From Paenibacillus xylanilyticus (GTDB lineage Bacteria; Bacillota; Bacilli; Paenibacillales; Paenibacillaceae): a stretch of 64,000 bases of DNA. Both the position numbers and the translations under genes were made by a program. This document shows, one piece after another, positions 1 to 64,000 of this stretch. Below the pieces are notes generated by a model that saw only the letters and a list, made by a program, of their open reading frames with translations, did no database searches and was not told where the DNA came from. The DNA lies in assembly GCF_009664365.1 (NCBI RefSeq), contig NZ_CP044310.1, positions 2,305,001 through 2,369,000 of the forward strand, given 5' to 3'. How positions within the stretch are numbered: position 1 is the first letter of the stretch; each line of letters starts with the position of its first letter.

Positions 1-76
1 CGTGACATAGGCTGAAAGGCCCGGTAGGCCTATAATGAAAGGGTAACCAAAACGATTGATTGAAGGGGGAACAACA

Positions 77-1759
77 ATGAGAGCGAAATCTACAAAAAAG
101 AGATGGCTGCCGCTCCTGGCTACGACAACGTGTTTGGCTGTCATTCTTACTGCATGCGGTGGAGGCAGTGGCGGTGAGAGTGCGGGTTCCAGCACGCCAG
201 CCGTTGAAAACGAATACAAAGAAAAATATGATCCTGCAGTGACGATTACAACAGCATGGGGAATTGATCCTGAGCTGAAATTCAAAAATGGCGAATCGAT
301 GGAAAATAACGTGGCAACCAAATGGGCCAAAGACAAATTTGGAATTGAAATCAAATCCCTGTGGTCTGTGACAGATACGAACAACGCATTCGCGACAAAA
401 CTTCGTCTTGCAATGTCTTCCGGTCAAGAGATGCCTGACGTGGTAACAGTAGGAGATAACCTGCTGGCTCAGGATTTGATTGATTCCGGCATGTATCAGG
501 AAGTCGGTCCACTTTTCGATAAATACGCGTCAGATACTTGGAAAAAAGCAATGGAGCAGGACCCGAACGTATGGAATCAGTACAGCCGTGATGGCAAAAG
601 AATGGGTATACCGGTACTCGACTATGCCTACAACAATGACTACCTGCTCTGGATCCGTCAAGACTGGCTGGACAAGCTGAACATGAAAGCGCCAAAAACG
701 ATTGACGAACTGGAAGCCGTAATGGAAGCGTTCAAAAATAACAACCCGGATGGATTGGCTCCAGATAAGGTCACTCCACTGAGTATCGGTTTCAAAACAT
801 CCATGAACACCTGGATGGGTGATCCATCCTGGATCTTCGGTGCATACGGTACGCTGCCATTTCAATGGAATCTGGGTGCAGATGGCAAGCTGGAGTATGG
901 CTCCATCAACCCTGGCATGAAGCAAGGTTTGACCAAATTGAGCGAGTGGCTCAAAAAGGGTTACATTCCGCAGGAAGCAGCTTTGTGGGATGAGAACAAA
1001 ACGGCAGAGCCTGCCGTGGCGGGTACGGCCGGTATTATTCCAGGCCCTTACTGGATGAGCGGATGGCCGCTGCTCGATACGGTGAAAAATGTGCCGAGTG
1101 CCGTTTGGAAGCCGATCGAAATTCCAGTAGGACCTGAAGGTAAAGCCATGCGTCACGGTACACAGTTTGTTAATGGTGTTATCTTGATCAAGAAAGACAT
1201 GGAGCATCCTGAAGCCTTCTTTACTTATGAGAACTACCTGTTCGACAACTATGCAGATCCTGCACCAGGAAGCCCGTATGATAACGGTCTGTTTGAAAAG
1301 TATGACTATCAATTGGATGCTGACGGCAAACAATTGCCGATTGATCAAATTGAGGGCGGATATGTGAACGTTGTCCGTTATCTGCTTGTGCGTGATGGTG
1401 CCCGTATTCCGGATGCTCAGATGAAAGCACTGTTGAACCTGGCTGATGGCAAAGAGCCTGAGACGAAGCTCGAGAAGGATGTGGCCGTTAACTACGGGCC
1501 AGAAACCCCTGCTGCTGCAAAAGTATTGCTTAGTCAGGAAGAAATCTCGTACAAAAACATGTTTACAGGTCCGACTACGACAACGATGAAGTCAAAGCTC
1601 GACTATCTGAACAAAATTGAGAATCAAGCATTCAATGAAATCATTTATGGTAAAAATCCTGTAGATGCGTTCGATACATTTGTACAAACGTGGAAATCAG
1701 GCGGTGGCGATCAGATCACACAAGAGGTCAACGAATGGTATGACAGTGTGAAAAAATAA
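77..1759 (+). CDS. ABC transporter extracellular sugar-binding lipoprotein (LplA-like)
   Basis: This is the substrate-capturing lipoprotein of a carbohydrate ABC importer, anchored on the outer face of the membrane. The 560-residue product has a basic N-terminus, a hydrophobic stretch and a lipobox ending in Cys27 (LTAC), followed by a Gly/Ser linker typical of Gram-positive lipoproteins. The length matches the large LplA/YtcQ-type binding proteins. I chose ATG 77 because a GAAGGGGGA ribosome site lies 6-7 bases upstream; an in-frame TTG at 56 is less likely. A TATAAT at 31-36 could be a -10 element, but no good -35 is visible. A strong terminator follows, so the binding protein may be made in excess over the downstream permeases. 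Galactan-derived oligosaccharides are the inferred ligand, from the GH53 and GH42 neighbours. Confidence 0.9.
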   Translation: MRAKSTKKRWLPLLATTTCLAVILTACGGGSGGESAGSSTPAVENEYKEKYDPAVTITTAWGIDPELKFKNGESMENNVATKWAKDKFGIEIKSLWSVTDTNNAFATKLRLAMSSGQEMPDVVTVGDNLLAQDLIDSGMYQEVGPLFDKYASDTWKKAMEQDPNVWNQYSRDGKRMGIPVLDYAYNNDYLLWIRQDWLDKLNMKAPKTIDELEAVMEAFKNNNPDGLAPDKVTPLSIGFKTSMNTWMGDPSWIFGAYGTLPFQWNLGADGKLEYGSINPGMKQGLTKLSEWLKKGYIPQEAALWDENKTAEPAVAGTAGIIPGPYWMSGWPLLDTVKNVPSAVWKPIEIPVGPEGKAMRHGTQFVNGVILIKKDMEHPEAFFTYENYLFDNYADPAPGSPYDNGLFEKYDYQLDADGKQLPIDQIEGGYVNVVRYLLVRDGARIPDAQMKALLNLADGKEPETKLEKDVAVNYGPETPAAAKVLLSQEEISYKNMFTGPTTTTMKSKLDYLNKIENQAFNEIIYGKNPVDAFDTFVQTWKSGGGDQITQEVNEWYDSVKK

Positions 1760-1770
1760 GGATACAAGGA

Positions 1771-1804
1771 GCGTGCAGACCAGCCAGGTCTGCACGCTTT
1801 TTTT
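1771..1804 (+). terminator. Intrinsic terminator after the solute-binding protein gene
   Basis: A perfect 11-bp stem (1771-1781 with 1787-1797), a 5-base loop and a run of seven T form a classical rho-independent terminator. It lies between the binding protein and its permeases and probably sets their expression ratio. Confidence 0.88.
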
Positions 1805-1924
1805 GTCGTTAGGAGAGATTGATTTGCTTGCAGGAGGTGCGTGTCAGCAGTGAATGAATGACTCGATTGACAGCGAGTCCAAACTGGTTGCTTTTGTGCC
1901 ATTTATATTGCTTTTATGTGCTGT

Positions 1925-1951
1925 TTGACCTATGCAAACGGTTGATATAAT
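1925..1951 (+). promoter_or_regulatory. Promoter of the permease-hydrolase genes with a LacI-type operator in its spacer
   Basis: TTGACC at 1925-1930 and TATAAT at 1946-1951 form a sigma-A-like promoter with a short 15-bp spacer. The spacer holds CAAACGGTTG, an imperfect palindrome with a central CG as in LacI/CcpA-family operators. TGCAAACGGTTGAT resembles a cre box but ends GAT where the consensus has NCA. The role as an operator is inference. Confidence 0.5.
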
Positions 1952-2007
1952 CGCAGTATAAGCCACTCAGGAAGCCTTGAGTAGGAAGAATTACAGGGGG
2001 AGCAATC

Positions 2008-2898
2008 ATGAGAACTTTGAAACGAACTTGGCCATTTCACGTAATGCTGCTGCCAGCCATCATCTTTCTGATTATATTCAGTTATGTGCCTATGGGCGGA
2101 ATTGTTATGGCATTTCAGAACTACAAACCATGGCTCGGCATCAGCGGCTCGGAGTGGGTCGGGCTTGATAATTTTAGATATTTGTTTGAACGCGAGGACA
2201 GCCTGCAGGTCATTTGGAATACATTGATCATTGCTGTGCTAAAACTCATCTTTAACTTGTTTGTCCCGTTTGTGTTTGCAATTCTGCTCAATGAGGTTCG
2301 CAAGATGGCGATCCAGCGAACGATTCAAACCTTGGTGTATCTGCCTCACTTCTTGTCATGGGTCATCCTGGGCGGAATTCTGATTGATCTGTTATCCACC
2401 GGAGGACTGGTGAACCGGGTACTCGGGACATTCGGACTTGGGCCATATTTCTTCCTTGGCGATAACAGCTTGTTCCGACCAACGATCATTCTAACGGATG
2501 TGTGGAAGGAATTCGGCTATAACATGATTGTTTTCCTGGCTGCCCTTGCCGGCATCAACCCGGCGCTGTATGAAGCAGCAGAGATTGACGGAGCGGGTCG
2601 CTGGAAGCAGACGCTGCATATTACCATCCCGTCTCTTGTACCGATGCTGATGGTGGTTGGAACACTGGCACTGGGCAACGTGCTTAACGCCGGGTTCGAT
2701 CAGATTTTCAACCTGTACAACCCGCTCGTATATCAAACGGGCGACATTATTGATACATTCGTATATCGCTCTGCGCTGGAAAATGGAGAGATGGGCTTCG
2801 CGACCGCGATTGGATTGTTTAAATCGGTCATCAGCATGGTCTTGATCCTGGTATCATACAGCCTAGCCAAAAAATACGCCGGATATCGTATATTCTAA
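2008..2898 (+). CDS. Carbohydrate ABC transporter permease (LplB/YteP type)
   Basis: One of the two membrane subunits of the sugar importer. The 296-residue protein has about six hydrophobic segments. Near residues 190-215 it carries the EAA loop that contacts the ATPase, read here as YEAAEIDGAGRWKQ followed by ITIPSL. The ATG is preceded by AGGGGGAG at a normal distance. It is followed by the partner permease after 29 bases. No ATPase gene lies in the window, so a shared ATPase of the MsmX type is expected, as is usual for this LplB/LplC family. Confidence 0.9.
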   Translation: MRTLKRTWPFHVMLLPAIIFLIIFSYVPMGGIVMAFQNYKPWLGISGSEWVGLDNFRYLFEREDSLQVIWNTLIIAVLKLIFNLFVPFVFAILLNEVRKMAIQRTIQTLVYLPHFLSWVILGGILIDLLSTGGLVNRVLGTFGLGPYFFLGDNSLFRPTIILTDVWKEFGYNMIVFLAALAGINPALYEAAEIDGAGRWKQTLHITIPSLVPMLMVVGTLALGNVLNAGFDQIFNLYNPLVYQTGDIIDTFVYRSALENGEMGFATAIGLFKSVISMVLILVSYSLAKKYAGYRIF

Positions 2899-2927
2899 TC
2901 GAATGAACGGAGAAAGAAGGGACCACG

Positions 2928-3806
2928 ATGTATCATAAATCAACGCCTTATCGCGTGTTCAACGTCATTAATATTTGTTTTCTCATTTTGGTTGCCATTA
3001 TGTGTATTGTACCGATGATTCATGTCCTGGCTGTATCCTTCAGTAACAAGGCTGCCGCTGACGCCAACCTCGTCAGCCTCTGGCCGGTAGGATTCTCACT
3101 TGAAGCATACAAAAAAACGATGAATAATCCGATTTTCCTAAATTCTCTCTGGATTTCCTTGCTGCGGACCGTTATTGGTACGGGAATTACGTTGCTGATT
3201 ACCTTTTTGGCGGCGTACCCGTTGTCGAAAGAAAATAATGAATTTAAAGGAAGAACCGTCTATTCGTGGATTTTCGTTTTTAGTATGATTTTCAATGGGG
3301 GACTGGTTCCCTTCTATATGGTTATTCAGAAAATCGGCCTAATGGATTCCTTCTGGGTGCTGGTGCTGCCGGGAGCCGTTAATACCTTCCTCGTTATTCT
3401 GATGTTAAACTTCTTCCGGGGTATTCCGAAAGAGCTTGAGGAAGCGGCGCTGATGGATGGAGCGAATCACTTCAGAACGTTGTTCAGTATTTTCCTGCCG
3501 ATCTCCATGCCATCGATCGCAACCATTGCACTGTTCAGCATGGTATTTCACTGGAACTCATGGTTTGACGGACTGCTCTACATGAACAATGCTAAGGATT
3601 ATCCGCTGGCTACGTTCATGCAGACCGTCATTATTAAGCGTGATATGAGTACGATGGCCATGAACCCGAAAGAGATGGAGACCATATCTCAAACCACGGT
3701 AAGAGCTGCACAAATCTTTATCGGAAGCGCCCCAATTCTGATTGTGTACCCGTTCCTGCAGCGTTTCTTTGTTAAAGGCATGACACTGGGTTCAGTTAAA
3801 GGCTGA
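2928..3806 (+). CDS. Carbohydrate ABC transporter permease (LplC/YtcP type)
   Basis: The second permease subunit of the importer, 292 residues with six predicted membrane segments. The EAA loop reads LEEAALMDGANHFRT followed by FLPISMP, near residues 170-195. GGAGAAAGAAGGG upstream supports the start. The gene is co-directional and tightly spaced with the first permease and with the downstream galactanase, so all are probably on one transcript starting near 1958. Confidence 0.9.
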   Translation: MYHKSTPYRVFNVINICFLILVAIMCIVPMIHVLAVSFSNKAAADANLVSLWPVGFSLEAYKKTMNNPIFLNSLWISLLRTVIGTGITLLITFLAAYPLSKENNEFKGRTVYSWIFVFSMIFNGGLVPFYMVIQKIGLMDSFWVLVLPGAVNTFLVILMLNFFRGIPKELEEAALMDGANHFRTLFSIFLPISMPSIATIALFSMVFHWNSWFDGLLYMNNAKDYPLATFMQTVIIKRDMSTMAMNPKEMETISQTTVRAAQIFIGSAPILIVYPFLQRFFVKGMTLGSVKG

Positions 3807-3843
3807 GCCTGGTTCTAAATCTAATCCAATGGAGGTTGAACAA

Positions 3844-4956
3844 GTGAGCAACTTGGAGAATAAGCCATTCATTCTTGGGATGGATGTGTCTTTTATGGAT
3901 GAAATCGAACAGCATGGAGGGAGCTACAGCGACACGGACGGCAGGGAACAGGACCTGCTGTCCATCCTGAAGCTGAACGGTGCCAATGCGATTCGGCTGC
4001 GGATCTGGAACGATCCTGTCGGAGGATTCTGCAATCTGGAGCGAACCGTAACGATTGCCAAGCGGATCAAAGAACAAGGGCTGCAATTTCTGCTCGACTT
4101 CCATTACTCGGATCGCTGGGCAGACCCGGCCAACCAGTGGAAGCCCAAGGCGTGGGAGAATCTGTCTTATGAAGAGCTTCAGCGGGCGGTGTGCACCTAT
4201 ACAGCAGATGTGCTTCGCACGTTACAAGAACATGACGCGCTGCCTGACATGGTACAAGTCGGGAATGAAATTACCCCTGGCATGCTGTGGGATGAAGGAC
4301 GAGTGAGCGGTGAAGAGCATGACACTGACGAGCAGTGGGAACGTTTTGCAGGCCTGGTGAAGTACGGTATTGCTGCTGTTAAATCCGTTGATTCCAATAT
4401 CAACATCATGATCCATATTGATCGTGGCGGGGATAACGTGGAAAGCCGGAAGTTTTACGACCGTTTCGAAGCACTTGGCGTGGAGTTCGATACGATTGGA
4501 CTCTCGTACTATCCATGGTGGCATGGAACACTGGACGCGCTGCGTGACAATTTGCATGACCTGGCCGCCAGATACGGCAAGCCCATTAACGTGGTTGAAA
4601 CCGCTTATCCCTGGACACTGGAGCAACCCGAAGATCACGAGTGGATTCTGAATCAGGAAGATCTGCTGCTGCCAGGTTATCCGGCAAGTGTGGAAGGCCA
4701 AGCGCGCTACCTGCAGGACTTACTTCAGATTATTCGTGAGGTTCCGGGAGGATTGGGTCAAGGTTTTTACTACTGGGAGCCTGCATGGATTCCGAGTAAG
4801 CCGGAATGGTCTGTTGGACATCCGAACAACTGGGGCAATTTGACGATGTTTGATTTTAAAGGCCGCAAATTGGAATCGTTTACAGCTTTGAAGGCTGATG
4901 TAACTTCGGAAGAATCCGAAACGGATACGCCGAAGGGCTCAGCATTGATCAGATAG
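3844..4956 (+). CDS. ganB: Arabinogalactan endo-beta-1,4-galactanase, GH53, apparently cytoplasmic
   Basis: GH53 enzymes cut beta-1,4-galactan chains. The product is a single (beta/alpha)8 catalytic domain of 370 residues. The proton donor is Glu142 in GNEITPGMLW and the nucleophile is Glu252 in VVETAYPW. An ATG at 3829 overlaps the GGAGGT ribosome site, so I prefer GTG 3844, which lies 7 bases after that site. Unlike the secreted GanB of Bacillus there is no signal peptide, so it probably trims imported galacto-oligosaccharides inside the cell. It sits between the permeases and a GH42 beta-galactosidase. The gene symbol is by analogy with Bacillus. Confidence 0.9.
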   Translation: MSNLENKPFILGMDVSFMDEIEQHGGSYSDTDGREQDLLSILKLNGANAIRLRIWNDPVGGFCNLERTVTIAKRIKEQGLQFLLDFHYSDRWADPANQWKPKAWENLSYEELQRAVCTYTADVLRTLQEHDALPDMVQVGNEITPGMLWDEGRVSGEEHDTDEQWERFAGLVKYGIAAVKSVDSNINIMIHIDRGGDNVESRKFYDRFEALGVEFDTIGLSYYPWWHGTLDALRDNLHDLAARYGKPINVVETAYPWTLEQPEDHEWILNQEDLLLPGYPASVEGQARYLQDLLQIIREVPGGLGQGFYYWEPAWIPSKPEWSVGHPNNWGNLTMFDFKGRKLESFTALKADVTSEESETDTPKGSALIR

Positions 4957-4992
4957 AGAGCTATTCAACATAAGGATAAGGAGAATCGAAAT

Positions 4993-7065
4993 ATGACTTA
5001 TAAATATCCACCTGTAAGTACGAAGGTGCCGCACATGCTGCATGGTGCAGATTATAATCCGGAGCAATGGCTTAAATATCCTGAGGTGCTGGAAGAAGAT
5101 ATCCGCCTGATGAAGCTTGCCAAGTGCAACGTGATGTCCATTGGCATCTTCTCGTGGGTATCCCTTGAACCAGAGGAAGGTGTATACACCTTTGAATGGT
5201 TGGATCGTGTGTTGGATATATTTGCTGCGAATGGAATCTACGCCTTTCTCGCGACGCCGAGTGGTGCAAGACCTGCCTGGATGTCCGCCAAATACCCGGA
5301 AGTATTGCGTGTAGGAGCCAATCGGGTTCGCAACCTGCACGGTTTCCGTCATAACCATTGCTATACATCTCCCGTATACCGGGAAAAGGTAACGGCGATC
5401 AATACCAAACTCGCCGAACGTTATTCGCAACATCCTGCGATTATCGGCTGGCATATTTCCAATGAATTTGGCGGAGACTGCCATTGTGACTATTGTCAGG
5501 AGGCTTTTCGCGGCTGGGTGAAAAATAAATACGGCACGCTTGATGAATTGAATCATTCCTGGTGGACTACGTTCTGGAGCCATACGGTTACAGACTGGAG
5601 TCAGGTGGAATCCCCTTCGCCGCATGGTGAGACACAGGTGCATGCCATGAATCTGGACTGGCGCCGGTTCGTTACGGATCAGACAGCAGACTTCATCGTG
5701 CATGAAACCAAGCCGCTCAAAGCAAGTAATCCGGATCTGCCCGTCACCACAAATCTGATGGAATTCTATGAAGGGTTGAACTACTGGAAGTTTGCCGATA
5801 TTCTGGACTTCCTGTCCTGGGACAGCTACCCGACATGGCATGATGCGGACGAGGAAGATAAACAGGCCTCCAGAATAGCAATGATGCATGACATCGTTCG
5901 TTCGATCAAAGGCGGGCGGCCGTTCCTGCTGATGGAGAGTACGCCAAGTTCTACGAACTGGCAGGAGACCAGCAAGCTGAAACGTCCAGGCATGCATCTG
6001 CTGTCTTCTCTTCAAGCGGTAGCGCATGGTTCAGATAGTGTGCAGTACTTCCAATGGAGAAAGAGCAGAGGCTCCAGCGAGAAACTGCATGGCGCTGTCG
6101 TGGATCATGTTGGACATGAACACACACGTGTGTTCAAGGATGTGACGGACGTAGGCACAGCTCTTGAAGGAATGGAAGCAGTTGTAGGCACGTCCGTACC
6201 GTCAGAAGTGGCCATCATTTTCGATTGGGAGAACCGCTGGGCAGTGAAGGATTCCCAGGGACCACGTAATATTGGCGTGAAGTATGAGCAGACGGTAGAG
6301 TGGCATTATGATGCATTTTGGGAAAAAGGAGTACCTGTGGACGTGATCGATATGGAAGCGGATCTCTCCAAGTACAAATTGCTGATCGCACCGATGCTCT
6401 ACCTTGTGCGGGAAGGTGTAGGCGAACGGATTGAGCGATTTGTCGAAAATGGCGGTACATTCGTCGGAACCTATTGGTCAGGGATCGTCAATGAGAATGA
6501 CCTATGCTTCCTGGGAGGTTTCCCCGGCCCGCTTCGCAAAACGCTTGGAATCTGGTCCGAAGAGATCGACGGATTGCATGACCGGGATCAGAATGGGGCG
6601 ATTCCTGTGAGCGGAAACGAGCTCGGTCTGCAGGCTGAATACGATGCCATCGAATTATGTGATCTCATCCATCTGGAAGGGGCGAAGACGCTGGCAACCT
6701 ATCGTTCAGACTTTTATGCCGGTCGGCCTGCATTGACCGTTAACCGATTGGGATCGGGTAAAGCGTATTATATCGCTACTCGTTTCACTGCACCGTTCTA
6801 TGATGATTTCTATGGCAAGCTGATTGCCGATCTGGGAATTGAACGTGCACTCGATACCAAACTTCCGGCAGGAGTCACTGCGCATCTGCGGACGGATGGT
6901 ACATCCGATTATGTATTTGTACAGAACTATACGCCGGAAACCAAGCAGCTTGAACTGGACAAGCAATCTTATACGGACCTGCTACATGGCGATGAAGTTC
7001 ATGCCCAGTTGGATCTGCAGCCGTATGACATTCGCGTCTTGAGAAGACCGGCTGAACGAAAATAA
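4993..7065 (+). CDS. ganA: Beta-galactosidase, GH42
   Basis: The enzyme releases galactose from beta-galactosides and short galactan oligosaccharides in the cytoplasm. Its 690 residues are normal for GH42. The proton donor is Glu158 in HISNEFGG and the likely nucleophile is Glu315 in FLLMESTPSS. Cys123, Cys163, Cys165 and Cys168 match the zinc-binding cluster of many GH42 enzymes. A glutamine-amidotransferase-like second domain and a small beta C-terminal domain complete the usual order. AAGGAG lies 9 bases before the ATG. It acts after the GH53 enzyme encoded just upstream. No signal peptide is present. Confidence 0.94.
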   Translation: MTYKYPPVSTKVPHMLHGADYNPEQWLKYPEVLEEDIRLMKLAKCNVMSIGIFSWVSLEPEEGVYTFEWLDRVLDIFAANGIYAFLATPSGARPAWMSAKYPEVLRVGANRVRNLHGFRHNHCYTSPVYREKVTAINTKLAERYSQHPAIIGWHISNEFGGDCHCDYCQEAFRGWVKNKYGTLDELNHSWWTTFWSHTVTDWSQVESPSPHGETQVHAMNLDWRRFVTDQTADFIVHETKPLKASNPDLPVTTNLMEFYEGLNYWKFADILDFLSWDSYPTWHDADEEDKQASRIAMMHDIVRSIKGGRPFLLMESTPSSTNWQETSKLKRPGMHLLSSLQAVAHGSDSVQYFQWRKSRGSSEKLHGAVVDHVGHEHTRVFKDVTDVGTALEGMEAVVGTSVPSEVAIIFDWENRWAVKDSQGPRNIGVKYEQTVEWHYDAFWEKGVPVDVIDMEADLSKYKLLIAPMLYLVREGVGERIERFVENGGTFVGTYWSGIVNENDLCFLGGFPGPLRKTLGIWSEEIDGLHDRDQNGAIPVSGNELGLQAEYDAIELCDLIHLEGAKTLATYRSDFYAGRPALTVNRLGSGKAYYIATRFTAPFYDDFYGKLIADLGIERALDTKLPAGVTAHLRTDGTSDYVFVQNYTPETKQLELDKQSYTDLLHGDEVHAQLDLQPYDIRVLRRPAERK

Positions 7066-7078
7066 GATACATGAGAAA

Positions 7079-7122
7079 GGCCGTCCTACACGTCAGGTCA
7101 GACGCAAGGGCGGTCTTTTTTT
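7079..7122 (+). terminator. Terminator of the galactan operon
   Basis: GGCCGTCCT at 7079-7087 pairs (one G-T) with AGGGCGGTCT further on, enclosing an inner CGTC/GACG pairing, and is followed by seven T. Confidence 0.8.
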
Positions 7123-7241
7123 GTATAAAGTCATCTAGCAGTTGTCACTTTTTCTGGACAAGATAAAGGAAAAGAGTGCATGTACAGCGAAGAGAAACAG
7201 GTAACGTGCAACTCAAGACTTTCAGTCTGGGAGGAATTGGA

Positions 7242-8681
7242 ATGAATCAGAGAAATCTGGACGGCAACAGCATTATTATTCGGCTGGAAATGACAACGAA
7301 AGATATCAAGTTTGGCGAAGTGGCCTCGGCCATCTCGGAAGCTGGGGGAGACATCATTGCCATCGACGTGATTTCGACCAATCAGGATGTGAGCGTGCGC
7401 GACTTGACCGTTGCGGTAACGGATGCGCAGGATAACAGCAAAATCATAGAAGCGGTACGCCAGCTCAAAGGTGTATCCATTATTAACGTGTCTGACCGTA
7501 CGTTTCTGCTGCACCTTGGCGGCAAAATCGAAGTCACTCCCAAAACGCCGATTCATAACCGGGAAGACTTGTCACGTGTTTATACACCCGATGTGGCTCG
7601 TGTATGTTCGGCGATTGCCGATGAACCGGGCAAGGCATTTTCGCTGACCATCAAACGGAACACGGTGGCCGTTGTATCCGATGGCAGTGCCGTGCTCGGA
7701 CTGGGGAACATTGGACCTCGCGCAGCAATGCCGGTCATGGAAGGAAAGGCTATGCTGTTTAAGCAATTTGCGGGTGTGGATGCATTCCCGATCTGCCTGG
7801 ACACACAGGATACCGAGGAGATCATTCGCACAGTGAAAGCGATTTCACCTGCTTTTGGCGGTATTAATCTGGAGGATATCTCCTCTCCACGATGCTTTGA
7901 AATTGAACGAAGACTGAATGAGGAACTGGACATTCCCGTCTTTCATGATGACCAGCATGGTACCGCAGTTGTGTTATATGCGGGTCTGATTAATGCGCTT
8001 AAACTTGTCGGTAAATCCATTAATGATGTGAAAATCGTCGTCTGTGGTATTGGCGCCGCAGGGGTGGCCTGCAGCAATATTCTCCTGTCCGCTGGAGCCA
8101 CCCGGTTAATCGGTGTTGACCGTGAGGGAGCTATTGTACGGACACAAACCTATGAAAACGAGGTATGGAGTGATTATGCTTCGCGTACCAATCCGGAGCT
8201 GGAGTCAGGTTCATTGCGGGATGTCATTCGCGGAGCAGACGTGTTTATCGGATTATCCCGCGGTAATCTGTTAACCCGCGAAGATGTGCAATCCATGGCT
8301 GAGGACCCTATCGTATTTGCAATGGCAAATCCGGTACCGGAGATTATGCCGGCTGTAGCGGAGGATATCGTGGCCGTCATGGCTACAGGCCGTTCGGATT
8401 ATCCGAATCAGATTAATAACGTGCTTTGTTTCCCGGGGATGTTCAGAGCCGTTCTGGACTGCCGTGCGACGGAGATTAATGAAGAAATGAAACTCGCAGC
8501 CGCCAAGGCCATTGCTTCTGCCATCTCGGATGAGGAACGTACACGATATTATATTATTCCAAGCGTATTCAACGAGAAGGTGGTCAAGTCGATCCGTAAG
8601 CGTGTAGTTGAAGCTGCAGTGAGAACTGGTGTTGCCCGGCGTGTGCCGCGTGAACAGGCCCGAGAAGGCGGGGAAGAGTAA
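7242..8681 (+). CDS. NAD(P)-dependent malic enzyme with N-terminal ACT domain
   Basis: Malic enzymes convert malate to pyruvate and CO2 while reducing NAD(P). The first ~80 residues form an ACT-like domain, expected to bind a regulatory small molecule. The malic domain follows, with the catalytic regions SRVYTPDVA and FHDDQHGTAVV, and then a Rossmann domain with VVCGIGAAGVA. I chose ATG 7242, which has GGGAGGA 6 bases upstream, over an unsupported upstream ATG at 7176. A small hairpin (AGACT/AGTCT) sits just before the ribosome site. The gene is coupled to the next one, whose GTG starts 2 bases after this stop. The coenzyme preference cannot be told by eye. Confidence 0.9.
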   Translation: MNQRNLDGNSIIIRLEMTTKDIKFGEVASAISEAGGDIIAIDVISTNQDVSVRDLTVAVTDAQDNSKIIEAVRQLKGVSIINVSDRTFLLHLGGKIEVTPKTPIHNREDLSRVYTPDVARVCSAIADEPGKAFSLTIKRNTVAVVSDGSAVLGLGNIGPRAAMPVMEGKAMLFKQFAGVDAFPICLDTQDTEEIIRTVKAISPAFGGINLEDISSPRCFEIERRLNEELDIPVFHDDQHGTAVVLYAGLINALKLVGKSINDVKIVVCGIGAAGVACSNILLSAGATRLIGVDREGAIVRTQTYENEVWSDYASRTNPELESGSLRDVIRGADVFIGLSRGNLLTREDVQSMAEDPIVFAMANPVPEIMPAVAEDIVAVMATGRSDYPNQINNVLCFPGMFRAVLDCRATEINEEMKLAAAKAIASAISDEERTRYYIIPSVFNEKVVKSIRKRVVEAAVRTGVARRVPREQAREGGEE

Positions 8682-8683
8682 TC

Positions 8684-9397
8684 GTGGACGACAATTCCAG
8701 TCAGACAATGAATATATCCGGACATCCTGAGCATGCAGATGGTACATCTGCCGGCGAGGCTATCCTTGGTGCCGCACGCGCCTTTGTCCAAGGGGATGCC
8801 GGGAAGCACACGGACGGTCATGATTGGCCGCATATTGAACGAGTTACGGCGCTTGCTGTTGAGTTAGCCCATCGAATGGGAGCAGATCCATTTGTATGTG
8901 AGCTGGCTGCACTGCTGCATGATGTGTCGGATGAGAAGCTGAACGAAAGCCTGGAAGCGGGGATGAACAAGCTGAACGACTGGCTGGACCAGCAGCAGCT
9001 TGAGCCAGGCACCCGGGAAGCTGTGGTTAACATCATCAGTACAATCTCCTATGCGGGAGGGCAGCGCCCTGCTGTATCTTCGCTGGAAGCGCAGGTTGTG
9101 CAGGATGCCGACCGGTTGGATGCAATGGGGGCCATAGGTATCGCACGCACGTTTGCTTTTGCAGGTGCGCGAGGCCGTGAAATGTATGATCCATCCCTTC
9201 CGCCGAGGGAGCATATGACCCGGGAGGAATATCGGAATGGACGTAGCACGACAATTAATCACTTTTACGAGAAGCTGTTTAAACTGAAGGAGCTCATGAA
9301 TACATCCTATGGCAAGGAACTGGCCGAGCAGCGCCATGTGTTTATGGTAGAGTTCGTGGAGCAGTTCAAGCGGGAGTGGGAAGGGACAGATCGTTAA
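8684..9397 (+). CDS. HD-domain phosphohydrolase (YpgQ/YedJ-like)
   Basis: A 237-residue metal-dependent phosphohydrolase of the HD superfamily. Histidine/aspartate metal ligands are visible in the order HDWPH (about residues 45-50), LLHDVSD (about 80) and QDADRLDAMGAIG (about 140), the pattern of YpgQ/YedJ proteins; YpgQ is a nucleotide pyrophosphohydrolase. The GTG start lies 2 bases after the malic enzyme stop, which suggests translational coupling. An ATG at 8708 lacks a ribosome site. The substrate is unknown. Confidence 0.83.
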   Translation: MDDNSSQTMNISGHPEHADGTSAGEAILGAARAFVQGDAGKHTDGHDWPHIERVTALAVELAHRMGADPFVCELAALLHDVSDEKLNESLEAGMNKLNDWLDQQQLEPGTREAVVNIISTISYAGGQRPAVSSLEAQVVQDADRLDAMGAIGIARTFAFAGARGREMYDPSLPPREHMTREEYRNGRSTTINHFYEKLFKLKELMNTSYGKELAEQRHVFMVEFVEQFKREWEGTDR

Positions 9398-9759
9398 GCG
9401 CCCTTGTACATGGTGAGCGATAACCAAAGCAATATACTAGCAAACTTTTGGCGGTGGTAAATACCACATTCCAAAGGTTTGCTTTTTTTTGCAAGAAAAC
9501 AGGTTATATAATCTTGTGAAATAAACATTATGAGGAATCACATGGTAACCACACAGCGTCCATGGTAAAATAAGTCGTTCTGATAAAAATTATGTTGAAG
9601 TTACATGGCTACGGAACATTAAAAGGAGCTGCTGTTATCGTTAATGGATGAAAAAGTGGAGTATTGGATCAAAATAATTCAACAAAAAAAGAAATACGGG
9701 GTAATAATGATTATTAATGGTTTCGTTCAAAATGAGAGTACAGGTAAGGAGGGGTTACC
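9398..9759. other. Intergenic region before the FUSC-like gene
   Basis: After the terminator at 9439-9490 there is an extended -10 candidate (TGG TAAAAT, 9566-9571) with a weak TGGTAA 17 bases upstream (9543-9548). A second weak pair is TTGAAG 9595-9600 with ATTAAA 9618-9623. A 52-codon open frame starts at 9644 and overlaps the next gene, but its nearest Shine-Dalgarno is about 15 bases away. Nothing else is recognisable. Confidence 0.4.
9439..9490 (+). terminator. Terminator of the malic enzyme - HD operon
   Basis: A long hairpin pairs AGCAAACTTTTGG (9439-9451) with CCAAAGGTTTGCT (9471-9483), has a smaller GTGGTA/TACCAC stem in the loop, and ends in eight T. Confidence 0.9.
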
Positions 9760-10824
9760 GTGTCGTTTGGAGCACGCGTGCTTAAGACAGGAATTGCGGT
9801 AACGCTTGCTCTGTACCTGAGCATGTTCTTGAATCCGCAGTCACCGGTACCGGCTGCCATAGCTGCCATCTTCGCGATGCAGCCATCAATCTATCGTTCC
9901 TGGAAGTATTTCCTGGATCAATTGCAGACAACGACGCTTGGAGCCATTGTTGCCCTCTTGGGCGGTATGGTATTGTCCAATGAGCCAATCGCAGTGGGAT
10001 TGATCATTGTGCTTGTTATTATGATTTGTCTTAAATTGAATATGGGTGAGACCGTAGGGCTGACTCTGGTTACCGTCGTTTCCATTATGGAAGCTTCAGG
10101 TGACTGGCATTTTGCATTGAACCGGTTCCTGCTGACGCTTGTTGGTATTGTATCTGCGTTTCTTATTAATATTACGGTATTCCCGCCTAAACCCAAGGTG
10201 CAGTTTGTGAAGCAGATCCAGAATGTGTTCAACAGCATGTCCCTGCTGTTACGTACGTCCATCTCGGATGAGATCAAGGAAGTTGTTTTCAGGGATGAGA
10301 AGGGCAGTCTGGGTGGTTCCATCAAATCGCTCTCGGACAAGTACAATTTGTTTGAGGAAGAACAGAAGAAAATGAAGCGTTCCAAATTCAGCGAGACGCG
10401 GCAGATGGTTGTATATAAACAAATGCTGCTGAGCCTGCAAAAAGGGTATGACGTGCTGGATTCCGTGGAGCGGCATTATTTCCAGGCGCAGCGAACGCCG
10501 GAAATGGATCAGTTTTTTGATACACATCTTGAATTGGTCATTAAATTCCACGAGCATGCCCTGCTCAAATTCGAGGATAAGTTGAAGCCGAATGGGGAAG
10601 AGGCAGCGCAGTTCATATTGGATAATGATCGGTTCATGGAACAAGCCATATCCCAGTTTGATATGGATCAGGAAGGCATGCTGAGACTATCTATCGTTGC
10701 TGCAGCAATATACGATTACGGATATCAGCTGGAACGACTCAATAGGCTTGCTGAACATGTGCATAGCTCGACGGAAGACAACGAGTCACAGGATAAAATG
10801 CTGAACTGGCTTAAGTGGCCTTAA
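9760..10824 (+). CDS. FUSC/DUF939-type aromatic acid exporter family membrane protein
   Basis: The first ~145 residues hold about four or five hydrophobic segments, with a PVPAAIAAIFAMQPS motif typical of the aromatic acid exporter (ArAE_1, DUF939) family. The rest is a soluble, largely helical cytoplasmic domain of about 200 residues. The GTG start is well supported by AAGGAGGGG 5 bases upstream. Members are thought to export organic acids, but the substrate here is unknown. The gene is monocistronic, with a terminator directly downstream. Confidence 0.8.
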   Translation: MSFGARVLKTGIAVTLALYLSMFLNPQSPVPAAIAAIFAMQPSIYRSWKYFLDQLQTTTLGAIVALLGGMVLSNEPIAVGLIIVLVIMICLKLNMGETVGLTLVTVVSIMEASGDWHFALNRFLLTLVGIVSAFLINITVFPPKPKVQFVKQIQNVFNSMSLLLRTSISDEIKEVVFRDEKGSLGGSIKSLSDKYNLFEEEQKKMKRSKFSETRQMVVYKQMLLSLQKGYDVLDSVERHYFQAQRTPEMDQFFDTHLELVIKFHEHALLKFEDKLKPNGEEAAQFILDNDRFMEQAISQFDMDQEGMLRLSIVAAAIYDYGYQLERLNRLAEHVHSSTEDNESQDKMLNWLKWP

Positions 10825-10877
10825 CAGCAATTGCACACAGGCTTCTCCATCAGATACAATAGAAATACAACGTGCAG

Positions 10878-10904
10878 CCCGGACAACTGTGTCCGGGTTG
10901 TTTT
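10878..10904 (+). terminator. Terminator after the FUSC-like gene
   Basis: CCCGGAC (10878-10884) pairs with GTCCGGG (10891-10897), followed by a TTGTTTT tail. Flanking ACAAC/GTTGT bases may lengthen the stem. Confidence 0.75.
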
Positions 10905-10956
10905 GTATACATAACCAAGGGATGAAGGTCATCTCAATGAACCGAGGGAGAATAAT

Positions 10957-11418
10957 ATGAACGATAAACATCTTAATACAGCATTTGTTGAATGGCTGAG
11001 TGGAGATCAATTGGAAGAGAAACAGCATGATGCCATGCAGCTGCTAACCGTCTCAGAGGATGGATGGCCGCATCAGGCCATGATTAGTGTGGGTGAGATT
11101 ATTGCTATGAACCCAAATACACTTAGACTCGCATTATGGTCAGGGACACAAACAAGTATGAATATGAACAGAACAGGCAAGGCTACCTTGATTGCCGTAC
11201 ATGAGCATAAGTTGATGTATGTGCGCTTGGAGATCAGGGCTCTTCCTCCGTTGAAGGAAGCCGTTCATCCTAGAGATCGGTATGAGGCTCAAGTAGCAGG
11301 CGTACGCGTGGATCATGCTCCGTATGCTGATATCACAACAGGAATCACGTTTCAACTAAAAGACGAAGCAGCATCCATATCAAGATGGAAAGAGACCATT
11401 GCAGAATTGCGTCAATAG
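10957..11418 (+). CDS. Pyridoxamine 5'-phosphate oxidase-like (flavin-fold) family protein
   Basis: A 153-residue protein with the split-barrel pattern of PNPOx-like FMN-binding proteins. After a short helix comes a strand region LLTVSEDGWPHQAMISVGE, then RLALWSGTQTSMNMNRTGKATL, which corresponds to the flavin phosphate-binding area. GAGGGAG precedes the ATG. No function beyond possible FMN or F420-like binding can be given. It stands alone between a terminator and a non-coding stretch. Confidence 0.68.
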   Translation: MNDKHLNTAFVEWLSGDQLEEKQHDAMQLLTVSEDGWPHQAMISVGEIIAMNPNTLRLALWSGTQTSMNMNRTGKATLIAVHEHKLMYVRLEIRALPPLKEAVHPRDRYEAQVAGVRVDHAPYADITTGITFQLKDEAASISRWKETIAELRQ

Positions 11419-11539
11419 AAGACAAACCATATCTATATTCATCATTTCAAGGGTAATAATAAAGAGGTCTATTTGGAACGAGGCCCTTCGTATATACGGT
11501 TAGTAATTTAAGGGTAGAAACAACAAAATACGCCTCCGC

Positions 11540-11568
11540 TTGCATCGGGACGCTGTCACTGGTACAAT
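11540..11568 (+). promoter_or_regulatory. Probable promoter of the helD-like gene
   Basis: TTGCAT at 11540-11545 and TACAAT at 11563-11568 are 17 bases apart, and the -10 is extended by TGG. Transcription would begin near 11575, leaving a leader of about 135 bases that is AT-rich and shows no clear structure. Nothing else is recognised in 11419-11709. Confidence 0.65.
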
Positions 11569-11709
11569 AAAAAATGGTTTTCAGAAAATTAGAACTAATT
11601 AACATAAAATTAAAATGTTTACTTTCTAATTAATTATACCATAGCCTTTTCGGGCTTGTCAAATGGGCTTTTGAGGACACAATCCGGGGAAAGAGGGGCG
11701 TATTAACAT

Positions 11710-14085
11710 ATGAGTACTGACCAGCAATGGAGCGAGGAGCAGCGGAGAGTAGACATCGTAACCGATCAGATCGAGCGGAAAATAACCGACCTTGAAAAGG
11801 AGGTAGGTTCCTTCCGGGATGAAGTTGTGGAAATGAGAAAGGACTTCTGGGATGAAGTCACCATGAACTTCAGTGAGGCGGATGATGTTGGGGAAACATC
11901 CACCAGCATGCGGCAGCAATCGCAGGTCCTGTCGGATCGGGAACGCAGTCATCTGAATACGGCAGCAGCGCTGGATAAAATGAAACGACTGCATCACTCG
12001 CCCTATTTTGGACGTATCGATTTTAAGGAAGACGGTTATCCGCAAGCAGAGCGGATTTATCTGGGTATTGCTTCACTGCTGGATGAGAAGGAAGAATCCT
12101 TCCTGGTCTACGACTGGCGAGCGCCGATATCCAATCTGTATTACGATGGTGCCCCCGGACCAATTACTTACCATACACCAAGCGGGGAAATCAGTGGCGA
12201 TATCGAAATGAAACGACAGTTTGTCATTCGGGATGGTCGTATCCGTTTTATGTTCGATACTGGGGTTACCATTGGAGATGAACTTCTTCAGGCAGTGCTG
12301 AGCCGTACATCGGATGCGCAAATGAAAAGCATTGTGGCGACCATTCAAAAGGAACAAAACCGAATTATCCGCAATGACCGTACACGTATGCTGATTGTGC
12401 AGGGAGCAGCCGGCAGCGGCAAAACGTCAGCTGCACTGCAGCGTGTAGCCTATCTTCTATACAAGTATCGCGAGCATTTGCAGGCCGATCAGATGGTACT
12501 CTTTTCGCCGAATCCGATGTTCAACAGTTACGTATCCACGGTACTGCCTGAGCTAGGGGAAGAAAATATGCTGCAAACGACGTTTCAGGAGTACCTGGAA
12601 CGCAGGCTTGGCCGCGAATATCAGCTGGAGGATCCATTCATTCAGCTTGAATACGTCCTCTCCAATATGGAGGATCCAGGATACACGGCGCGTATGTCAG
12701 GCATTCGCTTCAAGTCTTCCGAAGCCTTCCTGAAAGTGATTACGCGATTCAAGGACAGCCTGATGTCGGAAGGCATGAAATTCAAACCGGTGCGGTTCCA
12801 GGGACAGGCGGTTGTCACAGCGGAGGCGATGGCTGAGAAATTCTACAGCTTCGGATCATCCGTGAAGCTGGTAAATCGTCTGGAAATGCTTCGGGACTGG
12901 ATGCTGAAGGAATTGTCGGCCTTTGGCAAAAGTGAATTGGAAGCACCTTGGGTTGATCAGCAGCTGGATCTGATGGAACCGGAAGATCTGCAGCGTGCTT
13001 ATCAGCGGCTGAAGCGCAAACAAAAGGGGAAAGTGGATACCTTCGATGATTTTGCACAGGAACGGGAGATCCTGGCCCGCATGGTGGTTAGTGATCGGCT
13101 CAAGCCATTGCGGAAGTGGATCAAATCGCTGCGATTCGTGGATATTCGCCAGTTGTATGCGCATCTGTTCCAGGACCAGGCACAGATGATTCGACTGCTG
13201 GAAGGCGAGGCACTGCCTGCCCACTGGGATGAAATCTGCAGCATGACTCTTCGCCGAATGAAAGTACAGGAACTGGCGTATGAGGACATTACACCTTATC
13301 TGTATTTGCGGGAGCTGCTGCTTGGGTTCCATATCAACTCAAATATAAGACATGTGATTATTGACGAGGCCCAGGATTATTCTGCGTTTCAGCTGGCTTT
13401 CATGAAAAGACTGTTTCCACGGGCGAAAATAACGGCCTTGGGTGATTTTAATCAGGCGATCTATGCCCATTCTTCAGTACTTCGTGGTACTGGACCACTA
13501 ACAAACCTGTATGGACCAGAGAATACGGAAGTGATCGAACTCACGCGGAGCTACCGTTCAACACAGGAGATTGTGGAGTTTACAAGGGGGATGGTTCCCG
13601 GTGGGGAAGAGATCATTCCGTTCAATCGCAGCGGCGAGAAGCCGGCAGTCATTGTGTCATCCAATACGGAGGAGCATATGAAGAAGATTGCAGCGGATCT
13701 TAGTCATCTCATTCAGGAAGAATATGAATCAGTTGCGGTAATCTGTAAGACGGCGGAAGAGAGCAAGGAAGTTCATGAGGCGTTAAGCCGCGTACTGCCT
13801 GCTGCGCCGAAATTGATCAAGAAGACAACACTTGCCTTCGAACGGGGTGTGCATGTCATACCGGCATACCTTGCAAAAGGGGTGGAGTTTGATGCGGTGC
13901 TGATCTATGACGGGTCAGCAGAACAATATGCGCAGGAGCACGAGCGCAAACTGTTCTATACGGCGTGTACCCGAGCGATGCACCTGCTCCATGTGTACAG
14001 CCTTGGTAAACCAAGTCCGTTCATAACCTCACAGCCGCAGCAATTATATGACATTAATCATGTATCTGCGGCTCAAACAGATTAA
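11710..14085 (+). CDS. helD: HelD-like RNA polymerase recycling ATPase (superfamily 1 helicase fold)
   Basis: HelD uses ATP to dislodge stalled or post-termination RNA polymerase from DNA. The 791-residue product begins with a long coiled coil (about 1-95), the arm HelD inserts into the polymerase secondary channel, followed by the conserved SPYFGRIDF region. The UvrD-like ATPase has Walker A QGAAGSGKTS (about 231-240) and Walker B VIIDEAQD (about 551-558), with late motifs LTRSYRS and FDAVLIYDG. The length matches Bacillus HelD. Start ATG 11710 follows AGAGGGG. Some relatives (HelR) displace rifampicin from polymerase; the sequence cannot tell whether this one does. Confidence 0.9.
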   Translation: MSTDQQWSEEQRRVDIVTDQIERKITDLEKEVGSFRDEVVEMRKDFWDEVTMNFSEADDVGETSTSMRQQSQVLSDRERSHLNTAAALDKMKRLHHSPYFGRIDFKEDGYPQAERIYLGIASLLDEKEESFLVYDWRAPISNLYYDGAPGPITYHTPSGEISGDIEMKRQFVIRDGRIRFMFDTGVTIGDELLQAVLSRTSDAQMKSIVATIQKEQNRIIRNDRTRMLIVQGAAGSGKTSAALQRVAYLLYKYREHLQADQMVLFSPNPMFNSYVSTVLPELGEENMLQTTFQEYLERRLGREYQLEDPFIQLEYVLSNMEDPGYTARMSGIRFKSSEAFLKVITRFKDSLMSEGMKFKPVRFQGQAVVTAEAMAEKFYSFGSSVKLVNRLEMLRDWMLKELSAFGKSELEAPWVDQQLDLMEPEDLQRAYQRLKRKQKGKVDTFDDFAQEREILARMVVSDRLKPLRKWIKSLRFVDIRQLYAHLFQDQAQMIRLLEGEALPAHWDEICSMTLRRMKVQELAYEDITPYLYLRELLLGFHINSNIRHVIIDEAQDYSAFQLAFMKRLFPRAKITALGDFNQAIYAHSSVLRGTGPLTNLYGPENTEVIELTRSYRSTQEIVEFTRGMVPGGEEIIPFNRSGEKPAVIVSSNTEEHMKKIAADLSHLIQEEYESVAVICKTAEESKEVHEALSRVLPAAPKLIKKTTLAFERGVHVIPAYLAKGVEFDAVLIYDGSAEQYAQEHERKLFYTACTRAMHLLHVYSLGKPSPFITSQPQQLYDINHVSAAQTD

Positions 14086-14108
14086 ACAAGGTGATCCTTC
14101 TATATGAG

Positions 14109-14143
14109 AAGACTTCCGTTCCCTAGAACGGGAGTCTTTCTTG
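14109..14143 (+). terminator. Terminator after helD
   Basis: A 13-bp stem (14109-14121 with 14126-14138, one G-T pair) has a 4-base loop and a short TTTCTT-like tail. Confidence 0.65.
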
Positions 14144-14284
14144 TAGGGTAAGGTTTTGACTATGATAAACGGAATGGAAGAGCTGGTCTGGATAACTATT
14201 CCTGACATGAGAATGAATGTGTTTAGTTTGATGGATAATTATGGAGCTTGAATTTGTACTCATGCACAATTGGTGGGAATTTTC

Positions 14285-14313
14285 TTTACACATGCCGTGC
14301 GGACTCATATAAT
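14285..14313 (+). promoter_or_regulatory. Promoter of the adenine deaminase gene
   Basis: TTTACA (14285-14290) and TATAAT (14308-14313) are separated by exactly 17 bases, a strong sigma-A match. The predicted start near 14320 lies downstream of an in-frame ATG at 14270, which excludes that codon. Confidence 0.75.
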
Positions 14314-14362
14314 CGTAACAATATATTTTTTTGGATCGTTAATGAATGAAGGAGGCGATGGC

Positions 14363-16219
14363 ATGAACAAACCATCTTTTGAACGGCCATTAATGGCAGA
14401 TTGTGTGCCTGATCTGGTAGCAACAGCGCGAGGAGATATGAAGGCAACATTAGTCATTCGGGGAGGGACGCTGGTTAATGTCATCTCGGGTGAAATTTTG
14501 CCGGATATGTCCGTTGCGGTGCAGGGAGCTCGTATTGCCTATGTTGGCAAAGATGTGAGTCATACCATCGGAGAACATACACGCATTATTGAAGCAGAAG
14601 GGAAATACATTGCTCCAGGATTACTGGACGGACATTGCCACATCGAGAGCACGCAGATGAAGGTGACGGAGTTTGCGAGAGCCGTACTGCCTTCCGGTAC
14701 AACCGGTGGTTTTTTTGACCCGCATGAGATTTCCAACGTACTTGGACTCAAGGGTCTGCGGCTTATGCTGGATGAAGCGAGAACCACGCCGCTCGCAGCC
14801 TATATGCAGGTGGCTTCCTGTGTGCCTTCAACACATCCTGGTTTGGAGACGACAGGAGCTTATATCGGGCCTGAGGAAGTGGCTGAGGCCCTCTCCTGGG
14901 GCCCTGACATGATTGGGCTTGGTGAGGTCATGAACTTCCCGGGTGTCGTATACGGGGATGAAACGATGATTGGAGAAATTCAGGCTACGCTGCGGGCCGG
15001 CAAGGTGGCGGACGGTCACTTTACCTGGGCAGCGGATGACTGGCGTTTACCTGTTTATGCGGCAAGCGGTGTGACTGGAGATCATGAATGTGTGACGAAG
15101 GAAGATGTCGTGGAGCGTCTGAGACTTGGCATGTATGCCAAAATGCGTCAGGGATCAGCTTGGCATGACGTGGCAGAAACCATCAAAGCCTGTACCGAAC
15201 TCGGGCTGGATACCCGCCGAATGATGCTGGTGACCGATGATCGGAGTTCCGAATCGCTTCTCAAAGAAGGACACATGGACTTCGTCGTCCGACTGGCCAT
15301 CTCGCAGGGTGTCAAACCCGTGACTGCCTTCCAAATGGCAACGATAAACACAGCTGAACGTTTCGGTGTGGCTCGTGATATTGGGGCCGTTATCCCGGGC
15401 AATATAGCTGATATTATCTTACTGGATGGCCGACTGGCAGATGTGCGTGTGGGCATGACAATTGCTGCCGGGCATGTTGTCGCAGAGAAGGGGAAGATGA
15501 CGGCTGTCTGGGATAGCTTCACTTATCCGGAAGAAGCGTTGAATACGGTGAAGCTGGAAGCTAATATTCAGCCAAAAGATATGGAACTGCCAGCACCGAT
15601 TGCCGAGGGAGCCATTGGGGCCAAAATCATTCATGTGACTGAAAACCATGTGGATACCAAAGAGAAGCATGTTCCTGTAACGGTGCAAAACGGTAAGGTA
15701 GCTGTGTCCACGACGGGGGATATCTGCAAAATCGCAGTACTGGAACGGCATAAGCAAACCGGAAACAAGGCAGTTGCACTTGTCGGCGGCATTGGATTCA
15801 CACGCCCTTCAGCCATTGCCATGACCGTAGCTCATGACAGTCACAATCTTCTCATTATCGGTAACGATGATGCCTTGATGGCGGAGGCAGGTAATCGGGT
15901 AATCCGCATGCAAGGCGGGGTTACCGTAATTACGGACGAAGGTGCAACCGAGTTTCCGCTTCGGATCGCAGGATTAATGTCCACCGAGCCCTTTGAAGAA
16001 GTTGCTGCACAATCTGCTGCAATCAGCGAAGCACTGCAATCGGCAGGCTGTACTCTGAATAATGCCTTCATGACACTTTCCCTGCTTGCTCTGGTCGTTA
16101 TTCCCGAGCTGCGTTTGTCCGATAAGGGGTTAGTACGGATCTCGGCAGAGGGAATTGAACTGGTGACGCTATTCGACGAGACAACGGAAAGCAGTCCAAT
16201 TACGCCTGCCGGGACATAA
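14363..16219 (+). CDS. ade: Adenine deaminase
   Basis: The enzyme deaminates adenine to hypoxanthine in purine salvage. The 618-residue product belongs to the metal-dependent amidohydrolases. DGHCHIEST (about residue 95) carries the HxH metal ligands. Further metal-site regions include PHEISNVLG, VTGDHECVT and LVTDDRSS. The C-terminal domain with GGIGFTRPSAIAMTVAHDSHN is specific to Ade. I chose ATG 14363, with AAGGAGG 7 bases before it. The gene has its own strong promoter and terminator and is monocistronic. Confidence 0.94.
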   Translation: MNKPSFERPLMADCVPDLVATARGDMKATLVIRGGTLVNVISGEILPDMSVAVQGARIAYVGKDVSHTIGEHTRIIEAEGKYIAPGLLDGHCHIESTQMKVTEFARAVLPSGTTGGFFDPHEISNVLGLKGLRLMLDEARTTPLAAYMQVASCVPSTHPGLETTGAYIGPEEVAEALSWGPDMIGLGEVMNFPGVVYGDETMIGEIQATLRAGKVADGHFTWAADDWRLPVYAASGVTGDHECVTKEDVVERLRLGMYAKMRQGSAWHDVAETIKACTELGLDTRRMMLVTDDRSSESLLKEGHMDFVVRLAISQGVKPVTAFQMATINTAERFGVARDIGAVIPGNIADIILLDGRLADVRVGMTIAAGHVVAEKGKMTAVWDSFTYPEEALNTVKLEANIQPKDMELPAPIAEGAIGAKIIHVTENHVDTKEKHVPVTVQNGKVAVSTTGDICKIAVLERHKQTGNKAVALVGGIGFTRPSAIAMTVAHDSHNLLIIGNDDALMAEAGNRVIRMQGGVTVITDEGATEFPLRIAGLMSTEPFEEVAAQSAAISEALQSAGCTLNNAFMTLSLLALVVIPELRLSDKGLVRISAEGIELVTLFDETTESSPITPAGT

Positions 16220-16656
16220 AATGAAAGCATGTTCTCTTATACTGGCGAGTTTGTAAGAACGTGATGAACAGAAATGACCACATATAGATGGATGTATGTT
16301 TCTATGTAAGATGGAAGTCGCCTTTATGGCGGCTTTTTTTGTTTCTTTTAGAGAAAACGCTTATAGGTCTTCTGTTGGTCATTCATATATGGCAATAACG
16401 ACAGAAGTTGTGGAAATTTTCTGTGTAAATTAAAATATTTTTAATAAATGAGACTTAAGAACTATGAATACAGAAGTGTGAATTCCCGAAATAATCTTAT
16501 ATGATCCTTTCGTCGTAAGTCTAGAAGATGATATTGCATATGAAAGCAAATGCATAAACGAATTGTTTATCTGTTTCATAAAATGAAGGGTAAAACGACA
16601 AACATTCTTCCGGATTACGACGATGGAGCGGTAAATTACAAGGGGAGTGTACAAAT
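16220..16656. other. Intergenic region between ade and the secreted-protein gene
   Basis: Besides the ade terminator, AGAAAACGCTTATA at 16352-16365 resembles a cre site with two mismatches. A possible promoter is TTGTGG (16408-16413) with TAAAAT (16431-16436), 17 bases apart. It would leave a leader of about 215 bases before the next start. No RNA family is recognised. Confidence 0.4.
16315..16340 (+). terminator. Terminator after ade
   Basis: GTCGCC (16317-16322) pairs with GGCGGC (16328-16333, one G-T), followed by seven T. Confidence 0.8.
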
Positions 16657-17577
16657 ATGCAAAACAAGCGGGGGTTTCATTTTATTAAAATCATCAGCTG
16701 TCTGGTCCTGATTGCGGGTGTCACATTCTCATCCAAGACCATTGCACAGGGTTCTGTAGAAAGTTATGAATCGATCCATGGGAACGTGGAAGGGCCGATT
16801 AGAGCGACTTGGGTATGGGATACAACTCAGATTGAGAAGAATCCGCAAGAGGTACTGAAATTTGCCGTAGATCACGATATCAACACGATCTATCTGCAGA
16901 TCAATCGCGATGTGAAGATACCTTACTATACAGATTTCATTCGTAAGGCCAGAGCTTATAATATCGCTGTCGATGTAATGGATGGAAGAGCGGCTTGGGG
17001 GCTAACCGAAAGCAGAGGTCAGATTGCAAGTTTCCTTGACTGGATTGAAGCCTATCAGGATTCCGTAGAGCCCAACGAGAAATTTGCCGGGATTCATCTT
17101 GATATTGAACCGCATGTGCATCCGGAGTGGAAAACGAATCAGGCCAGCGTCATTACCCAGTGGCAAGGGAATGTTCAATACATCGTTGACCGCGCTGCCC
17201 TGATGAATATGCCTGTGGCAGCAGATTTGCCTTTCTGGCTGGATAATTACAAGATTCCGGGTTCAACGATGGCTGTGAGCAGCTGGATGATCCGCCAATT
17301 TGATTCGATCACAATTATGGCATACCGCGATACGGCTGCAGCCATCTATAACGTGGCCAAAGACGAGCTTGCTGAGGCTTCCCAGTTGGGCAAAACGATC
17401 TCGATTGCCGTAGAGACGAAGCAGAGCAAGGAAGGTGAATTCATTACATTTTATGAAGAAGGTGCAGTGTACATGGAATCTCAACTGAAGCAGGTGGAGA
17501 AGTTGGCGGCAGAGCACTCCTCATTTAAGGGATTCTCTATTCATGAATACACTTCCTGGAAAACGCTGAAAGAATAA
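16657..17577 (+). CDS. Secreted protein of unknown function, possible TIM-barrel hydrolase
   Basis: The 306-residue product starts with a signal peptide: basic MQNKRG, a hydrophobic core about 10-25, and a likely cut near SKTIAQG. The mature part reads like a (beta/alpha)8 barrel, with strand-like blocks RATWVWDT, INTIYLQI, IAVDVMDG, FAGIHLDIEPH, MPVAADLPFW and SITIMAYRD. Acidic groups in HLDIEPH and in AVETK near the C-termini of strands would suit a glycosidase-like active site. I do not recognise a named family. AGGGGAG lies before the ATG. A terminator shared with the opposite gene follows. Confidence 0.8.
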   Translation: MQNKRGFHFIKIISCLVLIAGVTFSSKTIAQGSVESYESIHGNVEGPIRATWVWDTTQIEKNPQEVLKFAVDHDINTIYLQINRDVKIPYYTDFIRKARAYNIAVDVMDGRAAWGLTESRGQIASFLDWIEAYQDSVEPNEKFAGIHLDIEPHVHPEWKTNQASVITQWQGNVQYIVDRAALMNMPVAADLPFWLDNYKIPGSTMAVSSWMIRQFDSITIMAYRDTAAAIYNVAKDELAEASQLGKTISIAVETKQSKEGEFITFYEEGAVYMESQLKQVEKLAAEHSSFKGFSIHEYTSWKTLKE

Positions 17578-17603
17578 TGCGCTACTAGGCATAGTAAAAA
17601 ATA

Positions 17604-17642
17604 AAAGGTGCTTGCAGCTTAATCGCTGTAGGCACCTTTTTT
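17604..17642. terminator. Bidirectional terminator between secreted-protein gene and AraC gene
   Basis: AAAGGTGCTTGCAGC (17604-17618) pairs with the segment ending 17639, with G-T wobbles, and has T runs outside on both strands. It serves two convergent genes. Confidence 0.85.
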
Positions 17643-17645
17643 GCT

Positions 17646-18560
17646 TCATATAAGTGCAGGCTCCATAGCCACCTTTTCATAAAACATTTTCCGATACTGC
17701 GAGGGGGTTGTATTTTTGTGTTTTTTGAATGTGGTGATGAAGTAGCTCAGATGTTCAAAGCCAACATCCATGGCAATATCCACGATTTTGTGATCCGTGT
17801 TCTCGAGCTGGTAACAGGCCTGCTGTACACGGTAATAGTTAATATAGTCGACAGGACTTTTCTGTACCATCTGCTTGAAAAAACGACAAAAGTGTCCTTC
17901 ACTCATATTGGCCTCATCGGCCAGCTCTTTCAGCTTCAGCTGCTCAGGGTAGCGCTTGTGAATGTAGCCGAGGACTGATTTGAGCCGCTCCACTTTGTCA
18001 TGGCTGCCTGTTGGGACAGTTCCTTTCACAGCGGCAGGGCGCATGTGTTCAAACATACGGGCGAAAATGAGATACAGGTAGGCTTTGGTTGTCATCTCAC
18101 AGGTTTCAGAACCATTAGCATGATCCGCAAAAATATGCTGGAGATGCAGCAGGATCTCACGCCCCCAGTCATCCTCCGGCTTCATATGAAATGGAGGAAT
18201 AAGTGTCTTATGAACGAGCGGTCTGATAAACTTCTCCTGCACGGCATCGAAGGTACGGCTGCCCAGCAGCTCCGGACTGAACACGATGGAGGAAAACACG
18301 CAGGGAAGGTCGCTTTTCAGATAGCCTGCATGAATTTCACCCCGGTTCACAAAAATCGCCTCACCCGCTTTCACCTCCACAGTATTCATGTCAATCTGGA
18401 ACACAGCACTGCCTTGAGTCACCATCGTAAATTCCATCTCATCGTGCCAGTGACAATCCAGAATGCTGTCTCCATTAAGCTGTTCAATATCCGGATAAAC
18501 ACTGACGGGATACATCGCATTACCGTGGATTCGGTCCTCCCGTAATCGTTCGCGTTCCAT
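17646..18560 (-). CDS. AraC-family transcriptional regulator with cupin sensor domain
   Basis: A 304-residue regulator. The N-terminal cupin-type sugar-sensing domain (about 20-150) shows the HWHDEMEF pattern and VKAGEAIFVNRGEIHAGY. The C-terminal double helix-turn-helix (about 205-300) reads LKLKELADEANMSEGHFCRFFK and then IVDIAMDVGFEHLSYFITTFKK. AAAGGAGG precedes the ATG. It is transcribed away from the alpha-xylosidase gene 174 bases off and so probably regulates it and possibly itself. The inducer, perhaps a xylose-containing oligosaccharide, is inference. Confidence 0.9.
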   Translation of the reverse strand: MERERLREDRIHGNAMYPVSVYPDIEQLNGDSILDCHWHDEMEFTMVTQGSAVFQIDMNTVEVKAGEAIFVNRGEIHAGYLKSDLPCVFSSIVFSPELLGSRTFDAVQEKFIRPLVHKTLIPPFHMKPEDDWGREILLHLQHIFADHANGSETCEMTTKAYLYLIFARMFEHMRPAAVKGTVPTGSHDKVERLKSVLGYIHKRYPEQLKLKELADEANMSEGHFCRFFKQMVQKSPVDYINYYRVQQACYQLENTDHKIVDIAMDVGFEHLSYFITTFKKHKNTTPSQYRKMFYEKVAMEPALI

Positions 18561-18590
18561 AGAAGGTCCTCCTTTAGGGTATCATTATTA

Positions 18591-18605
18591 ATGTAATCGT
18601 TTCCA
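18591..18605 (+). promoter_or_regulatory. cre-like CcpA site in the AraC / alpha-xylosidase divergent region
   Basis: ATGTAATCGTTTCCA fits the cre consensus WTGNAANCGNWNNCA at every defined position. It lies 31 bases before the AraC start and 130 bases before the alpha-xylosidase start. Further on, AT-rich GATAT/ATATC repeats (about 18643-18692) may be the AraC-protein site. Glucose repression of this locus is inferred. Confidence 0.6.
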
Positions 18606-18734
18606 TAGATTGGTGATCTTGCTTGAGAATCGGATATAAAATATCAAAATCGTGATATATTTGGTCAAAATATCGGAAGAAAACCAGGTTTAATATCAAT
18701 ATTATTATAGTATAACCGAAGGGGGAAAGAAAAC

Positions 18735-21053
18735 ATGAAATTTACTGATGGATTCTGGATGACTCGTGAAGGATACCACATTCAAAACCCGACTGACATT
18801 CGTGATATTGTGCAAAAAGGGGATTCGTTGACCGTATATGCGGCAACTAAATATATTCGTACCAAAGGGGACACGTTGAACGGTACCTTGCTGAAAGCAA
18901 CGTACAGCTCACCTATGCCTAACGTTATTCGTGTAACTTTGAATCACCATAAAGGAAGAGTAAAAAAGAGTCCAGAGTTTGAACTCAACTATCAAGATGT
19001 GAATGTTGACATCACGCAAAATGAACAAGGAGCTGTTTTGAAAAGCGGCAATCTTGAAGTTCAAATCGACAAAACCAAAGGCTGGGACGTCAGCTTCCTG
19101 TATGAAGGAAAACGGATTACGGGCAGCGGTCAGAGAGCGGCTGGTTATATTACAGGTCCAAGCAAAGAAGCATACTTCCGCGAGCAGCTTGATCTTGGCG
19201 TGGGTGAATACGTTTACGGTCTGGGCGAGCGCTTCACACCATTTGTTAAGAATGGTCAAGTGGTTGACACGTGGAATGAAGACGGCGGTACAAGCAGCGA
19301 GCAGTCCTATAAGAACATTCCTTTCTATTTGTCCAGTAAAGGATATGGTGTATTTGTAAACCATCCTGAACGCGTATCCTATGAAATTGCATCTGAAAAT
19401 GTATCTAAAGTGCAGTTCAGCGTAGAAGGCGAGACGTTGGAATACTTCATTATCGGCGGTGCCAATCCGAAGGATGTACTTGATAACTATACAAAATTGA
19501 CAGGTAAACCAGCCCTTCCACCGGCATGGACGTTTGGTCTGTGGCTGACAACATCATTTACAACCGATTATGATGAAGCAACCGTTAACCATTTTGTGGA
19601 CGGCATGGCTGAACGTGATCTTCCACTTTCCGTATTCCACTTTGACTGCTTCTGGATGAAGGAATACCAATGGTCTGATTTCGTATGGGATGAAGCGATG
19701 TTCCCGGATCCGGAAGGCATGATTCGTCGTTTGAAAGACAAAGGCCTTAAAATCTGTGCTTGGATCAACCCATATATTGCAGAAAAGTCCTACTTGTTCG
19801 ATGAAGGTATGGAGAACGGTTATCTGGTAAAAACAGCTGATGGCAGCGTGTGGCAGTGGGATATGTGGCAAGCAGGTATGGCTCTGGTTGATTTCACGAA
19901 TCCGGATGCTGTTAAGTGGTATAAGAGCAAGCTGGAAGTACTGCTTGATCAAGGTGTAGATTCATTCAAGACAGACTTCGGCGAAAGAATTCCGACGGAT
20001 GTTGTCTACTTTGACGGCTCTGATCCGGTTAAAATGCATAACTACTATACACATCTCTATAACAAAGCTGTATTTGAATTGCTTGAAGAGAAAATTGGCA
20101 AGAACGAAGCTGCCCTGTTTGCCCGCTCGGCAACAGCAGGTGGTCAACAGTTCCCGGTTCACTGGGGCGGAGACTGCTCTTCTACTTATGAATCCATGGC
20201 TGAATCGCTTCGCGGCGGTCTGTCACTCGGACTATCCGGCTTCGGCTTCTGGAGTCATGATATCAGCGGATTTGAAAATACAGCAACACCTGACGTATAC
20301 AAACGCTGGGTACAATTCGGTCTGTTGTCTTCCCACAGCCGTCTACACGGAAGTACTTCGTATCGTGTGCCTTGGCTGTTTGACGAGGAATCCGTGGACG
20401 TTGTTCGTGACTTCACCAAACTTAAAAACAGCCTGATGCCTTACCTCTATAATTCTGCTCAGGAATCGACGGTGAAAGGTATCCCGATGATGCGCGCCAT
20501 GGTGCTGGACTTCCCAGAGGATCCTGCAACATACAGCCTGGATACGCAGTACATGTTCGGGGATTCGATTCTTGTAGCGCCGATCTTCAATAAGGAAGGC
20601 GATGTAACTTACTACTTGCCAGAAGGAACATGGACAAACTTCCTGACAGGCAACAAAGTACAAGGCGGGCGTTTCGTACGTGAGAATCACAACTTCCGTA
20701 CATTGCCAATGATGATCAAACCAAACAGCTTGATTGCAGTGGGTGCAACCAACAGCAAACCGGATTATGATTTTGCAAATGAAGTTTCCCTGCACTTGTT
20801 CGAGCTCGCCGATGGCAACACGGCTCAAGCGGTTGTTGTGAACCAACAGGCTGAGCAGGAGCTGGTTGTGAACGTAACTCGTAATGGATCTGTTCTGGAG
20901 GTACGTGCTGAAGGTGCAGGCAAGCCATGGAATGTGGTACTTCGCGGCATCGAAAGTGTATCCAGTGTTGAAGGTGGATCTCAGACAGCTGGAGAACAAG
21001 GCATCGTAGTAACTGCAGCAGCAGGCGTAAGCTCGCTCACGATTCAATTGTAA
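18735..21053 (+). CDS. yicI: Alpha-xylosidase, GH31 (YicI type)
   Basis: The enzyme removes alpha-1,6-linked xylose from the non-reducing end of xyloglucan oligosaccharides. The 772-residue product has the GH31 N-terminal beta domain, (beta/alpha)8 barrel and C-terminal beta domains. The nucleophile is Asp414 in FKTDFGERIP, the version found in YicI alpha-xylosidases, and the acid/base is Asp480 in PVHWGGDCSS, after ARSATAGGQ. AGGGGGAAAG precedes the ATG. There is no signal peptide, so it is intracellular. A divergent AraC regulator and a cre-like site lie upstream. An alpha-glucosidase side activity is possible. Confidence 0.9.
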   Translation: MKFTDGFWMTREGYHIQNPTDIRDIVQKGDSLTVYAATKYIRTKGDTLNGTLLKATYSSPMPNVIRVTLNHHKGRVKKSPEFELNYQDVNVDITQNEQGAVLKSGNLEVQIDKTKGWDVSFLYEGKRITGSGQRAAGYITGPSKEAYFREQLDLGVGEYVYGLGERFTPFVKNGQVVDTWNEDGGTSSEQSYKNIPFYLSSKGYGVFVNHPERVSYEIASENVSKVQFSVEGETLEYFIIGGANPKDVLDNYTKLTGKPALPPAWTFGLWLTTSFTTDYDEATVNHFVDGMAERDLPLSVFHFDCFWMKEYQWSDFVWDEAMFPDPEGMIRRLKDKGLKICAWINPYIAEKSYLFDEGMENGYLVKTADGSVWQWDMWQAGMALVDFTNPDAVKWYKSKLEVLLDQGVDSFKTDFGERIPTDVVYFDGSDPVKMHNYYTHLYNKAVFELLEEKIGKNEAALFARSATAGGQQFPVHWGGDCSSTYESMAESLRGGLSLGLSGFGFWSHDISGFENTATPDVYKRWVQFGLLSSHSRLHGSTSYRVPWLFDEESVDVVRDFTKLKNSLMPYLYNSAQESTVKGIPMMRAMVLDFPEDPATYSLDTQYMFGDSILVAPIFNKEGDVTYYLPEGTWTNFLTGNKVQGGRFVRENHNFRTLPMMIKPNSLIAVGATNSKPDYDFANEVSLHLFELADGNTAQAVVVNQQAEQELVVNVTRNGSVLEVRAEGAGKPWNVVLRGIESVSSVEGGSQTAGEQGIVVTAAAGVSSLTIQL

Positions 21054-21071
21054 TTAGCAAGCATGACTCAG

Positions 21072-21101
21072 AGAACGGTACCACAGGGTGCCGTTCTGTT
21101 T
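21072..21101 (+). terminator. Probable terminator after the alpha-xylosidase gene
   Basis: AGAACGGTACC (21072-21082) pairs with GGTGCCGTTCT (21087-21097) with one wobble, but the tail is only GTTTGT, so read-through into the next genes is likely. Confidence 0.55.
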
Positions 21102-21190
21102 GTCTACAGCGGAAGCAGGCAGAAGTAGCTGCAGCCAGCAGGTCATTGTATGATTGGGGATAGACAGCAATAGATAGGAGATTGAAGAAA

Positions 21191-22216
21191 TTGAGTACCA
21201 TTACTACAGGCTTACACCAGGCTATTCCAACCGAGATGTTATATCAATTGGTGGAGAAGGATTTTGGAACCGCTACCAAAGTGAAAGAGTACTCCCTCTT
21301 GCAGGGTGGGCTTTTCAATACAACTTACCGGATACTGCTGGAGCATGCAGCTTATTCGGATGTGATTTTGCGTTTGGCCCCAGAAGGAATAGATTCGCAA
21401 GCGGAGAAGGCCAGTGATCCGTTGTTTTCCTTTGAACGCACGATGATGACAGCTGAACCGGTTGTTTATGATTATTATCAGAAGGCAGGCATTCCGGCTC
21501 CCCATGTCATTGTGTGTGATAATAGCGGCTCGGTCATACCGAGAACCTATATGTTTATGGAGTTTATTCCTAGCAAGCAGCTGAATCACCCGTCGATCTC
21601 GTTACCCGAGAAGGATAAGCTCTACCGCGAGCTGGGCAAATATACTGCCGCCATGCATCGGATTCAGGGTGAATCCTTCGGCTGGCCACAAGGAGACGGC
21701 ACCATCCGAGGATCGGATCGCTGGTCCGAGGTACTGATGGCTTTTGCTGAAGAAACAGCGTCAAAGGCCGAGCAGGTTGGATATATGCCAGGTGCCCGCG
21801 AACAGATTACGAGCATGTTCCGGGATCACAGCGCATTATTTGATGAGGTGACCGTTCCCGTACTTGTCCATAACGATCTGTGGGAAGCAAACGTGTTGAT
21901 ACATGAAGATAAGGACGAGAAGGATACTTTGAACATTGCGGCTATCATAGATGGAGATCGGTCCATGTTTGCCGACAGGGAGTTTGAAGCCATTCTGTCC
22001 ACAGCGCAGCCTGCATTTCACGAGGGTTACGGTCAAGCGCTGGATATGTCTGATCAGGGACTGGCACGCCGGCTGGCCTATAGAATATTGTCCTCTTATT
22101 TTAATGCTTATGTCCATGAATATCAGGTTGATCAGCCGCATGACGGAGAGAAGTTTCGTCAACGTACGTTGGAACTCATGGAACAATGGAAGATGATGAT
22201 GGAACCATACCAATAA
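21191..22216 (+). CDS. Phosphotransferase family protein (aminoglycoside phosphotransferase / kinase-like fold)
   Basis: The 341-residue product has the APH/choline kinase fold: a glycine-rich LLQGGLFNTTY loop (about 35-45), VILRLAP, the catalytic loop VLVHNDLWEANVLI (about 225-240) and the metal site IIDGDRSMFAD. AGGAG lies 10 bases before TTG 21191, which I prefer to the TTG at 21182 that almost touches it. The gene sits 15 bases before a GH3 gene and after the alpha-xylosidase. A sugar or small-metabolite kinase in the same pathway is therefore plausible, but the substrate is unknown and antibiotic resistance should not be assumed. Confidence 0.8.
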   Translation: MSTITTGLHQAIPTEMLYQLVEKDFGTATKVKEYSLLQGGLFNTTYRILLEHAAYSDVILRLAPEGIDSQAEKASDPLFSFERTMMTAEPVVYDYYQKAGIPAPHVIVCDNSGSVIPRTYMFMEFIPSKQLNHPSISLPEKDKLYRELGKYTAAMHRIQGESFGWPQGDGTIRGSDRWSEVLMAFAEETASKAEQVGYMPGAREQITSMFRDHSALFDEVTVPVLVHNDLWEANVLIHEDKDEKDTLNIAAIIDGDRSMFADREFEAILSTAQPAFHEGYGQALDMSDQGLARRLAYRILSSYFNAYVHEYQVDQPHDGEKFRQRTLELMEQWKMMMEPYQ

Positions 22217-22231
22217 CTAGGAGGCGTTAGT

Positions 22232-25159
22232 ATGAAGGAATATGAACAATACCCCATGTGGGATGCAGGTTTGCCACTCGAACAGAGACTCGATGATCTG
22301 ATTAAACGTTTGACAATAGAAGAGAAGATCAGCCTGATTCCTACACGCGAAGCAGCTGTCCCGCGGCTGGGGATTCCTGCATACAACGTTGGAGGAGAAG
22401 CGGCCCATGGGGTGGCTTGGAAAGGGGAAGCGACCGTTTTTCCACAGCCTCTCGGACTCTCAAGCACATGGAATACAGCACTCATGCATGAAATAGGTTC
22501 AGTCATTGGGGATGAGGCCAGAGCCTACCACCATCGCGAACCTGAACGCCACGGCTTGACCCTGTGGGCACCCACCGTTGATCTGGAGCGTGACCCGCGT
22601 TGGGGAAGAACGGAAGAAGGGTATGGTGAAGACCCGTTACTCACAGGGGAGATGTCGGCAGCTCTTGTGCAGGGCATGCAGGGGAATCATTCATTTTATT
22701 TGAAAATGGTAGCTACGCTGAAACACTTTTTCGCCAACAATAACGAGAAGGACCGGCTGAATTGTTCATCCAGCATAGATCCGCGAAATTTGCGCGAGTA
22801 CTATCTTAAGGCATTCGAGACACCGTTTGTTGAAGGTGGTGCCTTGTCCATGATGACAGCCTATAATTCCATCAACGGTACCCCTGCAATAGAAAGTCCA
22901 TTTGTGAACGACGTGGTTAAGGGCGAATGGGCTATGCCCGGTTTTATCGTATGTGACGGAGGAGACCTCTCTCAAACCGTAAACTATCATGGATACCATG
23001 CGACGCATGCGGAATCTGCGGCAGGTGCCTTGAAGGCAGGTGTGGATTGTCTGACCGATGAAGTGGATCTAGTGGTAGCTGCATTGCAGGAGGCCCTTGA
23101 TCGAGACTTGCTGAAGGAAGAGGATTTGGATCGGGCTATTCGCAACATTTTTGGTGTTCGTATGCGTCTTGGACAATTGGACCGCTCGGGTCTTAATCCA
23201 TACGCGTCTATACCGGAGTCTGTCCTGTGTGCGCCGGAGCATGCCAAATTAAGTTATCGAGCTGCGTTAGAGTCCATAGTATTGTTAAAAAACGACGGGG
23301 TGCTCCCATCTAAGCCGGATGCACTTCGCAAGGTGAGCGTCATTGGACCTCTCGCGGATGCCGTATTCACCGATTGGTATAGCGGTACGCTGCCCTATCG
23401 GATTACCATATTAGATGGTTTACGGAACCGATTGACTGATGCTGAGATCCTCTATGAAGACGGAAATGATCGTATCAGTCTCCAGACACAGGAAGGGCAG
23501 GTAGTATCCATCGGAGAGGAAGGAACTGCTGTAGCCGTTCCGGAAGGCAGTGCGGAGAAGGCTGTGTTCATTCATCAGGATTGGGGATGGGGAAGTCATA
23601 CGCTGCGAAGCGTGACCAATAATCGCTATATTACATTAACCGAACAAGGCAAATATCAGGCGATTGCACCAGAGATCGGGGGATGGTTTGTTAAGGAAGT
23701 TGTGCAATTTGATCCAGAGATCGATAACAGCAGTTTATTGCGGACGTGGAATGGTCTTCCTATAGGACTTGCTGAACATCAGGGCAAGCATGTTTTGGCA
23801 CCCGTTGCAGATTCATCAGAAGGTGGAGCGGCAGCATCGAAAGCAAATGAGTTGGTGATTGGAGCGAAGGAGCCAGTACGACTAGTGAAGCATGTTGAGA
23901 GTGATGGTATCAAGCGAGCAGCAGCTTCTGCAAAAGCCAGTGATCTATCTGTAGTCGTTGTTGGCAACAGTCCCTATATTAACGGCAAGGAAGAGATTGA
24001 TCGGCCTGGTCTTACGCTCCCGTCTGAGCAGGTCCGTCTGGTCAAGGAGGTTTGCAAGGCCAATCCGAATACCGTAGTCGTCATTGTGGGTAGTTACCCA
24101 TTTGCACTTCAGGAACTGAAGGACATAGCTCCAGCCATCGTATACTTGACCCATGCAGGACAAGAGCTTGGTCATGCGGTTGCGGATGTGCTGCTTGGCA
24201 CCTATGCTCCGGCAGGCAGACTGAATATGACCTGGTATGAGGATGAGTCACAGCTTCCCGATATTATGGATTACGATATTATTAATAACGGTACGACATA
24301 TATGTACCATGAGGGTCCGGTTTTGTATCCATTTGGTCATGGTTTAACTTATTCTCCATTCGAATATGATGCAATTCATGCTCAGCGGATTAAGGGAGTA
24401 TCCGGAGCTGATATATTGAAAGTTGAAGTGCAGGTTCGAAATGCGGGACAGGTTGCAAATGATGAAGTAGTCCAGATCTATGGGCGTCCGCAGACATCCC
24501 GGGTAAAGCGGCCTTTGAAGCAATTAATTGGCTTTAAGCGGATCCATTTTACACCTGGCGAAGTGAAGACCGTATCCTTTGAAATTCCTGTTCAAAAGCT
24601 TGCCTTCTGGGATGTCACACGTGACCGATATTGCGTAGAGACAGCGACCTGGACCATCATGGCGGGACGCTCCTCGGAAGATATTCGCCAAACAGTCGAT
24701 ATGGAGATTGAAGGGGAGGTTGTACCTGCCCGTCAATTGGACTTGCCAACATTTGCAGAGAACTTTGATGAGTATGCAGGTGTGCTTCTGGACGAGTGCT
24801 TGGAAGGGCGGTCAGCCGTTCGGGCAGTTATTCCTGGAGAACCACTGTATAAGGACGATCAGCTGTCCTGGATTGCTTTCCTGAATAACGGAACACAAGG
24901 AGCACATACATTTGAAGCACGGGTAGCTGCTTTTGGAAAAGGTGGCGAGCTGCAGATACGTTCTGGAGGGCCAGATGGGGCGCTTCTTGGAACATGTCCC
25001 GTGCCTATGAATGGTTCTGAATCCACACCGGGCCAAGCACGCTCTGACATCCAGTGGACAACGGTCAAGTGTGCACTTCAACCTGAGCAGGAACTTGAGC
25101 GCTTATATATTGTGTTCCAAGGTGGCGCTGCCATTCAGCAGTTCAGATTAAAATGTTAA
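22232..25159 (+). CDS. GH3 beta-glucosidase/beta-xylosidase with inserted beta-trefoil-like domain and C-terminal CBM6-like module
   Basis: The 975-residue enzyme starts with a GH3 TIM barrel containing KHFFANN and the nucleophile Asp242 in GFIVCDGGDL. Within the second domain, about residues 420-510 read like a fascin or beta-trefoil insert (VFIHQDWGWGSHTLRSVTNN, NRYITLTEQGKY). Then come the alpha/beta sandwich with YINGKEEIDRPGLTLP and a fibronectin-III-like domain (about 695-780). Residues about 815-975 resemble CBM6 (FEARVAAFGKGGELQIRSGG). AGGAGG precedes the ATG. No signal peptide is visible, which is odd for a protein with a binding module. The C-D-G-G-D nucleophile context is seen in GH3 beta-xylosidases as well as glucosidases, so specificity is open. 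Confidence 0.88.
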   Translation: MKEYEQYPMWDAGLPLEQRLDDLIKRLTIEEKISLIPTREAAVPRLGIPAYNVGGEAAHGVAWKGEATVFPQPLGLSSTWNTALMHEIGSVIGDEARAYHHREPERHGLTLWAPTVDLERDPRWGRTEEGYGEDPLLTGEMSAALVQGMQGNHSFYLKMVATLKHFFANNNEKDRLNCSSSIDPRNLREYYLKAFETPFVEGGALSMMTAYNSINGTPAIESPFVNDVVKGEWAMPGFIVCDGGDLSQTVNYHGYHATHAESAAGALKAGVDCLTDEVDLVVAALQEALDRDLLKEEDLDRAIRNIFGVRMRLGQLDRSGLNPYASIPESVLCAPEHAKLSYRAALESIVLLKNDGVLPSKPDALRKVSVIGPLADAVFTDWYSGTLPYRITILDGLRNRLTDAEILYEDGNDRISLQTQEGQVVSIGEEGTAVAVPEGSAEKAVFIHQDWGWGSHTLRSVTNNRYITLTEQGKYQAIAPEIGGWFVKEVVQFDPEIDNSSLLRTWNGLPIGLAEHQGKHVLAPVADSSEGGAAASKANELVIGAKEPVRLVKHVESDGIKRAAASAKASDLSVVVVGNSPYINGKEEIDRPGLTLPSEQVRLVKEVCKANPNTVVVIVGSYPFALQELKDIAPAIVYLTHAGQELGHAVADVLLGTYAPAGRLNMTWYEDESQLPDIMDYDIINNGTTYMYHEGPVLYPFGHGLTYSPFEYDAIHAQRIKGVSGADILKVEVQVRNAGQVANDEVVQIYGRPQTSRVKRPLKQLIGFKRIHFTPGEVKTVSFEIPVQKLAFWDVTRDRYCVETATWTIMAGRSSEDIRQTVDMEIEGEVVPARQLDLPTFAENFDEYAGVLLDECLEGRSAVRAVIPGEPLYKDDQLSWIAFLNNGTQGAHTFEARVAAFGKGGELQIRSGGPDGALLGTCPVPMNGSESTPGQARSDIQWTTVKCALQPEQELERLYIVFQGGAAIQQFRLKC

Positions 25160-25200
25160 TCATTGCTGCGGAGTGAAAATGATCTGTTTCAACACGTTTA

Positions 25201-25250
25201 ATGATAAAAAACCGTTCCGGATGGTACAAACCGGAACGGTTTTTTATCAT
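25201..25250. terminator. Terminator with a perfect 20-bp stem after the GH3 gene
   Basis: Bases 25201-25220 and 25231-25250 are exact reverse complements around a 10-base loop. The stem contains AAAAAACCGTTCCGG, so a T run is present on either strand. Confidence 0.9.
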
Positions 25251-25257
25251 GCTGTAA

Positions 25258-25285
25258 CTGAACTTTTTTACATATCCCGTATAAT
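25258..25285 (+). promoter_or_regulatory. Candidate promoter of the first MFS gene
   Basis: TATAAT at 25280-25285 is preceded after 16 bases by CTGAAC (25258-25263). The -10 is perfect but the -35 is weak. Confidence 0.4.
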
Positions 25286-25346
25286 CAACAGGCCATCTAA
25301 CCACACTAACAGTGTTGTTTTCCGATCTCGTAAAGGTGGTTAAGGC

Positions 25347-26645
25347 ATGAAAGATAAAAAGTGGGACCTCGTCGCACTTGCTTCCATCCCGGTGATTATG
25401 ACGTTGGGTAACTCCATGCTGATTCCGATCCTCCCGCAAATTGAGCGTGAACTGAAAGTTTCGTCTTTCAAGGTCAGCATGCTTATCACGGTATACGCAG
25501 TGGTTGCCATACTGCTTATTCCGATTGCAGGGTATCTGTCTGATCGGTTTGGACGTAAAGCGGTCATCATCCCCAGCCTTATCATTGCAGCAGCAGGGGG
25601 TGCGGTAGCAGGCGGAGCTGCATTAATGCTGAACGGAAGCATAGCGTATTGGACCATCCTTGGCGGAAGGCTTCTGCAAGGAATAGGCGCCGCTGGTGCT
25701 TTTCCCATCGTCATACCACTTGTTGGTGACATGTTTGACGACGAAAAGCAGGTCAGCAAAAGTTTGGGTATTATCGAAACATCCAATACGTTCGGTAAAG
25801 TCATAAGTCCCATCTTGGGTGCTGCGCTGGCCGTGTGGCTGTGGTACCTGCCGTTTATGGCCATACCGGTGCTCTGTTTGCTTTCCCTGGTACTCGTTAT
25901 TTTTCTGGTAAAAACGCCGAAGAAAAAAGAGAAGCCACCGACCTTCTCGGAGTTTGTCTCATCTGTTCGTAAAGTGCTCAAAGAAAAAGGCCGCTGGTTA
26001 TATTCACTTTTTGCCATCGGTGGAATTTGCATGTTTGTTATTTTTGGCGTGCTGTTTTATTTGTCGGAGACGCTGGAGTCTGAGTACCAGCTGAAAGGCG
26101 TTCTGAAAGGTCTGGTGCTTGCGATTCCGCTGGCGGCTCTGTGCTTGTCTTCTTTCCTCGCAGGTAAATGGATTGGAAAGAGCAAGGTTCGCATGAAGTG
26201 GGTGGGTTTTACGGGACTTGTGATTCTGACCGGATCTTTGATCATTATGGGGCTCTGGGATAACATCTATCTGGTGGTGGGATTGTTCACTCTGGGTAGT
26301 GTAGGGATTGGTGCCACGCTTCCATGTCTAGATGCACTCATTACTGAAGGCGTTGACAAAGCGCAGCGCGGTACGATTACAGCCTTGTTCAGCAGTATGC
26401 GCTTTATTGGCGTTTCTTTGGGGCCACCGGTCGTATCCCTTCTCCTAGGTACTTCGCATTTTGTTCTTTTTATTGTAATCGCAGCTACCGGAGCGGTAGG
26501 TGGCCTGCTCACATTATTTGCGGTTAAGCCTGAAAAAGGGAAACAGCCCAGCTCGGGGGAAGCCCCTGACAAGTTGGAACAGAATGCGGAGACACATCAT
26601 GTACCTAGACGAGTACCCGTTAGGCGAAAGAAAAGTCCATTTTAA
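25347..26645 (+). CDS. MFS drug/metabolite exporter
   Basis: The 432-residue product has about 12 membrane segments of the major facilitator superfamily. The loop between segments 2 and 3 reads GYLSDRFGRKAVI (about 60-73), the classical MFS motif A. Segment 5 has the antiporter-like GAAGAFPIVIPLVGD motif. It resembles the Bcr/CflA-YfmO group of multidrug exporters. AAGGTGG precedes the ATG. The C-terminal tail is long and basic. A bidirectional terminator separates it from an opposing MFS gene. The substrate is unknown. Confidence 0.85.
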   Translation: MKDKKWDLVALASIPVIMTLGNSMLIPILPQIERELKVSSFKVSMLITVYAVVAILLIPIAGYLSDRFGRKAVIIPSLIIAAAGGAVAGGAALMLNGSIAYWTILGGRLLQGIGAAGAFPIVIPLVGDMFDDEKQVSKSLGIIETSNTFGKVISPILGAALAVWLWYLPFMAIPVLCLLSLVLVIFLVKTPKKKEKPPTFSEFVSSVRKVLKEKGRWLYSLFAIGGICMFVIFGVLFYLSETLESEYQLKGVLKGLVLAIPLAALCLSSFLAGKWIGKSKVRMKWVGFTGLVILTGSLIIMGLWDNIYLVVGLFTLGSVGIGATLPCLDALITEGVDKAQRGTITALFSSMRFIGVSLGPPVVSLLLGTSHFVLFIVIAATGAVGGLLTLFAVKPEKGKQPSSGEAPDKLEQNAETHHVPRRVPVRRKKSPF

Positions 26646-26662
26646 ATGAACTGTGTAGACAC

Positions 26663-26716
26663 AAAAACGCGCTTGCTGGCGAGAACATCATTCTCAACCG
26701 GCAAACGCGTTTTTTA
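26663..26716. terminator. Bidirectional terminator between the two convergent MFS genes
   Basis: AAAAACGCG (26663-26671) pairs with CGCGTTTTT (26706-26714). Inside, GAGAA/TTCTC and TTGC/GCAA-type bases also pair, and T runs lie at both ends. Confidence 0.8.
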
Positions 26717-26728
26717 TTTTTGACGATT

Positions 26729-28024
26729 TTATTTTTCAGCAGATGTCGTTGAATTTGACTCTTTGGAGTCAGAATTCGTGCCCGATATATGGGTATGGGC
26801 AAGTAACGGATGGACGGTGACTGCGAAAGTTCCGCTTCGTTTACCTTGGATAAGATAGATTAGCAAGAACACAATCATGAAGATGACAGAATACCGGTAC
26901 ATGTCGGTGTAGCTTGTCATGGAGGCGACCGCACCAAGCAGCAGAGCACCCGTAGCAATCCCCAAATCAAGTGTATTCAAGAACATGCCATTTGCCATCC
27001 CGCGCTGGGTTGGAGCTACAATCTGAATCATCCAGGTCTGCAGTGACGATTGCATGGAACCATACCCAATGCCATAAATGAATGCTGCGACAAATAAAAT
27101 CGGCATGGACGTTGCAAAAGAGAGGATAGTCAGTCCGATCGCTACAAAAATCGCTCCAGGAATAAGCAGCGCTTTGGGTCCCTTGCTGTCATACAATCTG
27201 CCTGCAAATGGTCTGACTAGCAGTACAGCTAACGCGTTGAACAAGAAAAATAAAGCAGGGTTGGCCAGGTTGGCCTCTTTGCCATATAACACAATGAATC
27301 CGACAAGTCCACCATAGGTGATGGATAACAAACAGTTCAGCACACTGGGCAGGATCAATTTTCGATTAAAAGGAATTTTCTCCTTCGTTCTGGAAACATT
27401 CGCTGTAGCCCCAGCTGAAGTTTGAGGTGCTGCTTGTGAACGTGCAGCCTTCTTACGTGTTAACGAAAAACTGAGTGGATAGATGACCACGATCACGGCT
27501 GCTGTACACAGCATAAGTGTCACGAATCCTGAACCCTGCAGCAGCGTAACCCCGATAATGGGACCCATGGACATGGCAAGACTGGTAGATAACCCGAAGT
27601 AGCCCATACCTTCTCCCATACGTTTAACCGGAATAATGTCAGAGGCCATGGTTGGGAACGCGGTACTGCTCATTCCGAAACCAACACCAAAAATCATGCG
27701 CAGCAGCAGCAGGACAGCTATGCCGGCAGCAAAATAATACCCGAGTGTAGCAAGAAGGGCTACGGACAGGCCGATGTAGATCATGGCATTGCGAAGGCCT
27801 TTTTCGAGTGCTTTGGCTGAGTATAGGCGTGCTGCAATTGCACTAAGCGCAAACAGACAGGTGAATAAGCTGACTTCAAATGCATTCGCGTGGAATCGTT
27901 CCTGTACGTAGGAAGGAAGAGGAGAAACAATCATATGCAGCTGTAGGAAAAGCAGGAAGTTACAGAGCATGAGCAAAATAAAATCGGTAGTCCAAAGTTT
28001 AACCTGTGTAGAACGGTCTTTCAT
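26729..28024 (-). CDS. MFS exporter co-transcribed with a MarR regulator
   Basis: The 431-residue protein has about 12 membrane segments with a charged central loop (about 195-230, rich in Ala, Lys and Arg) and an MFS-like fold (ARLYSAKALEKGLRNA; GRLYDSKGPKALLI). A GGGGGAA site lies upstream of the ATG. It starts 33 bases after the stop of the MarR gene, so both are probably on one transcript and the exporter is probably controlled by that repressor. A drug or toxic-metabolite efflux role is inferred from family and context. The C-terminal ~40 residues are hydrophilic and Ser/Thr-rich. Confidence 0.85.
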   Translation of the reverse strand: MKDRSTQVKLWTTDFILLMLCNFLLFLQLHMIVSPLPSYVQERFHANAFEVSLFTCLFALSAIAARLYSAKALEKGLRNAMIYIGLSVALLATLGYYFAAGIAVLLLLRMIFGVGFGMSSTAFPTMASDIIPVKRMGEGMGYFGLSTSLAMSMGPIIGVTLLQGSGFVTLMLCTAAVIVVIYPLSFSLTRKKAARSQAAPQTSAGATANVSRTKEKIPFNRKLILPSVLNCLLSITYGGLVGFIVLYGKEANLANPALFFLFNALAVLLVRPFAGRLYDSKGPKALLIPGAIFVAIGLTILSFATSMPILFVAAFIYGIGYGSMQSSLQTWMIQIVAPTQRGMANGMFLNTLDLGIATGALLLGAVASMTSYTDMYRYSVIFMIVFLLIYLIQGKRSGTFAVTVHPLLAHTHISGTNSDSKESNSTTSAEK

Positions 28025-28057
28025 ATGAATTCATTCCCCCTTGAGATGTTCAGTTCT

Positions 28058-28480
28058 TTACAAGTTGCGATTGATGAGGGAAAGAGTATGTTTAAATGCT
28101 TCCATCTGGTCTTCAGGTATACCTTCAGCAAGTTCTTTATTCATTTCTCTTTCAATGGGAACCAGAATATCGATCAACGCTTTTCCTTCCGCAGTCAGAT
28201 AGAGGAGATAAGCTCTGCGATCCTGTTCACTGGTCCGACGTTCAACCCATCCCTTTTTCTCGAGTAGATCAATAATGCGTGCAGTGGTGGGTTGATCCTT
28301 CAAAACGCGACTCGCCACTTCCTTTTGGTTCACGCCTTCTCCCTTATCGATATTGAACAGAACAGAGAATTGCTCGGTTGTTATATCATAAGGTTTAAAA
28401 CGGGTCGCAAGTAAAGCAGCGGCTTTGCGATATGTGAAGCCCAGCATAAATCCGACAGATTGTTCTAGCGAATAGTCCAT
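28058..28480 (-). CDS. MarR-family transcriptional regulator
   Basis: A 140-residue winged-helix regulator. The recognition region reads VNQKEVASRVLKDQPTTARIIDLLEKKGWVERR (about residues 48-80), followed by the wing SEQDRRAYLLYLTAEG, the MarR signature. I prefer the ATG at 28480, with TGAGGAA upstream, over an ATG at 28519 that has no ribosome site. It precedes the MFS gene on the same strand and likely represses the pair through the palindrome at 28529-28540. The inducer is unknown. Confidence 0.9.
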   Translation of the reverse strand: MDYSLEQSVGFMLGFTYRKAAALLATRFKPYDITTEQFSVLFNIDKGEGVNQKEVASRVLKDQPTTARIIDLLEKKGWVERRTSEQDRRAYLLYLTAEGKALIDILVPIEREMNKELAEGIPEDQMEAFKHTLSLINRNL

Positions 28481-28528
28481 ACGAACGTCGTTCCTCACTT
28501 TCCTGTAAATCATCTTCAAACAAATTAC

Positions 28529-28559
28529 TTGTTATAACAACTATATGTGATGCAACCAA
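28529..28559 (-). promoter_or_regulatory. Promoter and palindromic operator of the MarR-MFS operon
   Basis: On the minus strand TTGGTT (28554-28559) and TATAAC (28531-28536) are 17 bases apart. The perfect 12-bp palindrome TTGTTATAACAA (28529-28540) covers the -10, as expected for an autorepressing MarR protein. Confidence 0.6.
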
Positions 28560-28601
28560 TTTTGTCAAAGTAAATTGGATATCAACCGCTTTCAAATTGG
28601 A

Positions 28602-28631
28602 TTGTGCGAATTTAGCAAATCCTGATAGAAT
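28602..28631 (+). promoter_or_regulatory. Candidate promoter of the fucU-like gene
   Basis: TTGTGC (28602-28607) and TAGAAT (28626-28631) are 18 bases apart, and the -10 is extended by TGA. A degenerate cre-like sequence (CAACCGCTTTCA) lies just upstream at about 28582-28593. Confidence 0.45.
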
Positions 28632-28729
28632 GGAAGTGAACTGCATAGGTGGAAAGTTAAGGATGTCATCTTGGAATACCGAAGGTCATTTTTCTCCATT
28701 CAATGTGGAGCTAACAAGGAGAGCTGAGT

Positions 28730-29203
28730 ATGCTGAAAAACATTCCTGCAATAATTTCTCCAGAGCTGCTTAAGATTATGTCCGAGATGGGGCATGGAGA
28801 CGAATTGGTGCTTGCTGATGGCAATTTCCCTGCAGCCAGCCATGCCAGGCGTCTTATCCGTTGTGATGGGCTGGGAACCGTAGAATTACTGGAGGCCATT
28901 TTGAGGTTGTATCCACTTGATACGTATGCAGAACGGCCTGCAGCCGTCATGCAGGTAGTCAAGGGAGATCAGGTTGTTCCGATCATATGGGAGGATTACC
29001 GCAGGCTGATCTTGGAGCATGAAGGCATCACAGACGCCTTCGATCAAGAAGAGCGATTTTCGTTCTATGAGAGGGCTTCCCGTGCCTATGCCATCGTTGC
29101 TACCGGTGAACGTGCCCAGTATGCCAATCTCATCTTGAAAAAAGGGGTCATTTTCCCTGATGTAAGTCCTGATCTGCAAACTCAACGTGTGGAATTAAAG
29201 TGA
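28730..29203 (+). CDS. fucU: RbsD/FucU-family sugar mutarotase
   Basis: FucU proteins interconvert the anomers of L-fucose or related sugars so that kinases and isomerases get the right form. The 157-residue product has the family pattern GHGDELVLADGNFPA (about 22-36), with the catalytic His, and a C-terminal RASRAYAIVATGERAQYANLILKKG. AAGGAG precedes the ATG. The length fits FucU better than RbsD. It is alone here: no fucose isomerase, kinase or aldolase gene is nearby, so the sugar is uncertain. A terminator shared with the convergent germination operon follows. Confidence 0.85.
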   Translation: MLKNIPAIISPELLKIMSEMGHGDELVLADGNFPAASHARRLIRCDGLGTVELLEAILRLYPLDTYAERPAAVMQVVKGDQVVPIIWEDYRRLILEHEGITDAFDQEERFSFYERASRAYAIVATGERAQYANLILKKGVIFPDVSPDLQTQRVELK

Positions 29204-29233
29204 TTTTCATTGATGCAGATACACTATAGACAT

Positions 29234-29268
29234 GGCGATGGAGCAGCTTACGCTGTGTTCGCCTTTTT
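29234..29268. terminator. Terminator between fucU and the germination operon
   Basis: GGCGA (29234-29238) pairs with TCGCC (29259-29263) with CAGC/GCTG inside, followed by five T. It overlaps the last codons of the opposing gene. Confidence 0.7.
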
Positions 29269-30348
29269 GATTTTTAGGCCACGAAGCCAGTGTACAGCCA
29301 CATACACGATGGGCATCGATTCAATGAGTACGGTATACGCAGGTACTGCATAGGAACGAATAGCGAGTTCATAGGAGGCTGCGTCTTTTGCATATTGAAG
29401 CACCATGGCTGCGGCTGTTCCACCAAGCAAATAAACAAAGGATTTCTGTCGTTCAACGCGAAACAATTTGGAAAGACATACCGAGGCGACATACAGTAGA
29501 AAAGAGCTGCGGGTGAACATGGTCGTAGACCAGATGGCAATCAAGACAGGGTCCAGATTATCCAGAAAGTCTCCATAGCGGGCGAATCGGATCATCTCCA
29601 GCAAAGGATACCGCAGGCTTGCAGCCACATATGGCCCAAAATTCATGATTGTGAACATCCAAAAGAGAATGATGAACACAACGACTGTAGCCCCGGCGAA
29701 AAACATACTCTTGAGCAGAGGCCTCTGGAACATGATTGCAGGTGCAAGAAACAGGAACAACATCCACTCTGAAAACCACGGCATGGTTGAGAGGGAGCCG
29801 AACAGGATTTCGGACGGGTCGTGATGGGTCAGCATAGACATTAATATCCCCGGATTGCCACCGCCTCCCACAGTCGGTATCAGAAGGGTAGAGGTGATGA
29901 GCTGTACGACAAAAATACCTTCTGACATAAACACAATCGTGATTAATCCGGAACGAGCGGACAGACAAACACACAAAACGGTTATGCCTGCCGTTAACCA
30001 TATCGGGGTTTCGGGAAGATACATCGATTGAAGAAACACAAGAAAGTTTTCCACATCGATAGATAGCAAGTAAATACACAGCATGGCGATCAGCCCAACA
30101 TAAATTTGATGCACATATTTTCCGACAATTCTGTCTCCAAATGAAATCCAGGGCTTATCCGGATGAAGTGAGCCCAGCTTGTAAGTAGACAGAAGGAAGA
30201 TCAGGCTAATGGTGAATCCGCCAATGGTGGACAGCCAGCCCTGATACCCGCTCATTTTAAATAATCGTTGTAAGAGAAAGGCGACAGGCTCTGAATACAG
30301 GTAAACAAACATGAAGCGATAGGCTTGTCCGGCAGTGAGATGGTTCAT
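29248..30348 (-). CDS. gerKB: Spore germination receptor B subunit (GerAB/GerKB family permease)
   Basis: The B subunit sits in the inner spore membrane and is the germinant-binding, amino-acid-permease-like part of the receptor. The 366-residue product has about ten hydrophobic segments of the APC-type fold. AAGGGGA precedes the ATG. It is the last gene of the operon and starts 15 bases after the small D-like gene. The paralogue name is only by family; which germinant is sensed cannot be read from the sequence. Confidence 0.88.
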   Translation of the reverse strand: MNHLTAGQAYRFMFVYLYSEPVAFLLQRLFKMSGYQGWLSTIGGFTISLIFLLSTYKLGSLHPDKPWISFGDRIVGKYVHQIYVGLIAMLCIYLLSIDVENFLVFLQSMYLPETPIWLTAGITVLCVCLSARSGLITIVFMSEGIFVVQLITSTLLIPTVGGGGNPGILMSMLTHHDPSEILFGSLSTMPWFSEWMLFLFLAPAIMFQRPLLKSMFFAGATVVVFIILFWMFTIMNFGPYVAASLRYPLLEMIRFARYGDFLDNLDPVLIAIWSTTMFTRSSFLLYVASVCLSKLFRVERQKSFVYLLGGTAAAMVLQYAKDAASYELAIRSYAVPAYTVLIESMPIVYVAVHWLRGLKIKKANTA

Positions 30349-30363
30349 GGGAGTCCCCTTTCC

Positions 30364-30570
30364 TTATTGGGATATTCGGTCAGCCCAGCCAAAGACCAGA
30401 AGGATCATGTCATTGGGAGTTGGCCATCCAGGCCAGCTCACCGCCAGTGTATTCCACACGAGATAGCAGAACAGCAAGATGAAGTAGCCAACTTTCATTT
30501 TCTTATTGCTGGAGCGTATCGAAGACCAGTCCAAGAAGTAAAGTCCTGCAAAAACTAGTACCACAATCAT
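30364..30570 (-). CDS. Small two-helix membrane protein, germinant receptor D-type subunit
   Basis: The 68-residue product has two hydrophobic helices (about 2-14 and 27-44) separated by a short basic loop SIRSSNKKMK. AGGAGGTTATC leads directly into the ATG, so translation is well supported. It lies between the C and B genes of the operon, where small two-helix D subunits are known in some Bacillus germinant receptors and modulate receptor function. Sequence similarity of D subunits is low, so the assignment rests on size, topology and position. Confidence 0.75.
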   Translation of the reverse strand: MIVVLVFAGLYFLDWSSIRSSNKKMKVGYFILLFCYLVWNTLAVSWPGWPTPNDMILLVFGWADRISQ

Positions 30571-30615
30571 GATAACCTCCTGGGCAGTTGGACGGTAAAC
30601 AGCTGTCGAATCCGA

Positions 30616-31764
30616 TTAGAAGCTGGACTCCGATCCTACAAATTGAATATTGATGTCAGTAGTGACCTTGTACTGCAAATCGTTCTTTACATAAGTGATC
30701 CACTTGGGCCGGAGTTTTTTCCACATTTCGGGATACCTCCATTCCAATCTGTATCCGAGCCTCAAAATATCAGCCCCTTGGTTCTTTCCAGTCTGGATTG
30801 CATTTCTCAGATGAGCACTTACCTTTTCGCTGGCAGCCTGCTCAATATCCCTCACTGCCACGATATCTTTTGCTTTAAGCACAGGAATGACCGAATTGAG
30901 TTCTGCCTTCCCGTTCAGTTTAATGTCAAAAATCGGCTCGCCTCGTTCCAATCGAACGTGAACATCCGAATGCATGTCATAGATCGTCATGCTTGCTTTT
31001 TCTTTTTTTGTTTTGACGGATATGCTCAAGGAGTCGAGGGTTCGCTCTGCCCAGGCAACCGCACGTGCTTCATCGTCAGAGAGCGAGGCAACCATTTTCA
31101 TTTGTTTGAACAGTGCACCGCCAGATTGGCTTACCCACTTTTTTAACTCGCCTTCTTCACTTGCCATATGACGTTGCTGGGCAGTCAGGATCGGGGATGC
31201 AAATCCCTGATTCATTTTATCTGCAGCGAAGACGTTAAGCACCTGAGTCTTTAACAGGTTTTCTTCTGTGGAAAATTCACGCAGCACGTCACTGGGTGTT
31301 TCTTCAAACACAGGCGTAAGGTCGGAGACATCCTTGGCTTTGCCTTTGGCAACCATGATGTAGCTGCTTAGATGAAAGAGGGGTTCACGTGCTATCCATG
31401 CCAGCGTATCCTGAATGCCTTCCTTGGCATAGGCCTCGCCAAATACGACTACCCGTGTATGTCCCCAAGAGATTTTGCGTGTTAAATCGGTCTGTATTCT
31501 CTCCAGTGCATCTGCTATCGTCGGTGCGTTGGCAGAAACGATGGCATAAGGTGATTTGCTTGATCCGCCGCCTTCGGGTGCAAGCCGATTGGGGAGGGGC
31601 ATGCTGAGCGTTAACTCAATATCGCCTGGTTTCTCGCCTTTGTCGATGTACATGGCTGTAATGAAGGTTCTCTCGTTGATCTCTACTTTGGACCAGCATC
31701 CGGTGCAAAGGAAGAAGCAAAGTAATACTAGTCCACTTTTAACAAACCTGTTGCAGGCACTCAT
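30616..31764 (-). CDS. gerKC: Spore germination receptor C subunit (Ger(x)C lipoprotein)
   Basis: The C subunit is a lipoprotein on the outer face of the inner spore membrane. The 382-residue product has a signal with lipobox CTGC, Cys23, and the Ger(x)C start of the mature part (WSKVEINERTFI). The C-terminal domain with GADILRLGYRLEWRYPEMWKK is also typical. Its ATG overlaps the A-subunit stop (ATGA), so the two are translationally coupled. Confidence 0.92.
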   Translation of the reverse strand: MSACNRFVKSGLVLLCFFLCTGCWSKVEINERTFITAMYIDKGEKPGDIELTLSMPLPNRLAPEGGGSSKSPYAIVSANAPTIADALERIQTDLTRKISWGHTRVVVFGEAYAKEGIQDTLAWIAREPLFHLSSYIMVAKGKAKDVSDLTPVFEETPSDVLREFSTEENLLKTQVLNVFAADKMNQGFASPILTAQQRHMASEEGELKKWVSQSGGALFKQMKMVASLSDDEARAVAWAERTLDSLSISVKTKKEKASMTIYDMHSDVHVRLERGEPIFDIKLNGKAELNSVIPVLKAKDIVAVRDIEQAASEKVSAHLRNAIQTGKNQGADILRLGYRLEWRYPEMWKKLRPKWITYVKNDLQYKVTTDINIQFVGSESSF

Positions 31765-33218
31765 GGTGTCTTTTGCCTCGTTTCATTATCCGCAGCGTAG
31801 GCTTTGGTTCTTTTTTTCATCCGAAACCATGGAACCCGTACAAAGGTATCTTTGAAATCCCGAAGCACCAGTGGGGCAAACGGCTGCATGTAAGGAACAC
31901 CAAAGGAACGCAGGTTTACCATATACCAGTAAATCAGATAGATGGAAATGACCACACCGAATAATCCTAACGTTCCACCCATGAGCAGAACCGGAAAACG
32001 AAGCAGCCGAAAAGCTAGGCCCAGCTCGAAGTGCGGGATAATGAACGCGGCAATGCCTGTAATGGATACAACGATGACCAGCGGAGCAGAGACGATACCC
32101 GCTTGTACGGCAGCTTGTCCAATAACGATTCCTCCGATAATAGATACGGTCTGGCCTAAAGGTTTGGGAATCCGTATGCCTGCTTCACGCAATCCTTCGA
32201 AGGTGATTTCCATGATGATTGCTTCAACTAAAGCTGGAAAAGGGATGTTCTCCCTTGCGGCAGCAATAGTGATCAGCAGGTTGGTCGGTATGATTTCCGG
32301 GTGAAAGGTCGTCACGGCCACATAAATGGAAGGCAGCAAAAAGGCGATTAACGAAAAAAGCAGCCGGATGATCCGAATGAACGAAGCAGAATGAAAGCGC
32401 TGGTAGTAATCTTCCGAAGACTGCATCAAGGAAAAGAAGGTAACTGGAAGCAGCAGTGAGAAGGGTGTCCCGTCCTGCATCACTCCAATGCGCCCCTCCA
32501 CCAAAGCTGCAGCGACGGTATCCGGCCTCTCCGTGTACTGATATTGCGGAAAAGGAGAGAGGGGATGCTCCTCCAGAAACTCGGACAGATAGCTAACTCC
32601 CAAACTGCTGTCCATGTCAATTTCGCCAAGGCTGTTCAACACATTTTCAAGAATATCCGTTTTGCAAAGTCCTTCGATGTATACGACATAAACTTCTGTT
32701 TTGGTATATTTGCCGATGGTGAACTTGACTAATTTGAAGTCAGGATGTTTGATTTTGTGTCGAAGCAGCGACATATTTACGTTGATATCCTCTATAAAGG
32801 CTTCTTGAGGACCGACGATGACAACCTCATTTGTGGATTCTGGAACAGAGCGTTTTTGATAATCTTGTATGGAAAAGGAAAGCATGCCTGACAAGCCCTC
32901 CAGATACAAGGCTGCTTTACCCGAAACAATGTCGTCCACCAGCTGCTCCACGGAATCGGAACGGTTGGATTCCAGTGAGAAAAACTCGCCGCTGATGACA
33001 TGTGATAAAAAGAGAGGCTCCACTTCATGATGAGAAACCTTTTCGAGCAGCGGTTTGATAATGGCTTCTCGCATGGTCACTGTATCTACGATGGACTGAA
33101 TATAAATGAGAAAACCGCCCACCGGGCCTATCTGTAAAGGTTGATAGACGATATCGGAGATGCCGGTAAGGCGCCGTTTGAGCTGTCCGAGAATTGTCTC
33201 CGTGTCCATAGTTAGCAC
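31761..33218 (-). CDS. gerKA: Spore germination receptor A subunit (GerA family)
   Basis: The A subunit has a soluble N-terminal domain (about 1-250) and a membrane domain with about five segments (about 270-470). GerA-family blocks are visible: FTIGKYTKTEVYVVYIEGLC, EGRIGVMQDGTPFSLLLPVT, and PLGQTVSIIGGIVIGQAAV. AAAGGAG precedes the ATG. It is the first gene of the A-C-D-B operon and has a sigma-G-like promoter upstream. The length of 485 residues is normal for the family. Confidence 0.93.
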   Translation of the reverse strand: MLTMDTETILGQLKRRLTGISDIVYQPLQIGPVGGFLIYIQSIVDTVTMREAIIKPLLEKVSHHEVEPLFLSHVISGEFFSLESNRSDSVEQLVDDIVSGKAALYLEGLSGMLSFSIQDYQKRSVPESTNEVVIVGPQEAFIEDINVNMSLLRHKIKHPDFKLVKFTIGKYTKTEVYVVYIEGLCKTDILENVLNSLGEIDMDSSLGVSYLSEFLEEHPLSPFPQYQYTERPDTVAAALVEGRIGVMQDGTPFSLLLPVTFFSLMQSSEDYYQRFHSASFIRIIRLLFSLIAFLLPSIYVAVTTFHPEIIPTNLLITIAAARENIPFPALVEAIIMEITFEGLREAGIRIPKPLGQTVSIIGGIVIGQAAVQAGIVSAPLVIVVSITGIAAFIIPHFELGLAFRLLRFPVLLMGGTLGLFGVVISIYLIYWYMVNLRSFGVPYMQPFAPLVLRDFKDTFVRVPWFRMKKRTKAYAADNETRQKTP

Positions 33219-33260
33219 TCCTTTAACTGCGAACTTCGAATAAGTCCGGGCTTAAGAGTA

Positions 33261-33289
33261 TAGTTTGCATAGGTTGGTTTAAATTATTC
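33261..33289 (-). promoter_or_regulatory. Sigma-G-like promoter of the germination receptor operon
   Basis: On the minus strand GAATA (33285-33289) and CAAACTA (33261-33267) are 17 bases apart, matching the forespore sigma-G pattern (-35 near GNATR, -10 near CATNMTA) with one -10 mismatch. The predicted start is about 40 bases before the first gene. Family operons are normally sigma-G dependent, which supports the call. Confidence 0.6.
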
Positions 33290-33405
33290 TTCTTGGACAA
33301 CGATTGCAAACTTTGATGCAGATGATGAATGGGTGGATGGTTGTAATTGCCTTAAAATAGATAGAGTATATGAGAAATCATTCCGTGGTTAGGGGGAAGA
33401 AATAA

Positions 33406-33873
33406 ATGGAGTACCGAGTTAGACGGGCAGGGCTTGATGACGCCCAGGAGATAGGTGAATTATTTAACCAGTACAGAATGTTTTATAACCAGGTTTCTGA
33501 TACGGAGAGGGCCATAAAGTTTATTCAGGAGCGGTTGAGCAAGGATGAATCTGTTATTTGGATGGCAGAATCGGATACCAAAACGGAACCTGGTTCAGGG
33601 ACCATAGCCGGGTTTGTTCTGTTATATCCAAGCTTCAGTTCAGTGTCCATGGGGTCCATATGGGTGTTAAACGATTTATTTGTACATAGGGATCACCGCA
33701 AGCAAGGTATAGCTCGCAAGTTGATGCAGGCTGCACAAACCTTCGCCAGCGAGACAGGGGCGATTCGAATAACCTTATCCACAGCGATTAACAATATACA
33801 GGCACAGGCTTTATATGAATCAGAGGGGTATGCGAAAGATGACCACTTCCTGTATTATGAACGTAATGTGTGA
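33406..33873 (+). CDS. GNAT-family N-acetyltransferase
   Basis: A 155-residue acetyl-CoA-dependent acetyltransferase. The central strand VLNDLFVHRDHRKQGIARKLM (about 88-108) holds the RxxGxA acetyl-CoA pyrophosphate loop, and the C-terminus has the usual NIQAQALYESEGYAKDDHFLYYER motif. AGGGGGAAG precedes the ATG. The acceptor is unknown, and the neighbours (a germination operon and a TraX-like gene) give no hint. Confidence 0.85.
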   Translation: MEYRVRRAGLDDAQEIGELFNQYRMFYNQVSDTERAIKFIQERLSKDESVIWMAESDTKTEPGSGTIAGFVLLYPSFSSVSMGSIWVLNDLFVHRDHRKQGIARKLMQAAQTFASETGAIRITLSTAINNIQAQALYESEGYAKDDHFLYYERNV

Positions 33874-33930
33874 TTAACCTGTAGTACGTATATTCGAAGT
33901 AGAGATAGATAGGGGAGGGATTAACGCACA

Positions 33931-34551
33931 ATGATGCAGTGGATCGCCATGATCACGATGTTGATCGATCACATAGGGGCTGTCTTTTATCCGCAGGTTG
34001 ATGAACTGAGGATTATTGGACGGATTGCTTTTCCCATATATGCATTTGCTGTCTATATCGGGTATAAGCATACACGTAATGTACAAAAATACATCTGGCG
34101 TCTTTTTTGGATCGCTGTGCTCTCCCAAGTCCCTTTCATGGCGGCATTTAATCACTTGTCATTAAACGTCGTATGGACCCTGTGGTCGTCCCTGCTGGTT
34201 TTGCTGGTACTGGACAAACTGCCAAACCGATTACTGGGTATCCCGATTGTTATTGGGGCAGGTATCATTATGGAGATATCTGCGATGGATTATGGCATGT
34301 ATGGACTGCTGCTAGTACTGTTATTCCGGTACTTCCAGGGACCCATACTTGTGCTGGGGCATGTTTTGTTAACGGCTCTTTATATCCAGCTCCACAGCAG
34401 CTCGGTGCAAATGTACAGTGTAGTGGCTACGTTAGGCATTGCCATTGCGCAGTATTACGGGGCAGGTTTTCGTTTGAAAGGACCAAGGTGGATCTGGCGT
34501 TATTTTTACCCGGCTCATCTTGCCATTATTGCTATTATTCGCTGGACATAA
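33931..34551 (+). CDS. TraX-like integral membrane protein
   Basis: The 206-residue product has about seven or eight hydrophobic segments and starts with the family pattern WIAMITMLIDHIGAVFYP (about 4-21), followed by RIIGRIAFPIYAF. TraX proteins are acyltransferase-like membrane proteins; the founding member acetylates F-pilin, but chromosomal versions in Firmicutes have no known role and no conjugation gene is present here. The stop codon lies at the edge of a terminator stem. GGGGAGGG is 12 bases from the ATG, which is rather far. Confidence 0.75.
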   Translation: MMQWIAMITMLIDHIGAVFYPQVDELRIIGRIAFPIYAFAVYIGYKHTRNVQKYIWRLFWIAVLSQVPFMAAFNHLSLNVVWTLWSSLLVLLVLDKLPNRLLGIPIVIGAGIIMEISAMDYGMYGLLLVLLFRYFQGPILVLGHVLLTALYIQLHSSSVQMYSVVATLGIAIAQYYGAGFRLKGPRWIWRYFYPAHLAIIAIIRWT

Positions 34552-34608
34552 AAACAAACAAGCCACCTTGCTGTCAGAAGTAACGGCCAGGTGGCTTGTT
34601 TGTTTTTT
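34551..34608. terminator. Bidirectional terminator between the TraX-like and NRPS genes
   Basis: An 18-bp perfect stem (34551-34568 with 34589-34606) has A runs on the left and T runs on the right, serving both convergent genes. Confidence 0.9.
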
Positions 34609-34619
34609 TATGAATGGTC

Positions 34620-37600
34620 CTACTCCACCATATGAGATGGGGAAGAGTCAAGCTGCGGCTGATTAGCAGCAGGGAAATATCCAATGTTAACTGCATATTG
34701 CAGCATGCTGGAGATGAATGAGTCATCTGCTTTTGCACAGTGAATTCCTGCTGGTTCTACATACGCTGTTGTTACCGGGCAAGCATATACATAGGCTGAA
34801 TCCTTCGCACCGTCACCTTCCAATTGGGCAATGGCGAGCTGCAAGGCCTCTGGATCCTTGCTGATGGATGAATCGAATAACCAGCTGGTATATTCATCAA
34901 AAGGCAGCGTTTCGACTTCATATCCCGCACGATTGATGGAAGCAATCAAACTATCGTAACGGATCGACTCGGGATTACAAATGTGGAATACCCGTCCAGC
35001 CGTGTCATCACGCAGAGCCAAATGCACAATAGCCTGGCTTGCATAATCGATCGGTGTGAAATCAACCAACCATTCGGCAGCAGGAGCTTTGCCGAGAAGG
35101 AGCATCGCTTTGATCATCCGGTAGAAGGCATTGCTGTCGATGTTGGACTGGAAGCGACCCGTTTCCGAATGACATGTCAGGTTACCCGCACGGTAGATGC
35201 TTACCGGTACTCCTTCCTCAGCTGCAATCATCAGTACTTTCTCCGCTTCAAGTTTGCTGTCAGAGTACAGGTTCTCTACATGCAGATCTGCCGGGAAACG
35301 GTCATACTGAAGGGATGATTCCCATTGTCCACTGAGCGCCAGATCTTCCGGTATGCCCATGGTCGAGACATGATGGAAGGAAGCGCCCGGTTTGCTGCGA
35401 ACCAGATTCAGCAGGGCTACTGTACCCTCTACATTGGTTTTGGCAAACTGTTCAGCATCTCCAAAGTGTCTTACGTCTGCCGCACAGTGAATTACCCGAT
35501 CAATTCGGGCTTGTACCTTACTGGTTTGTTCAGCGGTTAAACCGAGGTTAGGCTTCTCCAGATCTCCCTCGATAATCTCCACACGTGAAGGGAGAAGTGC
35601 ACTGATCTCAGTGCCGAAATATCCCTCCATAACCTTGCTTAAACGCTCCATGGCTGTATTACCGTCAGACGGACGACGAACAAGCGTATGGATTGTCACA
35701 TCCGAATGAAGAAGGAGCTGCTGCAGCACATGTGAACCAAGGTAACCTGTAGCGCCTGTTAGCAGAACATGCTCCGGCTTAAGAATCTCAGGGTAGCCCA
35801 GTTGGGATGCCAATTCTACCGGATGCTCCGCCAGTTGGGTCATTACGCCAGTGTGTTCACCGGATGGGGCCGTTTGTTCAGTAGTCTGCGCAAGTGACTG
35901 TACACGGAGTGCCAGGGAACGAATGGTTTTCTCTGCAAAGAAGTCGGCAATCTTCAGCTGCGGATAGTGCGGCTTGAGAATAACCAGGACATGGATTACT
36001 CGTAAGGAATCGCCACCGATCGTAAAGAAGCTGTCTTCGATTCCAAAGTCGCTGTGTCCCAGAATTTCTTTCCATGCATTGAATATAATCGCCTCGGTCT
36101 CTGTCTCAGGCATGACCCGATCCGGCCGATTTTCATGTCTTTCCTCGTTTGGTAGGGATACCATCGCTTTCCGGTGAATTTTGCCGGTAGGTGCGATAGG
36201 CATCTCATCAAGCTGACAGATCCATTTCGGTACAAAATAGGATGGAAGCTTGTCAGCCAATTGGGCTTTGATATGATCTACGGATAGAGTCGTGCCATCC
36301 TTGGAAGTGAAATATCCCACAAGCATGTTCTGACCGTCGGATTCTTTCTTCGGAATGACCACCACATCCTGAATCCCTTCAAGGCGAGCAAAGTGATCCT
36401 CAATCTCACCAATTTCAATCCGATGACCGCGGATCTTCAGCTGTGAATCACTACGTCCGACGTATTCCAGCAAACCGGTATCAAGCAGCTTGGCAATATC
36501 ACCGGATTTGTAGATTTTCTCATCAATTGCAAAAGGATTATCAATAAAGGCTTGCTCTGTACGTTCTGGTTGATTCAAGTAGCCTTTCGCCAGTGCTGGG
36601 GTAGCAATATATACTTCACCAGGCACGCCTACAGGGCAGAGCTGCTGCTCTTCATTGACGATATACACTTTGTAGTTATGGATTGGTTTACCAATCGGAA
36701 TGTTAGCCACATGATCCGGGACCTGTTCACTGATCCGGTGTGTCGTTGTCGCCACAGTACATTCGGTAGGCCCGTACACATTGACAATATCAATCTGGTT
36801 ACCAAATTTGCGCTGGAAGGCGCGAACCTGTTCTCCGTACAGGGCTTCGCCTGCAACGGTAATAATTTTAACCTTGGCCAGCTTGTGGAACCCTTCGTCT
36901 GACAGATAGGATGCAAGCTGGTTAAAGAAGATCGTAGGCAGGATCGTAATAATCGTTGTACCTGTACGCTCAATTGCTGTGGCGAACTCCTCTACAGATA
37001 CACGTTCCTCGGCAGATAACAGATACAATTCTGCTCCATAGAACAGTGCACCGATCGTATCCCAGACGGAAGCATCGAAGCTGTATGTAGCAAACTGAGT
37101 CAAAACGTCCCCGGCTTGAATGTCACAATCGCGCTGCACGACACTTCCAAGGTTCACAACCCCGCGATGGGCGACGAGTGCACCTTTCGGTTTGCCTGTG
37201 GATCCGGAGGTGTAGATGATGTAAGCGAGATCGTCTGCCTGAATATCCAGATTCGGATTACTTGCTGCAAACCCGGCCAGGCGTCCATTCACAGCCAGAA
37301 TTTGACGTACGGTCGGAATACCCGAGAATAACCGTGAAGCTTCTTCTAGAGAGGACTCCTTGGTTAAAACAAAAGAAGAAGCCGTATCTTCTACGATATA
37401 ACTGTTGCGTTCCTGAGGATGTTCAGGGTCAATCGGAACGTAAACACCGCCTGCCTTCAGAATGCCGAGCAGGGAGATAATCGTTTCCAGACTGCGTTCC
37501 ATGAAGATGCTGACGAACTCACCCTTTTGCAGTCCGTTGGATAACAGTACACGTGCGACTTGATTGGCACGTTCGTTCAATTCTCTGTAGCTATACCGGC

Positions 37601-38333
37601 CGAATGGGGACGTGATAGCAGGCGAATCGGGATACTCGGCAGCCGTAGCTTCGAACCAGCCGTGGATGGTCTGATGCTCGGGTTGAGACACACAGGTATC
37701 ATTCATCTCGCGGTACAGCGTCCGGTCAGAGGCGGACAAAATATCCACGGAGCCAATGCTTGCGTCTTCATCCCGAATCATCGAGAGAAGCAGAGTTTGA
37801 TAGTACTCAGCATATCTCATCACGGTTGCTTCTTTCAGAAGGGATGCATCAAAGAACAAGTCGAGCGTGTATACATTCTGCTCCTCACGGATACTCCAAT
37901 TGAGCACCTGCGGAGCCTGAGGAAGCTGAACACTATTAAACATAAACAAGGTTTCCGGGTAGGCACCTGGCTGCATCGAATCTTCTTTTTCTTGCAAAAG
38001 GGTAATTTGACGAATTAGCTCACGGAAGCTCATCTTGCCATGTACCTGCAGCAGCAGAACTGATGCAGAACGATCCGGATCAAGCGTGCCAATGCCTAAT
38101 TCCTGTTCTCCTGATAACCGGAACAACAAGGCAGCATATGCCGACAGAAGCGCGTTATAAATTGACGTTGAGCCATACTTCTGAGTGAGTTCACGGCTCT
38201 GTGTTGGCTGCAGCTGTATATGAGCTGATTCATACGAAAATGATTGTTGACGGCGCCCAAAATCCAGTGGAATCTGGAGAACTGGCAACTCAGATTCCAC
38301 TGTCTGGGAAGATGAAGAGTGATGATCGATCAC
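34620..38333 (-). CDS. Single-module NRPS: truncated condensation remnant, adenylation, carrier, thioester reductase
   Basis: The 1237-residue product activates one amino acid, loads it on its own carrier domain and releases it reductively. Residues about 1-205 resemble only the C-terminal half of a condensation domain, with no HHxxxDG. Adenylation (about 215-715) has YIIYTSGSTGKPKGA, YGPTECT, YKSGD and the GKIHRK lysine. The carrier serine is in FTIGGDSLRV (about 770). The reductase (about 850-1237) has LLTGATGYLGSHV and the YSDSK tyrosine/lysine pair. The specificity residues read by eye as D-A-W-T-T-A-V-V-A, closest to aromatic codes. Start GTG 38333 has AAGGAGG 9 bases upstream. It lies 42 bases after a chemoreceptor gene. 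The product, an amino aldehyde or alcohol, is inferred. Confidence 0.85.
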   Translation of the reverse strand: MIDHHSSSSQTVESELPVLQIPLDFGRRQQSFSYESAHIQLQPTQSRELTQKYGSTSIYNALLSAYAALLFRLSGEQELGIGTLDPDRSASVLLLQVHGKMSFRELIRQITLLQEKEDSMQPGAYPETLFMFNSVQLPQAPQVLNWSIREEQNVYTLDLFFDASLLKEATVMRYAEYYQTLLLSMIRDEDASIGSVDILSASDRTLYREMNDTCVSQPEHQTIHGWFEATAAEYPDSPAITSPFGRYSYRELNERANQVARVLLSNGLQKGEFVSIFMERSLETIISLLGILKAGGVYVPIDPEHPQERNSYIVEDTASSFVLTKESSLEEASRLFSGIPTVRQILAVNGRLAGFAASNPNLDIQADDLAYIIYTSGSTGKPKGALVAHRGVVNLGSVVQRDCDIQAGDVLTQFATYSFDASVWDTIGALFYGAELYLLSAEERVSVEEFATAIERTGTTIITILPTIFFNQLASYLSDEGFHKLAKVKIITVAGEALYGEQVRAFQRKFGNQIDIVNVYGPTECTVATTTHRISEQVPDHVANIPIGKPIHNYKVYIVNEEQQLCPVGVPGEVYIATPALAKGYLNQPERTEQAFIDNPFAIDEKIYKSGDIAKLLDTGLLEYVGRSDSQLKIRGHRIEIGEIEDHFARLEGIQDVVVIPKKESDGQNMLVGYFTSKDGTTLSVDHIKAQLADKLPSYFVPKWICQLDEMPIAPTGKIHRKAMVSLPNEERHENRPDRVMPETETEAIIFNAWKEILGHSDFGIEDSFFTIGGDSLRVIHVLVILKPHYPQLKIADFFAEKTIRSLALRVQSLAQTTEQTAPSGEHTGVMTQLAEHPVELASQLGYPEILKPEHVLLTGATGYLGSHVLQQLLLHSDVTIHTLVRRPSDGNTAMERLSKVMEGYFGTEISALLPSRVEIIEGDLEKPNLGLTAEQTSKVQARIDRVIHCAADVRHFGDAEQFAKTNVEGTVALLNLVRSKPGASFHHVSTMGIPEDLALSGQWESSLQYDRFPADLHVENLYSDSKLEAEKVLMIAAEEGVPVSIYRAGNLTCHSETGRFQSNIDSNAFYRMIKAMLLLGKAPAAEWLVDFTPIDYASQAIVHLALRDDTAGRVFHICNPESIRYDSLIASINRAGYEVETLPFDEYTSWLFDSSISKDPEALQLAIAQLEGDGAKDSAYVYACPVTTAYVEPAGIHCAKADDSFISSMLQYAVNIGYFPAANQPQLDSSPSHMVE

Positions 38334-38375
38334 GTCTATTTTCCTCCTTAATTATAACGTTCGTTTTATCGTTTT

Positions 38376-40142
38376 TTAGGACTTGCTTACATTAAAGTGA
38401 GAGATCAATTCCTGTAATTCCTCGGACATGCTGTTCAAACGGGTAGAAGAATCAACAAGGGTGGACAGGGAAGCTTTCTGGTCATCAACGGAAGCGGCAA
38501 TACGCTCACTGCTTTCTGCTGTTTTGCTAACGCTGGCAGACAGATCATCTGCGGTAGCAGTCATTTCCTCTGTACTTGCAGAGATTTCTTCTGTCGCACT
38601 GGAAACTTCCTGAATCTGATTCGATACTTTCTTCGCAGCTTCCAGAATATCTTCAAACAATTTTCCTGTCTGATCTGCAACGTCAAGTCCGGTATCGACT
38701 TCTGCCGTACCTTTTTCCATTGCGCGGACAGCTTGTTTGATCTCGGTTTGAATCTCTTCAATTAATACGGCGATCTGGCTAGTGGATTGTTCGGATTGTT
38801 CAGCAAGCTTACGAACTTCACCAGCAACGACGGCAAATCCTCGGCCCTCTTCACCAACACGAGCTGCCTCAATGGATGCATTCAAAGCCAGCAGGTTGGT
38901 TTGGCTGGAAATGCCGGAGATGATGTTCAGGATATCTCCGATTTCCTGTGAACGGCTCTCCAGAACCTGGATTGCTGAAGCCGTATTCTTCACGGATTCC
39001 GTAATCAGTGTCATTTGCTGAGATACTTGGCGTACAACCGTGTTACCCTGTTGGGAACGGCGTTCCATTTCATAAGCTTCATCAGCTACATTCGCGGAAC
39101 TGCTGGCAATCGTCTGAATGACAGTCGCCATTTCAGCCATGGCACGGGCGCTATCAATACTTGCCTGTTCCTGTCCACGGATGTTGGAGGTGATTTGCGT
39201 TACATTGCTATTGATGGTATCAGCGTTCTCGCTGTTTTTCTCAGATACCTCATACAGCTCTTTGGCTGATTGGTTAACCTCTTGAGAGGTGACTTGCACT
39301 TTAACGATAGTGTCATTGATTTTGCGAACCATCGTGTTGAACTTCTCGTTTACAAGTCCGAGGTCGTCTTTTCCTGTCGGAATGTTAACATTCAAATTAC
39401 CCCGGCTAACGTCATCGATACCTTTGATCAGGTGACGAATTGGGGATAGCGTATTTTTAACTACAAGGTATTGGATAATCAGGAACAACAGAAGGAATGC
39501 AACCAGAATGATGATACCGTTTTTAAGCAGTGATTTCAGTCCGGCAGGTACTGCTGTTGCATCTGCATCGACTGCAAAGTAAGAGAAGATTTTGCCGTTG
39601 CTGTCCTTGATCGGATAAGCAATAGTTGTCCATGTGCCAAAATCATCTGAATAGAAAGTCGTGAAGGTTGGACGGTCCGTATTAAGCATTTCTTTGAGGG
39701 CATTCGCCACAACAACAGGTTGTTCATACATGTCGCCAATATTAACATTATCGCTCTGGAATGCTTCTCTCAGATTGGTTGGCATGGCTACGAGAGAAGT
39801 TTCTCTTTTCGTATCTCCGCCAAGCTCTACACCAAAGATATAAGCTTGGGCAATATTCGGGTAGTATTCTTGCATTTCATCAAAATAAGCACGCAACTGG
39901 GTTTGCACTTTTCCATCATAACTGCCTTCTGCAATAGCTGCCTCTACGTCGGCTGGGTTGATTCCCTCTGCCCACTTTTTAGTGATTTGTTCTACTTGTC
40001 CATGCAGCTGGTCTACGAGAACCGTCTTTTGGAAGTAATAGCTGCTCGCAATAAGTGCTACCCCGATAATAATGATGTTGGTGAATGAAAGTAATAAGTT
40101 TTTTGAGAAAAAGGACATGCTTTTCCAACTAAATGATTTCAC
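38376..40142 (-). CDS. Methyl-accepting chemotaxis protein
   Basis: A 588-residue transmembrane chemoreceptor. TM1 is about 14-36, an extracellular Cache-like sensor about 37-205, TM2 about 208-228, HAMP about 229-285 and the coiled-coil signalling domain about 300-588. The CheA/CheW-binding hairpin reads [33 protein letters not shown]. The sensor has the [22 protein letters not shown] block common in Cache domains, which usually bind small metabolites. The start is GTG 40142, with GGAG upstream. No terminator is visible before the NRPS gene 42 bases downstream. No sigma-D promoter was found by eye. Confidence 0.92.
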
Positions 40143-40784
40143 TAAATTCCACTCCTGATCTTCTTGTAATTAACAAACCTTTTATTTGCTTGCATGAATG
40201 CAGCCAATCAAGTCATTTGTTGATCCCCCTCCAGAGCTTATGTATGCGACCATGGTCTTGGGTTCGCAGTCTTAATGCAGAGACTTTTGTACCTCATAAT
40301 CCATAGGTGTCTAATTATTAAAACACATCTATACTTAATATGTCGTATGAAATGTGGTTAAATTGAATAGTTTCGTTAAAACTTTTTTAATAATTTACAT
40401 ATTTGCGGACATGACACTTAATACATAGGTATTTAGAACTGTTTATTTGGAGGAATTTCCATTTTCTAGTCTCCGTCTTTATTTTATAACAGGCTGATAC
40501 AAAAAAACACTTTAAAACTTGGAAATGGATCCAAAGATGACAATTAGTGTTAAGAGCAGGAACGGCCCTTTGTCTATGAAGGAGAACGTAGGATGCAAGT
40601 TTTCTTATACCATTTTAACTAACCATCAACTTACTTAGCAGGAAATGGCGAAATCCGGGATTTGTCGTTAGATCAAATTTCCTGCTGCATGGCATTCGGC
40701 ATGGATATACATCGGAAGTGGTTTTATCTATAATAAAGACAGTGTGCATTTTTCAAATCATAAGCAGGCGGGGGTTTATTTTAG
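40143..40784. other. Long intergenic region between the chemoreceptor and rpiA
   Basis: This 642-base AT-rich stretch lies between divergent genes. A minimal open frame of nine codons (40593-40622) has AAGGAG 8 bases before its ATG. Just after it is a 10-bp perfect inverted repeat (AGCAGGAAAT at 40637-40646, ATTTCCTGCT at 40677-40686) with an inner AAATC/GATTT pairing. A TATAAT near 40729 could be the rpiA -10 but has no clear -35. The remainder shows nothing recognisable. Confidence 0.4.
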
Positions 40785-41456
40785 ATGAATCTGAAAAAAA
40801 TTGCAGCAGAGCGGGCGGCAGAATACATTCAGGATGGCATGAAGGTTGGACTCGGAACAGGCTCGACGGCATATTTTGCGATATGCAGACTGGGAGAGCG
40901 TGTACGCGAGGGGCTGCAAATCCAGGCTGTGGCGACTTCGGAAGCTTCGGACAAGCTGGCTCGCGAGTGGGGAATACCAATCATCCCATTCGACCAGATT
41001 GGCAGACTGGATATTACTATTGATGGTGCAGATGAGGTCGATCCTGATTTCAATCTGATCAAGGGCGGGGGCGGAGCACTTTTACGTGAAAAAATTGTGG
41101 CGGCTAACAGTGATAAACTCATCATTGTTGCTGATGGCAGCAAGGCGGTTCAACAATTGGGTCAGTTTCCACTGCCGGTAGAAGTAGTTCCTTTTGCATC
41201 GGAATGGACCTTCCAGGCGCTGGAGAAGCTGGGCTGCCGACCAGAATGGCGTATGAATGAAGATGAGCGCTACCTTACAGACAACGGAAATCTGATTGCG
41301 GATTGCCGGATGGAATCCATCGTCAACGCGGCTGAGCTCAATGTACAACTCAACATGCTGCCAGGCGTAGTCGATAATGGTTTGTTCGTTGACATGGCCG
41401 ATACGGTGATTCTGGCCAAAGATGACGGTAGTATTGATGAGCGCCATCGTTCCTAA
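40785..41456 (+). CDS. rpiA: Ribose-5-phosphate isomerase A
   Basis: RpiA interconverts ribose 5-phosphate and ribulose 5-phosphate in the pentose phosphate pathway. The 223-residue product has the substrate-binding GLGTGSTAYFAI (about 23-34), DGADEVDPDFNLIKGGGGALLREK (about 83-106, with the catalytic region) and a VADGSKAVQQLG segment. The ending, GLFVDMADTVILAKDDG, is standard. A G-rich site (GGCGGGGG) precedes the ATG. It is separate from other pentose genes here, though xylose released by the nearby glycosidases would feed this pathway. Confidence 0.95.
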   Translation: MNLKKIAAERAAEYIQDGMKVGLGTGSTAYFAICRLGERVREGLQIQAVATSEASDKLAREWGIPIIPFDQIGRLDITIDGADEVDPDFNLIKGGGGALLREKIVAANSDKLIIVADGSKAVQQLGQFPLPVEVVPFASEWTFQALEKLGCRPEWRMNEDERYLTDNGNLIADCRMESIVNAAELNVQLNMLPGVVDNGLFVDMADTVILAKDDGSIDERHRS

Positions 41457-41601
41457 GATCGATCAGATGACTCTAGGATACATGTGTTTGGCTTATTGAT
41501 TGTAATGATTTGTTCTGAGAAGTGCTGTGTGAGGGATGAAAACGCTGCTTGGCATCGAAGCACAGCCTGAATTTGCAAACAATTGACGGAGGATTATGGA
41601 A

Positions 41602-42063
41602 ATGCCGAATACGGAGGACAATCGGGAACTATCTTTGCAATTATTCGTGGTTCTCGCCCGAGCATACAATTCTGTTACATCAAGGTCCAATCGTGACATT
41701 CAGAGTCATGGACTGAATACGACAGAATTCGGGGTACTGGATTTGTTATATCACAAGGGCCCACAAGCCTTGCAAAAAATCGGTGAGAAAGTGCTAATGT
41801 CCAGCGGGAATATAACCTATGTAGTGGATAAGCTGCAAAACAAGGATTTGCTGTTTAGACGTGCATCCAAGGAAGACCGCCGTGTGATTTACGCGGAGCT
41901 GACGGAAAAGGGAAGAAATCTATTCACCCAAATATTCCCTGGGCATCATCAGGTTATCATTGATGCAATGGAAGGTTTAGAGCCAGCCGAAAAAGCGGAT
42001 GCGATTCGCTTGCTGAAGAAACTAGGACTTGCTGCTGAAGGAAAAACCGACTTGCGTCCATAA
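41602..42063 (+). CDS. MarR-family transcriptional regulator
   Basis: A 153-residue winged-helix repressor-type protein: TTEFGVLDLLYHKGPQALQKIGEKVLMSSGNITYVVDKLQNKDLLFRR covers the DNA-binding helices and ASKEDRRVIYAELTEKG the wing. It is similar in layout to MhqR/OhrR-like regulators but has no cysteine in the usual N-terminal sensing position. ATG 41602 is preferred because GGAGG is 9 bases upstream; the ATG at 41596 is only 3 bases away. It is monocistronic with a strong terminator, so its target may be elsewhere. Confidence 0.87.
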   Translation: MPNTEDNRELSLQLFVVLARAYNSVTSRSNRDIQSHGLNTTEFGVLDLLYHKGPQALQKIGEKVLMSSGNITYVVDKLQNKDLLFRRASKEDRRVIYAELTEKGRNLFTQIFPGHHQVIIDAMEGLEPAEKADAIRLLKKLGLAAEGKTDLRP

Positions 42064-42080
42064 CGCAGGCCGGTTTTTTT
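42042..42080 (+). terminator. Terminator overlapping the end of the MarR gene
   Basis: AAAAACCGACTTGCGT (42042-42057) pairs with ACGCAGGCCGGTTTTT (two wobbles) around a 5-base loop, with a T run ending at 42080. The stop codon is in the loop-proximal part. Confidence 0.85.
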
Positions 42081-42303
42081 ATGTGAAAAAAAAGGGCATG
42101 AACTGGCTAGATGACTTGCAGGAATGCTCATAATATAGGAAAATTGTTCTAATATGCAGCTCCGAATGAAATGTTTCTCCTTGGAGTTCATGTATAATAT
42201 ATAATGCATTTCCCGATCAATAGCTGATTGAAATCGAATCGACTCTTATCGTGGATATACATGATGGTTGATACGATTGCACAGCAAGAGGAGGGATAAC
42301 GTA

Positions 42304-43392
42304 ATGACCCATCAGGAAGCTGGGGAACGCTTGCTGAAAGCAGCAGGTGGGCTGGCTGATAAAATAACGGAGAAGCAGTATACGCTGCAACCTGAGTTGC
42401 TTGAGCGTTTTGGTGAAAATGGCAGAATGCGGACTCAACAGGATTCGCAATATAGTTTGAATTATCTGGCTGAGAGCGTTCTGGTTAAGAGTCCTAACCT
42501 GTTTACTCATTATATATCTTGGCTCAAAACATTGCTGGCAGGTTATCACGTTTCGGCGGATGATCTGGCCATTAATTTAAATCTAATCAAAGAGACGTTG
42601 GAAGAAGAGTTTGATGATGCATCCAAGTCACTTGTTCTAGATTATCTGAAAATGGGAATCTACCAAACCCAGCATCATGAGGTAGCACAAGGATTCGTCA
42701 ACGAATCTTTTCCCTACGGCCATGCTGCCAAATCTTATTTGCAGGCGCTTCTGGATAGCAGACGCCAAGAAGCTTTTAGCATTGTTGAAGCCGAGCTGGA
42801 AAGCGGAGCAAGCATTCGTGATATTTATCGTTATATTTTTCAACCCACTCAATATGAAATAGGCCGCATGTGGCAGCTTAGCCAGATTAGTGTCGCTCAG
42901 GAGCACTTCTGTACGGCAGCCACGCAGGCTATTATCTCGCGGCTGTATCCCCGCTGGTTGATCCATGAGCCGCAGCAGAAAAAGCTGGTTGCAGCCTGTG
43001 TAGGCAGTGAGCAGCATGAGATCGGTTTGCGTATGCTTGCTGACGTGTTTGAGATGGAAGGTTGGGATACGTATTATTTGGGGGCAAATGTTCCGAATGG
43101 CAGCCTGCTTGAGGCGATCGAGCGTCATCAGGGTGATGTGGTTGCTATTTCAGTAACGATGACATTTCATCTTCATCTTGCCAAAGAACTTATCCAAATG
43201 ATTCGTAATCACCCGGCTACCTCGCATGTGAAAATCATGGTAGGAGGTTATCCATTCAACATTGATCGGGAGTTATGGAGGACCGTTGGGGCAGATGGTT
43301 ATGCTCCCGGAGCTGATGAGGCTGTTGCCGTTGCAGAACGTCTGCTGGCTCAGCAATCTGCCAACTGCAACGTTGGTATGATTCGCGAATAG
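42304..43392 (+). CDS. Cobalamin (B12)-binding protein with photoreceptor-type Wx9EH motif
   Basis: The 362-residue product has a helical N-terminus (about 1-130, including SLNYLAESVLVKSPNLFTHY), a four-helix B12-capping domain (about 145-220) and a Rossmann-like B12-binding domain (about 226-350). Trp190, Glu200 and His201 form the exact Wx9EH signature known from CarH/LitR-type light sensors. Glu236-x-His238-x-x-Gly241 matches the cobalamin-ligating loop, with SVT and VGGYPF blocks following. Unlike CarH there is no MerR DNA-binding domain. ATG 42304 with GGAGGG is preferred over an upstream ATG at 42268. Fourteen bases downstream is a soluble hybrid histidine kinase, a likely partner. Light sensing is inferred. 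Confidence 0.85.
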   Translation: MTHQEAGERLLKAAGGLADKITEKQYTLQPELLERFGENGRMRTQQDSQYSLNYLAESVLVKSPNLFTHYISWLKTLLAGYHVSADDLAINLNLIKETLEEEFDDASKSLVLDYLKMGIYQTQHHEVAQGFVNESFPYGHAAKSYLQALLDSRRQEAFSIVEAELESGASIRDIYRYIFQPTQYEIGRMWQLSQISVAQEHFCTAATQAIISRLYPRWLIHEPQQKKLVAACVGSEQHEIGLRMLADVFEMEGWDTYYLGANVPNGSLLEAIERHQGDVVAISVTMTFHLHLAKELIQMIRNHPATSHVKIMVGGYPFNIDRELWRTVGADGYAPGADEAVAVAERLLAQQSANCNVGMIRE

Positions 43393-43406
43393 AGAGGAAT
43401 GACGCA

Positions 43407-45113
43407 ATGTCTAATGAAGCTGGCGAGATCGAAAAGCTGCGTAAAACGATTGAGCATTTATCTGATCAGATTATTCGCAGTAAGGAACAGGAAGAGCGAA
43501 TTCTTAGTGAATTCTCCGAAATGAACAACGAACTGGTGACGCTACAGCGTCTGCTTGCTAAAAATAACGTAAGTCTGGATGCCGCTCGAAAAGAAGCCGT
43601 ATCCGCAGGGGAATCCAAGAGTTCATTTATAGCCGTAATCAGCCATGATTTCCGTACACCCTTAAATGGAATATTAGGCATGGCTGAACTTCTGCAGCAT
43701 TCTCCCTTGTCCGAAGAGCAGCAGCATTCGGTTCAAGTGATTCAAGAAGCAGCGAGACTTCTGCTGAAGCTGATTCAGGACCTTCTGGACTTTTCCAAAC
43801 TGGAAGCAGGTCAGATGCGTCTTGAAATGGGAGATGTCGAACTGGAGCCTACGTTTAACTACATCGTTCGTTTGCTGGAGCCCAAGGTGATCCAAAATGG
43901 GAACAAACTGGCCGTGGAATGTGATCCCCGAATTTCGGGGGTTCTTGAGGGAGACTCCACACGAATTACACAGGTTTTGATGAACCTGATTCAAAATGCC
44001 AACAAATTTACAAAAGATGGATCAATACGCATTCAAGTTGCCCTGGTTCGGGAAGATGAGAACACCCAATGGATCCGGTTTGAGGTGAAGGATACGGGAA
44101 TCGGAATTGCTGAAGAAGATCAGGAAACCTTGTTCCAACCCTACGTTCAAACGGAAAAAGGCCGTTCCAAGGAATACGAAGGAACAGGCCTGGGGTTATC
44201 CATATGCCAGTCTCTTGTGAGGTTAATGGGCGGTCAGATTGGAGTCATTAGTCAAGAGGGCCAGGGCTCGACATTCTGGTTTGAAATTCCAATGGGACGC
44301 AAGACAGAACCGGTAAAAGCCACAGTTCCGACGGGACAAGATACATTGCATGACTCTGGCGCTTTGCTACAGGAACCCTATTCTCGACCAATCCTGCTCG
44401 CAGATGATAATCTGATTAACCGCCAGGTTGTTTTGATGCAGCTTAAGAAACTTGGGATCACCGAGGTCGATTCGGTATGCAACGGAGAAGAGGCTGTTGC
44501 GGCCTTTCTAAGCAAGAGGTATGGAATCATACTAATGGATAACATGATGCCGGTTATGGATGGACTTGAGGCAGCACGCAAAATAAGAGCCATGGAGCAG
44601 GATGAAATGCGTCATCCCATTCCAATTATTGCAATGACAGGCAACGTCATGGACGACGAGAAAGAAAAATGTTTTGAAGCTGGAATGAATGATTTCATTG
44701 GCAAGCCGTTTACACTGGAATCCTTAAAAAACGTCATTCAAAAATGGCAGCATCCCTCGGATCCTCGGGAAGTGCTGAATATGAGCATAGTCAAAGAGAT
44801 TGGCGAATTGAACAGCGACGGTGAACAGTCGATCCTTGAAATGCTGCTGGACATGTATCGTAACGAAACACCTGGTAAAATTGAAGTGCTTCGGAGATAC
44901 GTTGTCTCCGGAGACCATATTGCAGCTGCGGAATGTGCCCATGATCTGAAATCCAGCAGCTTGAGTCTAGGAATAGAATACTGTTCGACACTTTTTGCAA
45001 GGATTGAACAGCTCGCTAAAACTGGTCAGGTGAGGAAGGCTGAGCCATTGCTGGGTGAATTGATACCCGCATACCAGGAAGCCTGTGAAGCTTTGGAGAA
45101 GGTAATCATTTAA
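43407..45113 (+). CDS. Soluble hybrid histidine kinase with receiver and Hpt domains
   Basis: The 568-residue protein has an N-terminal coiled coil (about 5-65) with no recognisable sensor and no membrane segment. HisKA has His80 in VISHDFRTPLNG. The ATPase has NLIQNANKFT, DTGIGIA and GTGLGLSICQ (about 193-268). The receiver (about 328-445) has the acidic LLADDN, phospho-acceptor Asp378 in ILMDNMMP, and Lys433. The Hpt domain (about 475-568) has His512 in CAHDLKSSS. This is a complete His-Asp-His phosphorelay lacking only the output regulator, which is not in the window. It is coupled to the B12 protein 14 bases upstream, which probably supplies the input. Confidence 0.9.
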   Translation: MSNEAGEIEKLRKTIEHLSDQIIRSKEQEERILSEFSEMNNELVTLQRLLAKNNVSLDAARKEAVSAGESKSSFIAVISHDFRTPLNGILGMAELLQHSPLSEEQQHSVQVIQEAARLLLKLIQDLLDFSKLEAGQMRLEMGDVELEPTFNYIVRLLEPKVIQNGNKLAVECDPRISGVLEGDSTRITQVLMNLIQNANKFTKDGSIRIQVALVREDENTQWIRFEVKDTGIGIAEEDQETLFQPYVQTEKGRSKEYEGTGLGLSICQSLVRLMGGQIGVISQEGQGSTFWFEIPMGRKTEPVKATVPTGQDTLHDSGALLQEPYSRPILLADDNLINRQVVLMQLKKLGITEVDSVCNGEEAVAAFLSKRYGIILMDNMMPVMDGLEAARKIRAMEQDEMRHPIPIIAMTGNVMDDEKEKCFEAGMNDFIGKPFTLESLKNVIQKWQHPSDPREVLNMSIVKEIGELNSDGEQSILEMLLDMYRNETPGKIEVLRRYVVSGDHIAAAECAHDLKSSSLSLGIEYCSTLFARIEQLAKTGQVRKAEPLLGELIPAYQEACEALEKVII

Positions 45114-45115
45114 AG

Positions 45116-45162
45116 GGTTTGCTGTCTTAACGAATTAGGTTAGGGCAGCAAGCCTGTTTTTT
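45116..45162 (+). terminator. Terminator after the B12 protein - kinase operon
   Basis: GGTTTGCTG (45116-45124) pairs with CAGCAAGCC (45146-45154, one wobble), followed by TGTTTTTT. Confidence 0.75.
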
Positions 45163-45245
45163 CGCCTGAAAACGAGTGTACATAAGAACATGTATCCTTA
45201 ACTGTGTTAGGGGTAGAAGATCTTGAGAGGGAGAGAGAAGCATAC

Positions 45246-46199
45246 ATGTTAATATACGGGATTCCCGCACTTATTCTGGTCATTCTTATTGTGACTTGGT
45301 TCGGAGGACTATACTTTTTCAAAACAGCTATTCGCCGAGCGCCAAAACCATTTCTAATCGATAATCCGAATCTAATGCCTGAACCGGATAATGAATTGAT
45401 CAGCAGTGCTTCAGACCTGGAGTGGTTGGACATGCAGGATGGTGAAATGGTAAGCATCACCTCTCATGATGGGTTGAAATTGCAGGGAATATGGTTGGCT
45501 TCAACTGGGAAGTCGAGTCAGACGGTAATTCTGGCGCACGGGTATTCCGGGAGAGGCAGAGAAATGGCTGGTTTTGCAAGGTACTATGTAGAGAAAAGAG
45601 GCTGTAACGTACTCATGCCTGATGATCGAGCTCATGGTCACAGTGAAGGAGACGTCATCGGATTCGGCTGGCTGGATCGGAAGGATTACGTCAATTGGGT
45701 CCAGTGGGTGATCAACAAGGTAGGCAACCAGACAGACATTGTGCTGCATGGTATCTCCATGGGCGGTGCAACGGTTCTTATGACAGGCGGGGAGTCTCTG
45801 CCGGATCAGGTAAAAGCCATCGTGTCAGACTGCTCCTATACATCGGTGAAGGATGAGCTTACGTTTCAGTTGAAACAATTGTACAAATTACCGCCCTTTC
45901 CATTTATCCCTGTGACAAGTCTGATCTCCAAATGGAAGGCAGGGTATTCCTTCGGGGAAGCATCGGCTCTCAAACAGCTCACCAAGGTGCGGGTTCCTGT
46001 TCTATTTATTCACGGAGAGGCGGATACCTTTGTCCCTACAGAGATGGTGTATCGGCTTTATGAAGCTTGTCCTACGGAAAAAGAGCTGCTGACGATTCCC
46101 CGTGCAGGTCACGGTACAGCTTTTCAGGTGGATCGAGTGCGTTATGTGGAAGTCCTTGATGCCTTCTTGAACAAGATAATGATGCAGCGCGCAAATTAG
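45246..46199 (+). CDS. Alpha/beta hydrolase with N-terminal membrane anchor
   Basis: A 317-residue serine hydrolase. After one hydrophobic segment (about 2-24) comes the alpha/beta fold, with oxyanion-side VILAHGYSGRGREM, nucleophile Ser in HGISMGGAT, Asp in HGEADTFVP and His in RAGHGTAF, a complete triad. It resembles the Bacillus YqkD/YfhR group, whose substrates are unknown. I chose ATG 45246 so that the membrane segment starts the protein; an upstream start at 45204 lacks support. It precedes a small zinc-ribbon membrane protein. Confidence 0.83.
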   Translation: MLIYGIPALILVILIVTWFGGLYFFKTAIRRAPKPFLIDNPNLMPEPDNELISSASDLEWLDMQDGEMVSITSHDGLKLQGIWLASTGKSSQTVILAHGYSGRGREMAGFARYYVEKRGCNVLMPDDRAHGHSEGDVIGFGWLDRKDYVNWVQWVINKVGNQTDIVLHGISMGGATVLMTGGESLPDQVKAIVSDCSYTSVKDELTFQLKQLYKLPPFPFIPVTSLISKWKAGYSFGEASALKQLTKVRVPVLFIHGEADTFVPTEMVYRLYEACPTEKELLTIPRAGHGTAFQVDRVRYVEVLDAFLNKIMMQRAN

Positions 46200-46250
46200 T
46201 TTAATATCGTGGGTAGTTAATAGTAGGTGCTTGTAACAAGGAGGTGCAGC

Positions 46251-46601
46251 ATGCCGCGATCACGAAGAGTTTGTTCTTACTGTCAACAGGAAATGGGAGA
46301 AGACGAGTTCAAATGCAAAGCATGTGGCAATCTCGTTGAAATGAAGACCGTTCCTGCAGAGACAACACAAATGGAAGAATACGAGGAAGATGTATTGGAT
46401 CGTTACTCCATAGGTCTGCTCATTCTAATTGCGATTCTTCTTCCACCGATAGCGATTGCCATTGGCGGGGTAATGTTATTTAATGACGATCCTTACAAAA
46501 GGGACGCCGGGAAAATGCTTGTGACAGGTGCCCTGCTCGTGTTAGTCATTTGGGCCATCATTCTAATTTCGATCTCAGGAACGCTGACAATTCAATTCTA
46601 G
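46251..46601 (+). CDS. Zinc-ribbon membrane protein of unknown function
   Basis: The 116-residue product begins with a zinc ribbon of two CxxC pairs (CSYCQQEMGEDEFKCKAC, about 8-25). An acidic linker and two hydrophobic helices (about 56-78 and 90-112) follow. AAGGAGGTG upstream of ATG 46251 is a near-perfect ribosome site. No function is known; similar small zinc-ribbon plus membrane proteins are common in Bacillales. It lies between a hydrolase and a methyltransferase gene, both in the same direction. Confidence 0.8.
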   Translation: MPRSRRVCSYCQQEMGEDEFKCKACGNLVEMKTVPAETTQMEEYEEDVLDRYSIGLLILIAILLPPIAIAIGGVMLFNDDPYKRDAGKMLVTGALLVLVIWAIILISISGTLTIQF

Positions 46602-46622
46602 ATTATTACGGGGGTGCCTTTC

Positions 46623-47336
46623 ATGGGAAATGAACAATTCGAAGCAGCGCGCAAAGCGGAGGCAGGTTACCATTCGAACTTTTATCAGAATAATGAACTA
46701 TTTGAAGCCGGAACGTGGATGGCGAGACCGATGCCAATGGTGATGGAGATGCTGGAACGTTTGCTTGCACACAAATCGGATCTGCGAGTGCTTGATCTGG
46801 GGTGCGGAGTAGGGAGACACACCATTCCAATTGCACAGCGTCTGCAGCAAACGAACAGCGAGGTTATTGGTGTGGATCTGCTGGACGAAGCCGTTGAAGG
46901 ACTTCGGAAATATGCGAAGAAATATCAGGTTGATCATATGGTAAAAGCCGTGAAAGCAGACGTGGAGCATTATGATATCAGGCCCAATACATTTGATTTT
47001 ATTGCAGCTTGTTCCTGCCTGGAACACGTATCCGATGAAAATGCTTTTCTGAAAGCGCTAAGTCGTCTTCAGGCAGGCACACGCACAGGTGGAATTCATT
47101 GCATCACGATGAGTACAAGTGTAGAGGAGCAGGAGATTAGCACTGGACGGCGAATTGAGCCTTTGATCGAACTAAATCTGTCAACAGCCAAGGCGACCGA
47201 ATTGCTTGAAGAGGCATATGCAGGATGGAATATCCTGCTTCAGGAACACGTAACTCAGACCATTGAAGAAGAAAAGTACGATGAGCCGACACAGTTCCGC
47301 TGCGAATTGCTTCGTTTTGCCGTACAGAAGCAATAA
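46623..47336 (+). CDS. Class I SAM-dependent methyltransferase
   Basis: A 237-residue methyltransferase with the SAM-binding motif I VLDLGCGVGRHTIPIA (about 55-70), acidic motif II VIGVDLLDEAV and motif IV FDFIAACSCLEHVSD. The substrate cannot be deduced. ATG 46623, 8 bases after CGGGGG, is preferred to GTG 46614, which sits inside that G-rich site. It follows the zinc-ribbon gene by 21 bases and may share its transcript. Confidence 0.87.
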   Translation: MGNEQFEAARKAEAGYHSNFYQNNELFEAGTWMARPMPMVMEMLERLLAHKSDLRVLDLGCGVGRHTIPIAQRLQQTNSEVIGVDLLDEAVEGLRKYAKKYQVDHMVKAVKADVEHYDIRPNTFDFIAACSCLEHVSDENAFLKALSRLQAGTRTGGIHCITMSTSVEEQEISTGRRIEPLIELNLSTAKATELLEEAYAGWNILLQEHVTQTIEEEKYDEPTQFRCELLRFAVQKQ

Positions 47337-47386
47337 CAGAACCTGCCGGGAAGTATGAGGTTATGCATCCCGGCTGTTCTGCTTTC
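47337..47386 (+). terminator. Hairpin after the methyltransferase gene, weak terminator
   Basis: CAGAAC...GCCGGGA (47337-47351) pairs with TCCCGGC...GTTCTG (47368-47381), but only CTTTCT follows, so termination may be partial. Confidence 0.45.
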
Positions 47387-47441
47387 TATGACATAAGGAA
47401 ACGTCGTGAATACAGTCTATTATCAGAGTATGGGGGATACG

Positions 47442-48428
47442 ATGAATACATATGTGGTAGGTATTGATGGTGGCGGAAGTCATACAAGAGTGGCTGTAGC
47501 CGATGGAGATGGACAACTGTTGTCCTATGTTGAAAAGGGAGGTTGCAATCGTTATCACGATTCCAATGCTGAGCAGCATGTGCTCGGAGGCATAGCAGAA
47601 GCGCTGGAGCAGGCTGGCATTAAAGGAGAACAAGTGGCTGCCATTCAAGCGGGTATGGCAGGTCTGGACCGGGAAGAAGAATTCACCTGGGCCGAGGGTG
47701 TTCTTGCCAAAACAGGCATCCTTGGGAGGAGAAGTGCCGTAAACGATACACATATTGCTCATACAGCTGCCTTTAACGGTAGGCCTGGAATCGTGGCAAT
47801 TGGGGGCACCGGGTCTTTGATCCTTGGCAGGACGGAGCAGGAAATCTGGCTCCGAAACGACCAATTTGGTCACTATGCTCCCACGGCAGCGCGTTTTCTG
47901 TCCTACGATACGGTGCATTCCGTTCTGGCAGGCCGATATGAGCCAGAGGATCATCCCTTCGTCGAACAGATTCTTGCATATTGGAATATGCGTTCAGTGC
48001 CAGAGCTTGCAGCGCTTGGAGCTGCAGGGTTTGCTGATGATAAACAGGCGATGAACCGCAAATTCAGCCAAATGGCACCCTTGGTGACGGAAGCTGCCGC
48101 TCAGCAAATTCCACTTGCGATGAGGGTATGTGACTCGGCAGCAGATACAGCTGTTGTGAGTATTCTTATGCTGGCAAGCTGTTTTCAATCTCAACAGGTC
48201 TCTTACACACTGACTGGAAGCTGCCTGACCTCATCATATATGAAGGCTGCTGTTCAGAAAGGGTTAGGACAAAACCATCCATCGACAGGAAAAGAGTTCG
48301 ATTACATATCCAGCGAATTGCCAGCCGTTGGCGGCGCAATCCTGGATGCTTTTCAATTGGCTGGTATTCAGGTGAATCAGGGTACCCCCGCTGCGCTTCG
48401 GAGTCAGCTACAGGGGTATGGGACTTGA
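47442..48428 (+). CDS. BadF/BadG/BcrA/BcrD-family ATPase, probable N-acetylglucosamine-type sugar kinase
   Basis: The 328-residue product has the ASKHA kinase fold: phosphate-1 loop VVGIDGGGSHTRVAV (about 4-18), VNDTHIAHTAAF, adenosine-side IVAIGGTGSLILG and a later YTLTGSCLTSSYM block. Bacterial members of this size include N-acetylglucosamine and N-acetylmuramic-acid kinases (MurK/NagK-like), so a cell-wall amino-sugar kinase is the best guess. ATG 47442 with GGGGGA just upstream is preferred over an upstream start at 47406. No other amino-sugar genes adjoin. Confidence 0.82.
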   Translation: MNTYVVGIDGGGSHTRVAVADGDGQLLSYVEKGGCNRYHDSNAEQHVLGGIAEALEQAGIKGEQVAAIQAGMAGLDREEEFTWAEGVLAKTGILGRRSAVNDTHIAHTAAFNGRPGIVAIGGTGSLILGRTEQEIWLRNDQFGHYAPTAARFLSYDTVHSVLAGRYEPEDHPFVEQILAYWNMRSVPELAALGAAGFADDKQAMNRKFSQMAPLVTEAAAQQIPLAMRVCDSAADTAVVSILMLASCFQSQQVSYTLTGSCLTSSYMKAAVQKGLGQNHPSTGKEFDYISSELPAVGGAILDAFQLAGIQVNQGTPAALRSQLQGYGT

Positions 48429-48493
48429 ACTTTGACAGGCTAACGACTACAATACGATAACGGAATGAAGCAAGTCATAGGAGGAATATAAGA

Positions 48494-48931
48494 GTGTTGA
48501 TTAATCTGAAATCACGCATACAGGAGCCGGAAGTGCAGGAATTGCTGTCCTACTCGGTTTTCCCGGACCCGGAGCAAGTCGGTCATGCGCTGCAGCAATA
48601 TGTGAATAAGGACGAGCTTCTGCTGGATGGATATGAGGATGAGGGACAGTTGGTCGGCTTGGTTGGGTATGAGAAAACGGGAAACAGCGAGATTACCATC
48701 CAGCATATTGCGGTATTGCCGGAGAACCGTTTTAAAAACTATGGCCGTGGCATGATTGCACAGCTGCTGGAGAAGTATAATCCGGACAAGCTCATCGCGG
48801 AAACGGATCAGGAAGCTGTGGAATTTTATCGTAATACTGGCTTTGTCGTATACAGCTTGGGTGAGTTATATCCAGGTGTCGAACGATTCCGTTGTGTACT
48901 GGAAAAAGACGAGGATGCAATCGAAGAATAG
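48494..48931 (+). CDS. GNAT-family N-acetyltransferase
   Basis: The 145-residue product has the acetyl-CoA-binding core ITIQHIAVLPENRFKNYGRGMIAQL (about 58-82) and the late EFYRNTGFVVYSLGE motif. The GTG start has AGGAGGAA 7 bases upstream. The acceptor is unknown. Its terminator has been split by the insertion sequence that follows, so transcription past this gene now runs into the IS end. Confidence 0.83.
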   Translation: MLINLKSRIQEPEVQELLSYSVFPDPEQVGHALQQYVNKDELLLDGYEDEGQLVGLVGYEKTGNSEITIQHIAVLPENRFKNYGRGMIAQLLEKYNPDKLIAETDQEAVEFYRNTGFVVYSLGELYPGVERFRCVLEKDEDAIEE

Positions 48932-49037
48932 TTCATGGATCACCTTTATCATGGGGACCCTCGTAATTTAAACAAGAAACAGGGCGTGTGACTTGGCCGG
49001 GTGAAGTGACCCCTAAAAGTTAGACACGGTTATTTCA

Positions 49038-49847
49038 TTAGGCAGCTTGATTAAAATGAGTTCGGTATTCTACCGGGCTCATTTTAAATTTTGCTTTCAT
49101 TCGTTTCGTGTTGTAGTATTCGATATATTTTTTAAGTTCTTTTTTGAAATACTCTAAGCTTTCAAATTCCTTCAAATAGAGGAATTCTGATTTCATTATC
49201 CCGAAGAAATTTTCCATCACTGAATTGTCGTAACAATTACCTTTACGAGACATACTTTGTACAATTCCTCTAGATTCAAGCTTTGTACGATAGGGCTTCA
49301 TTTGATAGTGCCAGCCTTGATCAGAATGCATCAGTAGCTGATGGTCCTCTGGCAAACGTTCTAAAGCTTGATCTAACATCTCTGAAACAAGGGAATACGT
49401 TGGCCTTGAGCCAATGGTATACGTAATAATTTCCCCATTAAATAAATCTAGTACAGGCGATAAATAAAGCTTCTCACCAAATAATTTAAACTCAGTAATA
49501 TCGGTGACCCACTTTGCATTAGGTACTTCCGATGTGAAGTTTCTATTTAAAATGTTTGTTGCGATTTTACCTATCGTACCTTTGTACGATTTATATTTTT
49601 TCATGCGTACTAAGCACTTTAAACCTAACTCTTTCATAATGCGCTGGACCCTTTTATGATTCACTTTTTGCTGGCGATTCGCTAGTTCATCACAAATGCG
49701 TCGATAGCCATAACGACCTTCATGTTCATCATAGATTGCTTGAATCTCCACTTTTAAGTCCAGATCTGGATCTAGTTGATCCAACTTCTTTACTACATTG
49801 TAATACGTGCTACGTGGGATTTGTGCGAATGCTACAAGCGCCTTCAC
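49038..49847 (-). CDS. IS3-family transposase OrfB (DDE integrase part)
   Basis: The 269-residue part given here has an N-terminal HTH_21-like region and an integrase-core domain with the DDE residues: Asp in WVTDITEFKL, Asp in LMHSDQGWHYQ and Glu in SVMENFFGIMKSE. The frame stays open upstream to the A9 tract at 49901-49909, reading ITKKDKVKVIYELRQKYP, so the real protein is probably an OrfAB fusion made by -1 frameshifting. The GTG at 49847 is only the first possible start codon and has no clear ribosome site. Confidence 0.9.
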   Translation of the reverse strand: MKALVAFAQIPRSTYYNVVKKLDQLDPDLDLKVEIQAIYDEHEGRYGYRRICDELANRQQKVNHKRVQRIMKELGLKCLVRMKKYKSYKGTIGKIATNILNRNFTSEVPNAKWVTDITEFKLFGEKLYLSPVLDLFNGEIITYTIGSRPTYSLVSEMLDQALERLPEDHQLLMHSDQGWHYQMKPYRTKLESRGIVQSMSRKGNCYDNSVMENFFGIMKSEFLYLKEFESLEYFKKELKKYIEYYNTKRMKAKFKMSPVEYRTHFNQAA

Positions 49848-49879
49848 TGGGTACTTCTGCCTTAATTCATAGATGACCT

Positions 49880-50392
49880 TTACTTTGTCTTTCTTGGTGA
49901 TTTTTTTTTGCTTTGAACTAAGGCATTTAACTTTTTTAAGTATTCATTTTCCATACGTAGACGTTGGATTTCTGCTTGAAGGGCTTCTGTAGAGTCTTCA
50001 GTTCGTGTTGGCTTTGTTGGTTTACTGGATTTTTTCTTCAAGGATGGACGCCCCTTTTTCTTCGAAATGAGCGCATCTAACCCTACCGTATTAAGCTTTA
50101 TCCTCCACGTTCGAATTAATGCTGGAGAGGAAATATTAAAGATGACTGCAGCTTCGTTAGGAGATATCCCCATTTCGTTCATATTATTAAGTACGTCCAT
50201 CTTAAACTGCATAGTGTAGGAAGTATAGGACTTTTTAAAGGCGGCTAACCCGTGATACTCAGCTTGTTTAATCCACATCCGTACAACTTCTTGATTCGCC
50301 CCAAGTGAATTAGCAATTTCCCTTACACTTTCCGATTTGCTTTGATATCTAATAACTGCATCCATTTTTTGTTCGTTTGTAAATTTAGCCAT
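49880..50392 (-). CDS. IS3-family transposase OrfA (DNA-binding part)
   Basis: The 170-residue product has two helix-turn-helix regions (VREIANSLGANQEVVRMWIK and, later, ISPNEAAVIFNISSPALIRTWR), then a leucine-rich coiled coil (LQAEIQRLRMENEYLKKL) that mediates multimerisation in this family. The start at 50392 (MAKFTNEQ) has GGAGGT 11 bases upstream. That site is inside an inverted repeat with the IS end (50398-50444). The frame ends just after the A9 slippery run. Confidence 0.88.
   Translation of the reverse strand: MAKFTNEQKMDAVIRYQSKSESVREIANSLGANQEVVRMWIKQAEYHGLAAFKKSYTSYTMQFKMDVLNNMNEMGISPNEAAVIFNISSPALIRTWRIKLNTVGLDALISKKKGRPSLKKKSSKPTKPTRTEDSTEALQAEIQRLRMENEYLKKLNALVQSKKKSPRKTK
49901..49909 (-). 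promoter_or_regulatory. Probable -1 frameshift site joining OrfA to OrfB
   Basis: On the coding strand, AGC is followed by nine A. Zero frame reads three AAA codons and stops 5 codons after the tract; slipping back one base enters the OrfB frame (ATC ACC AAG AAA). IS3 elements commonly use such A-rich sites. Confidence 0.7.
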
Positions 50393-50397
50393 AGAAA

Positions 50398-50444
50398 AAC
50401 TGCACCTCCAATTGTTGATAATGTCTAACAATTGGGGTGCAGTT
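50398..50444 (-). repeat. Inverted repeat covering the IS right end and the OrfA ribosome site
   Basis: AACTGCACCTCCAATTGTT (50398-50416) and AACAATTGGGGTGCAGTT (50427-50444) are reverse complements except for one extra base. In RNA reading leftwards from outside, the GGAGGT of OrfA would be paired in this hairpin. Confidence 0.75.
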
Positions 50445-50507
50445 CAGGGAGCTAAGCCTTACGCCCTGTTTTTTGTCGTGAAAACACAAAATAACAGGAA
50501 TAAAGTA

Positions 50508-50572
50508 TTGCTTTGTATTATAGTTTCAATATAGAATAGTTTCATTGAAGAATAGTTCGATAAGTGAACTAT
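50508..50572 (+). promoter_or_regulatory. Promoter and candidate operator of the MarR-MMPL operon
   Basis: TTGCTT (50508-50513) and TATAGA (50530-50535) are 16 bases apart. Downstream, ATAGTTC (50552-50558) and GAACTAT (50566-50572) form an inverted repeat; ATAGTTTC-like copies also occur at 50520 and 50536. This would suit autoregulation by the MarR protein. Confidence 0.5.
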
Positions 50573-50603
50573 ATGGACAAAAAGGTCAGAAAGGAGAATA
50601 AAC

Positions 50604-51062
50604 ATGAATACACCGGATGCCAAAAGTTTGGTGAACCGTTATCTGGATGCATCGTTCCTGGTATCCAAACAGTTTGATACGCGAATCCGTGAAAAGGTGG
50701 GGCAGACCATGACAACAGACCAGTTCTGTGCTCTTCGTTTGATTGAGGAGAAACCATCCTGCACACCATCTGATCTGTCAGAGCTTCTCTGCGTCGGGAA
50801 AAGCAGCATCACGGCATTGGTTAACAAGCTTGTTGATCGTGATCTGGTCCATCGGGCGGGAGATGAGCGGGATCGCAGAGTGGTGTATCTGACTCTGACA
50901 GATACCGGCCGTCAGGTATATCGCGAGACAGAACAGGAAATACAGCAGCTTCTTGAGCCGTACCTGGTCCACTTTAAGCCGGAAGAAGTACAGAATTTTA
51001 TTGAATCCTTTGAGAAGTTGGCGACCTTGCTTACGAATGAGGGAGGACAGGAGAGCGAATGA
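50604..51062 (+). CDS. MarR-family regulator of the MMPL exporter operon
   Basis: A 152-residue winged-helix regulator: CTPSDLSELLCVGKSSITALVNKLVDRDLVHRA (about 52-84) and the wing GDERDRRVVYLTLTDTG. AAAGGAGAA lies before the ATG. Its stop overlaps the exporter start (ATGA), so the two are translationally coupled, a common layout in which the MarR protein represses its own exporter until a toxic ligand binds. The ligand is unknown. Two cysteines (about 42 and 52) could allow redox sensing, but this is speculative. Confidence 0.9.
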   Translation: MNTPDAKSLVNRYLDASFLVSKQFDTRIREKVGQTMTTDQFCALRLIEEKPSCTPSDLSELLCVGKSSITALVNKLVDRDLVHRAGDERDRRVVYLTLTDTGRQVYRETEQEIQQLLEPYLVHFKPEEVQNFIESFEKLATLLTNEGGQESE

Positions 51063-54000
51063 GAACGATTCTGAAAGCAAGATGGTGGTTGATGGGGTTA
51101 TGGGTAGTTGTAGCCGCCGTATTGATGTTCACAGCCCCCAACATGAGTGAACTGATTCGGGAAAAAGGACAGTTTTCGGTCCCGGAAGGGTACTCATCCA
51201 CCCAGGCAGCTGCCATCCTCGATGAAGCTGCTGCACAAAAAGGCGAACAGCAGGGCAGTCAGCTGGCGCTTGTTTTTTATAACCCGGATGGTTTGGGTAC
51301 TACAGGCAAACAAGAGGCCGAAAAGGCTGTAAAGCAGCTGGAGTCGAAGAAAGAAGAACTCGGCATTTTGTCCATCTTGGAGCCCTTCTCCCAGCCAGAA
51401 TTGTCAGACAAAATGATCTCTGCTGATGGAAAGACGATCCTGACATCCCTGTCTATCGATCAGGGAGATCGTACCGTCAAGGAAATGCGTGAGGATCTCA
51501 ATGAAACGCTGGACTCGGTCAATGTGGAACACTACATAACCGGTAAAGGATTAATCGATGAAGATACGGTAGAGAGTTCTCAGGAGGGACTCAAGAAATC
51601 GGAGTATATTACGGTTGTATTTATTTTGCTCATATTGTTCCTTGTATTCCGTTCGTTTGTAGCTCCATTTGTCCCTCTGCTTACCGTGGGTATCAGTTAT
51701 ATTGTATCGCAGCAGATTGTTGCATTCCTGGTCGATGGGGTGGATTTCCCGATCTCGACCTTCACGCAGATTTTCATGGTTGCCGTCATGTTCGGGATTG
51801 GTACCGATTACTGTATCCTGCTCATCAGCCGATTCAAGGAAGAATTGGCCCATCATGAAACGACGTGGGGAGCGATTATTGCAACCTATCGGACAGCAGG
51901 CAAAACGGTATTCTTCTCTGCTCTTGCCGTGCTGGTTGGTTTTGTCGCCATCGGTTTTGCGCAGTTTATGCTGTACCGTTCCGCAGTGGCAGTCGCAGTC
52001 GGCATTGCCGTAATGATGCTCGCGCTGGTTACCATTGTTCCGTTCTTCATGGCGGTGCTGGGCAAGAAGCTGTTCTGGCCTTCCAAAGGTTCACTCGAAC
52101 ATGCGGAGAGCAAGATCTATGGAGCAGCGGGTCGCTTCTCTCTAAAACGTCCATGGGCTGCGCTGCTTATCGTTGCAGCTGTCTGTGTGCCGCTTCTGGC
52201 TACTTACGATGGTAAACTGTCGTTTAACAGCTTGGATGAGATTGGTGAGAAGTATGATTCGGTAAAAGCGTTTAACATTATCTCCGACAGCTTCGGTCCG
52301 GGGGAATCCCTGCCGGGTCAGATTGTTATTCAGAACGATGAAGCCATGGACAATGCCAAATACATGGCCGTGGCGGAGAAAATCAGTCGTGAAGTGGAGA
52401 AAGTTCCAGGAATCTCCGGGGTACGCAGCATGACAAGGCCGACGGGTGACGAGATTAAGGATTTCGAAGTGACCCAGCAAGTGGGAACCTTGTCGGACGG
52501 ACTCGGGGAAGGGAAGACGGGTCTGGATAAAATCCGTGATGGTTTGAGTGAGGCGAGCAGTCAATTAAGCAAAAATGAACCTCAGATCAAAGAAGCTGCA
52601 AGTGGTGCAGGTGAACTGAGCAAAGGTACGTCCCAGCTGCAATCGGGAATTAGCCAGTTGTCCGAAGGCCTTCAGCAGATTGAGCGAGGAATTCGTGACG
52701 GCTCGGCTGGTGCTGGTGATTTGCAAGCAGGGCTGCGGCAGGCGAAAACAAGTGCTGACCAGCTGGCTCAGGCGAGTAATCAGCTGCTTGAAGCTTACCG
52801 TCAGGCTGGAGCAGGCGTGGCTGCGCTTGGCGAGGGTACCGGGGAAATTCAGCAGCAGCTCACAGGCATATCTACGGCGCTGACCAGTCTGAATGAATCA
52901 TTTGCAGCGCTTGAAGAAAGATACCCTGACCTCCTGCAGGACGCAGACTATCTGCGGGTCAAAGGTACACTTGGGGAAACGGGAACAGGTACAGCCCAGC
53001 TTGCCCAGGCACTGGGACAGATTCAAAGCAATCTGAGTCAAGCTGCTGCAGGGATCAACCAGGCTAACGAAGGCTTCACTTCCGCTGCATCTGGACAACA
53101 GGCTCTGGCTAGTGGACTGGGTCAGATTGTAACGGGAATAGGACAGCTTGAAGCCGGGCTGAAGCAGGCAGCAGATGGTCAAGGTAAAGTGATCAGCGAG
53201 ATTCCTTCCATCCAGGATGGACTCAGCCAGCTTCAGGGTGGTCAGGAGAAAATTAGCCAAGGCTTCTCGGACCTCAGTGGTCAGCTGACCCAATTAACAG
53301 ATGGTTTGAATCAGAGTGTGGATGGAATTGCGCAGGTGTCCGGTGGTCTTGATTCCGCACAAAATTATTTGACACAGCTGCAGAATTCACCGGATTCCGA
53401 TCTGGCCGGCTGGTATGTACCTGAAGAAGCGTTAAGCAACAAAGACTTTGCACAGGTATTCGATACGTATCTGTCCCAGGATCGGAAGACCATGACGATA
53501 GATGTTATTTTTGCTGAAAATCCGTACGGTATTGAAGCGATTGATCGCGTACCGGATATCGAAGCTGCGGTTCACCGTGCGGTACAGGGTAGTGCGCTGG
53601 AAAAAGCAGACATCGCTGTCGGCGGGGTAACCAGCACATTCGCTGATTTACAGGAGATCTCCAACAACGACTACACACGCACCGTTATGCTCATGCTTGC
53701 AGGAACATTTATCGTTCTAGTCCTGCTTCTGAGATCCGTGATCATGCCACTATATTTGATCGTTTCCCTGTTACTGGCATATTTCACATCCATGGCTCTA
53801 ACCGAGGCGATATTCGTGAATATCCTTGGTTTTGCCGGCATCAGCTGGGTTACGCCATTCTTCGGATTCGTAATGCTGATAGCGCTTGGTGTGGATTACA
53901 GTATCTTCCTGATGGATCGATTCAATGAAAATAAAGGCATGAAAGTTCAGGATGCAATGCTGTATGCCATGAAAAACATGGGTACGGTCATTCTGTCGGC

Positions 54001-54226
54001 CGCCGTTATTCTGAGCGGAACTTTTGCTGCCATGTATCCATCCGGAGTTCTCTCCATGATGCAGATTGCTACCGTTGTTCTTAGTGGCTTGGTCCTGTAT
54101 TCATTGCTGTTCCTGCCGTTCTTCGTGCCTGTCATGGTGAAGATGTTCGGCCGGGCCAACTGGTGGCCTTTCCCCAATAAGGATCAGAGTGATTCGGCGG
54201 ATTCGGACCGTACGATGAGCATGTAG
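51059..54226 (+). CDS. MMPL-family (RND-type) membrane exporter with central coiled-coil domain
   Basis: The 1055-residue product has the MMPL plan: TM1 at the N-terminus, an extracytoplasmic domain (about 30-180) and a block of about five membrane segments (about 180-375). The motif GIGTDYCILLISRFKEEL has the proton-relay Asp. A second extracytoplasmic part follows, then a second block (about 860-1040) with ALGVDYSIFLMDRFNE. Residues about 470-780 are unusually long, rich in Gln, Gly, Ser and Leu with LSxGLxQI-type repeats, predicted coiled coil, like the YhgE/Pip type. Relatives (YdgH/YdfJ of Bacillus) export lipids or drugs. It is coupled to the MarR gene. Confidence 0.9.
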   Translation: MRTILKARWWLMGLWVVVAAVLMFTAPNMSELIREKGQFSVPEGYSSTQAAAILDEAAAQKGEQQGSQLALVFYNPDGLGTTGKQEAEKAVKQLESKKEELGILSILEPFSQPELSDKMISADGKTILTSLSIDQGDRTVKEMREDLNETLDSVNVEHYITGKGLIDEDTVESSQEGLKKSEYITVVFILLILFLVFRSFVAPFVPLLTVGISYIVSQQIVAFLVDGVDFPISTFTQIFMVAVMFGIGTDYCILLISRFKEELAHHETTWGAIIATYRTAGKTVFFSALAVLVGFVAIGFAQFMLYRSAVAVAVGIAVMMLALVTIVPFFMAVLGKKLFWPSKGSLEHAESKIYGAAGRFSLKRPWAALLIVAAVCVPLLATYDGKLSFNSLDEIGEKYDSVKAFNIISDSFGPGESLPGQIVIQNDEAMDNAKYMAVAEKISREVEKVPGISGVRSMTRPTGDEIKDFEVTQQVGTLSDGLGEGKTGLDKIRDGLSEASSQLSKNEPQIKEAASGAGELSKGTSQLQSGISQLSEGLQQIERGIRDGSAGAGDLQAGLRQAKTSADQLAQASNQLLEAYRQAGAGVAALGEGTGEIQQQLTGISTALTSLNESFAALEERYPDLLQDADYLRVKGTLGETGTGTAQLAQALGQIQSNLSQAAAGINQANEGFTSAASGQQALASGLGQIVTGIGQLEAGLKQAADGQGKVISEIPSIQDGLSQLQGGQEKISQGFSDLSGQLTQLTDGLNQSVDGIAQVSGGLDSAQNYLTQLQNSPDSDLAGWYVPEEALSNKDFAQVFDTYLSQDRKTMTIDVIFAENPYGIEAIDRVPDIEAAVHRAVQGSALEKADIAVGGVTSTFADLQEISNNDYTRTVMLMLAGTFIVLVLLLRSVIMPLYLIVSLLLAYFTSMALTEAIFVNILGFAGISWVTPFFGFVMLIALGVDYSIFLMDRFNENKGMKVQDAMLYAMKNMGTVILSAAVILSGTFAAMYPSGVLSMMQIATVVLSGLVLYSLLFLPFFVPVMVKMFGRANWWPFPNKDQSDSADSDRTMSM

Positions 54227-54239
54227 CTGAAATCATATC

Positions 54240-54276
54240 GCCCCTACGAAATATGAATATTTTCGTAGGGGCTTTT
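54240..54276 (+). terminator. Terminator after the MMPL gene
   Basis: GCCCCTACGAAA (54240-54251) pairs perfectly with TTTCGTAGGGGC (54261-54272), followed by four T. Confidence 0.8.
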
Positions 54277-54408
54277 CATATGGAGGGGATATGTGCATGT
54301 CGTAAAAAATAAAGGTGTGCGCCTACGGACACCATCCCGCGCCTTGTCTTCGGTTCTTTCATATAGATATAGCAGTCAGTCATAAGTTAGCAGAGAGGGG
54401 CGACGGTG

Positions 54409-55035
54409 ATGGTATATCGATATGCGGCCATAGGAGACTCGTTAACGGTAGGCACAGGCGCGCTGCTGGGCACCGGCTTTGTTCCTTTGTACCGCAGAAT
54501 GGCAGAAATGAATGTTCGCACATTTGTCTCGATGGATAATATGGGGGTCAACGGATTAACGTCAGGTGAACTGATGCAAATGGTATCCTCCAACACGAGG
54601 GTAAGACAGTCTCTGCGTGAAGCGGATATCATTACAATATCCATTGGCGGGAATGATCTCATTCGCACATTCAAGGCGAGTGGAGGCATTCCAAGTGCCA
54701 GTAAAATGACACAGGTGCTGGGAGATACCCGCAGTAACGTTTCACAGATCATGAGACATATTCGTCAGTTAAAAGGTAACAGTGCCTATTTGGTCCGGAC
54801 GATCGGATTGTACAACCCGTATCCTCAAGCCGCAGAAGCAGCGTATTGGGTTCGTCAGTATAATTCCTTTCTGAATGGTGCAGGGTCGGGGAACTATGCC
54901 TGTGCTCAGGTGTACGACCGTTTTGAAGGGCATGAACGGGAATTGTTATTCTGGGATCGTGTTCATCCCAATGCAAGAGGGTATCGTGTCATTGCGGACC
55001 AACTGAATCGTATGGGGTATAGACCTTTTAACTGA
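54409..55035 (+). CDS. SGNH/GDSL lipase, LipC-like
   Basis: A 208-residue SGNH hydrolase: block I AAIGDSLTVGTG with the nucleophile Ser (about 8-17), Gly in GVNGLTSGEL, Asn in SIGGNDLI and the Asp/His pair in WDRVHPNARGY. It resembles the Bacillus spore-coat lipase LipC (YcsK) in size, suggesting a phospholipase acting in spore germination, but this is by family only. ATG 54409 is 8 bases after AGAGGGG; the GTG 3 bases earlier is possible. No signal peptide is present. Confidence 0.85.
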   Translation: MVYRYAAIGDSLTVGTGALLGTGFVPLYRRMAEMNVRTFVSMDNMGVNGLTSGELMQMVSSNTRVRQSLREADIITISIGGNDLIRTFKASGGIPSASKMTQVLGDTRSNVSQIMRHIRQLKGNSAYLVRTIGLYNPYPQAAEAAYWVRQYNSFLNGAGSGNYACAQVYDRFEGHERELLFWDRVHPNARGYRVIADQLNRMGYRPFN

Positions 55036-55179
55036 AGAACTCATTAGGACATTACGATATGGCTGTGGGCATACCTGATTCAGACTGGACCCGCATAGGG
55101 GCATACGTTAAGATGGGGAGAATAAGGGATTTTATCTTGTCGATCGATATAGATATTACAGTTGAAGGAGTATTAATCG

Positions 55180-56235
55180 GTGCACAACATTCATTTACGT
55201 CCTCATGAGGATCAGGAACGGCAGCTGATACAGGAAGTGATATCCGTATTTCTACCTCAATCCTGCTGGGAAGCGGAACGCGGATACGGCGGGATGAACA
55301 ACACAACGTATATGCTTAAACGGGATGACGAGCGTTATGTTCTCAGAGTGTACGAAACACATACGGATCTTGTGAAAATTGCTTTTGAGCACCATGTGTT
55401 ATCGGCATTGAGAGAATCGGATTTCGGACTTATGGTACCAGCTCCAGTCAAAGCCATAAAGGGGGATGGGCACACGTTCCATTCCATCTACGATCCGAAG
55501 AATGGACAGAACAAAATCGCAGCTCTCTTTACGTATAGTACGGGCCAGAACCCGGTCTGGAATACGCCAGAGCAGCTTGTTGAACTGGGATGTGCGGCAG
55601 GTTTGCTGTCTGTGGCTCTGGCCGGACTGGAAATATCTCTAGAACCTGTATACCCTCCTTATTATCAAATTCAACAGGCGTATCCACTCTGTCCGCCAGA
55701 GAAATTGATACAGTTATGTACGTCACCACCTAGCGAGCTCCAGACGTGCGCAGAAGAAATGCAGGATCTGCTGCCTGTGCTTCCAGCTTTGTTCGAGGCG
55801 CTAAACGGGATGGAACGTCTGCCACATCAACTGGTTCACGGAGATGTGAATGCATCAAACGTCTTGTCGGATGACGATGGCCGAATCTGCGCCATTCTGG
55901 ATTTTGAGTTTGCTACATGGGATCTGCGGGTTATGGAGCTGGCTGTTCCCATGTCGGACTTGCTAACTTTGGACAAGAGTGATGAATGGATGTGGGAGGC
56001 GCTGGAAGGACTGATCCGAGGATTTCGGAAACAGGTGATTCTGGAGCCGGATGAACTGCTGGCTATTCCGCAGCTTATTCTGCTGCGCAGTCTTGATGTG
56101 GTTATGCATTTTATTAGCCGAATGTTTGAAGGAACGGATGAACCCGAAGTTGCCATTAACCAGATCATTAAGCTGCGAGAGCGGATCCTCTGGATGAATC
56201 ACAATGAAGAGCGTCTACGCAGATTATTAACGTGA
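55180..56235 (+). CDS. Phosphotransferase enzyme family protein (homoserine kinase type II / APH-like)
   Basis: The 351-residue product has the APH kinase fold: GYGGMNNTTYML (about 36-47) as glycine loop, YVLRVYE with the ATP lysine position replaced by arginine, the catalytic loop HQLVHGDVNASNVL and the metal site AILDFEFATWD. Similarity in layout is closest to ThrB2-like and choline-kinase-like proteins, but the substrate is unknown. The GTG start has GAAGGAG upstream. It is monocistronic, with its own terminator. Confidence 0.8.
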   Translation: MHNIHLRPHEDQERQLIQEVISVFLPQSCWEAERGYGGMNNTTYMLKRDDERYVLRVYETHTDLVKIAFEHHVLSALRESDFGLMVPAPVKAIKGDGHTFHSIYDPKNGQNKIAALFTYSTGQNPVWNTPEQLVELGCAAGLLSVALAGLEISLEPVYPPYYQIQQAYPLCPPEKLIQLCTSPPSELQTCAEEMQDLLPVLPALFEALNGMERLPHQLVHGDVNASNVLSDDDGRICAILDFEFATWDLRVMELAVPMSDLLTLDKSDEWMWEALEGLIRGFRKQVILEPDELLAIPQLILLRSLDVVMHFISRMFEGTDEPEVAINQIIKLRERILWMNHNEERLRRLLT

Positions 56236-56272
56236 TCAAGCAGCTTCCAGTGTTTGACATCAGAAACAAAAG

Positions 56273-56309
56273 AACGCCGATTCTGTTCTGAAACAGAACC
56301 GGCGTTTTT
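56273..56309. terminator. Bidirectional terminator between the phosphotransferase and TPR genes
   Basis: AACGCCGATTCTGTT (56273-56287) pairs with AACAGAACCGGCGTT (one mismatch), with a 4-base loop and five T. The opposite strand has a shorter T run. Confidence 0.8.
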
Positions 56310-56368
56310 GTTATGGCATTTGACTCTACCTGAGCGTATACCAAGCACTTGTCGACATATCGGGCTGC

Positions 56369-57046
56369 CTACAATCCGCGCTTGCGGAACCAGCTGCGGA
56401 CAGCCCACCGGCGTTCCTGGCGCTTCTTGTATTTTGGCAGGGAGCGGTAGACGTTCAGGGATTGCTCATAGGCATGCTTGGCATCTGCGTTGCGTTCCAG
56501 CGAACGGTAGACGGTACCCAGCAAATAATAAGCTTCACTCGAGGATGAGTGGATATCCTGAAAGTGTTGTACATATGTCACTGCCTTGTCTCGATCTGAC
56601 TCCTTAAAGGCATTGGCTAAGGTTAGATACGGCTGACCGTACTTAACTCTTGGATTGATGTCAAGAGCATGCAGGATATGCCGCTCACCTGCTTCCATGT
56701 GACCAAGGTGAAGTTCTGTCGTTCCCAATGCCTCCCAGTATTCGGCTGATTGCTCATAGGGACGTTCAAGCTCCAAAAGCAGTTCATACGCTTCGTTATA
56801 CCGTTTGCGTTCGATCAGAAGTCTGGCCAGATCAAGCTTGGAAGAGACTTCATTGGGACTCATCGCAATCTGCTGACGCAGCCGTGAGATCGTACGCATG
56901 CGTTTGATCGGTTTCATGAAACTGGGGAACACCCCGACATAGCGACGATCCAGAAAATACAGAATAATGAGAAGAATCAGAACAGCCAAAAACGGATTGC
57001 CAACAATCCGCCATAGTAGGCCGAATATCAAAAATTTAATCAGCAC
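56369..57046 (-). CDS. Tetratricopeptide-repeat membrane protein
   Basis: The 225-residue product has a hydrophobic N-terminus (about 2-32) and then about four TPR units, for example SAEYWEALGTTELHLGHMEAG and SEAYYLLGTVYRSLERNADAK. The C-terminus is strongly basic. TPR domains bind other proteins; the partner is unknown. It starts with GTG 17 bases after the stop of the Tet(M)-like gene, so both are probably co-transcribed. Confidence 0.8.
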   Translation of the reverse strand: MLIKFLIFGLLWRIVGNPFLAVLILLIILYFLDRRYVGVFPSFMKPIKRMRTISRLRQQIAMSPNEVSSKLDLARLLIERKRYNEAYELLLELERPYEQSAEYWEALGTTELHLGHMEAGERHILHALDINPRVKYGQPYLTLANAFKESDRDKAVTYVQHFQDIHSSSSEAYYLLGTVYRSLERNADAKHAYEQSLNVYRSLPKYKKRQERRWAVRSWFRKRGL

Positions 57047-57063
57047 AACATGTTCAACTCCGT

Positions 57064-59037
57064 TTATGATGTTATCGCATTACGAACGCTTAAAATATAT
57101 TTGGATTGATCCAGCGGATTCACGCCCCTGCGCTTGCGCATCGGTTTCACATCCGGAGGGCAATCCTGATATCCGGCAAAAGAGGTGACAAGTACACCCC
57201 GTCCCCCGGTTTCAGAGCGGAGCTTCACCGGATAATCCATGGAAGAGGCTAGCGGAATCTGCCCTTCCACAATACATCTCCCGCCGCCAATAACAGGCGC
57301 TTCGAACGTTGCACGCATATGCACAAGATCGCTTAGTGCCTTGCCTCCGTATTCTTCCGGTACCGTCAAGCGGAATTGCAGAAGCGGCTCCAGCAGTTTC
57401 GTTCCTGTACGAACCAGGCCATCCATGATTCCCATCGGCGTAGCAACGACAAAGTCCAGCGGATGCGTATGCCAGACATGATGCTCTCCTTCAACAAGCG
57501 TGACTTTCAGATCGGTGACTTCCCAGCCGAACATGCCTTGAGACAGGGCTTCTGGTACACGGCGCTGTACTTCATTTTGATACCGCAGCAGCAGTTGGTC
57601 TGTTCGAACGGTGGATTCATAGATCAACCCGCTTCCGCGAGGCAGAGGCTCCATATGGAAACGAAGAATCGCCCAGCAGGGTTTAGGCATCGTATAAGCG
57701 ATGAAGCCTTCACCTGAAGCGTTTAGCGTTTCTTTGTAAATGACAGAAGGCGGGTCAAAAACAACTCCCAATCCAAAACGACTGCCTAACAAGCTCGACA
57801 GAATCTCAAGCTGAATGGTTCCCATGACTTTGAGGTGCAATTCCCGATCTTCCGGAAGCCATTGCAGATCAAGCAGCGGGTCCTCATCGGTTAACTCCTG
57901 CAATGCAGCAACAAGGTCGGGGTAACGTGCCGGATCCTGGCCGTGTACCTGTACTGTCAGCAAAGGCACCGCCATATGGGGCATGGGAGGAACGGTGTCT
58001 GGACTTCCTATAATGTCACCTACATTCGTTTCGCTTAGACCGTAAAGAGCGGCAATCTGCCCGCTGTGTACTGCTCCGGTATCTGACCATTTGCGACCAT
58101 CCATCTGGCGGATTTGAGTCACTTTTTCTTCCAGTCCCCTGGTCGTGTTATAGATCGTGTCCCGGTTGTGAATGCTGCCTCCGTACATGCGGACGTAAGC
58201 GGTTCGTCCCATCGTTTTGTTTCGTTCAATTTTGAATACAACCCCCGAAACTGCAGAATTCTCTGTGATTGCAGGAGGTGGGAGGAACCGGGTAACCGCA
58301 TCAAGAAGTTCGGATACTCCAATTCCTTTCCCCGACGCACCAAAACAAACCGGAAATATCTCTCCTTGATGAACCAGCTTGCGGAATGTTGAATCGATCT
58401 GCTCTGATGGCAGAGGGACTTCATTAATGTAGGATTCCATGATCCCTTCATCCAGCTCAGCAATCATCTCAAGGAGTCCGGGAATCGTTTGCTGATTCGC
58501 CTGATCACGCCATAAGGAATGGACACCGATGAATGAATCCTCGTCCTTTACGCAAGATTGTACCGGGCATGCGAATGGAGAGAACGTGGAGTGAACCTGT
58601 TCCATAATGGCTGCTGCAGATGCGCCAATCCGGTCCATTTTATTGATATAAATAATGGTGGGGATGCGAAGGGATCTCAGGGCGTGCCAGATGGTCTCAC
58701 TCTGGGACTGAATCCCTTCCACAGCTGACAAAATGAGAATGGCACCGTCCATTACACGTAGGGAACGTTCCACTTCAGAGCTAAAATCGATATGTCCTGG
58801 GGTATCGACGAGGTCGATCACGGTATTGTTCCATGTAAGGGAGGTCATGGCTGCCTGTACGGAAATTCCGCGTTCTCTCTCAATGTCCAGGGAGTCCGTA
58901 GCTGCCGTACCGTCATCTACCCGGCCGGGACTGCGAACAATGCCGCCATGATATAACATATGTTCTGTTGTGGTTGTTTTGCCTGCATCTACGTGAGCAA
59001 AGATACCGATATTTCGGCGATTGAATTCGTTATGCAT
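57064..59037 (-). CDS. Ribosome protection GTPase of the Tet(M)/EF-G family
   Basis: A 657-residue EF-G-like GTPase. The G domain has AHVDAGKTTTTEH (G1), ISVQAAMTS (G2), DTPGHIDF (G3) and NKMDR (G4). Domains II-V follow, without the EF-G G' insert, as in ribosomal protection proteins. These displace tetracycline from the 30S subunit. The size is slightly larger than Tet(M) (639). Whether this chromosomal copy gives resistance or has a housekeeping role is unknown. The ribosome site GAGGAG is 11 bases from the ATG, preceded by a 7-bp hairpin. It is followed by a TPR membrane protein gene. Confidence 0.85.
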   Translation of the reverse strand: MHNEFNRRNIGIFAHVDAGKTTTTEHMLYHGGIVRSPGRVDDGTAATDSLDIERERGISVQAAMTSLTWNNTVIDLVDTPGHIDFSSEVERSLRVMDGAILILSAVEGIQSQSETIWHALRSLRIPTIIYINKMDRIGASAAAIMEQVHSTFSPFACPVQSCVKDEDSFIGVHSLWRDQANQQTIPGLLEMIAELDEGIMESYINEVPLPSEQIDSTFRKLVHQGEIFPVCFGASGKGIGVSELLDAVTRFLPPPAITENSAVSGVVFKIERNKTMGRTAYVRMYGGSIHNRDTIYNTTRGLEEKVTQIRQMDGRKWSDTGAVHSGQIAALYGLSETNVGDIIGSPDTVPPMPHMAVPLLTVQVHGQDPARYPDLVAALQELTDEDPLLDLQWLPEDRELHLKVMGTIQLEILSSLLGSRFGLGVVFDPPSVIYKETLNASGEGFIAYTMPKPCWAILRFHMEPLPRGSGLIYESTVRTDQLLLRYQNEVQRRVPEALSQGMFGWEVTDLKVTLVEGEHHVWHTHPLDFVVATPMGIMDGLVRTGTKLLEPLLQFRLTVPEEYGGKALSDLVHMRATFEAPVIGGGRCIVEGQIPLASSMDYPVKLRSETGGRGVLVTSFAGYQDCPPDVKPMRKRRGVNPLDQSKYILSVRNAITS

Positions 59038-59061
59038 GGGATCTAAAGCTCCTCTGACCGA

Positions 59062-59103
59062 AGAAACGTATCGTTTCTGACATTGTTATTCCGTATTATC
59101 ATA
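59062..59103 (-). promoter_or_regulatory. Promoter and leader hairpin of the Tet(M)-like gene
   Basis: On the minus strand the extended -10 TGG TATGAT lies at about 59098-59106, with no strong -35. The short leader carries AGAAACG/CGTTTCT (59062-59078), a 7-bp hairpin 8 bases before the Shine-Dalgarno. No leader peptide as in tet(M) is evident. Confidence 0.45.
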
Positions 59104-59144
59104 CCACAAGGGCTGTATGGAAGAATATGTTACACTTTTGCAAA

Positions 59145-60014
59145 TTAACCATTCATTGTTCTGCGGTAAGCCGCAGGCGTGGTACCCGTAATTTTTTTGA
59201 ATTGCCGATAAAAATGGGGCAGACTCTCAAAGCCGCAGGCATCCGCTACCGATGCCATAGTGTCATCATTCCGAAGCAGATGCTCCTTCGCCATGATTAC
59301 CCGGCGGGCTAGAGCGTAGTCGGTTAGGGTCATGCCAGTATACTTTTTGAATGCCCGGCTGAAATGAGCAGGAGATACTGCAGCCTGCAGAGCGAGCTCG
59401 GACAGGGAAAGTCCGCTGCGCAATTTATCATCAATATTGGACAAGGTAGCTGACAGCCAACTCGGACCGGAATTGGAATGAACAGAGCGCGCAGGGTCTG
59501 CGTCCTCGAGACGCTCAAGAAATATGAGCAGCAATTGAAGCCGAAGCAGGGCTGCATGGGCGCTTAGCTGATTCTCCATCTGGAATTCGGCATGGATTTC
59601 TTCTATAAACGCGGTCACTTTGGCTTGTTCCTCCGGCGTCAGCTGTCTTTTATAAACCCTGCGTCTGCGGCATCGCTCGAACAGGGAGAGCAGGACTGAA
59701 GCGCTCCCTCCTGCAGCCGCTGTCAGTAATCCGGGACTGAAAAACAAAGCTGAAGAGGTTACAGGATTAATCTCATCCGGCAAAGCCCGGTGTACTGTAT
59801 TACCAGGAATGATGAATAAATCCCCTGTCTGCATGTCTTCAAGATCTGTATCGATAAAAATGGTCCCTTGACCACGATATACGTAAATGATTTCATGCCA
59901 ATCATGCAGATGATCCGGCAGTTCATTGTGGGGTGCTTTCGTATCTGCATAGACCAGTCGAAAGGGAATGCCTGAATCTGACTGGATGGTTGTGCGAACG
60001 GGCGAGCGTACCAT
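59145..60014 (-). CDS. AraC-family transcriptional regulator with cupin domain
   Basis: A 289-residue regulator: an N-terminal cupin (LPDHLHDWHEIIYVYRGQGTIFID, about 31-54; GDLFIIPGNTVHRA) and a C-terminal double helix-turn-helix (LSLSELALQAAVSPAHFSRAFKK; MASVADACGFESLPHFYRQFKK). AAAGGAG precedes the ATG. It is divergent from uxaB 192 bases away, so it probably responds to a uronate or related sugar and controls uxaBA. The target is inferred. Confidence 0.9.
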   Translation of the reverse strand: MVRSPVRTTIQSDSGIPFRLVYADTKAPHNELPDHLHDWHEIIYVYRGQGTIFIDTDLEDMQTGDLFIIPGNTVHRALPDEINPVTSSALFFSPGLLTAAAGGSASVLLSLFERCRRRRVYKRQLTPEEQAKVTAFIEEIHAEFQMENQLSAHAALLRLQLLLIFLERLEDADPARSVHSNSGPSWLSATLSNIDDKLRSGLSLSELALQAAVSPAHFSRAFKKYTGMTLTDYALARRVIMAKEHLLRNDDTMASVADACGFESLPHFYRQFKKITGTTPAAYRRTMNG

Positions 60015-60117
60015 AAGGACTCCTTTCTAATGCTAATTCATACACGGTGGACCACGCCTGGTCATGAAAGAGTATATTTAACGCAATATAAGCAATTTAA
60101 TTTCCTTTTTTTGATGA

Positions 60118-60146
60118 TACAATGAATTTAAAGCGTTTTCAATTCA
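60118..60146 (+). promoter_or_regulatory. uxaB promoter region with palindromic cre/LacI-type operator
   Basis: TACAAT (60118-60123) is the likely -10. Directly downstream, bases 60123-60146 form a 24-bp palindrome matching in 10 of 12 pairs, with outer arms TGAATT/AATTCA and a central CG. Its core TTTAAAGCGTTTTCA (60127-60141) fits the cre consensus with one mismatch. Repression by CcpA or a LacI-type uronate regulator is inferred. Confidence 0.55.
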
Positions 60147-60205
60147 TGGATATACCAGAGGAATCTGACTCGGATGATCACAAATAAATGATGAGGTGAG
60201 TGTGC

Positions 60206-61723
60206 ATGTCGGCGAGCACCAAACGACCAAGATTGAAGCTGAATCTGTTGGGAAACGACGGGCAGCGCAAGTGCAAGGAAATCATGGATCGTCCCGTAAA
60301 GGTACTGCAGATTGGCGAAGGTAACTTTTTGCGGGGATTTGTGGACTGGATGCTTCATGAGAGTGCTAGACAAGGCAAATTCCATGGCAGTGTGGTGGTT
60401 ACCCAGCCAAGGCAAGGGGGAAAGGCGAAGCTGGAGCAGATCCGGGATCAGGATGGATTGTATACCATGATTACCCGAGGTCTTTCTCAAGGTAAAGCCG
60501 TGGAGCGCACCGAGATGATTTCGATCTTTTCCCAGTGCATGAATCCTTATGAAGAATGGCAGGCATTTTTGGAACTGGCCGAGCTTCCTTCACTGGAGTT
60601 TGTTATCTCCAATACGACGGAGTCAGGATTGAAATATATTCAGTCGGATTACGTGGAAGGAGAGCCTGTTTCTTCATTTCCAGGCAAGCTGACCGTGTTT
60701 CTCCATCAGCGTTATATACGGTTTGAGGGTGATCCTTCCAGAGGATTGATTCATCTGCCATGTGAGCTGCTCGAAGGAAATGGTGATGTACTGCGCAGCT
60801 GCGTATTGCGTCACAGTGAGGACTTTGGCTATTCCGATGCATTCCGTGATTGGATTAAAGACCATAACCTGTTCCTGAACAATTTGGTTGACCGGATCGT
60901 GACGGGTGCGCCAACTCAGGAAGAAGCTGACACGCTGGCAGGGCGCTGGGGTTATGAGGATCAACTGATTAACACGGCAGAGCCTTATCATTTCTGGGCC
61001 ATCCAGGCTGATGAGGGACTGGACAAGAAACTGCCGCTGAAGCAGGCTGGACTTAATGTTCACTGGGTCAAAGATCTGAAGCCCTTTCAATTACGAAAAG
61101 TTCGCATTTTGAATGGCGCGCATACCTTGATGTCCTCCATTGGCATTCTTCAAGGCAAGCAGTATGTGAGGGAAACGATGGAGGATCCGCAATTCGGAAC
61201 ATGGATCAGGGAAGCCGTGCATCAGGAAATTGTGCCTGCGCTGGATATGCCGGATCATCAACTTGACCAGTACGCTGAAGAGGTATTCGAGCGATTCCTC
61301 AATCCCTATATCAATCATAAGCTTCAGGATATTGCGTTAAATACCATTGGCAAATTCAAGGTACGTGTTCTGCCTACCTTATTATCTTATGAACAAACTC
61401 AGAACAGCTGGCCGACACGCCTGGTTCGGGGGTTCGCCGGACTGTTGTTATTATACCGCCCGGTGAATACGTTAGACGGATACCACGGACATCGCTTCAA
61501 CGGCGAATCTGTTGTGCTGAAGGATGACCCGGATGTTCTTGCAGCCCTAACTGCACACTGGGAGAGCTATGATTCACTCCGAAGGGACCGGCAGCAGTTG
61601 AACGACAGGCTGGCTGCCGTATTATCGGATTCAACCATTTGGGGAGAGAATCTGAATGAGCGAAGAGGGCTGCGCGAAGCGCTTCTTGATGAGATCGTTT
61701 TACTGGAAGGTGAGACGGAATGA
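60206..61723 (+). CDS. uxaB: Tagaturonate reductase (altronate oxidoreductase)
   Basis: UxaB reduces D-tagaturonate to D-altronate with NADH in galacturonate breakdown. The 505-residue product belongs to the polyol-specific long-chain dehydrogenases: VLQIGEGNFLRGFVDWML (about 34-51) is the nucleotide-binding start, and KVRILNGAHTLMSSIG is the catalytic block with the conserved Lys and His. I chose ATG 60206, 6 bases after GAGGTGA; the upstream GTG at 60200 touches that site. Its end overlaps uxaA by 4 bases (ATGA). Confidence 0.93.
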   Translation: MSASTKRPRLKLNLLGNDGQRKCKEIMDRPVKVLQIGEGNFLRGFVDWMLHESARQGKFHGSVVVTQPRQGGKAKLEQIRDQDGLYTMITRGLSQGKAVERTEMISIFSQCMNPYEEWQAFLELAELPSLEFVISNTTESGLKYIQSDYVEGEPVSSFPGKLTVFLHQRYIRFEGDPSRGLIHLPCELLEGNGDVLRSCVLRHSEDFGYSDAFRDWIKDHNLFLNNLVDRIVTGAPTQEEADTLAGRWGYEDQLINTAEPYHFWAIQADEGLDKKLPLKQAGLNVHWVKDLKPFQLRKVRILNGAHTLMSSIGILQGKQYVRETMEDPQFGTWIREAVHQEIVPALDMPDHQLDQYAEEVFERFLNPYINHKLQDIALNTIGKFKVRVLPTLLSYEQTQNSWPTRLVRGFAGLLLLYRPVNTLDGYHGHRFNGESVVLKDDPDVLAALTAHWESYDSLRRDRQQLNDRLAAVLSDSTIWGENLNERRGLREALLDEIVLLEGETE

Positions 61724-63234
61724 ATACAACAAGTACAACGCATGACTGGATTGCCATACAGCCACAGGATGATGTGATCATAGCTCTTCGTGATTACACA
61801 AAGGGAGAAACGGTCAACCTCCCTGACGGAGCTTCATTTACACTGCTTGATGATGTGCCCAAAGGCCATAAGATCGCTGTACATGGAATCGAACCAGGAG
61901 ATGATGTCCTGAAATATGGTTTCTCCATCGGTATTGCCAAGGAACGGATTGAACAAGGGAACTGGATTCATAGCCATAATCTGAAAACAGGGCTGCATGG
62001 CTTGCTGGAATATGAGTATCAGCCTGGTGCATCCGTTCAAGCAGATATGCCCCCGGAACATTTACGGACATTTGAAGGCTATTTACGCCCTAATGGGGAG
62101 GCAGGCATACGCAATGAAATATGGATCGTTAATACGGTAGGATGCATCAACAAGGTATGCGAGGCACTGGCACGTATGGGGCAGTCACAGTTCGGAAGCA
62201 GAGTGGACGGCGTGTACCATTTCCCTCATCCATTCGGCTGCTCGCAGCTTGGCGATGATCTGAAGTATACCCAGCAGCTGCTGGCTTCCCTCGTCGAACA
62301 TCCGAACGCAGGCGGAGTATTGGTTATCGGACTGGGCTGTGAAAATAATCAGGTAGACCAGTTCCGCGAATGCATCGCACCTGAATATCAGTCGAAGGTT
62401 CGTTTTCTCAAGGCGCAGGAAACAGATGATGAACTTGAAGAGGGTTTGCGCCTGATGGAAGAGCTGGTGGAGATTGCCGAGCTGGAACAGCGCCAGCCTC
62501 TTCCACTTAGCAAGCTCAAAATCGGATTGAAGTGTGGCGGTTCAGATGGTTTATCCGGCATTACTGCCAATCCGCTAGTGGGCTCGGTTGCCGATATGCT
62601 GGTTGCTGCAGGAGGGACGGCCATTCTGACCGAAGTGCCAGAGATGTTCGGGGCAGAAACCATTTTGATGAATCGGGCTGCCAATGAACAGGTTTTCGGT
62701 GATTTGGTGGATTTGATTAACGGATTCAAGCAGTACTTTGTAAATCATGGTCAGAACATATATGAGAATCCTTCCCCTGGTAACAAAGCCGGTGGCATTA
62801 CGACACTCGAAGAGAAATCATTGGGTTGTACTCAAAAAGGCGGCCGTTCTTCCGTCGTTGATGTGCTTCGTTATGGCAAACGTGTAACCCAAACCGGCTT
62901 GAACATTGTAGAGGCGCCCGGCAATGACTTGGTGTCAGTCACGGCCTTATCAGCTGCAGGTGCTCACATTGTACTGTTTACTACAGGAAGGGGGACCCCA
63001 TTCGGAGGTCCGGTACCTACGGTCAAGATTGCAACGCAATCGGATCTGGCGAATCGGAAAAAACATTGGATCGACTTCAACGCAGGTCAACTGCTTGAAG
63101 GACGGACGATGGATGAGGTGAAAGTCCAGCTCTTCAGCCAGTTGATTGACATTGCCTCAGGACGTGTTCAGACACTTAGTGAGCAGCATGGGTTCAGGGA
63201 AATTGCCATATTCAAAGATGGTGTAATTCTATAG
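61720..63234 (+). CDS. uxaA: Altronate dehydratase
   Basis: UxaA dehydrates D-altronate to 2-keto-3-deoxygluconate, the step after UxaB. The 504-residue product has the N-terminal SAF domain (about 12-85), then the UxaA/GarD core, with GYLRPNGEAGIRNEIWIVNTVGC and a cysteine/histidine set (FPHPFGCSQL; GLGCENNQ; GLKCGGSDG) likely to bind the metal or Fe-S centre. Translation is coupled to uxaB. Isomerase (UxaC) and KDG kinase/aldolase genes are not in the window. Confidence 0.94.
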   Translation: MNTTSTTHDWIAIQPQDDVIIALRDYTKGETVNLPDGASFTLLDDVPKGHKIAVHGIEPGDDVLKYGFSIGIAKERIEQGNWIHSHNLKTGLHGLLEYEYQPGASVQADMPPEHLRTFEGYLRPNGEAGIRNEIWIVNTVGCINKVCEALARMGQSQFGSRVDGVYHFPHPFGCSQLGDDLKYTQQLLASLVEHPNAGGVLVIGLGCENNQVDQFRECIAPEYQSKVRFLKAQETDDELEEGLRLMEELVEIAELEQRQPLPLSKLKIGLKCGGSDGLSGITANPLVGSVADMLVAAGGTAILTEVPEMFGAETILMNRAANEQVFGDLVDLINGFKQYFVNHGQNIYENPSPGNKAGGITTLEEKSLGCTQKGGRSSVVDVLRYGKRVTQTGLNIVEAPGNDLVSVTALSAAGAHIVLFTTGRGTPFGGPVPTVKIATQSDLANRKKHWIDFNAGQLLEGRTMDEVKVQLFSQLIDIASGRVQTLSEQHGFREIAIFKDGVIL

Positions 63235-63288
63235 GTTATCCATTCCTTGATTCCTCGGCTGGCATTCTTTGTTAACTTATTAAAAATT

Positions 63289-63332
63289 AAAAATCCCGGT
63301 AGGCAACTGTGATGTGGCCTCCGGGATTTTTT
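63289..63332. terminator. Bidirectional terminator after uxaA
   Basis: AAAAATCCCGG (63289-63299) pairs with CCGGGATTTTT (63321-63331), with AGGC/GCCT pairing inside and A/T runs at both ends. It separates uxaA from the convergent gene. Confidence 0.85.
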
Positions 63333-63410
63333 GTGTCCAGAAATGAAAATTCGAAATTTTAAATGCCCAGTTTCTATTGGCGGAGTGTACCTTAAGTGCA
63401 AGACGTCGGT

Positions 63411-64000
63411 CTAAACGATGCCAAACGCCTTTTTGATTTTTACCAGTCCAGCTTCAGTCGTATGCTCAACGAGCTTGTCCAATAAAAGGTCACGGGCTTC
63501 TGTGATGCTGCCGTTAAAAGGTTCGATACCCTGACGGCTCATCCAGTGACCTGCCGTCTCATAGGAGGAACTGTTCCAAGCCACTTTGCCTTCTGCGAGA
63601 CCTTCCTTTTCCTTGGTTCCGCTAATGACAATGGCTGTACTGCCCTGAAGATCCAATAGCCCTTGATCGAATGACTTCTTATCTTCCTTGGCGCCGAAAC
63701 CAGCCTGTGCACGAAGTGCTCGTCCATCAATGCCTTCCTGATCTTCGATTCGCTCATAGAGCTTGAATGCGTCACGGGAGAGCAGGCCGGCATCATACTG
63801 CTCCTGGATGTTTTTGCTGTCAGATAGCAACCGATGAACCCAAGGGAAACATTCACGGGAGATGAGGATCGCTTTCTTTTTGACAAATTTGCCGTATGCA
63901 GCAGCGCCTTCTTCAGCCAGGCGTGAACGCCAAAGCCAGGGATCGAGAGGAGAATCGGTATGCCAATTTTCCGATGGCGTTAACGAAGATAGAGAAGGGA
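63411..64000 (-). CDS. Partial protein, possibly AlkZ-related, running off the right edge
   Basis: The reading frame stays open from the stop at 63411 to the end of the window, so its start lies outside; at least 196 residues are visible. A TTG at 63830 is inside the gene. The visible part starts ...SLSSLTPSENWHTDSPLD, then PWLWRSRLAEEGAAAYGKFVKKKAILIS, then a helical region DAGLLSRDAFKLYERI and EGIDGRALRAQAGFG, which looks like a winged helix. This layout recalls small AlkZ-related proteins, but I am not certain. No catalytic motif can be named. Confidence 0.6.
   Translation of the reverse strand, partial: PSLSSLTPSENWHTDSPLDPWLWRSRLAEEGAAAYGKFVKKKAILISRECFPWVHRLLSDSKNIQEQYDAGLLSRDAFKLYERIEDQEGIDGRALRAQAGFGAKEDKKSFDQGLLDLQGSTAIVISGTKEKEGLAEGKVAWNSSSYETAGHWMSRQGIEPFNGSITEARDLLLDKLVEHTTEAGLVKIKKAFGIV

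Follow-up and report, generated by a model that had tools for sequence, protein, structure and literature searches.

Paenibacillus xylanilyticus carries two adjoining genes, ORF1 and ORF2, that probably form a light-signalling unit: a photocobilin would act in trans on the coiled coil of a kinase and so control a phosphorelay. The domains, key residues, folds, operon structure, conserved pairing and shared adaptor behind this reading were all computed. The original prediction, made from the letters of the same DNA, was partly right: the cobalamin signature, the sensor-less kinase and the adjacency of the genes stood, whereas the globin domain of ORF1 had been missed.

Gene organization

The window is the whole stretch of DNA analysed, 64 kb in length. 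Rechecking of ORF coordinates, domains and motifs confirmed that both genes are real, with the following layout:

42051 to 42069, + strand: terminator-like site belonging to the MarR gene upstream, which sets the pair apart (terminator scan)
42134 to 42148, + strand: conserved upstream element TATAGGAAAATTGTT, a possible promoter or operator (11 upstream regions)
42290 to 42295, + strand: ribosome-binding site of ORF1, GGAGGG (sequence)
42304 to 43389, + strand: ORF1, predicted photocobilin of 362 amino acids, ATG at 42304, stop codon at 43390 to 43392 (ORF, Pfam, profile, fold)
43407 to 45110, + strand: ORF2, soluble hybrid histidine kinase of 568 amino acids, ATG at 43407, stop codon at 45111 to 45113 (ORF, Pfam, motifs)
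45115 to 45155, + strand: intrinsic-terminator-like hairpin closing the pair, with a T run after it (hairpin scan, fold test)

ORF1 and ORF2 form a two-gene operon unit. The coordinates agree with the 14 bases predicted between the stop of ORF1 and the start of ORF2, and the pair has the terminator of its own that had been proposed, a hairpin of 17 pairs with a fold z of -4.6 that none of 200 shuffles equalled. The scan that gave the site at 42051 to 42069 found 5 terminator-like sites against 3.0 expected in shuffles. No second exact copy of TATAGGAAAATTGTT was present within the 64-kb window, and a sigma-70 scan of 42000 to 45300 gave 4 sites versus 4.9 expected, none of them on the + strand between 42070 and 42303. 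Since Rfam at the gathering threshold gave no match in 40000 to 48500, a B12 riboswitch is absent from that interval. Both genes are under purifying selection, with dN/dS of 0.010/0.088 and 0.051/0.882 for ORF1 and of 0.024/0.258 and 0.095/1.252 for ORF2 in comparisons with two relatives, one further comparison being saturated.

ORF1 is a predicted photocobilin

42304 to 42678, + strand: photoglobin (bilin-type globin) domain, residues 1 to about 125 (profile, AlphaFold2 model, Foldseek, VIA)
42442 to 42444, + strand: Asp47, counterpart of the bilin-contact Asp270 of SasPcob (sequence alignment; PMC10979010)
42520 to 42522, + strand: Trp73, counterpart of SasPcob Trp296 (sequence alignment; PMC10979010)
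42730 to 42945, + strand: four-helix-bundle part of the cobalamin domain, PF02607 (B12-binding_2), residues 143 to 214 (Pfam, E 5.3e-13)
42871 to 42906, + strand: W190-x9-E200-H201, adenosyl-pocket signature (alignment)
42982 to 43326, + strand: Rossmann part of the cobalamin domain, PF02310 (B12-binding), residues 227 to 341 (Pfam, E 5.1e-27)
43009 to 43026, + strand: E236-x-H238-x-x-G241, His238 being the predicted lower Co ligand (alignment)

The two cobalamin motifs lie at the residues originally predicted, and W190, E200-H201, E236, H238 and G241 are invariant in all 20 aligned sequences. Among two-domain ORFs, many of them from the same genomes, the signature Trp is present in 76/76 and the Glu-His in 75/76. 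His238 aligns with His108 of SasPcob, and the cobalamin domain superposes on SasPcob 8j2w with a Z of 24.3 (208 aligned, rmsd 2.0). ORF1 shares the AdoCbl photoreceptor signature and the fold (Z about 19) with CarH/LitR, with which its signature had been compared, but lacks the MerR DNA-binding domain of those repressors: in agreement with the original prediction, Pfam (E up to 1) gave only B12-binding_2 and B12-binding and no DNA-binding domain, which rules out a CarH-type protein.

In the N-terminal third Pfam gave MetOD1 alone, under the cut-off (E 0.13); the globin is detectable there by profile and fold model only. Alignment A1 of the photocobilin retained 20 of 25 intact orthologues, and profile A2 matched, among PDB sequences, photocobilin 8j2x (2.6e-7), ApcE (0.009) and phycocyanin alpha (0.016). 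The 50 Foldseek matches listed for the AlphaFold2 model of the domain (pLDDT 87.6) were all phycobiliproteins or smURFP, the best at E 2.4e-4 and the only one to reach E ≤0.001. VIA gave a Z of 17.3 with allophycocyanin and of 15.8 with residues 226 to 346 of 8j2x (120 aligned, rmsd 2.7), where helical models without relationship can score up to 14. Profile, AlphaFold2 and fold searches thus agree on a photoglobin at residues 1 to about 125. The nearest solved relatives of ORF1 are therefore the photocobilins 8j2w/8j2x and 8j2y, and a second chromophore, a bilin, is predicted.

The counterparts of the bilin-contact Asp and Trp are conserved by sequence comparison, the correspondence of Asp47 with Asp270 resting on an ungapped extension of the alignment to SasPcob with an offset of +5 set by Trp61/Glu71/His72. 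In SasPcob, Trp296 sits between bilin and corrin (PMC10979010). Three residues before Asp47, the Cys position of phycobiliproteins is Thr44 in ORF1. With a cobalamin domain of the W-x9/10-EH and E/D-x-H kind, a fused bilin-type globin and the bilin-contact Asp and Trp, ORF1 is predicted to be a photocobilin in the order globin, then cobalamin domain.

ORF2 and its N-terminal coil

43407 to 43610, + strand: N-terminal coiled coil, residues 1 to 68, proposed docking and signal helix (effector alignment)
43524 to 43562, + strand: conserved coil core NNELVTLQRLLAK (effector alignment)
43617 to 43811, + strand: HisKA, phospho-accepting His80 in SHDFRTP at 43641 to 43661 (Pfam, motifs)
43950 to 44294, + strand: HATPase_c with N, G1 and G2 boxes (Pfam, motifs)
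44391 to 44738, + strand: receiver (Response_reg), phospho-accepting Asp378 in LMDNMMP at 44532 to 44552 (Pfam, motifs)
44844 to 45095, + strand: Hpt, His512 in AHDLKSS at 44937 to 44957 (Pfam, motifs)

As predicted, ORF2 is a HisKA-ATPase-REC-Hpt protein: each of the four domains exceeded its Pfam cut-off, the kinase motifs and catalytic residues are intact, as in a hybrid histidine kinase with Hpt, and no sensor or input domain was found by Pfam at E up to 1. The best paralogous kinase of the genome reached 290 bits versus 1243 bits, which, together with the uniqueness of the coil in the genome, speaks for ORF2 as a specific partner. The output regulator is missing from the window, as had been stated, no second receiver protein being found among ORFs of at least 80 amino acids with a home-made receiver profile. 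Across 55 loci the same kind of profile found receiver proteins besides the partner kinase at L061, L062, L072, L081, L118 and L119 (the match at L066 is a fragment of its own kinase), and no consistent receiver neighbour that could be a candidate output regulator.

The statement that only a coiled coil precedes the kinase domains is true of this lineage but not of related kinases. Distant ORF2 orthologues have a PAS-like domain ahead of the coil that is missing from the window kinase, in which the PAS-like part was lost and the coil retained. Outside Paenibacillaceae, photocobilin genes adjoin kinases at L118, L119 and L121 and GGDEF proteins at L120 and L123. A PAS-like profile built from five Paenibacillaceae kinases matched the kinases of L118 and L121 and both GGDEF proteins at E 3e-5 or better, as well as the kinase N-termini of L062 (1.5e-6) and L138 (2.1e-15), and did not match five control signalling proteins. 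In 13/13 Bacillota effector N-termini, from kinases and GGDEF proteins, NNE, R48 and K52 are invariant, and no segment elsewhere in the genome matched the coil below E 0.4. Bacillota photocobilin-adjacent effectors thus share an adaptor, an N-terminal PAS-like domain plus coiled coil. At L061 and L062, which weigh against the main reading, cobalamin and globin parts are encoded by two different genes and the kinases have lost the coil motif or never had it; the L061 kinase N-terminus was rejected as PAS-like (E 0.041 against the Bacillota profile, not significant). L124 was discarded as a photocobilin locus, as all it holds is a pair of short photoglobin-like pieces, one on each strand, and the profiles found no domain.

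Pairing in Paenibacillaceae

Among 295 Paenibacillaceae genomes, ORF1 was found in 73, ORF2 in 77 and both in 72. The original prediction had staked itself on relatives keeping the genes together, and in 72 of the 72 genomes with both they are adjacent on one strand, with 8 to 399 bases between matched segments. Eight other genes of the window were looked for next to the pair at L072, L073, L078 and L081, and all eight were missing there. Since relatives keep the pair together, the kinase is probably controlled by light through contact between the two proteins. P. xylanilyticus itself is a soil bacterium.

Proposed mechanism and alternatives

We infer chromophore binding, light response, coil contact, sign of control and output as follows. 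In darkness the AdoCbl domain of ORF1 would form a head-to-tail dimer, whose shape would change once green light had cleaved the Co-C bond and shifted the Glu200-His201 helix. Biliverdin held non-covalently beside the corrin by Asp47 and Trp73 may tune this response or widen its range to include red light. Genes that could supply the two chromophores, for an adenosyltransferase and a heme oxygenase, are present in the genome. The photocobilin would contact the N-terminal coil of ORF2 and set autophosphorylation, with phosphate passing along His80-Asp378-His512 to an unlinked response regulator. Our guess is that the kinase is held back by the dark form and set free by light. Such control has a precedent in light-state photocobilins that activate a diguanylate cyclase supplied as a separate protein, a case overlooked by the original statement that known B12 photoreceptors are mostly DNA-binding repressors (PMC10979010).

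We give about even chances to a broader proposal, that a photoreceptor with two chromophores, B12 and bilin, feeds a soluble phosphorelay entirely in trans. The link would be an adaptor of PAS-like domain and NNEL-type coil, which evolution has put ahead of a hybrid kinase in some cases and of a diguanylate cyclase in others. This adaptor would have shrunk to the coil alone in Paenibacillus, and sensor loss would leave the kinase unrestrained.

The pair could instead report AdoCbl supply or cobalamin form, apo versus AdoCbl-bound ORF1 setting the kinase and light being incidental. The same domain can do both; AdoCbl binding by itself brought the enzyme activity of AbDPcob below that of the apo form (PMC10979010), and the genome has an adenosyltransferase gene; that gene discriminates nothing, being present in 80/80 genomes tried with and without ORF1. 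We regard this reading as unlikely in view of the near-invariant light-responsive Trp and Glu-His, the fusion of the cobalamin domain to a bilin-type globin whose contact residues are conserved, and the separate CarH-like gene and phytochrome in the same genome.

Slightly less probable still is co-transcription without contact, in which ORF1 has a different target and the kinase responds to some other input. Five of the 77 kinase genomes give no ORF1 match, and of the 73 matches to ORF1 seven are broken up or incomplete, whereas no kinase in the 72 paired genomes has an internal stop. Because ORF2 persists intact where ORF1 is absent or decayed, the kinase does something without its sensor. 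Against separate roles stand the unbroken adjacency, the persistence of the pair where the flanks differ, and the adaptor that kinase neighbours have in common with GGDEF neighbours.

The heme oxygenase gene (PF01126) of the genome bears on bilin use. Counted without regard to phylogeny, it occurs in 54/73 ORF1 genomes versus 19/222 others; it is missing from 19/73 and adjoins a bacteriophytochrome gene in 15 of 18 sampled loci (one match partial). The phytochrome neighbour weakens it as proof of biliverdin use, and together with the absences leaves it as weak support. The ABM family (PF03992) includes heme-degrading enzymes, and at L122 a split photocobilin overlaps a gene of this monooxygenase family. 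Despite this overlap and the co-occurrence, a sensor of heme or bilin status, in which the globin would report heme turnover by binding biliverdin or a different product of heme breakdown, is very improbable: heme oxygenase mostly accompanies phytochrome and is not always present with ORF1, and such a sensor would leave the cobalamin signature unexplained.

Relation to known systems

The proposed control of the phosphorelay by light through ORF1 can be set beside several described systems. In the photoglobin family of Schneider et al. 2022, globin and B12 domain reportedly make up a unit predicted to sense light for signal transduction, and the family is said to have gene-neighbourhood links to signalling domains. 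In the literature searched, which does not include that work, we found neither the conserved kinase pairing nor the exchangeable adaptor, nor a paper on a B12-binding-domain photoreceptor with a histidine kinase in Paenibacillus. A link between photocobilin and histidine kinase was likewise not found there; a review naming both does not connect them in the text available.

Photocobilins, including enzyme control by contact, are already published: SasPcob (8j2w/8j2x) and AbDPcob (8j2y), like ORF1, combine a cobalamin domain with W..EH and ExH motifs and a bilin globin, and ORF1 has counterparts of the Asp and Trp that contact the bilin in SasPcob (PMC10979010). In contrast to both, ORF1 has the reverse domain order, a class with C-terminal cobalamin domain being mentioned in the same paper, and its partner is a separate hybrid kinase from the adjoining gene; the main text of PMC10979010 does not contain 'histidine kinase'. 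The biliverdin-binding BBAG-2 and the Myxococcales bilin-binding globins also stand beside B12-binding proteins, but as separate genes with a Cys-containing motif, whereas the globin of ORF1 is fused and Cys-less (TQQD) (PMC10151467).

For stand-alone photocobilins, partners in the literature searched are limited to a diguanylate cyclase test and to interaction networks that were predicted (PMC10979010). In the present case genomes allow a partner to be named, one that is retained across many of them and has a mutable candidate docking element. The pair would be a compact split optogenetic part for green and possibly red light, and control of a phosphorelay by light through B12 and bilin would become directly testable in non-photosynthetic bacteria.

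Gene organization and domain make-up of the pair

The two genes lie on the same strand, 14 bases apart, and are bounded on both sides:

42051-42069, terminator-like site of the preceding MarR gene, bounding the pair upstream
42304-43389, + strand, ORF1 (362 aa)
43407-45110, + strand, ORF2 (568 aa), the hybrid kinase
45115-45155, strong hairpin with a T run, bounding the pair downstream

The nearest named record, ORF1 of P. illinoisensis, is 98% identical. The original prediction described a cobalamin protein beside a hybrid kinase, and this observation is real: the cobalamin signature residues were all found in ORF1 exactly as placed, and Pfam detected B12-binding_2 and B12-binding, with no further domain. 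However, an N-terminal bilin-type globin had been overlooked. ORF2 comprises HisKA, HATPase_c, receiver and Hpt domains, with a phosphate path His80-Asp378-His512 read from motifs.

Upstream of ORF1, TATAGGAAAATTGTT (42134-42148) is nearly invariant across 11 relatives and has no exact second copy in the window. Elsewhere in the window, a large non-ribosomal-peptide-synthetase-like ORF with an apparent terminal reductase domain (34620-38333, - strand) and two ORFs resembling an IS3-type transposase pair (49038-50431, - strand) were recognized by eye.

ORF1 is a predicted photocobilin

In sequence searches the best solved-structure matches of ORF1 were the photocobilins SasPcob (8j2x/8j2w, 1.5e-26) and AbDPcob (8j2y). 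Residues 50-101 aligned with the 8j2x globin domain, weakly when taken alone (i-Evalue 0.51). When 18 N-terminal domains were combined in a profile, 8j2x came out on top (2.6e-7), followed by phycobiliproteins; these two groups made up 12 of the 16 matches up to E 1, the other four being unrelated (E 0.45-0.85). The AlphaFold2 model of the N-terminal domain alone (pLDDT 87.6) gave Foldseek matches that, among the 50 listed, were all phycobiliproteins or smURFP (best E 2.4e-4); in VIA the model scored Z 17.3 against allophycocyanin and 15.8 against the 8j2x globin domain. The full-length model (pLDDT 87.2) best matched the SasPcob cobalamin domain (Z 24.3, 208 residues, rmsd 2.0).

According to PMC10979010, Asp270 and Trp296 of SasPcob contact biliverdin. 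With numbering anchored on Trp61 and Glu71-His72, these correspond to ORF1 Asp47, through a three-residue ungapped extension of the alignment, and Trp73, by sequence alignment. Since profile, models and bilin-contact counterparts fit, ORF1 is a predicted photocobilin of globin-first order; a class defined by AdoCbl-domain position and matching this order is mentioned in the same paper. Thr44 occupies the phycobiliprotein Cys position, and any bilin would therefore bind non-covalently, as it does in SasPcob.

Among 76 two-domain ORFs from sampled loci, many of them the same genomes counted twice, Asp47 and Trp73 were retained in 73; the remaining three (L029, L030 and L051) have a broken N terminus. 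Trp190 was present in all 76 and Glu200-His201 in 75, the exception being the decayed L069.

Conservation of the pair in Paenibacillaceae

In 295 Paenibacillaceae genomes, relatives of ORF1 (E 1e-20) occurred in 73, of ORF2 (E 1e-95) in 77 and of both in 72. As the original prediction required, the pair is kept together: the genes were neighbours on one strand in 72/72, conservation far beyond chance. The longest gaps, about 370-400 bases, correspond to an N-terminal extension of the kinase. The window's flanking genes were retained in near relatives only; elsewhere the pair persists alone.

ORF1 occurred without ORF2 in one genome (G099, where both genes are remnants), and ORF2 without ORF1 in five (G195, with a persisting ORF1 remnant; G194, whose kinase has a stop; G224, G021 and G258). 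Stops interrupted ORF1 matches in G070, G259, G220 and G282, and matches were fragmentary in G099, G148 and G177; no internal stop was found in the kinase among the 72 paired genomes. Decay of the sensor before the kinase is consistent with ORF1 acting chiefly to hold the kinase back, but to the same degree it shows the kinase to be capable of functioning in the absence of the sensor. At L060 (6001-6881, on a contig shared with L068), from a P. polymyxa strain, the two genes adjoin and both are remnants.

A proposed adaptor shared by kinases and GGDEF proteins

Distant Paenibacillaceae kinases (e.g. L052, L071, L073 and L076) carry about 105 extra residues before the coil, labelled PAS-like by eye; no Pfam model matched this part in L052 and L071. 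The window kinase begins directly at the coil, without the PAS-like part.

The photoglobin profile matched 13 of 398 Bacillota genomes, seven of them outside Paenibacillaceae. There the photocobilin adjoins a hybrid kinase at three loci (L118, L119 and L121) and a GGDEF protein at two (L120 and L123), L124 holds photoglobin fragments only, and at L122, where no kinase was found, one gene encodes the globin part and another the cobalamin part. The photoglobin gene of this split photocobilin (L122, 7754-9135) overlaps an ABM-family monooxygenase gene, which could supply a heme-derived ligand. At L119 an ORF of the group II intron reverse transcriptase/maturase type (RVT_1, GIIM; 9522-10946) lies within the cobalamin domain, and the photocobilin coding sequence continues near 11061.

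A profile of the PAS-like part, derived solely from five Paenibacillaceae kinases, matched the N termini of kinases (L121, 2.9e-21; L118, 3.3e-17) and GGDEF proteins (L123, 1e-12; L120, 2.7e-5) and an ORF at L138 (4e-12). None of five control signalling proteins matched under domain E 1, and among 1000 shuffles the lowest E was 0.1. NNE, R48 and K52 of the coil were invariant in 13/13 aligned Bacillota effector N termini, and no other copy of the ORF2 coil matched below E 0.4 in the genome. Since one adaptor precedes two unrelated outputs beside the same kind of photoreceptor, these sequences suggest that the adaptor is where the photocobilin makes contact. In the window kinase the coil is the sole adaptor part remaining for this proposed role.

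In the phylum of the Myxococcales MAG at L062, photoglobin occurred in 9/235 genomes. A PAS-like kinase lies within its gene run at L062 and L138, a hybrid kinase of a different type directly downstream at L140, and kinases on the opposite strand 0.7-1.4 kb away at L139 and L141; none was found at L142-L145. Pairing with a kinase is therefore frequent but not universal.

Light sensing in the host and the proposed relay

The same genome carries a CarH-like MerR-B12 gene with W-x9-EH and ExH (L002, 1384-2316, - strand), a heme oxygenase gene adjoining one for a PAS- and GGDEF-containing phytochrome (L086, 7098-10375) and a cobalamin adenosyltransferase gene. The CarH-like gene makes it probable that the host possesses three kinds of light sensor. 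In raw counts that ignore kinship, heme oxygenase occurred in 54/73 ORF1 genomes versus 19/222 others and, within the genus, in 31/36 with ORF1 versus 2/8 without. However, it mostly goes with phytochrome, lying beside a phytochrome gene in 15/18 sampled loci (one match partial).

By analogy with SasPcob and AbDPcob, AdoCbl-bound ORF1 would form dimers in the dark, and photolysis would alter the Glu-His helix; in ORF2, the motifs suggest that phosphate would pass from His80 to Asp378 to His512. No regulator accepting this phosphate was found with a receiver profile in the window or at the scanned loci. PMC10979010 reports that light-state photocobilin domains activated a separately supplied diguanylate cyclase domain, and that SasPcob without biliverdin affected the cyclase with the opposite sign; the sign of kinase control is therefore not safely predictable. 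We infer light and signalling roles for the pair, as a photocobilin with a dedicated in-trans hybrid kinase and an exchangeable adaptor.
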